Source: Comamonadaceae bacterium (GTDB lineage: Bacteria > Pseudomonadota > Gammaproteobacteria > Burkholderiales > Burkholderiaceae_C). Taken from it: 44,512 nucleotides of DNA. Positions 1 to 44,512 of this stretch are shown in pieces (the stretch's first letter is position 1; each line of letters begins with the position of its first letter). Both the position numbers and the translations under genes were made by a program. The notes beneath the pieces are model-generated. The model had not been told where the DNA came from. It worked only from the letters and a program-made list of their open reading frames with translations, and searched no databases. The stretch is taken from assembly GCA_013823485.1 (NCBI GenBank), contig PNMF01000009.1, positions 1 to 44,512 on the forward strand. Direction: 5' to 3'.

Positions 1-182
1 TGGCCGAGTACGTGCTGGCCATGAAACACGGCCTGGGCCTGAACAAGATCCTGGGCACCATCCACACCTACCCCACCCTGTCCGAAGCCAACAAGTACGC
101 CGCCGGCGAATGGAAGCGGGCCCATGCACCGCAGCGGTTGCTGGCCTGGGTGGAACGTTTTCATGCCTGGGAGCGCTCATGA
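1..182 (+). CDS. C-terminal end of FAD-dependent pyridine nucleotide-disulfide oxidoreductase (mercuric reductase/dihydrolipoamide dehydrogenase-like), truncated by window start
   Basis: Open frame from position 3 to TGA 180-182 reads AEYVLAMKHGLGLNKILGTIHTYPTLSEANKYAAGEWKRAHAPQ..., like the C-terminal dimerisation region of this family. Confidence 0.75.
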   Translation, partial: AEYVLAMKHGLGLNKILGTIHTYPTLSEANKYAAGEWKRAHAPQRLLAWVERFHAWERS

Positions 183-1006
183 AGATCGATCGACGTCGCT
201 GGTTGTTGTGGTGCGGTGCCGCCGCGCTGGTGCCGCCGGTGTCCGCACAGACCTTCGACCACAGCCATGCCGCGTGGACCCGCCTGCTCAAGCGGCATGT
301 GGTGCTGCAGCGCAGCGCGCGCAGTTCGCAGGTGCGCTACGCCGGTTTCCTGGCGCAGCGCAGCGAGCTGCAGGACTACCTGCGCCAGCTCTCGGCGGTG
401 TCGCGTGCGCAGTTCGACGCCTTCACCCAGCCGCAGCAGATGGCGTTCCTGATCAATGCCTATAACGCCTTCACCGTCGAGCTGATCCTGACCCGCTACC
501 CGCGCCTCGAATCCATCAAGGACCTGGGCAACCTGCTGTCCAGCCCCTGGAAGCCGCGCTGGATCAACCTGCTGGGCGACATGGTGTCGCTGGACGGCAT
601 CGAGCACGGGATGCTTCGCAAGCGCGGCGTCTACGACGACCCGCGCATCCACTTTGCGGTGAACTGCGCCTCCATCGGCTGCCCCATGCTGCGCGAGGAA
701 GCCTTCGTGCCGGAACGCCTGGCCGCGCAGCTCGACGAGCAGATGGAGCGCTTCATGGGCGACCGCGAGCGCAACCGCTGGAACCCCCGGACCGAACGGC
801 TGGAGCTCTCCCGCATCTTCGACTGGTACGGCGAGGACTTCCGGCTCGGTCACCAGGGCATCGCCTCGCTGAACGCACTGGCCGGCCGGTATGCGCACCT
901 GCTGGCCGACCGCGAAGCCGACCAGAACCGCATCCGCTCGACCCCGGTGCCCATCGGCTACCTCGACTACGACTGGCGCCTGAACGATGCGAAGGGGGGC
1001 GCGTGA
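179..1006 (+). CDS. DUF547 domain-containing exported protein
   Basis: ATGA overlap with upstream stop; MKIDRRRWLLWCGAAALVPPVSA signal-like N-terminus; FLINAYNAFTVELIL...FAVNCASIGCPMLREEAF typical of DUF547. Confidence 0.85.
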   Translation: MKIDRRRWLLWCGAAALVPPVSAQTFDHSHAAWTRLLKRHVVLQRSARSSQVRYAGFLAQRSELQDYLRQLSAVSRAQFDAFTQPQQMAFLINAYNAFTVELILTRYPRLESIKDLGNLLSSPWKPRWINLLGDMVSLDGIEHGMLRKRGVYDDPRIHFAVNCASIGCPMLREEAFVPERLAAQLDEQMERFMGDRERNRWNPRTERLELSRIFDWYGEDFRLGHQGIASLNALAGRYAHLLADREADQNRIRSTPVPIGYLDYDWRLNDAKGGA

Positions 1007-2172
1007 GCGCCAGCCCGCCGGTGCACCGTCTGGTGCTGGCCGGTGCCGGCCATGCCCATGCCCAGGTCCTGAAGGCCTGGCCGGACCGGGCGCCGCCCGG
1101 CGTCGAGCTGGTGGTGGTGTCGCCCCATGCCATGGCGCCGTATTCGGGCATGGTGCCGGGCTGGCTGGCCGGCACCTACGGTTTCCAGGACATCGTCATC
1201 GACTTCCCGGCCCTGTGTGCACGGGCTGGCGCGCGCTGGGTGCCCGCCGCCATCGACCGCCTCGACCCGGACCGGCAGTGCCTGGAGCTGGACTCCGGCG
1301 AGACCCTGCACTACGACTTCCTGTCGCTCAACACCGGCTCCACCCTGGTGCCGCCGGCCTGCGACCCGTCGGTGACCGTGCTGTCGATGCGGCCCCTGTC
1401 GCAGCTCAAGACCGGATACGACCAGCTGCTGGAGCGCTGGCAGGCCAATGCCGGAACCGATGCCGAACTTCAGCCTTTCCGGGTGCTGGCGGTCGGCGGC
1501 GGGGCGGCCGGCGTCGAGTCGGTGCTCGCGGTGGTGAACCGCCTGCGCACCTTGCGGCCGGACCGGCCGGTGCAGGCCGAACTGCAGACCCGTGGCCCGA
1601 CCGTGCTGCCCGGCTACCCCTCGGGCGCCCGGCGCCTGGCCTTGCGCGCCCTGCAGCAGGCGGACATTGCGGTGCGCACCGGCACCCGCTGGACCACCGG
1701 CTCCGCCCCCGCCTGCGACCTGCTGCTCTGGGCCGCCGGTGCGCAGGCCCATGCCTGGCAGCGCACGCCGCAGCGCCGGGGCCGGCTGGCCGTCAGTCCG
1801 GAAGGTTTTGTGCAGATCGACGGCTGCCTGCGCTCGGTCTCGCACCCCCGCGTGTTCGCGGTCGGCGACTGCGCGCACTGGCAGCAGCCGCTGCCCAAGG
1901 CCGGCGTGTATGCCGTCCGCATGGGGCCGGTGCTGCTGGACAACCTGCTCGCCTCGCTCCAGGGCACGGCCCTGCGGGCTTATGCGCCACAGACCCGCTT
2001 CCTGTCGCTGCTGGCCACCGCCGATGGCCGGGCCATTGCCACGCGCGGGCGCTTCAGCCTGTCGGGTCGCTGGGCCTGGCGCTGGAAAGACCGCATCGAC
2101 CGCGCCTTCGTCAACCGCTTTGCTGCCCCGCCCGCCCTTCAACCCGTTGCCCATCAAGGAGAAACCCCATGA
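1003..2172 (+). CDS. Pyridine nucleotide-disulfide oxidoreductase family protein of the type found N-terminal to SelD; stand-alone here
   Basis: GTG start overlapping upstream stop (GTGA). LVLAGAGHAHAQVLKAW...ELVVVSPHAMAPYSGMVPGWLAG...DFLSLNTGST...AVGGGAAGVE...VFAVGDCAHW. No selenide-water dikinase domain follows. Confidence 0.8.
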   Translation: MSASPPVHRLVLAGAGHAHAQVLKAWPDRAPPGVELVVVSPHAMAPYSGMVPGWLAGTYGFQDIVIDFPALCARAGARWVPAAIDRLDPDRQCLELDSGETLHYDFLSLNTGSTLVPPACDPSVTVLSMRPLSQLKTGYDQLLERWQANAGTDAELQPFRVLAVGGGAAGVESVLAVVNRLRTLRPDRPVQAELQTRGPTVLPGYPSGARRLALRALQQADIAVRTGTRWTTGSAPACDLLLWAAGAQAHAWQRTPQRRGRLAVSPEGFVQIDGCLRSVSHPRVFAVGDCAHWQQPLPKAGVYAVRMGPVLLDNLLASLQGTALRAYAPQTRFLSLLATADGRAIATRGRFSLSGRWAWRWKDRIDRAFVNRFAAPPALQPVAHQGETP

Positions 2173-3077
2173 CGCATTCACGCCGCCGCATGACCCTGGC
2201 CGCCGTCGCCAGCGTGGCCACCCTGGCCCTGCCGCTGTGGTCGCCCGCCGCCCTGGCCCAGGGCGCACCGCTGAAGCTGGGCGTGGGCATGTTCCAGCCC
2301 GACCGCGAAAAGAACGACGCCACCTACCGCCCGCTGGCCCAGCACCTGGCCGCGCGCCTGGGCCGCCCGGTGGAGCTGCGCACCGTCGACAGCTGGGAAG
2401 GGCTGGCCAAGAGCCTGGCCAACGGCGAGACCGACATCGGCCTCATGGGGCCGTGGGGCTATGTGCTGGCCAACCACTTCTCCGACGCCCAGGTGGTCTC
2501 CACCATCCTGTACCAGGGCAAGCCCGAGTACTTCGCCATGATCGTGACCCACCCGGACTCCGGCCTCAACAGCGTGCAGGACCTCACCGGACCCAAGGGC
2601 AAGGGCCGCACCTTCGCCTTCGGCGACAAGGGCTCCACCTCGGGTTACCTGATCCCGCTGCACTTCTTCATGCAGCAGGGCATCGACCCGGAAAAGCATT
2701 TTTCGCGCGTGCTCTACACCAAGCACCAGGCCATCCAGACCCAGGTGACCGCAGGCCAGCTCGACGCCGGGGCCGACTACAACCGCAACCGTACCGCCAT
2801 GATCGACGCCGGCCTGATCCGGGCCGAGCGCAGCAAGATCATCTGGCAGTCCGACCCGCTGCCCAACGATGCGGTGGCGGTGAGCGCGGCCCTGTTCAAG
2901 GACAAGGCCTTCGTCAAGCGCCTGCAGGACGCCCTGCTGGAAGTCGGCCCGCTGCTCAAGACGCAGCCCCAGCTGCTGCCGGCCAACTACACCGGCTTCG
3001 TCAACACCGAGAACGGCTTCTACAAGCCGATCCGGGACGCTGGTCTGGCCACCGGCAAGCTCACGCCCCGGCAGTGA
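2169..3077 (+). CDS. PhnD-like phosphate/phosphonate (putative selenate)-type ABC transporter substrate-binding protein
   Basis: Signal peptide; LKLGVGMFQPDREKNDATYRPLAQHLAARLGRPVELRTVDSWEGLAKSLANGETDIGLMGPWGYVLA; GSTSGYLIPLHFF. Confidence 0.85.
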   Translation: MTHSRRRMTLAAVASVATLALPLWSPAALAQGAPLKLGVGMFQPDREKNDATYRPLAQHLAARLGRPVELRTVDSWEGLAKSLANGETDIGLMGPWGYVLANHFSDAQVVSTILYQGKPEYFAMIVTHPDSGLNSVQDLTGPKGKGRTFAFGDKGSTSGYLIPLHFFMQQGIDPEKHFSRVLYTKHQAIQTQVTAGQLDAGADYNRNRTAMIDAGLIRAERSKIIWQSDPLPNDAVAVSAALFKDKAFVKRLQDALLEVGPLLKTQPQLLPANYTGFVNTENGFYKPIRDAGLATGKLTPRQ

Positions 3078-3976
3078 GCGCCGCCGCCGCTCCGGAACCG
3101 ACCACCCCGGACCGCCGCCTGCTGCGGGGGCGGTCCGGGTTTTTTGCGCTGGTGCTGGTCTATGCCGGGCTGGTGCTGGCCTGTGGCCTGACGCTGGTGG
3201 CCTCGGGCGAACTCTCGTGGGGTCGGGAGCCCTGGAGCAACCTGCTGAAGACCCTGTCGGAATTCGGCCAGCCCAGTTTCCTGGACCTGTGGTTCGGCCC
3301 CGAGCGGCTGGAGTACCGCAGCGACGACGGCACGCTGCTGCGGGTCGAGAACCGCCAGCAGGTCGAGGCCGACTTCCTGGCCGGTCTGGCGCGCGCCACC
3401 TGGACCACGTTCCAGATCGCCACGCTGGGCTCCCTGCTGGCGGCGGTGCTGGCGCTGCCGCTGGGCCTGCTGGCGGCCCGCAACCTGCACGCGCCCCGGC
3501 CGCTGGCCTGGGCCGCATCGGCGGTGCTCGATGTCTCCCGCGCCATCCACACGCTGGTCTTCGGTCTGGTGCTGGTGGGCATCGTGGGGCTGGGGCCGAC
3601 CGCAGGCATCCTGGCCATCGCGCTGCATTCCATGGGCACCTACGGCAAGCTCTATGCCGAGAGCATCGAGACCCTGGACATGGGCGCCGTCGATGCGGTG
3701 CGCGCCACCGGCGCCTCGCCCTCGCAGGTGTTCTTCAGCGCGGTCTGGCCCTCGGTGCTGCCGCAGTTCGTGAGCAACCACCTGTATGTCTGGGAGTTCA
3801 ACATCCGCGACTCCACCATCCTCGGGCTGATCGGCGCCGGCGGCCTGGGGCTGCTGATTTCGGAAGCGGTCAGCCTGTTCCAGTGGGGGCGGCTGGCCAC
3901 CATCCTGCTGGTGGTCATTGCGCTGGTCGTGCTGTTCGACACCGTGTCGCGCCGCATCCGCCAGGCCCTGCTCTGA
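3074..3976 (+). CDS. PhnE-like ABC transporter permease
   Basis: GTG start in a GTGA overlap; multiple TM segments; LDVSRAIHTLVFGLVLVGIVGLGPTAGILAIALHSMGTYGKLYAESIE and IRDSTILGLIGAGGLG signatures. Confidence 0.85.
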   Translation: MSAAAAPEPTTPDRRLLRGRSGFFALVLVYAGLVLACGLTLVASGELSWGREPWSNLLKTLSEFGQPSFLDLWFGPERLEYRSDDGTLLRVENRQQVEADFLAGLARATWTTFQIATLGSLLAAVLALPLGLLAARNLHAPRPLAWAASAVLDVSRAIHTLVFGLVLVGIVGLGPTAGILAIALHSMGTYGKLYAESIETLDMGAVDAVRATGASPSQVFFSAVWPSVLPQFVSNHLYVWEFNIRDSTILGLIGAGGLGLLISEAVSLFQWGRLATILLVVIALVVLFDTVSRRIRQALL

Positions 3977-4803
3977 TGGACGCCCGCTTGCAACCCGTCA
4001 TCCGCATCCGCGACTTGCGCGTCGAGGTCGGCGGGCGCCTGCTGCTGGAGCTGCCCGCGCTGTCGGTGCAGGCCGGCGAGCGGGTGGCGCTGGTGGGCCC
4101 GAACGGGGCCGGCAAGAGCACCCTGCTCAAGGTGCTGGGCGGGTTCATGCAGGTGACCCGGGGCGAGGTGACCGTGCTCGACCGTGGTCTGGCCGGCGGC
4201 GCAGCGGCCCCGACCCGGCAGCAGTTGCGCCGGTTGCGGGCCGACATCGGACAGGTCATGCAGGGCCTGCACCTGGTGCCCCGGCTCAGTGCGCTGGACA
4301 ACGCGGTGCTGGGTGCGCTGGCGCGTCCCGGGGCCATGCCGCTCTGGCGTTCCTGGCTGCGCTGGTACCCGCCGCCGCTGCGCGAGGAAGCCGCCGCCGC
4401 CCTGGCCGAGCTGGGCCTGGCGCACCGCCGGCACGCCCGCGCCGACCAGCTCTCCGGCGGTGAACGCCAGAAGGTCAGCCTGGCCCGGCTGCGGCTGCAA
4501 CAGCCCCGACTGATCCTGGCCGACGAACCCACCTCGGCGCTCGACCCCTCGGCCACCCGGCAGGTCTGCCAGGCCCTGCTCTCGGTGGCCCGCCAGGCCA
4601 CGCTGGTCACGGTGGTCCACGACCCGGCGCTGCTGCCGGTGCTGGCCGACCGCGTCATCGGCCTGCAGGGCGGGCGGGTGGTGTTCGATGTGGAACACCG
4701 CCACCTCACGCCCGATCTCATGCACCGGCTGTATGCCGGCGAAGCCGACCGCTCTGCCGCCCCGACCCCCACCGAACCGCCGTCGAAAGCCCTGTACCCA
4801 TGA
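3976..4803 (+). CDS. PhnC-like ABC transporter ATP-binding protein
   Basis: Walker A GPNGAGKS, signature LSGGERQKVSLAR, Walker B LILADEPTSALDP, H-loop VVHD; TGATG overlap with upstream gene. Confidence 0.9.
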   Translation: MDARLQPVIRIRDLRVEVGGRLLLELPALSVQAGERVALVGPNGAGKSTLLKVLGGFMQVTRGEVTVLDRGLAGGAAAPTRQQLRRLRADIGQVMQGLHLVPRLSALDNAVLGALARPGAMPLWRSWLRWYPPPLREEAAAALAELGLAHRRHARADQLSGGERQKVSLARLRLQQPRLILADEPTSALDPSATRQVCQALLSVARQATLVTVVHDPALLPVLADRVIGLQGGRVVFDVEHRHLTPDLMHRLYAGEADRSAAPTPTEPPSKALYP

Positions 4804-5795
4804 CCGCCCAAACCGCCCAAACCGCCCACACCGCCCACACCGCCCCCGGGCGCACCTGCCCGATCGCCTATCACTACGGCCCGGCCGTGTTCCGGCACCC
4901 GGTGCCGCCGCAGCTCGACGGGCTGGAGGTGCTGTATGTCGTCGGCGGGCTCTACGGCAACGAGCTGGCCCTGCGCGAGGTGCTGCGCCTGTTCGATGCC
5001 GAAGCGGGCCGCAAGCAGCTGGTCTTCAACGGCGACTTCCACTGGTTCGACGCCGACCCGGCCACCTTCGACCGGGTGCAGTCCGAGGTGCTGCGCCATG
5101 TGGCCCTGCGCGGCAACGTGGAAACCGAGCTGGCGCGTGACGACCCGGTCTCCAACACCGGCTGCGGCTGCGCCTACCCCGACTGGGTGGACGACGGCGT
5201 GGTCGACCGCTCCAACCTGATCCTGCAGCGCCTCTGGACGGTGGCCACCCCGGCGCACCGGCGCCAGCTTGAAGCGCTGCCCATGTGGTCGAGCGCGTCG
5301 GTGGGCCCGCTGCGCATCGGCATCGTGCATGGCGACGCGCAGTCGCTGGCCGGCTGGGGTTTTGCCCAGGAACGGCTGGCCGAACCGGCCCACCGTGACA
5401 CGGTGCGCGGCTGGTTCGAGCAGGCCGGGGTGGACGCCTTTGCCTGCAGCCACACCTGCCTGCCGGTGTACCAGCAGATCGGCCCGCACGCCGGTGGGCA
5501 CGGTCGCTGGGTGCTGAACAACGGCGCCGCCGGCATGCCCAATTTCCAGGGCGACACCGCCGGGCTGCTGACCCGGGTCGCCCTGACCCCGCCGCCTGCC
5601 GGTCGCAGCCGGGCCGGCACCGTGGTGGGGCCGGTCCACATCGACGCCATCGCCATCGAGCTGCCCGACGCCGATGTGCAGCAGCGCTTCCTGTCGGTCT
5701 GGCCGGCCGGCAGCGACGCCCATGTGTCGTATTTTTCGCGCATCGCCGAGGGCCCTCGGTACCACCCCCATCAAGTCGTACGACAGGAGACATGA
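4800..5795 (+). CDS. Metallophosphatase-like (calcineurin-fold) protein with altered metal-binding motifs
   Basis: VVGGLYGNELAL...FNGDFHWFDADP...LRGNVETEL...GIVHGD...CSHTCLPVY...NNGAAGMPNF follow the order of calcineurin-like phosphoesterase motifs; ATGA overlap with upstream gene. Confidence 0.65.
   Translation: MTAQTAQTAHTAHTAPGRTCPIAYHYGPAVFRHPVPPQLDGLEVLYVVGGLYGNELALREVLRLFDAEAGRKQLVFNGDFHWFDADPATFDRVQSEVLRHVALRGNVETELARDDPVSNTGCGCAYPDWVDDGVVDRSNLILQRLWTVATPAHRRQLEALPMWSSASVGPLRIGIVHGDAQSLAGWGFAQERLAEPAHRDTVRGWFEQAGVDAFACSHTCLPVYQQIGPHAGGHGRWVLNNGAAGMPNFQGDTAGLLTRVALTPPPAGRSRAGTVVGPVHIDAIAIELPDADVQQRFLSVWPAGSDAHVSYFSRIAEGPRYHPHQVVRQET
4803..4847 (+). repeat. Five copies of a 9-bp tandem unit ACCGCCCAA/ACCGCCCAC/ACCGCCCCC within the 5' coding region
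   Basis: Direct read: ACCGCCCAA ACCGCCCAA ACCGCCCAC ACCGCCCAC ACCGCCCCC, encoding TAQTAQTAHTAHTAP. Confidence 0.9.
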
Positions 5796-6643
5796 ACATG
5801 CTGGCCATCGTGGGAGGCACCGGCCTCTATGAACTGCCCGGACTCGAGATCGAACGCCGGCTGCAGCCGACGACGCCCTTCGGTGAGCCCTCGGGCGAGG
5901 TCCTCCAGGGACGGCTGGGCAACAACCCGGTGCTGTTCCTGGCCCGCCACGGTTCGGGCCACCGCCTGCTGCCGCACGAGGTGAACTACCGGGCCAACAT
6001 CTTTGCGCTCAAGCAGGCCGGCGCCACCCAGCTGCTGGGTTTTTCGGCGGTCGGCAGCCTGGCGCTGGAGGTCCGGCCCGGCGATCTGGCCATGCCCGAG
6101 CAGTACTTCGACTGGACCCGGGGCAACCGGCAGCGCACCTTCTTCGGCGGTGGCGTGGCCGCGCATGTGTCCACCGCCCGGCCGGTGAGTGCCGCACTGG
6201 TCGATGCGGTCGGCCAGGCGGCCGGGCGGGCCGGGCTGTCGGTGCACCGTGGCCTCACCTATGCCTGTGTGGAGGGCCCGCGCCTGGGCACCCGGGCCGA
6301 GAGCCATTTCCTGCGCCAGGCCGGCTGCCATCTGGTCGGCATGACCAACGTGCCCGAGGTGTTCCTGGCGCGCGAGGCACAGATGGCCTACGCCACCGTG
6401 GGTCTGGTCACCGACTACGACTGCTGGCTCGACGACCCGGCGCAGCATGTCAGCGTGTCGGGCATTTTCGAGCTCTACGGCCAGACGCTGGGCAAGGCCA
6501 CGCAGCTGCTGCATGCGCTGCTGGCCGAAGCGCTGCCCCAGCCCGAAGCCGATGCGCGCACGGCGCTCTCGACCGCCATGCTCACCCCCGACGCCGCGCT
6601 CACCGAAGAGCAGCGGCAGTGGCTGAGCGTGCTGCGCCGCTGA
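5792..6643 (+). CDS. mtnP: S-methyl-5'-thioadenosine phosphorylase / purine phosphorylase family
   Basis: AIVGGTGLYELPGL...FLARHGSGHRLLPHEVNYRANIFALK...ACVEGPRLGTRAE...GMTNVPEVFLAREAQMAYATVGLVTDYDCW; the DYDCW segment favours an adenine-type (MTAP) enzyme over MTI phosphorylase. Confidence 0.82.
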   Translation: MNMLAIVGGTGLYELPGLEIERRLQPTTPFGEPSGEVLQGRLGNNPVLFLARHGSGHRLLPHEVNYRANIFALKQAGATQLLGFSAVGSLALEVRPGDLAMPEQYFDWTRGNRQRTFFGGGVAAHVSTARPVSAALVDAVGQAAGRAGLSVHRGLTYACVEGPRLGTRAESHFLRQAGCHLVGMTNVPEVFLAREAQMAYATVGLVTDYDCWLDDPAQHVSVSGIFELYGQTLGKATQLLHALLAEALPQPEADARTALSTAMLTPDAALTEEQRQWLSVLRR

Positions 6644-6749
6644 AGGCCGATCGGGGAGCCGGCCCGGATGGCCCGCTTCCCGCGTCGGGCCCGGCGCAGC
6701 CGATAACATCTGCGCCGTGGCTCCACGTTCAGCCCACCAAGGACAGCCC

Positions 6750-8780
6750 ATGAACCTCGGCAGCATGACCAGCGGCGATGCAGCGGACTTTGCGACGCTG
6801 GTGGACGGTGTTTTCCTGCGTTATCAGGGGCGGCCGGACGGCCACTTCGATCTGGTCTACATCAGCGAGGGTTGTGTGGGCATCTGGGGCCTGGATGCGG
6901 CGGCGATCCTGGCCGATGAGAAGCGCATCTGGTACATGGCCGAGCCCGACACCCGCCAGCGCCTGACCCGGTCGGTGGCCGAGGCGGTGGCCCAGGGCAC
7001 CGTGTGGAGCGAGGAGTGGCTGATCCGCGATGTGCGGGGCCAGACCCGCTGGCTCAAGGGCAAGGGCCGGCCGCTGCCCGGCGAGAACGGCTGCACCCAC
7101 TGGGTGGCGGTGGTGACCGACATCACCGAGAGCAGCCGGGTGCGGCAGATCCAGGACAGCACCCGCACCAACTTCCGCATGCTGGTCGACCGGCTGGAAG
7201 ACATTGCGGTGCACCGCTTCGGCGCCGACATGCGGGTGAGCTACTGGAACCGCGCTTCCGAGCGCATGTACGGCTACACCGAGGAAGAGGCGCTGGGCCG
7301 CGACGTGCTGGAGCTGCTGATTCCCCCCGAGCGGCGCGCGCACTGGCGCCGGGTGTTCGGCGACATCCTGCTGTCGCACCAGCGATCGACCCCGTTCGAG
7401 GGCTGGCTGCACCGCAAGGACGGCTCGCCGGTGGAGGTCCGCGGCACGGTGGTGCTGCTGGAATACCCGGACCGGCCGGGCGAGTTCGTCTGCCTCGACT
7501 ACGACATGACCCCGATCCGCCGCCAGGAAGACGAGCGCGCCTCGCTGGAAGCGCAGCTGCGCCAGTCGCAGAAGCTCGAAGCCCTGGGCACGCTGGCCGG
7601 AGGCGTGGCGCACGACTTCAACAACATCCTGGCGGCCATTCTGGGCAACACCCGGCTGGCCCTGATGGACGCGCAGGACCAGCCGGAGGTGCTGCAGAGC
7701 CTGGAGGAGATCCTGCGGGCCGCCCACCGCGCCAAGGATCTGGTGCAGCGCATCCTGTCGTTCAGCCGCCGCACGCCCACCATCCGCCGCATGGTGTCGA
7801 TGCAGTCGGTGGTGGCCGAATCGGTCGAGCTGCTGCGGGCCACCGCGCCCAAGAGTCTGGCGCTGGAGGTGGGCTTCCACCCCGACACGCCCGCGGTGCT
7901 GGCCGATCCGTCGCAGCTGCACCAGGTGTTCATGAACCTGTGCACCAACGCCCTGCAGGCCATCAGCTCGCCGGAGCAGGGGCGCATGCGCATCAGCGTC
8001 ACGCCCCACCCGGGCATTCCCCAGCCCCTGATCGGCCCGGGGGCGCTCAGCATCGTCACCGATCTGCAGGGCTGGCCGGAGGTGAACGTGTGCGTGCGGG
8101 TGGAGGACAACGGCAGCGGCATGGACGCCGTCACCATGGCCCGCCTGTTCGAGCCCTTCTTCACCACCAAGCCCATGGGCGAGGGCACCGGGCTGGGGCT
8201 GGCGGTGGTGCACGGCATCCTGCGCGACCACCAGGCCGCCATCACGGTGCAGAGCAAGCCGGGCAGCGGTTCGGTGTTCTCGGTCATCCTGCGGGCGGCC
8301 GATCCGGAGCTGGCCGCCGCCGCCGACAACGACACCGCGCCGGCGGTCGAGCTGGTGGAGGAAGGCGTGCCGCCGATCCTGCTGGATGCCCAGGGGCAGC
8401 TCTGCCACATCCTGTATGTGGACGACGACGAGCTGATCAACGATCTGGTGCGGCGCATGCTGCAGCGCGCCGGCTTTCCGGCCACGCTGTACACCCGCTC
8501 GCACGAGGCGCTGGAGGATGTGCGGACCGGCAAGGTGCACTACGACCTGGCGGTGGTCGACTACATGATGCCGGGGCTCAACGGGCTGGAGCTGGCGCGC
8601 GAGCTGCGCCGCCTGCACCCGCAGCGGCCGGTGGCGATCACCTCGGGGCTGATCTCCGAGGAGCTGCGCCGCGACGCACCGCAGGCCGGCATTGCCGAAC
8701 TGATCCACAAGCCCAACACCGGCACCGAGCTGCTCCAGGCCATTTCGCGGCTGGCCCGCCGGGTGGTGGACCAGGGCTGA
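6750..8780 (+). CDS. Soluble PAS-PAS hybrid histidine kinase with C-terminal receiver domain
   Basis: LVYISEGCVGIWGL (PAS), TEEEALGRDVLELL (PAS), LEALGTLAGGVAHDFNNILAAILG (HisKA), VEDNGSGMD...LFEPFFTTKPMGEGTGLGLAVVHG (HATPase), ILYVDDDE...LAVVDYMMPGLNG...HKPN (REC). Start inferred; alternatives 6717 or 6765. Confidence 0.9.
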   Translation: MNLGSMTSGDAADFATLVDGVFLRYQGRPDGHFDLVYISEGCVGIWGLDAAAILADEKRIWYMAEPDTRQRLTRSVAEAVAQGTVWSEEWLIRDVRGQTRWLKGKGRPLPGENGCTHWVAVVTDITESSRVRQIQDSTRTNFRMLVDRLEDIAVHRFGADMRVSYWNRASERMYGYTEEEALGRDVLELLIPPERRAHWRRVFGDILLSHQRSTPFEGWLHRKDGSPVEVRGTVVLLEYPDRPGEFVCLDYDMTPIRRQEDERASLEAQLRQSQKLEALGTLAGGVAHDFNNILAAILGNTRLALMDAQDQPEVLQSLEEILRAAHRAKDLVQRILSFSRRTPTIRRMVSMQSVVAESVELLRATAPKSLALEVGFHPDTPAVLADPSQLHQVFMNLCTNALQAISSPEQGRMRISVTPHPGIPQPLIGPGALSIVTDLQGWPEVNVCVRVEDNGSGMDAVTMARLFEPFFTTKPMGEGTGLGLAVVHGILRDHQAAITVQSKPGSGSVFSVILRAADPELAAAADNDTAPAVELVEEGVPPILLDAQGQLCHILYVDDDELINDLVRRMLQRAGFPATLYTRSHEALEDVRTGKVHYDLAVVDYMMPGLNGLELARELRRLHPQRPVAITSGLISEELRRDAPQAGIAELIHKPNTGTELLQAISRLARRVVDQG

Positions 8781-8794
8781 ACAGGCGCCGGCCT

Positions 8795-11302
8795 TCAGCC
8801 GCCCGAACGCAGCAGCAGCGCCGGGCTCAGCCGCCACTGCGCGGTCAGGTAGCGGCCGCCCAGCAGCAGGCTGAAGGCACACACCCCGACCACGGTGGCC
8901 GCGCCGGTCCAGTACAGGCCGGCCGGGGTCATGTCCAGCTGCCACTTCAGCAGCACCGTGGCCCACAGGCTGCCGGCCAGCCAGGCCAGGCCGGCGGTGA
9001 TGGCCGCCAGCACCAGGTATTCCCACCACAGCACCTGGCGCAGCAGCGAATGGCGCGCGCCCAGTGCGTGCATCACCGTGGCCTCGAACACCTGCCGGCT
9101 GCGGCTGGCCGCCACCACGCTGGCCAGCACCAGCAGGCTGGCCGCCAGGCAGACGCCGGCCACCACCGCCAGCCCGCTGCCGGCACGCTCCAGCAGGCGC
9201 CGGCTTTCCTGCAGCAGGGCTTCGGTGCGGGCGGTGGCGATGTTGGGCGCCACCGCGGCCAGCCGGTCCTGGGCCTGCAGGGCCTGCCCGGGCGGCATCC
9301 AGGCCGCACCCACATGGCGGGTGATGAAGGGGTCGAGCACGCCGTCGCTGAAGATCGCTTCCAGCCACAGCCGCGACTGCAGCCGGCGCTGGCTGTAGAT
9401 GGCGCTGAGGGTGACGTCCACCGGGCTGCCCATGATCTCGAAACGCAGCCGGTCGCCCACCTGCAGGCCCAGGCCGTCGGCCTCGCGGTCCTCCATGGCC
9501 ACCAGCGCCTCACCCCGGTGGTCGTCGGGCCACCAGGCGCCGCGGTCGATCAGCACATCGTCGAAGTTGCCGCTGCGGTCGCTCAGCTTGTGTTCGTCGA
9601 GCGACTCGCGCGCGCGGTCGGCGTCGCCGCCCTCGCGCAGGGCCTGGCCATTCACGGCCACCAGCCGGCCCAGCACCAGCGGGGCGGTGCGCACCGTGGT
9701 GTCTGGCTCGGTCTGCAGGGTCTGGCGCAGCAGGTCGATCTGTCCGGTCTGCACGTCATACATCACCAGCGCCGGGGCCTGTTCGGGCACGGTGTCCTGC
9801 AGGGTGCGCAGCAAGGTGAACACCACCAGCGTGCAGGCCACCATCAGGGTCAGGGCCGAGCCCATGGACAGCAGGGCGGTCCGCAACGGCGACTGCGGGT
9901 GCTGCAGGCCGGCCAGGGCCAGCTGCAGCGGCAGCGGCCCGTGGTGCTGCCAGCGGGCCGCTGCCCGGCGCAGCAGGCGGGTCAGGCCGTCGAGCAGCAG
10001 CAACAGCAGGCCCATGGTCAGCACGAAGGCCAGGCCGAACCGGGGGTCCGGCAGGCTCAGCACCAGCAGCACCAGCAGGAGCAGGCCGGCCCCGGCGGTC
10101 AGCCAGCGGGCCCGCGCCGGCGTCATCAGGGCGGCCGCGTCGGCGCCACGGAACAGCACCGCCGGCGACACCGACAGGGCCCGGCCCAGCGCCGGCAGCG
10201 AGAAGGTGAGGGCGGTCAGCACGCCGAACAGCAGCGCCAGCAAGGCCGGCTGCCACAGGCCCTGCACCAGCAGCCGCACCGGCGCGCGCTCGGCGGCCAG
10301 TTGCGCCACGCCCGCCGCCACGCCGATGCCCAGCAGCACCCCGACCAGGCTGGCCAGCAGGGCCAGCAGCCCGATCTGCAGCAGCACGAAGGCGGCCAGC
10401 CGGCCATTGCGCAGGCCGACGGCGCGCAGGGTCGCCAGGCTCACCAGGCGGCCCTGCAGCCAGGTCTGCACGCTGTTGAAGACCCCAAGTCCGCCGATGA
10501 ACAGGGCGGCAAAACCGATCAGCAGCAGCCCCGACCCGATCTGGCCGAGCACCTCGGTCATGCGGTCGCTGCGCTCGTCGAAGCTGCGCACCTCGGCGTC
10601 GATGCCGGGGTGGGCGGCGATGAAGGCATCGCGCCAGGCGGCGGCCGAGGGGGCACTGCCCGGCGCCATGCGGACCCGGTGCAGGTGGTCGACCCGGCTC
10701 AGCGGCTGCACCAGCCCGGTGGCCTGCAGCGCGGCGTCGGACAGCAGCACCGGGGCGGCACCCCAGTCGGCGCGCAAGCTGCGGTCGGGCTGGCGCTGCA
10801 CCACCGCACCGACCCGCAGCTCGGCATCGCCCACCGCCACCCGGTCACCCGGCTGCAGGCCCAGCCGCAGTGCGAGAGCGGCGTCCAGCGCCACGCCGTG
10901 CAGGCCGTCCCGCAGGGCCAGCGCGTCGGTCAGCGGCATGGCCGGCGCCAGCTCCACCGCCCCGTACAGGGGGTAGGCGGCATCGGTGCTCATGAGTTCG
11001 ACCAGCTGGGCGCGGCCATCGGCGGTGCGCAGCATGGTGCGCAGTTCCAGTACCCGCGACACCGTGCCGCGCGCCGCCATCCAGTCCAGCGCGGCCGTGG
11101 GCAGCGGCGCGGTGGCGGCCACTTCCACGTCGCCACCGAACAGCAGCCGGGCATCGTCGCGCAGGCCGTCGGCCACCTGCCGGTAAAGCCCGCCGCCGGC
11201 CGCCACCAGCGACACCCCCAGCACCAGGCAGGCGGCCAGCACCCACAGCTGGCGACCACCGGCGCGCAGGTCGCGCCAGGCCAGCTCAAGCAGGAAGGGC
11301 AT
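8795..11302 (-). CDS. ABC transporter permease, FtsX-like (YbbP-type)
   Basis: MPFLLELAWRDLRAGGRQLWVLAACLVLGVSLVAAGGGLYRQV; two FtsX-like TM blocks (GVFNSVQTWLQGRLVSLATLRAVGLR; VFEATVMHALGARHSLLRQVLWWEYL). Confidence 0.85.
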   Translation of the reverse strand: MPFLLELAWRDLRAGGRQLWVLAACLVLGVSLVAAGGGLYRQVADGLRDDARLLFGGDVEVAATAPLPTAALDWMAARGTVSRVLELRTMLRTADGRAQLVELMSTDAAYPLYGAVELAPAMPLTDALALRDGLHGVALDAALALRLGLQPGDRVAVGDAELRVGAVVQRQPDRSLRADWGAAPVLLSDAALQATGLVQPLSRVDHLHRVRMAPGSAPSAAAWRDAFIAAHPGIDAEVRSFDERSDRMTEVLGQIGSGLLLIGFAALFIGGLGVFNSVQTWLQGRLVSLATLRAVGLRNGRLAAFVLLQIGLLALLASLVGVLLGIGVAAGVAQLAAERAPVRLLVQGLWQPALLALLFGVLTALTFSLPALGRALSVSPAVLFRGADAAALMTPARARWLTAGAGLLLLVLLVLSLPDPRFGLAFVLTMGLLLLLLDGLTRLLRRAAARWQHHGPLPLQLALAGLQHPQSPLRTALLSMGSALTLMVACTLVVFTLLRTLQDTVPEQAPALVMYDVQTGQIDLLRQTLQTEPDTTVRTAPLVLGRLVAVNGQALREGGDADRARESLDEHKLSDRSGNFDDVLIDRGAWWPDDHRGEALVAMEDREADGLGLQVGDRLRFEIMGSPVDVTLSAIYSQRRLQSRLWLEAIFSDGVLDPFITRHVGAAWMPPGQALQAQDRLAAVAPNIATARTEALLQESRRLLERAGSGLAVVAGVCLAASLLVLASVVAASRSRQVFEATVMHALGARHSLLRQVLWWEYLVLAAITAGLAWLAGSLWATVLLKWQLDMTPAGLYWTGAATVVGVCAFSLLLGGRYLTAQWRLSPALLLRSGG

Positions 11303-11996
11303 GGGCCGACTCCGGGGCGGTTTCTCGAAGCTGGCCTTCGTGCAGGCGCAGCACGCGGTCGCAGCGGGCCGCAAAGTCCATGTCGTGCGTCACCAGCACC
11401 AGGGTGGTGCCCAGTTCGCGGTTCAGGCCGAACAGCAGTTCGCGCACGGCGCCGGCGGTGTGGTCGTCCAGGTTGCCGGTGGGCTCGTCGGCCAGCAGCA
11501 GGCGCGGCCGGTGCACCAGCGCCCGGGCGATCGCCACCCGCTGCTGCTCGCCACCGGAGAGCTGGCTGGGCCGGTGGTGCAGCCGGTCGCCCAGGCCGAC
11601 CCGGCGCAGCATGTCGGCGGCGGCGTCCCGGGCACCGCTGGCACCCGCCATGCGCAGGGGCAGGGCGGCGTTGTCCAGTGCGCTCAGGCTGGGCAGCAGG
11701 TGAAAGCTCTGGAACACGATGCCGATGCGTTCGCGCCGCAGGTCGGCCAGGCCGTCGTTGTCCAGGGTGGCGAGGTCGACGCCGTCGATGCAGATGCGGC
11801 CGGCCGCCGGGCGCTCCAGGCCACTGAGCAGCAGCATCAGCGAGGTCTTGCCGGAACCGGACGGGCCGGCGATGGCCACCCGGGTGCCGGCTTCGATGCG
11901 CAGGTCGACCTCGCGCAGGACGGTGACCTGGCGCGGTCCGACGGCGTAGTGCAGGGAGAGGCCGGTGGCCTCGATCAGGGGAACGTTGGGGGACAT
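11286..11996 (-). CDS. ABC transporter ATP-binding protein (YbbA/LolD-type)
   Basis: Walker A GPSGSGKTS, signature LSGGEQQRVAIARAL, Walker B LLLADEPTGNLD, H-loop VTHD; overlaps the permease start by 17 nt. Confidence 0.9.
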   Translation of the reverse strand: MSPNVPLIEATGLSLHYAVGPRQVTVLREVDLRIEAGTRVAIAGPSGSGKTSLMLLLSGLERPAAGRICIDGVDLATLDNDGLADLRRERIGIVFQSFHLLPSLSALDNAALPLRMAGASGARDAAADMLRRVGLGDRLHHRPSQLSGGEQQRVAIARALVHRPRLLLADEPTGNLDDHTAGAVRELLFGLNRELGTTLVLVTHDMDFAARCDRVLRLHEGQLRETAPESAHALPA

Positions 11997-12224
11997 GGGC
12001 TGTCGGACGAAAGGGCGCGGTGCGAGTTCCCGGCCCGCCCGCCGGGATCGGCGGCCGGTCACGGCATGGGCCGGGTGTGAACCAAAGTGGGGGCTCGGCA
12101 TCTGCCGGCCCGACTTGAGCCCCGGTATCGACCACTCACCCCCGAATCGCTACCGCTGGTTGAGAAATTCGCGCCAAATCATTGATATGTGTGCAGTTTT
12201 TCGCACCGAAGGGTTTCCATAAAA

Positions 12225-12262
12225 TACCCCTACCCCTAAACTTGGGCCACACCCCTACCCGT
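12225..12262 (+). promoter_or_regulatory. Candidate binding region for a LuxR/NarL-type response regulator: tandem TACCCCT heptamers plus a third imperfect copy
   Basis: TACCCCT at 12225-12231 and 12231-12237, TACCCGT at 12256-12262; ACCCCTACCC occurs at both 12226 and 12251. The first two match the NarL heptamer pattern TACYYMT. About 60-90 nt upstream of the 12318 start. Confidence 0.4.
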
Positions 12263-12317
12263 TCGTGGTAATCCCAAAGACCACAACGATCACGATCTCT
12301 GCAAAGGAAACCGTCCC

Positions 12318-12932
12318 GTGAAGAAAGCCCTGCTCCTGAAGACCGCTGCTGCCCTGGCCCTGGCCACCCCGATGGTGTCCATGGCGGAATCCCAGCTGGC
12401 GGCCCAAGGTGCCAACAGCACGGCATCGGCCCGGCTGAACATCCGGGTGGTGATCCCGCGCGTGCTGTTCCTGGGTGTCGGTGCCGGCGCCGGTGCACTC
12501 AACGATCCGCTGGCCGCCAACGGCACCTCTTCCACCGTGACGTTCGACTACACCAACAACCCGCAGGCGGTTGGCGGCGGTGCCACCAACCCGGCGGCTT
12601 CGGTCACCGGTGCCGTGGTGCCGGTCCGTGTGGTGGGCAACAACGGCACGGTGAGCCTGGTGGCCGCCACCACGGGCGCCCTGACCAACGCCACCAGCGA
12701 CACCATTCCGTGGAGCGAGATCTCGGCCACCTCCAGCGCCAACACGCTGCCGAGCCCGGTGATCCCGGCCACCGGCAGCGGCACCGCCGTGCCGCTCACG
12801 CCCAACGTCGGCACCAGGGTGACCCGTCTGGCCGCCGACTGGACCTTCAGCTACGCCAACTCGGCCGTGGTCGCGCCGGGTACCTACGGCACCACCAACG
12901 GTCAGATCACGTACACCGCTTCCATGCCCTGA
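12318..12932 (+). CDS. Exported fibre/fimbrial subunit-like protein (subunit 1)
   Basis: GTG start with AAGGAAA upstream; signal peptide MKKALLLKTAAALALATPMVSMA; low-complexity Ala/Thr/Val/Gly-rich beta-type sequence; paralogous to the 12953 product. Confidence 0.65.
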   Translation: MKKALLLKTAAALALATPMVSMAESQLAAQGANSTASARLNIRVVIPRVLFLGVGAGAGALNDPLAANGTSSTVTFDYTNNPQAVGGGATNPAASVTGAVVPVRVVGNNGTVSLVAATTGALTNATSDTIPWSEISATSSANTLPSPVIPATGSGTAVPLTPNVGTRVTRLAADWTFSYANSAVVAPGTYGTTNGQITYTASMP

Positions 12933-12952
12933 GCATCCGGGGTCTGGCTGTC

Positions 12953-13588
12953 ATGACAAACGTGGGGGGCCTGCGCAGCAGGCTGGCGGTGCATGGCCGT
13001 GCGCTGGCGCTGGCCGGCTGCTGGCTGGCGTTGCCGGTCACCGCGGCGGCCTGGAGCCTGCAGATCAACGGTGCATCCCCACGCGTGTTTCTGCACGTCG
13101 GTACCGGCACGGCCGACGGCAACAACAACACCGTCGACCGGGTCACCGCCAACCTCTCGACGGCCCAGCTGCTGTCCGGGGTGCCGCAGGCCATGACCAA
13201 CAGCGGCGGACAGTCGCGCAGCCTCTCGGGTGACAACTTCGCCACCTGCCCCACGCCGTCCAGCCAGGTGCTCATCGGCGCGTCCTACCGCCGCAACGGC
13301 AACTCGCAGCAGCAGGCCCGCCTGAGCGTGACGGCGCCGGCCAACCTGGTGAGCACGGCCGGCGACACCATTCCGGTTTCCGAGATCAGCTGGACCGTGT
13401 CGGCCCCGGGCAGCCCGGTGCCCGGCATCATCCCGGCGGGCACGTTCGTGCCCGGGCAGCAGCCGCTGGCCAATGTGCCGCCCAACACCTTCATCGAGAA
13501 CTGCCACAGCTTCCGGTATGCCAACTCGGCGATCCGGGCGGCAGGCACCTATGACGGCACCGTCACCTACACCTTGAGCGCACCATGA
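12953..13588 (+). CDS. Exported fibre/fimbrial subunit-like protein (subunit 2)
   Basis: Signal-like N-terminus; shares RVFLHVGTG, GDTIPVSEIS, PGIIPAG and FRYANSAIRAAGTYDGTVTYTLSAP with the upstream ORF. Confidence 0.6.
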   Translation: MTNVGGLRSRLAVHGRALALAGCWLALPVTAAAWSLQINGASPRVFLHVGTGTADGNNNTVDRVTANLSTAQLLSGVPQAMTNSGGQSRSLSGDNFATCPTPSSQVLIGASYRRNGNSQQQARLSVTAPANLVSTAGDTIPVSEISWTVSAPGSPVPGIIPAGTFVPGQQPLANVPPNTFIENCHSFRYANSAIRAAGTYDGTVTYTLSAP

Positions 13589-14034
13589 AGCGATGGTCCC
13601 TTCCGCTGGTGCTGGCGGCCCTGGCGGTCGTTGCCCACGCCGCTCCGGTCCGGCTGGACGATTCCCTGACCCACACCGTTCCGCCCAATGTGCAGATGCA
13701 GTGGCGCATGCTGCCGCCCTCGGCCGGTGCCACCGGTTCCATGGAAGCCTGGGTGCGGGTGAACGTGCGCCTGGACACGGCCCCGCATGCGGGTCGGACC
13801 GGTCGGGTCTACATGGTGCTGGCCCAGGACAGCACCTCGCTGGTGGAGGCCAGCTGGACCTCGCAAGGCCGCCTGCTGGCCGGCCGTGTGGTCTCGGGTG
13901 AGCGCACGCTGGTCTACAGCGGAACCCTGCCGGCGGCCCTCGCCGATCAGCTGGCCCTGCGCCTGCGCGCCTCGCCCGACTGGGACCGCCAGAACCGCCG
14001 ACTGAACTTCCACTTCGAACTCGAGACCCCCTGA
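13585..14034 (+). CDS. Small exported protein of the fibre cluster, unknown function
   Basis: ATGA overlap with upstream gene; signal peptide MKRWSLPLVLAALAVVAHA; GRTGRVYMVLAQ...GRLLAGRVVSGERTLVYSG. Confidence 0.6.
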   Translation: MKRWSLPLVLAALAVVAHAAPVRLDDSLTHTVPPNVQMQWRMLPPSAGATGSMEAWVRVNVRLDTAPHAGRTGRVYMVLAQDSTSLVEASWTSQGRLLAGRVVSGERTLVYSGTLPAALADQLALRLRASPDWDRQNRRLNFHFELETP

Positions 14035-14834
14035 TGCCCCAGCGGACCGTCGTTTCCTGTTGCCTGGCGCTGTTCGGGGTTCTGGCTGCTCCCGTGGTGC
14101 AGGCCCAGGGTTTTTCCGCCTTCGTCACCCCGCCGCGCTTCGAGCTGCAGGTGCAGCCGGGGGAACGCTTGCGCCAGGTGCTGGAGATCCAGCACGCAGG
14201 TGGTCAGACCGGGCGTTTCCGTGTCTACACCAACGACTGGCGCTTCCGCCCGGACCAGACGGTGGAGTTTTCCGATGCGTTGAGCCCCGGCAGCTGCCGG
14301 CCCTGGGTGGCGGTCGAGCGGCGGGAGCTTTCGATCGAGCCCGGCGCGCGTTTTCGTTACCGGTTCGAGATCACCGTGCCGCCCGGCACCCCGCCGGGTG
14401 AATGCCGTTTTGCCTTGATGGTCGAAGGCGCGGATGCCGCGCAGGTGGAAGGCACGCTGAACTTCCCGGTGGGCGGCCGCATTGCCGTCATCGTGTATGC
14501 CGCCATCGGCGGCGCCGCGCCGCGCCTGTCGGCGGAGCCGGCCGGCGTGCAGGCCTTCAACGGCCAGCAGCTGCCCCGGCTGACGGTGCGCAACGCCGGC
14601 AATGCCCACGGCCGCCTTCAGGGCTTCGTCAACGGGCGCGATGCCGACGGCAAGCGCATCGAACTGGCACCGGCCGACACGCCCATCCTGCCTGGCGAAA
14701 CCCGGCAGGTGGCCTTGTTGCCGATGCTCGAGGAGGGGGCCGCCCCCATCACCATCCGCTACCCGCTGCAGGTGCAGGGCCAGCTCGAATCGGGCAGCGA
14801 ACGCCTGCCGCTCGATCTGCGTTTCGCCCCATGA
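14034..14834 (+). CDS. PapD-like periplasmic chaperone
   Basis: Signal peptide; FVTPPRFELQVQPGERLRQVLEIQHAGGQTGRFRVYTNDWRF...RRELSIEPGARFRYRFEITVPPGTPPGECRFALMVEG...LTVRNAGNAHGRLQGF, consistent with two Ig-like chaperone domains; 1-nt overlap with upstream stop. Confidence 0.7.
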   Translation: MPQRTVVSCCLALFGVLAAPVVQAQGFSAFVTPPRFELQVQPGERLRQVLEIQHAGGQTGRFRVYTNDWRFRPDQTVEFSDALSPGSCRPWVAVERRELSIEPGARFRYRFEITVPPGTPPGECRFALMVEGADAAQVEGTLNFPVGGRIAVIVYAAIGGAAPRLSAEPAGVQAFNGQQLPRLTVRNAGNAHGRLQGFVNGRDADGKRIELAPADTPILPGETRQVALLPMLEEGAAPITIRYPLQVQGQLESGSERLPLDLRFAP

Positions 14835-16795
14835 GCCTGCGAGCGTCGGTGCGGGCCGTGGTGGTCCCGGTCCTGGGGCTCGCCTGCCTGCTGAACGCGG
14901 GCGCGGCCCTGGCGGAGACCCTGGCCTATGTCGACCGCGAGATCGAGGGCCTGGCGCCGGAGCCGGTGCTGGCCGAGCGGGACGAGGTCTACAACCCCGA
15001 CGGCTGGCCGAGGTTCCTGCGCGTGGACACCAAGGTCGGCACCCAGTCGCTCGACCCCGACCGCAAGACCCGGCTGGGCTACAGCCTGTTCGGCCTGATC
15101 GAGACCCCGAACCACGGCATCCTGTCGGTCGACGGCAGCATCACCCCCGGGGCCGGCCTGTCCACCCTGACGCTGCGTCAGCGCGATCTGCCCATGGACG
15201 GCGGCTGGCTGGTGAGCAACGAACTGGGTGTGATCGAGCCACCGACGCCCACCATCCTGAGTCTGCCGTCCCGGGTCTTCGTCCCGTCGCCGGCCATCCG
15301 GGGTGCCAGCACCGACTGGCGCCGCCCCGACAACCGCTTCCAGCTCATGGCCAGCAGCGGACAGCCCGGCTTTCTGGATGTGCTGCCGGCCGAGGGCTTC
15401 TCCCGCCTGCCGGGCACCCGGACCCGGGTGGGTGGGCAATGGCGGCTGGGGCCGCCGCCGGTTGATCCGCTGAGCCTGCGCCTGCCGGGTCTGAGTCTGG
15501 CCTTCAAGGCCGAGGAGGCGCGGGGTGTCAGCCAGGGCGGCAATTTCGGCCTGAGCGGTCGGCTGGTGGATGCCGGCAGCCAGCTGGCCGCCGTTCGCCA
15601 CGAGGCCGGAAAGCGCCGCATCCAGGGCCAGTGGCTGCAGAGCCGCAGCAGCGCGGGCCAGGCCCAGGGTCTCTGGGTGGACGCCGAACTCGACGACGGC
15701 CCCTGGCGCCACGCGGCCGGTGCTTACCGCCTGGACCCCGGTCTGGCCTGGGCCGAGACGCCGGTGGCCAGCAATCTGCAGGGGGTTTACGCCCGCTCGG
15801 CATGGCGCTCGCGACAGGTGAGCGTGGATGGATCGCTGGATCTGCTGGGCAACATCACCGGCAACAGCAACCGGGGCTACTTCGTCACCAGCAACGCGCG
15901 CTGGCGCCTGTCGTCCACCGACAGCCTGGGGGCCGGTGCTGCACTGCGCGACCTGAACGGCCAGGACTGGAGCCACTACCTCGACTGGCGCAGCCGCAAC
16001 CGCTGGGGGCCGGCCGGTGCACGGCTGGAAGTGGCCGGCGGCGACAACCAGGCGGCCCGCCAGCAGATCACCTACGACCAGGAATGGCCGGTGCCCCTGG
16101 GCTGGCAATTCGGCAGCAGCCTCGGGCTGGGTCGGCAGGACGTGAACGACGGCACGACCACCACCGGCGAACGGTTCTGGACGCTGGCGCTGAGCGGCAG
16201 TGCACCGCTCACCCGCTTCTCCAGCGCGCGCGGCAACCTGCAGACCGAACGCAGCTCCTCGGGCCAGGAGCGCCACTCGCTCAACCTCGGCGGCAGCTGG
16301 CGCCTCTCGACCCGCTGGAGCCTGGAGGGCTACTACAACCGCAACATCGGCCGCAGCCGCCAGGTGCTGGTGCTCGACCCGCTGGCGCCCCCGCCCGACC
16401 CGCTCACCACCGTGGCCGACCGCTCCTTCTTCGTGCTGCTGCGTTACGAGACCACCGCCGGCAGCCGCGATGTGCCACTGGGTGGCAAGCCCAACGAAGG
16501 CGGCGGCACGGTGCGCGGCACGGTGTTCTTCGACGCCAACCGCAGTGGCGTGCAGGAGGCCAGCGAGCCAGGTGTGCCCGGTGCAACCGTGTTCCTGGAC
16601 AACCGGTACTCGGTACGCACCGACGATCAGGGGCGCTTTGAATTCCCGTTTGTCGGGCCGGGTGCCAGAGCGGTCACGGTGCGCAACGACACCCTGCCGC
16701 TGCCCTGGACGGTGGTCGATGACGGCCAGATCCGGTTCGATCTGCGGGTCCGCGAGACCACCAACCTGAGCTTTCCGGTCCAGCGCAGCGACTGA
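14831..16795 (+). CDS. Predicted outer-membrane beta-barrel protein with C-terminal SdrD_B/carboxypeptidase-regulatory-like domain; occupies the usher position
   Basis: ATGA overlap with chaperone; signal peptide; long run of alternating barrel-type segments (e.g. RHSLNLGGSWRLSTRWSLEGYYNRNIG); C-terminal GTVFFDANRSGVQEASEPGVPGATVFLDNRYSVRTDDQGRFEFPFVGPG. No obvious PapC/FimD N-terminal motif. Confidence 0.65.
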   Translation: MSLRASVRAVVVPVLGLACLLNAGAALAETLAYVDREIEGLAPEPVLAERDEVYNPDGWPRFLRVDTKVGTQSLDPDRKTRLGYSLFGLIETPNHGILSVDGSITPGAGLSTLTLRQRDLPMDGGWLVSNELGVIEPPTPTILSLPSRVFVPSPAIRGASTDWRRPDNRFQLMASSGQPGFLDVLPAEGFSRLPGTRTRVGGQWRLGPPPVDPLSLRLPGLSLAFKAEEARGVSQGGNFGLSGRLVDAGSQLAAVRHEAGKRRIQGQWLQSRSSAGQAQGLWVDAELDDGPWRHAAGAYRLDPGLAWAETPVASNLQGVYARSAWRSRQVSVDGSLDLLGNITGNSNRGYFVTSNARWRLSSTDSLGAGAALRDLNGQDWSHYLDWRSRNRWGPAGARLEVAGGDNQAARQQITYDQEWPVPLGWQFGSSLGLGRQDVNDGTTTTGERFWTLALSGSAPLTRFSSARGNLQTERSSSGQERHSLNLGGSWRLSTRWSLEGYYNRNIGRSRQVLVLDPLAPPPDPLTTVADRSFFVLLRYETTAGSRDVPLGGKPNEGGGTVRGTVFFDANRSGVQEASEPGVPGATVFLDNRYSVRTDDQGRFEFPFVGPGARAVTVRNDTLPLPWTVVDDGQIRFDLRVRETTNLSFPVQRSD

Positions 16796-16842
16796 CGCGA
16801 TGGGTGGGGTCAAGTCGGCGCCACGGCTGCCGATACTGGTGC

Positions 16843-17319
16843 ATGACCCCCGCTTTCACGCTCCGCCGCTGCTTGACCGCCACCCTGCTGGCCGGCGGTC
16901 TGCTGGCACCGGTACTCGGTCATGCCGAAGCGCGGTGGGCCCCGCCGGGTGGCAGTGCCAGCGCCGGCCTGAACTTCCGGGTCATCATCCCGCCGGTGCT
17001 GCAGGTGCTGGAAAACAGGCCCGCGCCGCGCCTGCAGGCCGAAGGGGCCGGCGCATGGCTGGGCCAGCAGCGGCTGGTGGTGGTGTCCAACCTGCGGCAG
17101 GGTTTCTGTGCCCACCTGCGGGGCAGCGTCGGCACCGACACCGCCGGCTGGACCCTGCGGGCGCTGCCGTCGACCGGCGTGCTCACCGAGCGGGTGGCGG
17201 ATGGCTGGCGGGTCTGCACCCTGCGCGCCGGGCGCCACCAGCTGGAGCTGGAGCACCGTTTTCAGACCGGTGGCGTCGAGCCGGTCTGGCCGGTGTCCAC
17301 CGACATCACCGCACTCTGA
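16843..17319 (+). CDS. Exported subunit-like protein (subunit 3)
   Basis: Signal-like MTPAFTLRRCLTATLLAGGLLAPVLGHA; SAGLNFRVIIPPVLQVLEN resembles SARLNIRVVIPRVLFLGVG of subunit 1. Start inferred. Confidence 0.5.
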   Translation: MTPAFTLRRCLTATLLAGGLLAPVLGHAEARWAPPGGSASAGLNFRVIIPPVLQVLENRPAPRLQAEGAGAWLGQQRLVVVSNLRQGFCAHLRGSVGTDTAGWTLRALPSTGVLTERVADGWRVCTLRAGRHQLELEHRFQTGGVEPVWPVSTDITAL

Positions 17320-17324
17320 CCGTT

Positions 17325-18284
17325 TCAGGGCCTGAGCCCGGGGTGCAGCAGGTCGGCCGACGGGGCACTGGCCAGCGTGTTGGCCCGGGTGCCGAAGGCG
17401 GCCTGCGGCAAGGTGGCGGCCAGTTCGGCCGAAGCCGCCTCCAGCAGCGGCAGCACCGAGCGCACCCGAGCGGGGTCCAGATCGGCCCGCACCAGCACCA
17501 GATTCACCGAGCCCACCGTGGCCAGCGGCGCATCGATGCCCGGGTAGGCACCGGGTGCCACCTCCATCGCCCGCAGCAGCGGGTGGCGGCGCAGGATGCC
17601 GCCGATCTGCTCCGGCTGCGGCCCCAGAAATCGGGCACCACCCGGTGCCTGGGCCAGCTGCAGGAAGCCGGGCCAGCCCTCACCGGCGCCCCACAGCGCC
17701 TCGGCCTCGCCCGCCAGCACCCGGCGCGGCGAATCGGCGGCCTGCTCCACGTAGACCGCCTGCAGGTCGCGGTCGATGTCCAGACCGATCCCGTCGAACA
17801 CCTGCCGGCCCAGTGTCACCAGGCCGCTGGACCGCACACCGAACACCACCTTTCTGCCCCTCAGGTCTTCCAGCCGGCGGTGCGGTGAAGCAGCAGGCAC
17901 GGCCAGCATGCCGGGGCTGGGGTACATGGCCCACAGGATGCGCAGGCCGCTGCCCGGCCCCTGGGCCAGCACCTCGCTGGCCACCGTGCCTTGCACCAGC
18001 CCGGCATCGAGCTGGCCGCTGCGCAGCAGGGCCAGGTTCTCGGCCGTGCCGCGTGTGGGCAGGGCCTGCAGCACGGTGCGGCCGGCGCGGGCGTTCACCC
18101 GCAGCGCCAGCTGTTCCCCGTACTGGGCAAACCCGCCGCCGGGGGTGGAGGTGCCCAGGCGGATCGGGTCGGCAGGATCGGTGGGTTGGGCAGGGTCGGC
18201 GGCGCGCAGCCGGGCCGGCAGCAGCAGCGCGGCGGCCACGCCCAGCAGGCCGCGCCGGTTCAGCGGCGGCTGCCCGGTGTTCAT
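17325..18284 (-). CDS. TAXI family TRAP transporter solute-binding protein (no TRAP membrane subunits nearby)
   Basis: Signal peptide; IRLGTSTPGGGFAQYGEQLALRVN...LQALPTRGTAENLALLRSGQLDAGLVQGTVASEVL...GIGLDIDRDLQAVYVEQAADSPRRVLAGEAEALW. Confidence 0.8.
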   Translation of the reverse strand: MNTGQPPLNRRGLLGVAAALLLPARLRAADPAQPTDPADPIRLGTSTPGGGFAQYGEQLALRVNARAGRTVLQALPTRGTAENLALLRSGQLDAGLVQGTVASEVLAQGPGSGLRILWAMYPSPGMLAVPAASPHRRLEDLRGRKVVFGVRSSGLVTLGRQVFDGIGLDIDRDLQAVYVEQAADSPRRVLAGEAEALWGAGEGWPGFLQLAQAPGGARFLGPQPEQIGGILRRHPLLRAMEVAPGAYPGIDAPLATVGSVNLVLVRADLDPARVRSVLPLLEAASAELAATLPQAAFGTRANTLASAPSADLLHPGLRP

Positions 18285-18697
18285 CCCAGCCACCGGGTGT
18301 TGTTCATCAGTTCGGCAAAGAAGGCGCGCAAGGCCTCGGGCCGCATGGCGTAGGGGTCGAACTGCGGCCCGGTGGCGTACTTGAGGAACAGCGCCTGGTT
18401 GTCCGCCACGGTGTTCACCAGCCCCATGGACCAGCCGGTGAACTGCCGGCAGACGATGGGCTCGAAGTCGAGGATGGCCGGATCGGTGTGGCGGCGGTCG
18501 CCCAGGATGCGGTGGTAGAGCTGGTTGACGACGGTGCGGTCGCCTTCCAGGCACTGCAGGAAGATGCCGTTGGACAGGCACAGCGCCCCCGTCACGCCCA
18601 GCGCCTGGTTGTTACGGCGCGAGCGCTCAAGGATGTCCTTGACGTCGAAGGGCCCGAGCTCGCGGGCCCGGCTGGCATAGAGGAGTCGGATCAACAT
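18281..18697 (-). CDS. BLUF domain blue-light photoreceptor protein
   Basis: MLIRLLYASRARELGPFDVKDILERSRRNNQALGVTGALCLSNGIFLQCLEGDRTVVNQLYHRILGDRRHTDPAILDFEPIVCRQFTGWSMG, with the BLUF Tyr, Asn, Gln and Trp/Met positions in expected places. Confidence 0.9.
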   Translation of the reverse strand: MLIRLLYASRARELGPFDVKDILERSRRNNQALGVTGALCLSNGIFLQCLEGDRTVVNQLYHRILGDRRHTDPAILDFEPIVCRQFTGWSMGLVNTVADNQALFLKYATGPQFDPYAMRPEALRAFFAELMNNTRWLG

Positions 18698-18838
18698 GGC
18701 CGGCAGGTTAGCGGCTGACCGGCCGCAGCGGTGTCCGCCGGCGGAATGCCCTGCCCGTGCGCCGGGGCAGTCCCGGATTGCCAGCACCTTGGGGCTGACC
18801 TACAGTGGGTGAGCCCTCACGACCCCCGGGAGACCCGC

Positions 18839-20851
18839 TTGACCGACCGCGCTGCGCCGCCAGCCCCAGGCGACACCCTCGACATGACCGAGTTCGCCCA
18901 GCTGGTGCGGGGCGCCTTGCTGCGCTACCGGAGCTGGCCCGACGGCACCGCCCGCCTGATGTATGTGAGCGACGGCTGCGAGGCGATCTGGGGCTTCACC
19001 GCCGGGCAGATCCTGGCCGACGAAGCCATCGTCTGGCACTGCACCGAGCCGGCCGACCGGCGCCTGATCCGGGCCTCGTTCCGGGCCGCCGGTGCGTCGC
19101 TGCAGCCCTGGTCGCACGAGTGGCGCATCACCGGCCCGCAGGGCGGCATGCGCTGGCTGCGCGGCCTGGGACGGTGCAAGCCGCAGCCCGACGGCACTCT
19201 GCTCTGGACCGTGCTGATCGACGACGCCACCCACAGCGTGCGCGCCCGCCTGCAGGAAGAAGCCAGCCGCGAGCAGCTGGGCGCCGTGTGCGACTGCCTG
19301 GCCGATGTGGCGGTGCAGCGCTTCGACGACGACATGCGCCTGAATTACTGGAACCAGGGCTCCGAGAAGATGTACGGCTACACGGCGGCCGAGGCGCTGG
19401 GGCGCGACATCATCGATCTGGTGGTGCCGGCGGACCTGCGCCGGGGCACCCGCGAGAAGCTGCAGGCACTGGCCCGGGAAGGGCAGACATCGCTGCCCTA
19501 CAACACCTGGTTCCTGCGCCGCGATGGCCGGCTGGTGGCGGTGCAGGGCACGGCGGTGGTGCTGCGCAACGCCGACGGCCGCCACGAGTTCGTCTGTGTG
19601 GACGTCGATCCCGAGAACCTCTCGCGCGTCGAGGGCGAGCGCGCCAGCCTGGAGGCCCAGCTGCGCGAGTCGCAGAAGCTCGAAGCCCTGGGCACGCTGG
19701 CCGGCGGTGTGGCGCACGACTTCAACAACATCCTGGCGGCCATCCTGGGCAACACCCGGCTGGCGCTGATGGACGCGCAGGGCCAGCCCGAGATCGTGCA
19801 GAGCCTGGAGGAAATCCGCCGCGCCGCGCACCGGGCCAAGGACCTGGTGCAGCGCATCCTGGCCTTCGGTCGGCGGCAGAACACGGTGCGCAAGGTGGTC
19901 GACATGGCCGAGGTGGTGACCGAGGCCGTCACCCTGCTCGGTGCCACCGCGCCGGGCAGCCTGCGCATCGATGTCGACTGCGACCCCGACACCCCCATGG
20001 TGCTGGCCGACGCCACCCAGCTGCAGCAGGTCCTGATCAACCTGTGCACCAACGCGTTCCACGCCATTGCCGGGCTGGAGCGGGGGCGCATCCGGGTGCG
20101 CCTGAGCGCGCACCGGGGCGCGCCGCCAGCCGCGCAGCCGGGCGAGCTGGCCATCGTCACCGACCCGTCGGGCTGGCCCGAAGTCAACGTCTGCCTGAGC
20201 GTCGAGGACAACGGCAGCGGCATGGACGCCGCCACCCTGGCCCGCCTGTTCGAGCCCTTCTTCACCACCAAGCCGGTGGGGCAGGGCACCGGGCTGGGCA
20301 TGCCGGTGGTGCACGGCATCCTGCGCGACCACCAGGGCGCCATCCAGGTGCGCAGCATCCAGGGCACGGGCTCGGTGTTCCGGGTCTACCTGCGCGGCGT
20401 CGAGGGTGCCGAGCGCCAGACCGAGGTCGACTCCTCGCTCATGGGCCTGCACGCGCCGGGCGACCCGGCCGACGGCACCCGCATCCTGTATGTGGACGAC
20501 GACGAGCTGATCGCCCGCATGGTCGGCCGCATGCTGGACCGCGACGGGCTGGTGGCGCACATCTACAGCAGCCCGCAGGTCGCGCTGGACGCGGTGCAGC
20601 GCGGCGCCGTCAGCTACGACCTGGCGGTGCTGGACTTCGCCATGCCCGGCATGAACGGACTCGAACTGGCCCGGGCCCTGCGCCGGCTGCACCCGGATCG
20701 GCCGGTGGCCATCACCTCCGGCTTCATCACCACCGAGCTGAGCCAGAAGGGGCCGGAGGCGGGCGTGGCCGAGCTGATTCCCAAGCCCAACACCGGCACC
20801 GAACTCATCAAGGCGATCCGCCGGCTGGCCGGCCGGACCCGTCAGCCCTGA
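18839..20851 (+). CDS. Soluble PAS-PAS hybrid histidine kinase with receiver domain (paralog of 6750-8780)
   Basis: LMYVSDGCEAIWGF, LEALGTLAGGVAHDFNNILAAILGNTRLALMDAQ, LFEPFFTTKPVGQGTGLGMPVVHG, ILYVDDDE...LAVLDFAMPGMNG...PKPNTGTEL. Start could be TTG 18839 or ATG 18884. Confidence 0.88.
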   Translation: MTDRAAPPAPGDTLDMTEFAQLVRGALLRYRSWPDGTARLMYVSDGCEAIWGFTAGQILADEAIVWHCTEPADRRLIRASFRAAGASLQPWSHEWRITGPQGGMRWLRGLGRCKPQPDGTLLWTVLIDDATHSVRARLQEEASREQLGAVCDCLADVAVQRFDDDMRLNYWNQGSEKMYGYTAAEALGRDIIDLVVPADLRRGTREKLQALAREGQTSLPYNTWFLRRDGRLVAVQGTAVVLRNADGRHEFVCVDVDPENLSRVEGERASLEAQLRESQKLEALGTLAGGVAHDFNNILAAILGNTRLALMDAQGQPEIVQSLEEIRRAAHRAKDLVQRILAFGRRQNTVRKVVDMAEVVTEAVTLLGATAPGSLRIDVDCDPDTPMVLADATQLQQVLINLCTNAFHAIAGLERGRIRVRLSAHRGAPPAAQPGELAIVTDPSGWPEVNVCLSVEDNGSGMDAATLARLFEPFFTTKPVGQGTGLGMPVVHGILRDHQGAIQVRSIQGTGSVFRVYLRGVEGAERQTEVDSSLMGLHAPGDPADGTRILYVDDDELIARMVGRMLDRDGLVAHIYSSPQVALDAVQRGAVSYDLAVLDFAMPGMNGLELARALRRLHPDRPVAITSGFITTELSQKGPEAGVAELIPKPNTGTELIKAIRRLAGRTRQP

Positions 20852-20877
20852 CCGCCATCCCGGCCCGGTCCGGGTCC

Positions 20878-20920
20878 GATCCCGGCTGAAATGGCCCGGG
20901 ATCGGCCGGTTTTTCCGGCC
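20878..20920 (+). terminator. Tandem hairpins downstream of the hybrid HK gene
   Basis: GATCCCGG (20878-20885)/CCGGGATC (20896-20903), followed directly by GGCCGG-TTTTT-CCGGCC (20904-20920). Confidence 0.55.
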
Positions 20921-20982
20921 ATCGCCTGCCCCCAGGCCGACCTACGATGCCCCGATATGAACTATCTCGAGGGAGTGTCGTC

Positions 20983-22536
20983 TTGAAGGACCTGAATATC
21001 TCGACCCGCCTGGTGGCGGCGTTTGCCGTCTTGCTGGGGCTGCTGCTGGCCATCGGTGCGCTGAGTGCCACCCGGGCCGTGAGCGTGCGCGACCAGCTGC
21101 TCGACATCACCGAGCGGCGCATGGCCATCGTGGCCAACCTGGAGCTGGTGCGCGACGAAGCCAACTTCCAGGCGCGTGCCGTGCGCAACATCGCCCTGTT
21201 CAATGACCCGGCCCGGATCGCCGCCGAAAAGCAGGCGCTGGCCGAATCCCGGACCCGCGTCAACGAACTGCTGACCACGCTGGACCGGCAGATCACGTCC
21301 GCCCGCGGCCGCGAGCTGATGGCGGCTTCCGCCACCGCGCGCGCGGCTTTCCGCGACAGCATGGACCGCTACCTGGCCCTGATCGCCGAGGGACGACGCG
21401 ACGACGCGGTGCAGCTCCTGATGGACTCCCTGCGACCCCTGCAGATGACCTATTTCAAGACCATCGACGCCTCGGTCGACTTCCAGGCCGAAGGCGCCCA
21501 TGCGGCCGGTGTCCAGGCCGAATCCGACGTGACCGGCCTGCTCACCGCGCTGGGGGCCTCGCTGCTGGCCGCCTTTGCCGTCGCGGTGGGCATGGCGAGC
21601 TGGATCATCCGCTCCATCACCCGCCCGCTGAACGAAGCGGTCGAGCTGGCGCGTGCCGTGTCGGCCGGTGACCTGACCCGCCAGGTGCAGGTGCGTTCCC
21701 GCGACGAAGTCGGCGTGCTGATGGCGGCGCTGGGCGAGATGCAGGCCGGGCTGGTCAGGGTGGTCGGCCAGGTCCGCAACGGTTCGGAGTCGGTGTCGAG
21801 TGCCAGCGTGCAGATTGCCCAGGGCAACCAGGACCTGAGCTCGCGCACCGAGAGCCAGGCCAGCGCGCTGGAGGAAACCGCGGCCTCGATGGAGGAGCTT
21901 TCGTCCACCGTGCGGCAGAACGCCGACAACGCGCTGCAGGCCAACCAGCTGGCCCAGACCGCATCCACCGTGGCGGTGCAGGGCGGTCAGGTGGTGTCGC
22001 AGGTGGTGCAGACCATGAAGGGCATCGAGACCAGCTCGCGCAAGATCGCCGACATCATCAGCGTGATCGACGGCATTGCGTTCCAGACCAACATCCTGGC
22101 GCTGAACGCGGCGGTGGAAGCCGCCCGTGCGGGTGAACAGGGGCGGGGCTTTGCGGTGGTGGCCGGCGAGGTGCGCAACCTGGCGCAGCGCAGCGCCAGC
22201 GCGGCCAAGGAGATCAAGGACCTGATCACCGAAAGCGTGGAGCGGGTGGCCAGCGGCACCGCGCTGGTGGACCGGGCCGGCAGCACCATGAACGAGGTGG
22301 TGGACAGCGTGCGGCGGGTCACGGACATCATGGCCGAGATCAGCGCGGCCAGCAAAGAGCAGAGCGACGGCGTCGGCCAGATCGGCGAGGCCGTGACGCA
22401 GATGGACCAGGCCACGCAGCAGAACGCGGCGCTGGTGGAAGAGATGGCGGCGGCCGCCAGCAGCCTGCGCACCCAGGCCAGCGACCTGGTCCAGGCGGTG
22501 GCGGTGTTCCGCCTGACTGGCGCAGTGGCCCGCTGA
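20983..22536 (+). CDS. Methyl-accepting chemotaxis protein
   Basis: N-terminal TM, four-helix-bundle-type periplasmic domain, HAMP-like [21 protein letters not shown], hairpin [47 protein letters not shown] start inferred (ORF extends to 20947). Confidence 0.92.
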
Positions 22537-22593
22537 CGCTGCAGAATCGGGCGTCCGGCCGGCAACGGCCAGCTTTGCCGTCAGGAGTCCCGC

Positions 22594-22827
22594 ATGGAGC
22601 CCATCGACCACGACATGTGCGCCCTGTTCGCCCAGCTGGGGCTGCCCAGCCAGCCGGACGAGGTGCGCCAGTTCATCCGTCGCCACCGGCCGCTGGCCAA
22701 CGGCGTGCGGCTGCATGAAGCCAGCATGTGGACCCCCTCGCAGGCCGCCCTGCTGCGCGATGCGCTGCAGCAGGACAGCGACTGGTCCGGCGTGGTGGAC
22801 CGGCTGAACGCCGCCCTGCACCCCTGA
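22594..22827 (+). CDS. DUF2789 family small protein
   Basis: MEPIDHDMCALFAQLGLPSQPDEVRQFIRRHRPLANGVRLHEASMWTPSQAALLRDALQQDSDWSGVVDRLNAAL fits DUF2789. Confidence 0.8.
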   Translation: MEPIDHDMCALFAQLGLPSQPDEVRQFIRRHRPLANGVRLHEASMWTPSQAALLRDALQQDSDWSGVVDRLNAALHP

Positions 22828-22866
22828 GGCGGCTGCCGGAAGGTCCGGCGATAAAGGACCCGGCGA

Positions 22867-24147
22867 TCAGGCCAGGGCCAGTTCCAGCAGCCGCGCGGCC
22901 CCCAGCGCCTGGGTGTCCTGCCAGCGCGGCCCCACCAGGGTCACGCCCACCGGCATGCCATGGCTGCCCCGGCCGACCGGCACCTGCACGCAAGGGGCCC
23001 CCAGCAGCGACCACAGCCGGCTGAACACCGGGTCGCCGGTGGAATCGAGCCCGGCCGGTGCTTCACCGCGCGCGCTGGGCGCGATCAGCACATCGGTCAG
23101 GCGGAACAGGGTTTCCAGCTCGGCGCGCAGCCGCACCGCCAGCTCCTGCGCCGCAAACAGCCGCTGCCGGTCAACCGCCTCACCACCGGCCAGCACCTGG
23201 GCAAAGGCCGGACTGAAGCCGTCGGCCTGTCCGCGCCGCTCGGCCGCAAAGGACGAGCGGGCTTCGTAATTCATGATGTCCACCTGCGCCTGGGCCAGCC
23301 CGGCCCAGGACTCGGGCAGCTCCACCTCCACCAGCTCGGCGCCTTCGTCTTCCAGCGCCTTGACCGCGTCGTTCCAGGCGCGGCGGGCGTCGGCATCGGC
23401 CAGATCCCAGTGGGGTGTGCGGCACAGACCCACCCGGGGCTTCACCGGCACCACCGGCGTCAGGTCCAGCCGGGCCAGCGCGCCGATGAACAGGGCCACG
23501 TCGTCCACGCTGCGGGCGAAGCCGCCCACCGTGTCCAGGCTGGGCGAGAGCGATTTCACGCCGGCCAGCGGCAGCAGGTTGTGGGTGGGCTTGTAGCCGA
23601 CGATGCCGCAGAAGGCGGCCGGCCGCATGATGGATGCGGCGGTCTGGGTGCCGAAGGCCAGCGGCACCATCTGGGCGGCCACCGCGGCTGCCGAGCCGCT
23701 GGACGAGCCGCCGGGTGTGCGGGGCGCCTGCGCCGTGCTGTGCGGGTTGCGGGTCGGGCCGGGTTTGAAGGTGGCGAATTCGGTCGTCACCGTCTTGCCC
23801 AGGATCAGCGCCCCGGCGTCGCGGCAACCGGCCACGCAGGCGGCGTCCATGACCGGGCGGTGTCGGGCATAGATGGGCGAGCCGTAGGTGGTGGGCTGGT
23901 CGGCGGTGTCCAGCAGATCCTTCACCCCCACCGGCACGCCGGCCAGCTGCCCGTCGGGGCCTTGCCGGTCCAGTTCGCGGGCCTGGGCCAGCGCCAGTTC
24001 GCTGTCGAGAAACTGCCAGGCGTGCAGTTCGGGGTCGAGTTCGGCGATGCGTTCCAGGTGCGAGCGGGTCACGGCTTCCACCGTGATCTCCCGCCGCTGG
24101 ACGGCTTGCGCGATGTGGCGCGCGCTCAGGGTGTGCAGAGGAATCAT
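22867..24147 (-). CDS. Amidase (amidase signature family)
   Basis: GVPVGVKDLLDT (catalytic Lys), TPGGSSSGSAAAVAAQMVPLAFGTQTAASIMRPAAFCGIVGYKPT (Ser-Ser-Lys triad region). Confidence 0.92.
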   Translation of the reverse strand: MIPLHTLSARHIAQAVQRREITVEAVTRSHLERIAELDPELHAWQFLDSELALAQARELDRQGPDGQLAGVPVGVKDLLDTADQPTTYGSPIYARHRPVMDAACVAGCRDAGALILGKTVTTEFATFKPGPTRNPHSTAQAPRTPGGSSSGSAAAVAAQMVPLAFGTQTAASIMRPAAFCGIVGYKPTHNLLPLAGVKSLSPSLDTVGGFARSVDDVALFIGALARLDLTPVVPVKPRVGLCRTPHWDLADADARRAWNDAVKALEDEGAELVEVELPESWAGLAQAQVDIMNYEARSSFAAERRGQADGFSPAFAQVLAGGEAVDRQRLFAAQELAVRLRAELETLFRLTDVLIAPSARGEAPAGLDSTGDPVFSRLWSLLGAPCVQVPVGRGSHGMPVGVTLVGPRWQDTQALGAARLLELALA

Positions 24148-24184
24148 GGGGCCGGAAGTTAACCCAGCCCCGTGACCGCAGCAA

Positions 24185-26155
24185 TCACATGTGTGATCCC
24201 TGGATGCGGAAGCTGCCCACCACCTCGGCCAGCCGGCGCGCCTGTTCCTTCAGGCTTTCGGCGGCGGCGGCGCTTTCTTCCACCAGCGCGGCGTTCTGCT
24301 GGGTCATCTGGTCGAGCTTGCTCACGGCGGTGTTGACCTCGGCAATGCCCTGGCTCTGCTCGGTGGCGGCCGAACTGATCTCGCTGATCACCTGGTTGAC
24401 CCGGCCCACCGAGTCCACGATTTCGGTCATGGTGCCGCCCGCTTCGCCCACCAGGCGCGAACCGGCTTCCACCTTGTCGACGCTGGTGGCAATCAGCTGC
24501 TTGATTTCCTTGGCGGCTTCGGCGCTGCGCTGGGCCAGGTTGCGCACCTCGCCGGCCACCACCGCAAAGCCCCGGCCCTGCTCGCCGGCACGGGCGGCTT
24601 CCACGGCGGCGTTCAGCGCCAGGATGTTGGTCTGGAAGGCAATGCCGTCGATCACGCCGATGATGTCGCCGATGCGCCGGCTGCTGTCGTTGATGGCGTC
24701 CATGGTCTGCACCACCTGCTGCACCACCTGGCCGCCGCGGCGGGCCACATCGGCGGCGGAGCCGGAGAGCTGGCGGGCCGAGCTGGCGGCCTGGGTGCTC
24801 TGGCTCACCGTGCCGGTGAGCTGCTCCATGCTGGCGGCGGTCTGCTGCAGGCTGCTGGCGGTCTGTTCGGTGCGGCTGGACAGGTCCTGGGTGCCGGTGG
24901 CGATTTCAGCCGACGCGGTGGCGATCGATTCGGACGACTGCTTCACCCCGGCGATGACGCGGGCCAGGGCCTGGTCGGCCTTGCGCAGGTCGGCCACCAG
25001 ATCGGCAAACTCGTCGCGGCTGGTGGCCGTCTGCACCGTGCCGAGCTGGCCGGCGGCAATGGCCTGGGCCGCCTGGGAGGCGTGGCGCATGCTGGCCGCC
25101 ATGCTCAGGTAGATGCCGACGTAGATGTAGACCGACAGCAGCACGCCGGCCAGCATGGCCAGCAGCAGCAGGTTGCGGTTCAGGGTGGCTTCGCCGGCGC
25201 GCTCGGCCAGCAGCTGGTCGAGCACCGAGCGGTTGGCTTCCACCAGCGCCCAGGCGGCGTCCAGGGTGGCGGCCGAGGCACGGGCCACGTCGGCCTGGGT
25301 CACGGCCACGGTGTCGACCTTGGTGAAATTCGTGCGGACATAGCCCAGCAGCTCCTTGGCGCTGGCCTTGAGGGTGTCGAAGCGCTGGCCCAGGGCCTGC
25401 TGCACCGCCGGGTTGGCCTTCATGGACTGGCCGAGCATGGTCTCGACGGTGCCGAAGGTGTCGTTCAGGCGGGCGTCGGTCACCTCGTAGAACTGCTTGT
25501 CGGCGGCCGACACACTCCCCCGGTTGACGTTCATGGTGGCGTAGGCCGCGATCCGCACCGCGATGCCGGCGGTGGAAGGGGTGTTGTTGGCCAGCGGATA
25601 ACCCAGGTAGAACAGGTCGGCTTCCGGGTCCTGGGCCAGGCCCGAGACGTTGCCCATGTCGCGCATGAAGCCGTAGAGGCGGCCGTACTCAGGTGCATGG
25701 GCGGCGAAGGCCTTGGCCGGGAATTCGGCGTCCATCGGCAGCGCGGCCACGTTGGCCTGCAGATCGGACCAGCCCTTGCGCAGACCGGCCAGGCCGGTGC
25801 TCATGTCGAAATACGGCTGGGCCTGGGCCACGCTGGCCTCGATGCGCGCCAGTTGCTGGTTCACCGCTGCGGCCTGCTTCTTGAAGGCTTCCAGCGCGGC
25901 CGGGTCTCCCGGCGTGCCGGTGATGGCGACGCGGCGGCTCTCGATCAGCACCTTGTTCCACTCCACCAGCTCGCCCATGAGGGCGGTGGCCACCCGCTTG
26001 GACTCCAGCGCCTGCACGCGCTCGTTCAGATCGCGCACGGCGGCAAAGCCCAGGGCCAGCAGCAGGATCAGGGTCGGGATGCCGGCCAGCAGGAACTTCG
26101 GGCCGAGTCGCAGGCGCGCCATCAGGGCGGCCGCCGGAGCAAAGAGGGTATTCAT
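24185..26155 (-). CDS. Methyl-accepting chemotaxis protein with large periplasmic domain
   Basis: [51 protein letters not shown]-like region; [54 protein letters not shown]. Confidence 0.92.
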
Positions 26156-26283
26156 GTTGGGCAAGGGCGTTGTGTGACAGGGATCGACGCTCTGGGTCGT
26201 CGTCCGTGCATTTCGACACAATCGCCGCGAACTGAAGCCCCGAATACCGGTCCGCTCGCCCCCCTCTTCCGGCTGTCGCCGGC

Positions 26284-26703
26284 TTACCAGCTGCCCACGT
26301 TGGGCATGTCCACCCACGGTGCCCGGGGCGGCAGCGGATCGCCGCGTTGCAGCAGCTCGATGGAGATGTTGTCCGGCGAACGCACGAAGGCCATGTAGCC
26401 GTCGCGCGGCGGCCGGTTGATGGTCACGCCGTGCGACTGCAGCCGTTCGCAGGTGGCGTAGATGTCGTCCACCGCATAGGCCAGGTGGCCGAAATTGCGG
26501 CCGCCGGTGTAGTTCTCCGGGTCCCAGTTGTAGGTCAGTTCGACCTGGGCCTGGCTGTCGCCCGGGGCGGCCAGGAAGGCCAGGGTGAAGCGGCCCTGGG
26601 GCACCTCGCGCACGCGCAGCACTTCCAGGCCGAGCGCGTCGCGGTAGAACTTGAGGGAGGTTTCGAGGTCGGTCACGCGGACCATGGTGTGCAGGTATTT
26701 CAT
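26284..26703 (-). CDS. gloA: Lactoylglutathione lyase (glyoxalase I)
   Basis: [49 protein letters not shown]...[35 protein letters not shown]. Confidence 0.93.
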
Positions 26704-26727
26704 GTCGGGCAGGGTTCGGTTCGGGCC

Positions 26728-30066
<3,339 letters not shown>

Positions 30067-30073
30067 CAGGACC

Positions 30074-31102
30074 TCACTTCACCAGCGACACCGAGCGGGC
30101 GTCGAGCTGGCGCATCGGGCCGACCCGCACGATGTCCAGGAAATCGGGTGCGGCCCGGGAGGTCGATCCGTCCGAGCGGGCAGCCCAGCGCGACTCCGCC
30201 TCCAGCGTGCCGAGCAGGCTCTGGCTCAGCCGCAGGCGGTAGTCGAAGTCGCCCAGCAGGCCCGCCACCTCCGGCGGCTTCACGCCCAGCAGCCGGGCAC
30301 TGGTCTGCAGCGACGGGTCGTTGCGGCTGCGCACCACCCGGATCGAGCGCTGCAGGCCGCGCAGCACCCGCACCAGCTGGTCGTCCGACAGGCCGGGGCG
30401 CGCCACCAGGTTGACGGTCAGGGTGTAGATGGGGGGCAGTTCCAGCACCTGGCCCAGCGGGCCCAGGCGCGTCAGGGCCAGCGGGCCGTTCGGGTGGAAG
30501 AACCCGGCGGCATCCACCTCGCCCTGGACCAGCGCGTCCACCGGCCGCAGCGGGTCGAGCGGCACCATGACCACATCGCGGGTGGTCAGGCCGTGAAAGC
30601 TCAGGAAGGTCTCGGTGTAGAAGTGGCTGCTGGTGCCCGGAATGAAGCCGACCCGCCGGCCACGCAGGTCGGCGCCCTGGCGGATGCCCCGGTCGGTTCG
30701 GGCCACCACCTGGTTGCTGCGCCGCGAGCTGGCGATGGTGGCGATCAGCTCCAGCGGCTGGCCGGCGCGCACCGCCAGGACCACGCTCGCATCCGACGCC
30801 ATGGCCAGATCGGCCCGCCCGCGCTGGATCTGGGCAATGCAGTCCTCGCCGTTGGTGCAGGGCACCGCATCGACGGTCAGGCCCTCGGCCCGGAAGTGAC
30901 CCTGCTCGGCGGCCACCAGCCCGGGCAGCATGCTGGGCAGCCTGGCCACCGCCAGCCGCAGGGGCACGGTCTGTGCCGCCAGCGGGCCGGCGCCCAGCGC
31001 CAGCAGGCCGGCCAGACCGACGCCGGCGATGAACCGGATGAGGGAGAGCGCCCGGCCGGGCCGGGACGGGAAGGGGGCGGAGGGCGTCGGGTCGAGGAGC
31101 AT
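30074..31102 (-). CDS. ABC transporter substrate-binding protein of SsuA/THI5-like type (no permease/ATPase nearby)
   Basis: VPLRLAVARLPSMLPGLVAAEQGHFRAEGLTVDAVPCTNGEDCIAQIQRGRADLAMASDASVVLAVRAGQPLELIATIASS...QGADLRGRRVGFIPGTSSHFYTETFLSFHGL. 7 nt before the HK start on the same strand. Confidence 0.82.
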   Translation of the reverse strand: MLLDPTPSAPFPSRPGRALSLIRFIAGVGLAGLLALGAGPLAAQTVPLRLAVARLPSMLPGLVAAEQGHFRAEGLTVDAVPCTNGEDCIAQIQRGRADLAMASDASVVLAVRAGQPLELIATIASSRRSNQVVARTDRGIRQGADLRGRRVGFIPGTSSHFYTETFLSFHGLTTRDVVMVPLDPLRPVDALVQGEVDAAGFFHPNGPLALTRLGPLGQVLELPPIYTLTVNLVARPGLSDDQLVRVLRGLQRSIRVVRSRNDPSLQTSARLLGVKPPEVAGLLGDFDYRLRLSQSLLGTLEAESRWAARSDGSTSRAAPDFLDIVRVGPMRQLDARSVSLVK

Positions 31103-31252
31103 GGGGACAGCGGCAGGCCGGGGTCAGCGGCGGGATGGCTGCTGCACGGCGGCTCAATTATTGGGGGTTCGCCCGGCCCGGCGGCTTGGTGTTTTCCGGC
31201 ATGAGTGGTGCACGCAACAGTGGCCCCGGCTCCCTCTGCCGCCTCCGTCGGA

Positions 31253-32149
31253 TCACCCGGCCGTGGCGCAGCGCGCGGCCGCCAGGTCCCAGCCGGCCCA
31301 GCCGCAGCTCTTGAACAGCACCGGCCCCCGGGTCGGGCGCGGCAGCCGGCCGGCCACCGCATCGCCCAGGGTCGGCAGGGCGGCCACGTCGATGCCGGCC
31401 TGCAGCAGGTCGCCGGCCTCGTGGTCGGCGTCGCGGGTGTCAACCACCAGCGTGCCGCGCGCGGCCAGGTCGCGCACCACCTCGGGCGCCCACTCGACCA
31501 TGCGCGGGGTGAAGGCGCCGACGGCGGCCACAAAGGCGTCGTCGCGCGGCCGGCCCCGCAGGCACACCGCCTGTGCCGGGGTGCAGCTCACCACCAGCGG
31601 GCAGTCGGCCAGGGCGGCGTCGGCGTCGTCCACGCGGCGGGCCGAGAGGCCGCGCTGGCGGGCGTGCTGCACCAGCGCCTCGGCACTGGCGGCGCTGCGC
31701 GAGGCCACCAGCACCTCGCGCAGGCCGATGCCGTCGATGAAGGCATCCAGGTGGGCGCGGCCCTGCACCCCGGCGCCCACGATCAGCAGCGGTCCGTCGG
31801 TGCGCGGGGCCAGGTGCTGTGCTGCCAGCAGGGTCACGGCCGCGGTGCGGCGGGCGGTGACGGTGGGGCCGTCGAGCAGGGCGGTGCGGCGGCCATTGAC
31901 CGCGTCGAACACCACCACGTCGCCCTGGATGGCCGGCAGGCCGCGGCCGGCGTTGTCGGCCACGAAGGTGATGAGCTTGGTGATGGCCACCCGGGCGTCG
32001 GTGGCGGGCATCACGAACAGGCTGCCGCCGCCGGGCAGGGGCTGCACCAGGCGGGGCGGCACCCGCACCTGCGGGTCGAGCAGGAGCTCGGCGATGGCCC
32101 GCGCCAGGCGGGGGTAGGGCAGGGCAAGGGCGGTGGCTTCAGGGGTCAT
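31253..32149 (-). CDS. Ornithine cyclodeaminase/mu-crystallin family, probable delta1-pyrroline-2-carboxylate reductase
   Basis: ALPYPRLARAIAELLLDPQVRVPPRLVQPLPGGGSLFVMPATDARVAITKLITF...LLIVGAGVQGRAHLDAF...VGAFTPRMVEW. Confidence 0.8.
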   Translation of the reverse strand: MTPEATALALPYPRLARAIAELLLDPQVRVPPRLVQPLPGGGSLFVMPATDARVAITKLITFVADNAGRGLPAIQGDVVVFDAVNGRRTALLDGPTVTARRTAAVTLLAAQHLAPRTDGPLLIVGAGVQGRAHLDAFIDGIGLREVLVASRSAASAEALVQHARQRGLSARRVDDADAALADCPLVVSCTPAQAVCLRGRPRDDAFVAAVGAFTPRMVEWAPEVVRDLAARGTLVVDTRDADHEAGDLLQAGIDVAALPTLGDAVAGRLPRPTRGPVLFKSCGWAGWDLAAARCATAG

Positions 32150-32180
32150 GGGCGGATGTTGTACCGGGCTACTTACAGCG

Positions 32181-32196
32181 GGTCGCGGGCGCGACC
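32181..32196. promoter_or_regulatory. Inverted repeat GGTCGCG-GG-CGCGACC in divergent intergenic region
   Basis: Perfect 7-bp arms (32181-32187, 32190-32196) between the divergent 32149(-) and 32305(+) starts. Confidence 0.45.
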
Positions 32197-32231
32197 ACAA
32201 CCTCTGGAAAACCCTCGGTCATCGTACTTGT

Positions 32232-32252
32232 TGGGGTATTCGCCGAACCCCA
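32232..32252. promoter_or_regulatory. Imperfect palindrome TGGGG(TA)TTCG-C-CGAACCCCA upstream of the sorbosone dehydrogenase-like gene
   Basis: Arms TGGGG..TTCG / CGAACCCCA with a 2-nt insertion, read directly at 32232-32252. Confidence 0.45.
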
Positions 32253-32304
32253 GAATGGTCGTCCCGACATCTTTCGGGTCAGCCCAACAGAGAAGAGGAG
32301 ACAC

Positions 32305-33582
32305 ATGAAGATCAACCGACTGCTCGCCGCCCTCATGGTCGCCGGTGTGGCCACCGGCGCACTGGCCCAGGCCGGCAAGGACAACCTGTCCACCCTCAAG
32401 CAGATGAAGGTGTCCGGCGTGGACCTGAACATCCCGCCGGTGCCCCAGGAAGGCAAGAACGCCGAGGCCATCAAGGCCAACCTCAAGAACATCAAGATGC
32501 CGCCGGGCTTCAAGATCGAGCTGTATGCGGTGGTGCCGGACGCCCGCCACATGGCCGTGGCACCCAGCACCAACATGCTGTTCGTGGGCACCCGCAAGAC
32601 CCGCGTCTGGGCCGTGACCGACCGCAACGGCGACGGCACCGCCGACGAGGTCAAGCCGTTCGCCCCGTCGCTGAACTTCAAGGTGCCCAACGGCGTCTGC
32701 TGGACCAAGGACGGCTTCCTGATCGTGGCCGAACACAACCGGGTGCTCAATTTCCCGGCCGCCGAATTCTTCTATGAAGGTCCGGACGTGGCGGTGATCG
32801 AGGTGGTGCCGCAGGGCGGCCTGATCCCGGTGGAGGAGGAGTCGTTCAACCACGGCGCCCGCACCTGCCGCGTGGCCGACGACGGCACCCTCTACATCAC
32901 CCTGGGCCAGCCCTACAACGTGCAGCCGGCCGGCAAGGTCGAGCTGTACGACAAGATCGGCATCGGCGGCATCGTGCGCATGAACGCCTTCGATGGCTCC
33001 AAGCGCGAGGTGTTTGCGCGCGGCATGCGCAACTCGGTGGGCATGGACATCAACCCCAAGGACAAGACGGTGTGGTGGACCGACAACCAGACCGACGGCC
33101 TGGGTGACGACGTGCCCCCCGGCGAGCTCAACCGCAGCACCAAGGCCGGCGAGCACTTCGGCTACCCGTACTGGAACGGCAAGTTCAAGGTGGCCGGCAC
33201 CGCTGCGGCGCCCGACCTCAAGGACATGAAGGAGCCCGCCAAGGCGGTGTTCCCGCAGGTCGAGTTCCCGGCCCACCAGGCCCAGCTCGGCATGACGTTC
33301 TACAACGGCAAGCAGTTCCCGGCCAAGTACCAGGGCGGCATCTTCGTGGCCTCGCACGGCTCCTGGAACCGCAGCAAGGCCACCGGCGCGCTGATCAACT
33401 TCATCCCGCTCAATGCGGACGGCACTGCCGGCAAGTCCGAGGTGTTTGCCGAGGGCTGGCTGGACGCCAACGGCGTCTACAAGGGTCGCCCGGTGGACGT
33501 GGCGCCCATGAAGGACGGCTCGCTGCTGATCTCCGACGACTATGTCGGTGCCATCTACCGCGTGACCTACACCGGCAACTGA
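32305..33582 (+). CDS. PQQ-dependent sugar dehydrogenase / L-sorbosone dehydrogenase-like, exported
   Basis: Signal peptide MKINRLLAALMVAGVATGALA; beta-propeller repeats RVWAVTDRNGDGTADEVKPFA, GIGGIVRMNAFDGSKREVFARGMRNSVGMDINPKDKTVWWTDNQTDGLGDDVPPGELN, VASHGSWNRS, SLLISDDYVGAIYRV. Confidence 0.9.
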   Translation: MKINRLLAALMVAGVATGALAQAGKDNLSTLKQMKVSGVDLNIPPVPQEGKNAEAIKANLKNIKMPPGFKIELYAVVPDARHMAVAPSTNMLFVGTRKTRVWAVTDRNGDGTADEVKPFAPSLNFKVPNGVCWTKDGFLIVAEHNRVLNFPAAEFFYEGPDVAVIEVVPQGGLIPVEEESFNHGARTCRVADDGTLYITLGQPYNVQPAGKVELYDKIGIGGIVRMNAFDGSKREVFARGMRNSVGMDINPKDKTVWWTDNQTDGLGDDVPPGELNRSTKAGEHFGYPYWNGKFKVAGTAAAPDLKDMKEPAKAVFPQVEFPAHQAQLGMTFYNGKQFPAKYQGGIFVASHGSWNRSKATGALINFIPLNADGTAGKSEVFAEGWLDANGVYKGRPVDVAPMKDGSLLISDDYVGAIYRVTYTGN

Positions 33583-33598
33583 CCCTGCCGTTCCCTGC

Positions 33599-33624
33599 GC
33601 AGGAGGCCCTCCGGGGCCTTCTGC
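33599..33624 (+). terminator. Strong hairpin between dehydrogenase and cytochrome c genes (terminator or processing/stabilising stem-loop)
   Basis: GCAGGAGGCCC (33599-33609) TCCG GGGCCTTCTGC (33614-33624): 11-bp stem with one G-U pair and a tetraloop, then GTTTCC. Confidence 0.55.
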
Positions 33625-33655
33625 GTTTCCCCCCACCCCTTTCACGGGTTGCCCC

Positions 33656-33979
33656 ATGCGCCATCTCTCTTCCCTGGCCGCGCTGGCCCTCAGCGCCGGC
33701 CTGTCCTTCTCCGCCCAGGCCGCCGACGTCAAGGCCGGGCAGATCCGGTCCGCTGCCTGCGCCGTCTGCCACGGCCCGCAGGGCCTGTCCATGCAGCCGG
33801 CGGTGCCGCACCTGGCCGGGCAGCCCGAGATCTACCTGATCGAGCAGCTCAAGGCCTACCGCAGCGGCAAGCGCGCCAACGAGGTCATGGGCGTGATCGC
33901 CAGGCCGCTGACCGACACCGAGATCGAAAACCTGGCCGCCTGGTATTCGTCCATCACGCTGCGGGTCGAAATGCCCTGA
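33656..33979 (+). CDS. Class I c-type cytochrome
   Basis: Signal peptide; single CAVCH haem motif; PAVPHLAGQPEIYLIEQLKAYRSGKRANEVMGVIARPLTDTEIENLAAWYSS. Confidence 0.93.
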   Translation: MRHLSSLAALALSAGLSFSAQAADVKAGQIRSAACAVCHGPQGLSMQPAVPHLAGQPEIYLIEQLKAYRSGKRANEVMGVIARPLTDTEIENLAAWYSSITLRVEMP

Positions 33980-34102
33980 GCCCGGGGCAGGGGGAACCGA
34001 TCAGCGGTCGGCAGTGATGACCCAACGATGACGAACCGTCCCGGTCGGCCGATAGCATTCGCAGTCTTACTCCGTCCGGTATCTGATCGACCCTTGACAC
34101 CC

Positions 34103-35272
34103 ATGAACCTCACCTCGCCGCTTCCGCCCGCTCCCACCACCTCCCTCACCCGCCGCCGTTTCGGTGCCCTGGTGGCCGGCAGCGCCCTGGTGGGTTCGCC
34201 GCTGGTGCGGGCCCAGTCGGGGAACCGGATCGTGCTGGGCCAGTCGGCCGCACTGACCGGTGCTGCGGCCCAGCTGGGCCTGCAGTTCCATGCCGGCGCC
34301 AAGCTGCACTTCGACGCCATCAATGCCGCCGGCGGCGTCAATGGCCAGCGCATCGAGATCGTCAACCTGGACGACGGCTACGAGCCGGACCGCTGCGCCG
34401 AAAACACCCGCAAGCTGCTCAAGGACGACGTGTTCGCCCTGTTCGGCTACATCGGCACGCCCACCAGCCTGGCCGCGCTGCCGCTGGCGCTGCAGGCGTC
34501 CACGCCCTTCATCGCCCCGTTCACCGGTGCCATGGGCCTGCGCCAGCCGTTCAACAAGCTGGTGTTCCACCTGCGCGCCTCCTACAACGACGAGACCGCC
34601 CTGATCGTGCGCCAGCTCACCAACCTGGGCCTGAACAAGATCGCGGTGTTCCACCAGAACGACAGCTACGGCAAGGCCGGCCTGGACGGCGTGGTGGCGG
34701 CCCTGGCCTCGCGCAACCTCAAGCCGGTGGCCACCGCCACGGTGGAGCGCAATTCGGTCGACGTGGCCCAGGCCGTGGCCACCATCAATGCCGCCCGGCC
34801 CGATGCGGTGGTGCAGATCAGCGCCTACAAGTCGTGCGCGGCCTACATCCGGGCGGCCAAGGCGGCCGGCTACGGCGGCACCTTCTACAACGTGTCCTTC
34901 GTGGGCACCCAGGCCCTGGCCGACGAGCTGGGCAAGGACGGCGCCGGGGTGGTGGTGTCGCAGGTGGTGCCCAACCCGTTCAGCTCCACCCGGCCGATCA
35001 GCCGCGAGTTCCAGGACACCATCGCCAAGGGCGGCAACAAGGTGCAGCCGAACTTCTCCAGCATGGAGGGCTACATGGCCGCCCGCATGGTGACCGAGGG
35101 CATCCGGCGTGCCGGCGGCCGCGTCACCCGCGAGAGCCTGGTCAGCGGCCTGGAGGCCATCGGCGACATGTCGCTCGGCGGCTTCAACCTGTCGCTGTCG
35201 TCCAGCGACCATGTGGCGTCCAGTTTTGCCGAGCTGTCCATGCTGACCGGCGACGGCAAGGTCCGCACCTGA
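34103..35272 (+). CDS. Branched-chain amino acid-type (Liv-like) ABC transporter substrate-binding protein with Tat-like signal
   Basis: LTRRRFGALVAGSALVGSPLVRA; IVLGQSAALTGAAAQLGLQFHAGAKLHFDAINAAGGVNGQRIEIVNLDDGYEPDRCAENTRKLLKDDVFALFGYIGTPTS. Confidence 0.88.
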   Translation: MNLTSPLPPAPTTSLTRRRFGALVAGSALVGSPLVRAQSGNRIVLGQSAALTGAAAQLGLQFHAGAKLHFDAINAAGGVNGQRIEIVNLDDGYEPDRCAENTRKLLKDDVFALFGYIGTPTSLAALPLALQASTPFIAPFTGAMGLRQPFNKLVFHLRASYNDETALIVRQLTNLGLNKIAVFHQNDSYGKAGLDGVVAALASRNLKPVATATVERNSVDVAQAVATINAARPDAVVQISAYKSCAAYIRAAKAAGYGGTFYNVSFVGTQALADELGKDGAGVVVSQVVPNPFSSTRPISREFQDTIAKGGNKVQPNFSSMEGYMAARMVTEGIRRAGGRVTRESLVSGLEAIGDMSLGGFNLSLSSSDHVASSFAELSMLTGDGKVRT

Positions 35273-35273
35273 C

Positions 35274-35897
35274 ATGTCCGGCGCCGACGGCCTGCCGGCC
35301 CATGCGCGGCCGGTGCCGCCCGACCGGGCCAGCCGCCTGCTGAACCACGGGCCCACCGTGCTGGTGGCCGCCCACCATGCCGGCCAGACCAATGCCATGG
35401 CGGCGGCCTGGGCCTGTGCCCTGGACTTTGTGCCGCCCAAGCTGACCGTGGTGCTCGACAAGGCCACCCGGACCCGGGCCCTGATCGAGGCCAGCGGCCA
35501 GTTCACCGTGGCCGTGCCCACCGTGGCCCAGGTGGCACTGGTCACCGCCCTGGGCAGCCTGAGCGCGGTCGACACCCCCGACAAGATGGAGCGCCTGCAG
35601 CGCGATGCCGGTCTGCAATGGCAGGCCGCGCCCGGGTTCCCGGACCAGCCCCTGATCGGTGGTTGCGCGGCCTGGATGGTCTGCCGCGTGCTGCCCCAGC
35701 CTGCGCTGCAGCAGGCGCACGACCTGTTCCTGGCCGAGATCGTCCAGGCCTGGGCCGACGAGCGCGTGTTCAGCAACGGCCGCTGGCACTTCGAGACCGC
35801 CAACCCCGACCTGCGCACCCTGCACCATGTGGCGGGCGGGCACTACTACGCCATCGGTGAGGCGGTGGTGTCCCCCAGGTTCGTCACAAGCGCCTGA
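35274..35897 (+). CDS. Flavin reductase family (FMN-binding split barrel) protein
   Basis: PTVLVAAHHAGQTNAMAAAWACALDFVPPKLTVVLDKATRTRALIEASGQFTVAVPTVAQVALVTALGS. Confidence 0.85.
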   Translation: MSGADGLPAHARPVPPDRASRLLNHGPTVLVAAHHAGQTNAMAAAWACALDFVPPKLTVVLDKATRTRALIEASGQFTVAVPTVAQVALVTALGSLSAVDTPDKMERLQRDAGLQWQAAPGFPDQPLIGGCAAWMVCRVLPQPALQQAHDLFLAEIVQAWADERVFSNGRWHFETANPDLRTLHHVAGGHYYAIGEAVVSPRFVTSA

Positions 35898-35950
35898 ACC
35901 GGCGAGGGTTGACCCTGCCGGGAGTAGGGTGGGTGAGGTATCTTCGGGAG

Positions 35951-36766
35951 ATGAGTCCGATACCCCAACCCGTAATGCAGGACGCCATTGCCGACATGCC
36001 CTGGCCCGAGCTGCGTGCGGTGGCCCATCTGCCCGGCTCGCTGCCCATGGGTGGCGTGGTGCCCGACACCCCGGTGCATGCCTTTGCACACACGCCCGAG
36101 GCCCTGCAGCTCGACCCCGCAGCCGTCTTGAACCCGCAGCGCCGCGACATCGACCTGGACGGCTTGCTGGCCTTCGAGATCAGTGATGTGCTCACCTCGG
36201 CCGAGACCGCCCGGCTGATCGAGGCGTCCGAACGCATGGGTTACCGGCCGGAAGCGCCGGGCATTGCCACGCCGCCCGGCATGCGGATGAACAAGTCGGT
36301 GCACTGGGTGGCCGATGCCGGTCTCATGTCGCCGCTGATGGACCGCATCGGACACCTGCTGCCCGCCGAGATCGATGGCCGCACGCTGTTCCCGCAGTTC
36401 AGCCACCGGCTCAACATGTACCGGTACGACGACAACGATGTCTTCAACCGCCACACCGACGGCGACTGGCCCGGCTACAGCCTGGACCCGCAGCGCAGCA
36501 CCATGCTGGAGTGGCGTGGCCTGCGCTCGGCCCTCACCATGCTGCTCTACCTGAACGGCGCGCAGGACGGGGTCCAGGGCGGCCAGACCCGGTTGTTCAC
36601 CCGCCAGGGTCGGGCGGTGGACGTGACACCGTCGCGCGGTTCGGCCCTGTTCTTCCGGCATGGTTTCGGCCCGGCATCGGTGGTGCACGAGGGGTGCCGC
36701 GTGCAGGGCTCGGTGCCGAAGTACGTGGCCCGCATCAATGTGATGTACCGGGAGGCCCGCGCATGA
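35951..36766 (+). CDS. 2OG-Fe(II) oxygenase (prolyl 4-hydroxylase-like fold)
   Basis: LNMYRYDDNDVFNRHTDGDWPGYSLD (HxD), LRSALTMLLYLNGAQDGVQGGQTRLF, GSALFFRHGF...SVVHEGCRVQGSVPKYVARINVMYR (distal His). Start inferred. Confidence 0.82.
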   Translation: MSPIPQPVMQDAIADMPWPELRAVAHLPGSLPMGGVVPDTPVHAFAHTPEALQLDPAAVLNPQRRDIDLDGLLAFEISDVLTSAETARLIEASERMGYRPEAPGIATPPGMRMNKSVHWVADAGLMSPLMDRIGHLLPAEIDGRTLFPQFSHRLNMYRYDDNDVFNRHTDGDWPGYSLDPQRSTMLEWRGLRSALTMLLYLNGAQDGVQGGQTRLFTRQGRAVDVTPSRGSALFFRHGFGPASVVHEGCRVQGSVPKYVARINVMYREARA

Positions 36767-37470
36767 ACACGGCCCTGATGACCGCCACCCCACCCGACCT
36801 GGCGCTGCCGATCCGGGTCGGCATCGTCGAGGACGACCTGCGGGTCAACCAGTCGCTCACGGCGGCGGTGAACCTGGCCGACGGCATGGAGATGGTCTGG
36901 TCCGAAACCACGCGCGCCGCCGCGCTGTCCGCACTGGCTCGCCGGCCGGTGGATGTGCTGCTGGTGGACCTGGGTCTGCCCGACGGATCGGGCATCGACG
37001 TGATCCGCGAGGCCCACGAACGGCTGCCGAACTGCGATGTGATGGTCTGCACCATCTTCGGCGACGAGGCCCATGTGCTGCAGTCGATCGAGGCCGGCGC
37101 CCACGGCTACCTGCTCAAGGACAGCCCCTCGGGCACCATTGCCGAAGAGATCCGCCTGCTGCGCGCCGGCGGCAGCCCGATCAGCCCGCTGATTGCCCGC
37201 CTGGTGCTGGGCCGCCTGCGCCCCGCGCTGCCGGCCGCCGGGCCGGTGGAAACCGCCGACGGCAAACCGGGCGTGAGCATGTCGCGCCGCGAGACCGAGG
37301 TGCTGGAGCTCATCACCAAGGGCTTCACCTACGAAGAGATCGCCCGCAAGCTCGGGGTCACCCGCCACACGGTGCAGACCTTCGTGCGCCGCATCTACGC
37401 CAAGCTGGAAGTGGGCTCCAAGATCGAGGCCATCAATGCGGCTCGCCAGCAGGGTCTGCTCGGACCCTGA
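36763..37470 (+). CDS. LuxR/NarL-family response regulator
   Basis: VGIVEDDLRVNQSLT...VLLVDLGLPDGSGIDVI...YLLKDSPSG (REC), SRRETEVLELITKGFTYEEIARKLGVTRHTVQTFVRRIYAKLEVGSKIEAI (HTH); ATGA overlap with the oxygenase gene. Confidence 0.93.
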   Translation: MNTALMTATPPDLALPIRVGIVEDDLRVNQSLTAAVNLADGMEMVWSETTRAAALSALARRPVDVLLVDLGLPDGSGIDVIREAHERLPNCDVMVCTIFGDEAHVLQSIEAGAHGYLLKDSPSGTIAEEIRLLRAGGSPISPLIARLVLGRLRPALPAAGPVETADGKPGVSMSRRETEVLELITKGFTYEEIARKLGVTRHTVQTFVRRIYAKLEVGSKIEAINAARQQGLLGP

Positions 37471-39385
37471 GCGCCGGCGCAACGGGCGGCCGGTCATCCT
37501 GTTCGTCCTGCTGCTGCTCCTGCTCGGTGCAGCACTGCCGGCCCTGGCCCGCCACGGGGCCATCCACCAGTCCCAGGCCTGGCTGCTGGAGCAGCCCGGT
37601 GGCGACCTGGCAGCCCCGCCGGCCGCCACGGTCGATGTGCGCACCCTCACCGGTCCGTGGCGCAGCGTCGCGCTGCCCTTCATGGCGCCCCGCCCGCTGG
37701 CGGCCGACACCCTGGCCGACAGCGGCACCGTGACCCGCTGGTTCCGGATCGACCTGCCGCCCGGCATGGAAGGCGAGGAGGTGCTCTACCTGCCGCGCTG
37801 GCAGACCATCGGCCGCATCACCCTCTATGCCGATGGCCGACTCATCCACCACTCGCGGGGCGGCCCGGTGTGGAACAGCTTCAACCTGCCGTTGTGGCTC
37901 TCCCTCAACTTCACCCAGGACGAACCCCCGCCACGGCAGATCCTGGTGCGCCTGGTCAGCCCGGTGGCGGCCGGTGCCGGACTCTCCAGCCTGTGGGTCG
38001 GCCCGCGCGAGGAGCTGCTCTGGCAGCACCGCCTGCGCGAGGCGCTGCAGGCCAACATTCCGTTCATGGCCAGCGCGGCCTTTCTGGCCATCGGCCTGTT
38101 TTCGCTGGCGGTCTGGAGCCGGCGCCGGCACGAAACCGCCTACCTGCTGTTCTTCGTGTCGTCGGCGCTGTTCTTCCTGCGCTGCATCCACTACTACAGC
38201 GGCGATCGCCGGCCCCTGATCCCGGAAGAGTGGTTCGGCTGGATCACGGTCAACAGCCTGGGCTGGCTGCTGGTCAGCGTGTACTTCTTCACCTACCGGC
38301 TGCACGCAGTGCGCCACCCGTGGCTGGAGCGCAGCGTGCTGGTGCTGATGGGCCTGACCACGCTGGCGACCCTGCCACCGCTGAGCCTGCTGGCCCCGGT
38401 GGCCGACCTGGCCCCGCTGGCCTACCTGCTGCAGCTGGTGGTGATGGTGGTGGTGACCGTGGTGGCCCTGTGGGCGGCGCGGCGCAGCGGCAACCGCGCG
38501 GCCATGCTGATGGCGGGCTGGAACCTGACCAACATTCCGGTCGGCGTGCACGACTGGATGCTGCAGAACATGTTCATCAGCGTGGAGAGCATCTACCTGC
38601 TGCCCTACACCGGCATGGGGCTGTTCATCCTGTTCATGGGGGTGGTGTTCCAGCGCTATGTGGGCGCCGTCACCGAGGCCGAGCAGGCCAGCCAGCGGCT
38701 GCAGCAGCGCCTGGCCGAGCGCGAGCAGGAGCTGTCGCAGAGCTACCTGAAGCTGCGCAGCGCCGAGCAGGTGCAGATGCTGGCCCAGGAGCGCCAGCGC
38801 CTGATGCAGGACATGCACGACGGGCTGGGTTCCTCGCTGATGAGCGCGCTGCACGCGGTCGAATCCGGGCAGATGTCGGAGGCCGATGTGGCCCAGGTGC
38901 TGCGCGAGTGCATCGACGACATGAAGCTGGCCATCGACTCGCTGGAGCCGGTGCAGACCGACCTGCTGCTGCTGCTGGCCACCCTGCGCTTCCGGCTGGC
39001 GCCCCGGCTGCAGGGCAGCGGGCTGGTGCTGGAATGGGCGGTGGACGATGTGCCCCGGCTGGAATGGCTGGAGCCGCGCAGTGCGCTGCACATCCTGCGC
39101 ATCTTCCAGGAGGTGCTCACCAACATCGTCAAGCACGCCCATGCGAGCCGCATCCTGGTGCGCACCAGCCACGACGCCACCCATGTGACGGTGACGGTGG
39201 AGGACAACGGCACCGGTTTCGAGCCGGCCGGCCCGCCGGTCAAGGGCGCCGCCCGCCAGCGCGGCAAGGGGCTGGGCAACCTGCTCCACCGGGCCGCGCA
39301 GCTGCAGGGGCAGGCCCGCTGGGAGCGGCTGCCGCAGGGCACCCGCTTCTCGCTCCTGCTGCCGCTGGAACGCCAGCCGGGCTGA
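37436..39385 (+). CDS. 7TMR-DISM-like membrane histidine kinase (NarX-type HisKA_3/HATPase)
   Basis: DISM-like extracellular domain, seven apparent TM segments, QERQRLMQDMHDGLGSSLMSALHAVESG (HisKA_3), IFQEVLTNIVKHAHASRILV...VEDNGTGFE...GKGLGNLLHRAAQLQG. Confidence 0.88.
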   Translation: MRLASRVCSDPERRRNGRPVILFVLLLLLLGAALPALARHGAIHQSQAWLLEQPGGDLAAPPAATVDVRTLTGPWRSVALPFMAPRPLAADTLADSGTVTRWFRIDLPPGMEGEEVLYLPRWQTIGRITLYADGRLIHHSRGGPVWNSFNLPLWLSLNFTQDEPPPRQILVRLVSPVAAGAGLSSLWVGPREELLWQHRLREALQANIPFMASAAFLAIGLFSLAVWSRRRHETAYLLFFVSSALFFLRCIHYYSGDRRPLIPEEWFGWITVNSLGWLLVSVYFFTYRLHAVRHPWLERSVLVLMGLTTLATLPPLSLLAPVADLAPLAYLLQLVVMVVVTVVALWAARRSGNRAAMLMAGWNLTNIPVGVHDWMLQNMFISVESIYLLPYTGMGLFILFMGVVFQRYVGAVTEAEQASQRLQQRLAEREQELSQSYLKLRSAEQVQMLAQERQRLMQDMHDGLGSSLMSALHAVESGQMSEADVAQVLRECIDDMKLAIDSLEPVQTDLLLLLATLRFRLAPRLQGSGLVLEWAVDDVPRLEWLEPRSALHILRIFQEVLTNIVKHAHASRILVRTSHDATHVTVTVEDNGTGFEPAGPPVKGAARQRGKGLGNLLHRAAQLQGQARWERLPQGTRFSLLLPLERQPG

Positions 39386-39386
39386 T

Positions 39387-39404
39387 GTCCCCCGGGCGGG
39401 GGAC
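39387..39404 (+). terminator. Perfect hairpin right after the HK stop codon
   Basis: GTCCCCC (39387-39393) GGGC GGGGGAC (39398-39404); no clear T tract, so intrinsic termination is uncertain. Confidence 0.45.
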
Positions 39405-39505
39405 TGCAGAGTCGGCCGGCGTTGCCGATATGCAGAAGGAGGTGGCGCATCGGACGCCGCCGTCCTATATTGACCCGACCCACCGGCCGGACCGACCGCC
39501 CAGCA

Positions 39506-41551
39506 ATGCCCGCCATGAGCTCGCCATCCACCCCCACCACCGCCCCGCAGGACCCTGTGGCGGGAGCGACCGACACCGCCTTCGAACACGCACCCAGTGC
39601 CCTGCTGGTGCTGGACACGGCCGGCTGTGCGTTGCGCACCAACCGGGCGGCCCGCCAGCTGCTGGGCTGGTCGCCCCAGGACCCGCTGGAAGGCCGGCCG
39701 CTGGCGGTGCTGATGCGGCTGGAGGGCAGCTCGGCCGATGCGCTGCTGACCTCCCACCTGGCGTCGGTCCGTGCCGACGCCACGGTGCCGCCGCTGGAAT
39801 TGCGGGTGCGGCACCCCTCCGGCGAGAGCCACACCCTGCAGCTGACCCTGGCGGCGCAGGCCGATGCCGCCGGCCAGGTGGTGCAGCTGCACGCCTGGCT
39901 GCTCGATGTGGGCGCACACCGCGGACTGGAGCAGCGGCTGCGCGCCCAGGTGGATTTCCTGAGCACCCTGACCGACCGCAGCCCGTCGCGCCTGACCTAT
40001 TTCGGCAGCGACCTGATCTGCCGCTTCGCCAACCGGGCCCAGGCCGAGCGCCACGGCCGCACACCGCAGCAGATGGTCGGCATGCACCTGAGCGAGCTGA
40101 TTCCGCCCGCGTCGCTGCCCCGGGTCATGGCCCGCGTGACCCGCGCGCTGGCCGGCGAAGCCCAGACCTTCGAGGCCGAGGGCACCGGCCCGGACGGCCA
40201 GCCCGCCTACAACGAGGTGCGTTACGTGCCCGATGTGCAGAACGGCGAGGTGGCGGGCGTGTTCATGGAGCTCAACGACATCACCGAGCGCCGCCGCACC
40301 GAAGACATCGTGCTCAGCGCCAACCTCGAACTCGAAGAACGGGTGCAGCAGCGCACCGCCGAACTGCACGCCAGCGAGCAGCGCTTCCGCCTGATGGTGG
40401 ATGCGGTGCGCGACAGCTGTATCTACTTCGTCGATGCCGAGGGCTTCATCGTGGAATGGAGCGACAGCGCCCAGCGGCTGCACGGCTTCGACCGGGTGCA
40501 GGTGCTGGGCCGTCCGCTGGCCATGCTGCTGCCGGCCGATGACGGCCTGGACCTGGCCATCGACCCCGAACAGCCCGATCTGCTGGTGCACCAGGCGGTG
40601 GACACCGGCCATGCCGACAGCCAGGGCTGGCGCCTGCGCGCCGACGGCTCGCGCTTCTTCGCCCATGTGAGCCTGACCGCTCTGCGCAACCCGGCCGGCG
40701 AGCTGCAGGGCATTTCGGTCATCGAACGGGACATGACGGCGGCCAAGCAGCTGGAGGACGTCATGAACGACCTCAACAAGGAGCTGGAGCGCCGGGTGGA
40801 AGAGCGCACCCGCCAGCTGGTGGCCGCCAACAAGGACCTGGACGTCTTTTCCCACACCATCTCGCACGACCTGCGGGCCCCGCTGCGCCACATCGGCAGC
40901 TTTGCCGGCCTGATCCGCGAACAGCTCGGGGAGCAGGGCGATGCGCAGCTGCTGCAGTACGAGAGCGCCATCTCGCGCTCGGCCCGGCGCATGGCCGGCA
41001 TGGTCGAGGGGCTGCTGGAGTACGCGCGCCTGGGCCGCATCGCGGTGGACTACCAGGCGGTGCCGCTGATGCCGCTGGTGCAGGGCGTGGTGGCCCACCT
41101 GCGGGCCGAACATCCGCTGCGGGACATCGCCTGGGACATCGAGTCCGACCTGCCGGTGGCGCGCGGCGACCCGATGATGCTGGCCCAGCTCTTCGCCTAC
41201 CTGCTGGAGAACGCGGTCAAGTTCACCGGCCGCACCGAGCAGGCCCGGGTCGAGGTCGGCTGGACGGTGAGCGAGCAGGGTGTGCGCACCTTCCATGTGC
41301 GCGACAACGGCACCGGTTTCGACCTGCAGAAGGCCGCCAACCTGTTCGTCATGTTCCAGCGCCAGCACCACTCCATGGACTACGACGGTCTGGGCACCGG
41401 CCTGGCGCTGGCGCAGCGCATCGTGGAGCGGCACGGCGGGCGCATCTGGTGCGAGACCGCGCCGGGGCAGGGCTGCTGCTTCCTGTTCACGCTCCCGTTC
41501 GAGAGCGAGGAAGTGGGCGACAGCCGATTCGGCGCGGTGGACGACCTCTGA
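39506..41551 (+). CDS. Multi-PAS sensor histidine kinase (phytochrome-like HisKA/HATPase type)
   Basis: Three PAS-like regions; LVAANKDLDVFSHTISHDLRAPLRHIGSFAGLIRE; LFAYLLENAVKFTGR...VRDNGTGFDLQKAANLFVMFQRQH...GTGLALAQRIVERHGGRIW. Confidence 0.9.
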   Translation: MPAMSSPSTPTTAPQDPVAGATDTAFEHAPSALLVLDTAGCALRTNRAARQLLGWSPQDPLEGRPLAVLMRLEGSSADALLTSHLASVRADATVPPLELRVRHPSGESHTLQLTLAAQADAAGQVVQLHAWLLDVGAHRGLEQRLRAQVDFLSTLTDRSPSRLTYFGSDLICRFANRAQAERHGRTPQQMVGMHLSELIPPASLPRVMARVTRALAGEAQTFEAEGTGPDGQPAYNEVRYVPDVQNGEVAGVFMELNDITERRRTEDIVLSANLELEERVQQRTAELHASEQRFRLMVDAVRDSCIYFVDAEGFIVEWSDSAQRLHGFDRVQVLGRPLAMLLPADDGLDLAIDPEQPDLLVHQAVDTGHADSQGWRLRADGSRFFAHVSLTALRNPAGELQGISVIERDMTAAKQLEDVMNDLNKELERRVEERTRQLVAANKDLDVFSHTISHDLRAPLRHIGSFAGLIREQLGEQGDAQLLQYESAISRSARRMAGMVEGLLEYARLGRIAVDYQAVPLMPLVQGVVAHLRAEHPLRDIAWDIESDLPVARGDPMMLAQLFAYLLENAVKFTGRTEQARVEVGWTVSEQGVRTFHVRDNGTGFDLQKAANLFVMFQRQHHSMDYDGLGTGLALAQRIVERHGGRIWCETAPGQGCCFLFTLPFESEEVGDSRFGAVDDL

Positions 41552-41563
41552 GCCGGCCGGCGT

Positions 41564-41962
41564 TCAAGCCGGATCGGGCAGCACGGCGGTGACCTCGATC
41601 TCCACCCGGGCGCGTTCCTCCACCAGCGCGCTCACCTCCACGCAGGTCATGGCCGGGAAGTGCCGGCCCATGACGCTGCGGTAGGCCTCACCCAGCTCGC
41701 GCAGCCGCGCGTTGTATTCGACCCGGTCGGTGATGTACCAGGTCATGCGCACCATGTGCTCGGGGCCGGCGCCGGCGCAGGCCAGCACGTCGTGCACGTT
41801 CTGCAGGGCCTGGCGGGTCTGGTGGATGAAGTCGTCGCTCTCGAACTGCTGCTGCGCGTTCCAGCCGATCTGGCCACCCACGAACACCAGCGTGCCGCGC
41901 GCCGCGATGCCGTTGGCGTAGCCCTTGGGGGTGGCCCATCCGGGCGGTTGCAGGTGTTTCAT
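41564..41962 (-). CDS. RidA (YjgF/YER057c/UK114) family protein
   Basis: PPGWATPKGYANGIAARGTLVFVGGQIGWNAQQQFESDDFIHQTRQALQNVHDVLACAGAGPEHMVRMTWYITD...RHFPAMTCVEVSALVEERARVEIEVTAVLP. Confidence 0.9.
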   Translation of the reverse strand: MKHLQPPGWATPKGYANGIAARGTLVFVGGQIGWNAQQQFESDDFIHQTRQALQNVHDVLACAGAGPEHMVRMTWYITDRVEYNARLRELGEAYRSVMGRHFPAMTCVEVSALVEERARVEIEVTAVLPDPA

Positions 41963-43608
41963 CGAACGGCTTTCAACGGGTCGGTGGAAGGGTGGGCCAG
42001 CTGCCGCAGCGCAAAGCGCTGCAGCTTGCCGGTGCCGGTGCGCGGCAGGCGGTCGGTGAACACCACCTCGCGCGGGTACTTGTAGGGGGCCAGGGTGTGC
42101 TTCACATGGTCCTGCAGGGCCTTGACCAGCGCGGCATCGCCGCTGTGTCCGGGCTGCAGCACCACGAAGGCCAGCACGATCTGGCCGCGCTCCTCGTCGG
42201 GCTTGCCCACCACGCCGCACTCAGCCACGGCCGGGTGCTGCAGCAGGGCCGACTCGACCTCGGGGCCGGCCACGTTGTAGCCGGCGGTGATGATCATGTC
42301 GTCGGTACGGGCCTGGTAGAAGAAGTAGCCGTCGGCGTCGCGCACGAAGGCGTCGCCGGGGAAGTTCCAGCCGTCCTGCACATACTGGCCCTGGCGGGCG
42401 TCGTCCAGGTAGCGGCAGCCGGTGGGGCCGATCACGGCCAGCCGGCCCACCTGGCCATCGGGCAGCTCCTGCCCCTGTTCGTCGACGATGCGCGCGGTGT
42501 AGCCCGGCACCACCTGGCCCACCGCGCCCCGCCGCACCGATTCCGGTGCCGAGGAGATGAAGATGTGGAACATCTCGGTGGCGCCGATGCCGTCCAGCAT
42601 CTCCAGCCCGGTGGCCTCTTTCCAGAGCTGGCGGGTGGCGTCGGGCAGGCCTTCGCCGGCGCTCACGCTGATGCGCAGCCGGCCGGTGCCCAGGGTCCGG
42701 GCGAAGGGCGCCATCTGCCGGTAGAAGGTGGGCGCGGTGTAGCAGAGGGTGGCGCCTTGCTGGTTCATCAGCCGCACCATGGCCTCGGGCGTGTAGCCGA
42801 TGGCCGGGAAGTAGACCGAGCAGCCGGCCCACATGGGGAAGATCAGCAGGCCGCCCAGCCCGAAGGTGAAGGCCAGCGGCGGCGAGCCCATGACCACATC
42901 GTCCGGCGTGGCGCGCAGCACATGGCGGGGCCAGCATTCGCAGGCCGCCAGCACCTCGCGGTGGGTGTGCACCGCGGCCTTGGGCGTGCCGGTGGTGCCG
43001 GAGGTGAAGGCCAGCAGGGCGATGTCGTCGCCCGCCGTGGGGCAGGGCTCGGCGCGTGCCGTCTGTTGCGCGGCCAGGGCCTCGAAGCCGTCGGCATCGG
43101 GCGTGTTGAAACGGCGCAGCGGCAGGCCGCTGCCGACCGCTTCCAGCTCGGTGGTGAGGGCGGCGTCGCACAGCAGCAGCGCCGGCTGCGACTTGTCGAT
43201 GATGGCCGCCAGCTCCTGCGCCCGCAGCAGCGGCATGGTGGCCACCGCCACCGCGCCGGCATGCACCACCGCCAGCCAGGCCAGCGCCATGGCCACCGAG
43301 TTGCCGCCGCGCAGCAGCACCCGCTGGCCCGGCCGCACGCCGTGCACCTGCTCCAGCACGGCGGCCAGGCGCTGCACCTCGTCGCGCGCCTGGGCATAGG
43401 TGAGGCTGCGGGCGTCGCTGCGCAGGAAAGGGCGGTCGGCATGGCCGGCGGCCAGCGCGCGGTCGAACAGCGCGGCCACCAGGTTCACCTGCGCCGGCAG
43501 CGCCAGCAGTTCGGGGGTGTCGTGGCGCCGTTGCGGCCAGGCCGCGCGCGGGGGCAGCCGGTCGTGCACGAAGCGGTCGGTCTGGGCCGATGGGGCGGTG
43601 GGGGTCAT
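41959..43608 (-). CDS. AMP-binding benzoate/2-aminobenzoate-CoA ligase family protein
   Basis: [27 protein letters not shown]...[22 protein letters not shown]...[15 protein letters not shown]...[52 protein letters not shown]. Confidence 0.88.
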
Positions 43609-44512
43609 CGCAGCGCTGCCTTGCCCAGGATGAGCAGTTGCACTTCGCTGGCGCCTTCGTAGATGCGCAGCGAGCGGATGTCGCGGTAGAGGTGTTCGAG
43701 CGGGTTGCCCACCTGCACCCCCCGGCCGCCGAACATCTGCAGCGCCATGTCGATGACCTTCTGGGCGTTTTCGGTGGCGGTGAGCTTGGCCGAGGCGGCT
43801 GCTGCCGTGTAGGCCGGCGTGCCGGCGCCCCGGGTCGGGCTGCAGTCGCGCTGCCAGGCGGCGCGGCAGGTGAGCAGGGCAGCGGCGTCGATGAGCGCGC
43901 TCATCTCGCCCAGGCGCACCTGGGTGAGCTGGAAGTCGGCCAGGGTCTGGCCGAACATGCGGCGGGTCTTGGCATGGGCCACCGCCTCGGCCATCGCGCG
44001 CCGGGCCATGCCGAGCGCGGCGGCGGCCACCGAGGGCCGGAAGATGTCGAGCGTCTGCATGGCCAGCTTGAAGCCGCCGTCCACCTCGCCGAGCAAGGCG
44101 TCGCCGGGCAGCCGGCAGCGCTCGAAGCGCAGCGTGGCCAGCGGGTGCGGTGCCATCACCTGGAGGTGTTCGCTGGCATCGAGCCCGGGCCGGTCGGCAT
44201 CGACGATGAAGGCGCTGATGCCGCGCGCCCCGCCGTCGGCCCGGGTGCGGGCAAAGGTGACATAAAAGTCGGCCATGCCGCCGTTGCTGATCCAGGTCTT
44301 GCTGCCATTCAGCTCCCAGGCATCGGCATGGGGCGTGGCGCTGGTGCCCATGGCCGCCACGTCCGAGCCGGCCTCGGGTTCGCTGAGCGCGAAGGCGGCG
44401 ATCTTCTGGCCGCGCGCCACCGCCGGCAGGTAGCTGCGCTGCTGCAGCGGCGTGCCGGCCAGCGTGATGGCGCCGCTGCCCAGCCCCTGCATGGCGAACG
44501 CAAAGTCGGCCA
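43605..44512 (-). CDS. Acyl-CoA dehydrogenase family protein, N-terminus beyond window end
   Basis: [54 protein letters not shown]...[49 protein letters not shown]; frame stays open through 44512. Confidence 0.93.

Follow-up and report, generated by a model that had tools for sequence, protein, structure and literature searches.

The window analysed here is a 44,512-nucleotide stretch of genomic DNA from a Comamonadaceae bacterium (contig PNMF01000009.1). It contains a cluster of six genes, designated S1, S2, SM, CHAP, BARREL and S3 (Table 1). The first-pass annotation had described six consecutive plus-strand genes with export signals and three overlapping junctions. An ORF check of the window bears this out for all six plus-strand ORFs at the coordinates in Table 1, with the export signals of the six products judged by eye, and the overlaps can be read directly in the letters: S2 and SM share ATGA at 13585–13588, SM and CHAP share base 14034 within TGATG, and CHAP and BARREL share ATGA at 14831–14834. 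A codon-usage gene caller preferred all six ORFs to the other frames; its start for CHAP falls within the CHAP signal peptide. The S3 ORF opens at ATG 16843 and has an alternative GTG start at 16804. Promoter and terminator scans of the six-gene cluster found neither element.

Table 1. Genes of the cluster, with coordinates in the window
Gene and assignment	Coordinates	Strand	Features
S1, candidate major pilin-like subunit	12318..12932	+	204 aa; GTG start at 12318; signal peptide judged by eye; N-terminal extension resembling a donor strand
S2, second pilin-like subunit	12953..13588	+	211 aa; S1 family
SM, small conserved exported protein	13585..14034	+	149 aa; exported by eye
CHAP, PapD-like periplasmic chaperone (predicted)	14034..14834	+	266 aa; invariant R35, R149, C88, C124
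BARREL, predicted outer-membrane beta-barrel, usher slot	14831..16795	+	654 aa; leader, barrel, one C-terminal Ig-like domain
S3, third pilin-like subunit	16843..17319	+	158 aa; missing from some relatives

Conservation of the gene set

The six-gene cluster is a true system that recurs well above chance. A neighbourhood conservation check, run on 80 loci fetched by chaperone alignment alone, found two pilin-like genes, the small protein, the chaperone and the barrel together in 65, in agreement with the first-pass view of these genes as a unit. The chaperone and barrel genes are adjacent in 74 of the 80 loci, SM is likewise present in 74, and an S-like gene lies downstream in 46. The set occurs in Burkholderiales and Xanthomonadales-type genomes, including the environmental and bioreactor genera Hydrogenophaga, Variovorax, Polaromonas, Lysobacter, Pseudoxanthomonas and Arenimonas. 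An open-access literature search, with most subscription papers outside it, found no description of such a system.

The gap between S1 and S2 is a side observation. In 27 of 65 relatives it holds a stable hairpin (z below −2), which suggests from sequence that S1 may be made in excess; the gap in the window itself is 20 nt long and has no hairpin.

Subunits, small protein and chaperone

Curated models give little purchase on these proteins. With the Pfam models for ushers, PapD and SCPU, all six score below the respective cut-offs. SCPU (PF05229), a match to which the first-pass annotation had held would mark an ordinary archaic locus, is absent from S1–S3 and from 75 members of the S1 family. 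The PapD model PF00345 falls short of its cut-off on CHAP and matches only three of 65 CHAP relatives, weakly; neither it nor the usher model PF00577 has a match in the window's genome, which is about 89% complete. The usher models, PF00577 included, match none of 68 BARREL relatives at E 0.1, whereas true ushers in neighbouring loci score E 1e-33 and 1e-25 with the same tools. With neither a PapC/FimD nor an SCPU match found, the locus is, by the tests that the first-pass annotation set, not of the ordinary archaic type.

The three S proteins form one family by profile comparison (S1 versus S2, E 3.5e-25; S1 versus S3, E 1.3e-28). Kinship with SCPU proteins was considered and rejected, as the profile comparison stays below 1% and only a terminal GTY..VT motif aligns. 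The AF2 model of S1 (pLDDT 85.8) was compared with the PDB by fold; the ten best matches are all chaperone-usher pilins, among them FimG, FimF, the PapG pilin domain and CfaB, at weak E-values of 0.013–0.043. Residues 34–46 of S1 alternate in hydrophobicity (permutation p 0.00075), a pattern typical of donor-strand exchange, and the N-terminal extension is unpaired in the model.

SM matches nothing in the PDB or Pfam and has no profile similarity to S1, S2, S3, SCPU or PapD-type proteins, and we rejected it as a likely pilin or chaperone. No counterpart of SM was found in archaic chaperone-usher loci.

Profile comparison indicates that CHAP is a two-domain PapD-type chaperone. It aligns with PapD-type chaperones over 205 columns spanning both domains (hhalign probability 98.0, E 2.6e-13; cross-controls below 0.5%). 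Moreover, a CHAP HMM built without classical chaperones recovers the archaic chaperones present in the loci L033 (1e-7) and L092 (6e-4). The first-pass label ‘PapD-like’ thus fails by Pfam at its cut-off but stands by profile comparison. Four residues are invariant in the alignment of CHAP relatives, namely R35, R149 and the cysteines C88 and C124, both of which lie within the first domain. We take R35 and R149 to be the counterparts of PapD Arg8 and Lys112. A G1-like strand with alternating L142, F144 and V146 leads into R149. CHAP also aligns weakly with the Gram-positive WxL-interacting protein EfmWxLIP1 (E 0.0012, about 150 residues), and a few CHAP relatives weakly match WxLIP_PGBD.

The protein in the usher slot

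BARREL consists of a leader with a conserved YxDRxIE motif (residues 33–39), a long-strand barrel (about 61–543) and an Ig-like domain (about 555–654). Its AF2 model (pLDDT 87.2) has about 26 long strands, compared with 24 in known ushers. The first-pass annotation saw no recognisable usher in this slot. This holds for curated models, in which BARREL and its 68 relatives lack any match of the PF00577 type; Pfam finds only SdrD_B and CarboxypepD_reg among these proteins, both below cut-off in the window's own BARREL. It does not hold for profile and fold comparisons, which make BARREL probably a remote, reduced relative of ushers.

In a fold search of the PDB, FimD and PapC structures fill the first 13 places (E 2.8e-12 to 7.2e-8), followed by TonB receptors (7.5e-8), although the TM-scores are only about 0.4. 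The BARREL profile aligns with archaic ushers over 317 collinear columns (hhalign probability 97.3, E 1.7e-11) that cover the second half of the barrel and the C-terminal domain (CTD); MtrB, an unrelated barrel family, reaches 8.9e-5 in the same comparison. The CTD by itself matches the usher CTD (probability 95.0, E 4e-8), with the MtrB control at just 0.1%. The barrel part by itself scores E 1.2e-5 with ushers and 1.6e-4 with MtrB. MtrB thus does almost as well, so the barrel-part match is not usher-specific, and we downgraded barrel-only homology to ushers. Conversely, an usher HMM built without BARREL proteins matches residues 380–657 of those at loci L053 (2.7e-7) and L064 (5.2e-5). Matches in a plasmid search were confined to the Ig domain.

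The usher N-terminal domain (NTD) takes about 100–125 aa, for which there is no room in BARREL: once the signal peptide is removed at its likely cleavage site, roughly 32 residues precede the first strand of the barrel, and these are mostly modelled at low to moderate confidence. The AF2 model contains no plug, the longest strand-free stretch within residues 61–543 being about 22 residues in a view of secondary structure only. The N-terminal half of the barrel has no alignment to ushers in profile comparison. Just one CTD-like domain is present, and the second usher CTD is absent. BARREL therefore seems, from its predicted structure, to be without the gate (plug) and the docking domain (NTD) of known ushers.

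Proposed assembly model, alternatives and relation to known systems

We read the operon as encoding a surface-fibre assembly machine of a divergent chaperone-usher type, with a probability of about 0.7. The first-pass annotation had proposed a non-canonical surface-fibre or coat assembly system, and that proposal gains support here and can be narrowed: the profile and fold relation of BARREL to ushers places the system in a divergent chaperone-usher branch and not among unrelated systems. The computations show the gene set, its conservation, the relations that CHAP and the BARREL CTD have at profile level, the predicted folds and the strand pattern; fibre formation, donor-strand exchange, a channel function and roles for the YxDRxIE motif and SM are inferred. 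In the periplasm, CHAP would lend its G1 strand (L142, F144, V146, R149) to unfinished S1, S2 and S3 and so cap them. BARREL would be the outer-membrane channel and assembly site, at which the N-terminal strand of an incoming subunit (34–46 in S1) would take the place of the CHAP strand in the subunit before it by donor-strand exchange, and the fibre would exit through BARREL. Since BARREL has no room for an NTD and no plug, docking may rest on the YxDRxIE leader and the single CTD, and gating on another element, possibly SM. That the system is a separate branch in which the usher is a barrel with one CTD, and in which the leader motif and SM take over the work of the NTD and plug, is a tentative proposal on which we would not wager at even odds.

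The most serious competitor, which we consider unlikely, makes BARREL an unrelated MtrB- or porin-like barrel that acquired an Ig domain of the SdrD or carboxypeptidase-regulatory type; the operon would then export or anchor a non-fibrous coat composed of S1–S3, with CHAP a holdase and no donor-strand exchange at an usher. The almost equally good MtrB match of the barrel part, the sole Pfam matches to SdrD_B and CarboxypepD_reg, the roughly 26 predicted strands, the TM-score of about 0.4 to FimD and the missing NTD and plug all fit this account. It is opposed by the collinear match of barrel and CTD, stronger with archaic ushers than with MtrB, by the lead of FimD and PapC in the fold search, by the donor-strand features of S1, and by the position of BARREL directly 3′ of a PapD-related chaperone, an arrangement found likewise in plug-bearing cousins. 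PF11854 (MtrB/PioB) has no match in the window's genome or in Pfam scans of the 68 BARREL proteins, and none of the six genes encodes a cytochrome.

Two further readings are very improbable. One is an ordinary archaic chaperone-usher locus that looks odd only through missed HMM cut-offs; the shared functional slots (subunits, chaperone, barrel) and the remote profile relations to archaic parts speak for it. However, in L033 and L092 the system has a true archaic locus beside it, for which these same tools give strong PF00577 and PF00345 scores; the subunits lack an SCPU match even in profile comparison, BARREL has no space for an NTD and a plug, and no counterpart of SM was found. The Pfam tests with working controls, and the lack of PF00577 or PF00345 matches in the roughly 89%-complete genome, largely refute this reading. 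Equally hard to credit is a Gram-negative counterpart of the WxL/WxL-interacting-protein complex, with CHAP as a surface or periplasmic scaffold and not a pilus chaperone. The EfmWxLIP1 and WxLIP_PGBD matches speak for it, but the PapD-type match is far stronger, a PapD chaperone would be expected to have both arginines and the alternating G1-like strand, and Pfam finds no WxL domain among the six proteins or among members of the S1 and SM families.

In textbooks, the usher is the machine that carries folded fibres through the outer membrane with no need for ATP, and NTD and plug count among its core parts. With BARREL seemingly devoid of gate and docking domain, the operon would most likely be a new branch of the known chaperone-usher machine, predicted to build hair-like surface fibres. 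If so, a conserved usher relative without NTD and plug would amount to a natural deletion experiment on recruitment and gating, and surveys based on PF00577 would overlook a whole surface-fibre branch, in bacteria from settings where adhesion and biofilm formation count.

Archaic (sigma) pili such as Csu and CupE are among the closest known systems. Both systems have tandem single-domain pilin-like subunits, a PapD-type chaperone, a barrel with a conserved CTD and the same operon logic, and the chaperone and barrel-plus-CTD profiles are related. Unlike archaic pili, the system here lacks SCPU subunits, an NTD, a plug and curated family matches, and it has one CTD and the additional SM. Classical ushers, at about 800 aa, have an NTD, a plug and a pair of CTDs, whereas BARREL proteins span 605–745 aa, with a barrel and one CTD. 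Even so, the classical FimCD and PapDC systems supply the top structural matches of BARREL (FimD and PapC) and several of those of S1 (FimG, FimF and the PapG pilin domain). MtrB/PioB proteins share a large (26-strand) barrel, and their profile matches the barrel part about as weakly as that of ushers, but there is no decahaem cytochrome partner among the six genes, and MtrB does not match the CTD (0.1%).

The alternative (alpha, class 5) CFA/I pili, with chaperone CfaA, pilin CfaB and usher CfaC, set a precedent for a chaperone-usher branch with components that have next to no sequence similarity to those of other such systems, and CfaA-type chaperones are described as having a disulfide in the C2–D2′ loop and using R154 in place of the N-terminal arginine (PMC4133393). 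The fold search puts CfaB among the top matches to S1. CHAP, in contrast to CfaA-type chaperones, keeps the invariant N-terminal R35 and has C88 and C124 in its first domain, and the 68 BARREL proteins differ from class 5 ushers in lacking a Pfam match to any usher family.

Two distant cousin loci, L045 and L048, encode a CHAP relative and an usher relative of 869–872 aa, which is longer at its N-terminal end and keeps an insert resembling a plug. These usher relatives align with ushers through the plug region in profile comparison, and PF00577 has no match at E 0.001 (L045) or 0.1 (L048). Their subunits and small protein are unrelated in sequence to S1–S3 and SM, but the gene order is the one seen here: pilin-like gene or genes, a further small gene, the CHAP relative and the usher relative.

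The six-gene unit and its surroundings

Open reading frames and translations confirmed the six consecutive plus-strand genes of the first-pass annotation, together with their three overlapping junctions (4, 1 and 4 bases), and a codon-usage gene caller selects the frames of all six. They encode pilin-like subunits (S1, S2 and S3), a small conserved exported protein (SM; export signal judged by eye), a PapD-like chaperone (CHAP) and a 654-aa outer-membrane β-barrel in the usher slot (BARREL). Because the flanking genes lie on the minus strand, the six form one stand-alone unit. The genes for the TAXI-type solute-binding protein and the BLUF blue-light sensor (E 1.3e-28) overlap each other. Two hybrid PAS-histidine kinase-receiver proteins (676 and 655 aa), alike in sequence and domain order, bracket the cluster; they may be its regulators, or neighbours by chance.

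Features of the window and of other loci
Feature	Position	Strand
Hybrid kinase	6750-8780	
ABC transporter pair	8795-11996	minus
S1	12318-12932	plus
S2	12953-13588	plus
SM	13585-14034	plus
CHAP	14034-14834	plus
BARREL	14831-16795	plus
S3	16843-17319	plus
TAXI-type protein	17325-18284	minus
BLUF protein	18281-18697	minus
Hybrid kinase	18884-20851	
L045, cousin locus	5794-11406	
L048, cousin locus	6489-11096	
L208 (G000:C19), SCPU-type ORF	about 3067-4015	

Conservation and gene order

Among 201 genomes of the family searched, 13 others contain a longer BARREL match; around these matches the gene content is the same, arranged either as S1-S2-SM-CHAP-BARREL-S3 (type A) or as BARREL-S-S-SM-CHAP-S (type B). 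A scan of the CHAP alignment over 84,980 species genomes returned 195 encoded relatives, from which 80 loci were kept, selected by CHAP alone. BARREL adjoins CHAP in 74 of these 80 loci and SM is likewise present in 74; two or more S genes lie upstream in 71 and an S-like gene lies downstream in 46. The complete set occurs in 65; most departures from it come down to a gene that was not called or to a second arrangement. Among the named hosts are Hydrogenophaga, Variovorax, Polaromonas, Lysobacter, Pseudoxanthomonas and Arenimonas.

Four loci (L053, L064, L090 and L093) carry the system in two adjacent copies, which either represent both arrangements or have BARREL on the other strand; this points to duplication and module exchange. 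Solitary CHAP relatives in a conserved housekeeping neighbourhood, with no adjoining barrel or subunit gene, occur in other families of the phylum (L043, L044, L046 and L047). Another contig of the window's genome (L208) contains an ORF for an SCPU-type pilin (PF05229, E 3.8e-6), its frame apparently broken near the end, between an Lrp regulator/indolepyruvate oxidoreductase and an MltA-looking gene. This slot houses the six-gene cluster in many relatives; in the window's genome the cluster lies elsewhere.

Chaperone, barrel and subunits

Curated families (Pfam and NCBIfam) gave no meaningful match for S1, S2, SM or S3, nor for 75 S1-family and 41 SM proteins. The window's CHAP had no PapD-like match, and 3 of 65 CHAPs matched PapD_N weakly. 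The sole match of BARREL is a sub-threshold SdrD_B/CarboxypepD_reg domain (564-620). Usher models matched none of 68 aligned BARRELs, in line with the first-pass annotation, while the same tool recognized archaic chaperone-usher genes adjoining the system in two other genomes (PF00577, E 1e-33 and 1e-25; PF00345, E about 1e-9 and 3.5e-12). The window's genome, only about 89% complete, yielded no match to PF00577, or to PF00345 at E 0.001.

Profile comparisons reach further. The CHAP profile (n = 65) aligns over both domains with one built from 13 chaperones of loci with PF00345 recognition or an adjoining PF00577 usher (probability 98.0, E 2.6e-13); cross-controls (CHAP against ushers, BARREL against chaperones) stayed below 0.5%. 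A CHAP-only HMM picks up archaic chaperones (L033 at 1e-7, L092 at 6e-4). R35 and R149 are invariant, the latter preceded by an alternating L142/F144/V146 run; we take these to fit PapD Arg8, Lys112 and the G1 strand. Cysteines C88 and C124 are invariant (65/65).

In the AF2 model of BARREL (pLDDT 87.2), about 26 long strands form a barrel (61-543), followed by an Ig-like C-terminal domain (555-654); the leader is mostly unstructured. When PDB structures are ranked by fold similarity to it, FimD and PapC take places 1-13 (E 2.8e-12 to 7.2e-8; TM only about 0.4), with TonB receptors ranking below them. Against the archaic usher profile, BARREL scores 97.3% (E 1.7e-11) over the second barrel half and C-terminal domain, and an usher HMM made without BARRELs recovers those of L053 and L064. 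The barrel part alone gives 1.2e-5 with ushers and, nearly as good, 1.6e-4 with the control MtrB, so usher specificity is confined to the C-terminal domain (ushers 4e-8, MtrB 0.52) and the collinearity. BARREL is probably a remote, reduced usher relative.

S1, S2 and S3 form one family (profile E 3.5e-25 and 1.3e-28). No relation of SM to any other part of the cluster was found. The ten best PDB matches of the S1 model (pLDDT 85.8) are all chaperone-usher pilins (PapG pilin domain, FimG, FimF and CfaB), at weak E values (0.013-0.043). In its N-terminal extension, unpaired in the model, residues 34, 36, 38, 40, 42, 44 and 46 are conserved and small or hydrophobic and the intervening residues are not (permutation p 0.00075), at sequence level a donor-strand pattern. 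The C-terminus directly follows the last strand (GTY..NGRVTYTAxMP). The S1-S2 gap is only 20 nt in the window; gaps of 100-200 nt in relatives (e.g. L059, L060, L054 and L057) often contain a highly stable hairpin, in some cases with T after it. Hairpin z falls below -2 in 27 of 65 S1-S2 gaps of relatives, as would be expected for an attenuator behind a major subunit gene.

Comparison with chaperone-usher assembly

Judged from sequences and models, the system most likely works like chaperone-usher assembly. S subunits would most likely be capped by CHAP and passed to BARREL, where donor-strand exchange would build a fibre that exits through the barrel; SM or another element may act as the gate. 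CHAP might dock through YxDRxIE (BARREL 33-39), strongly conserved in an otherwise variable leader (Y 59/60, D 63/63). Since the NTD of FimD-type ushers binds the chaperone largely via its N-terminal tail (PMC9452303), this motif is, by analogy, a candidate minimal docking tail.

In sequence, S1-S3 showed no relation to SCPU and thereby differ from archaic pilins. Ushers known so far have an NTD, a plug within the barrel and two CTDs, whereas the BARREL model has one CTD, about 32 residues between likely signal cleavage and first strand, and strand-free stretches of at most about 22 residues within the barrel. The distant cousin loci L045 and L048 combine pilin-like genes, a small gene and a CHAP relative with an 869-872-aa usher relative. 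Unlike BARREL, whose model lacks such space, these keep a plug-like insert aligning to the archaic plug region, which suggests reduction from a plug-bearing ancestor. Their usher relatives have no PF00577 match at the thresholds used, and the two loci look like a further unnamed chaperone-usher-like branch.

By curated families, the cluster falls outside formal chaperone-usher membership. The original reading of a non-canonical fibre-type system holds, with the usher slot now assigned to a probable remote, reduced usher relative. For that reason we class the system, known here from genes and models, as a novel form of chaperone-usher assembly and not as a category of its own.
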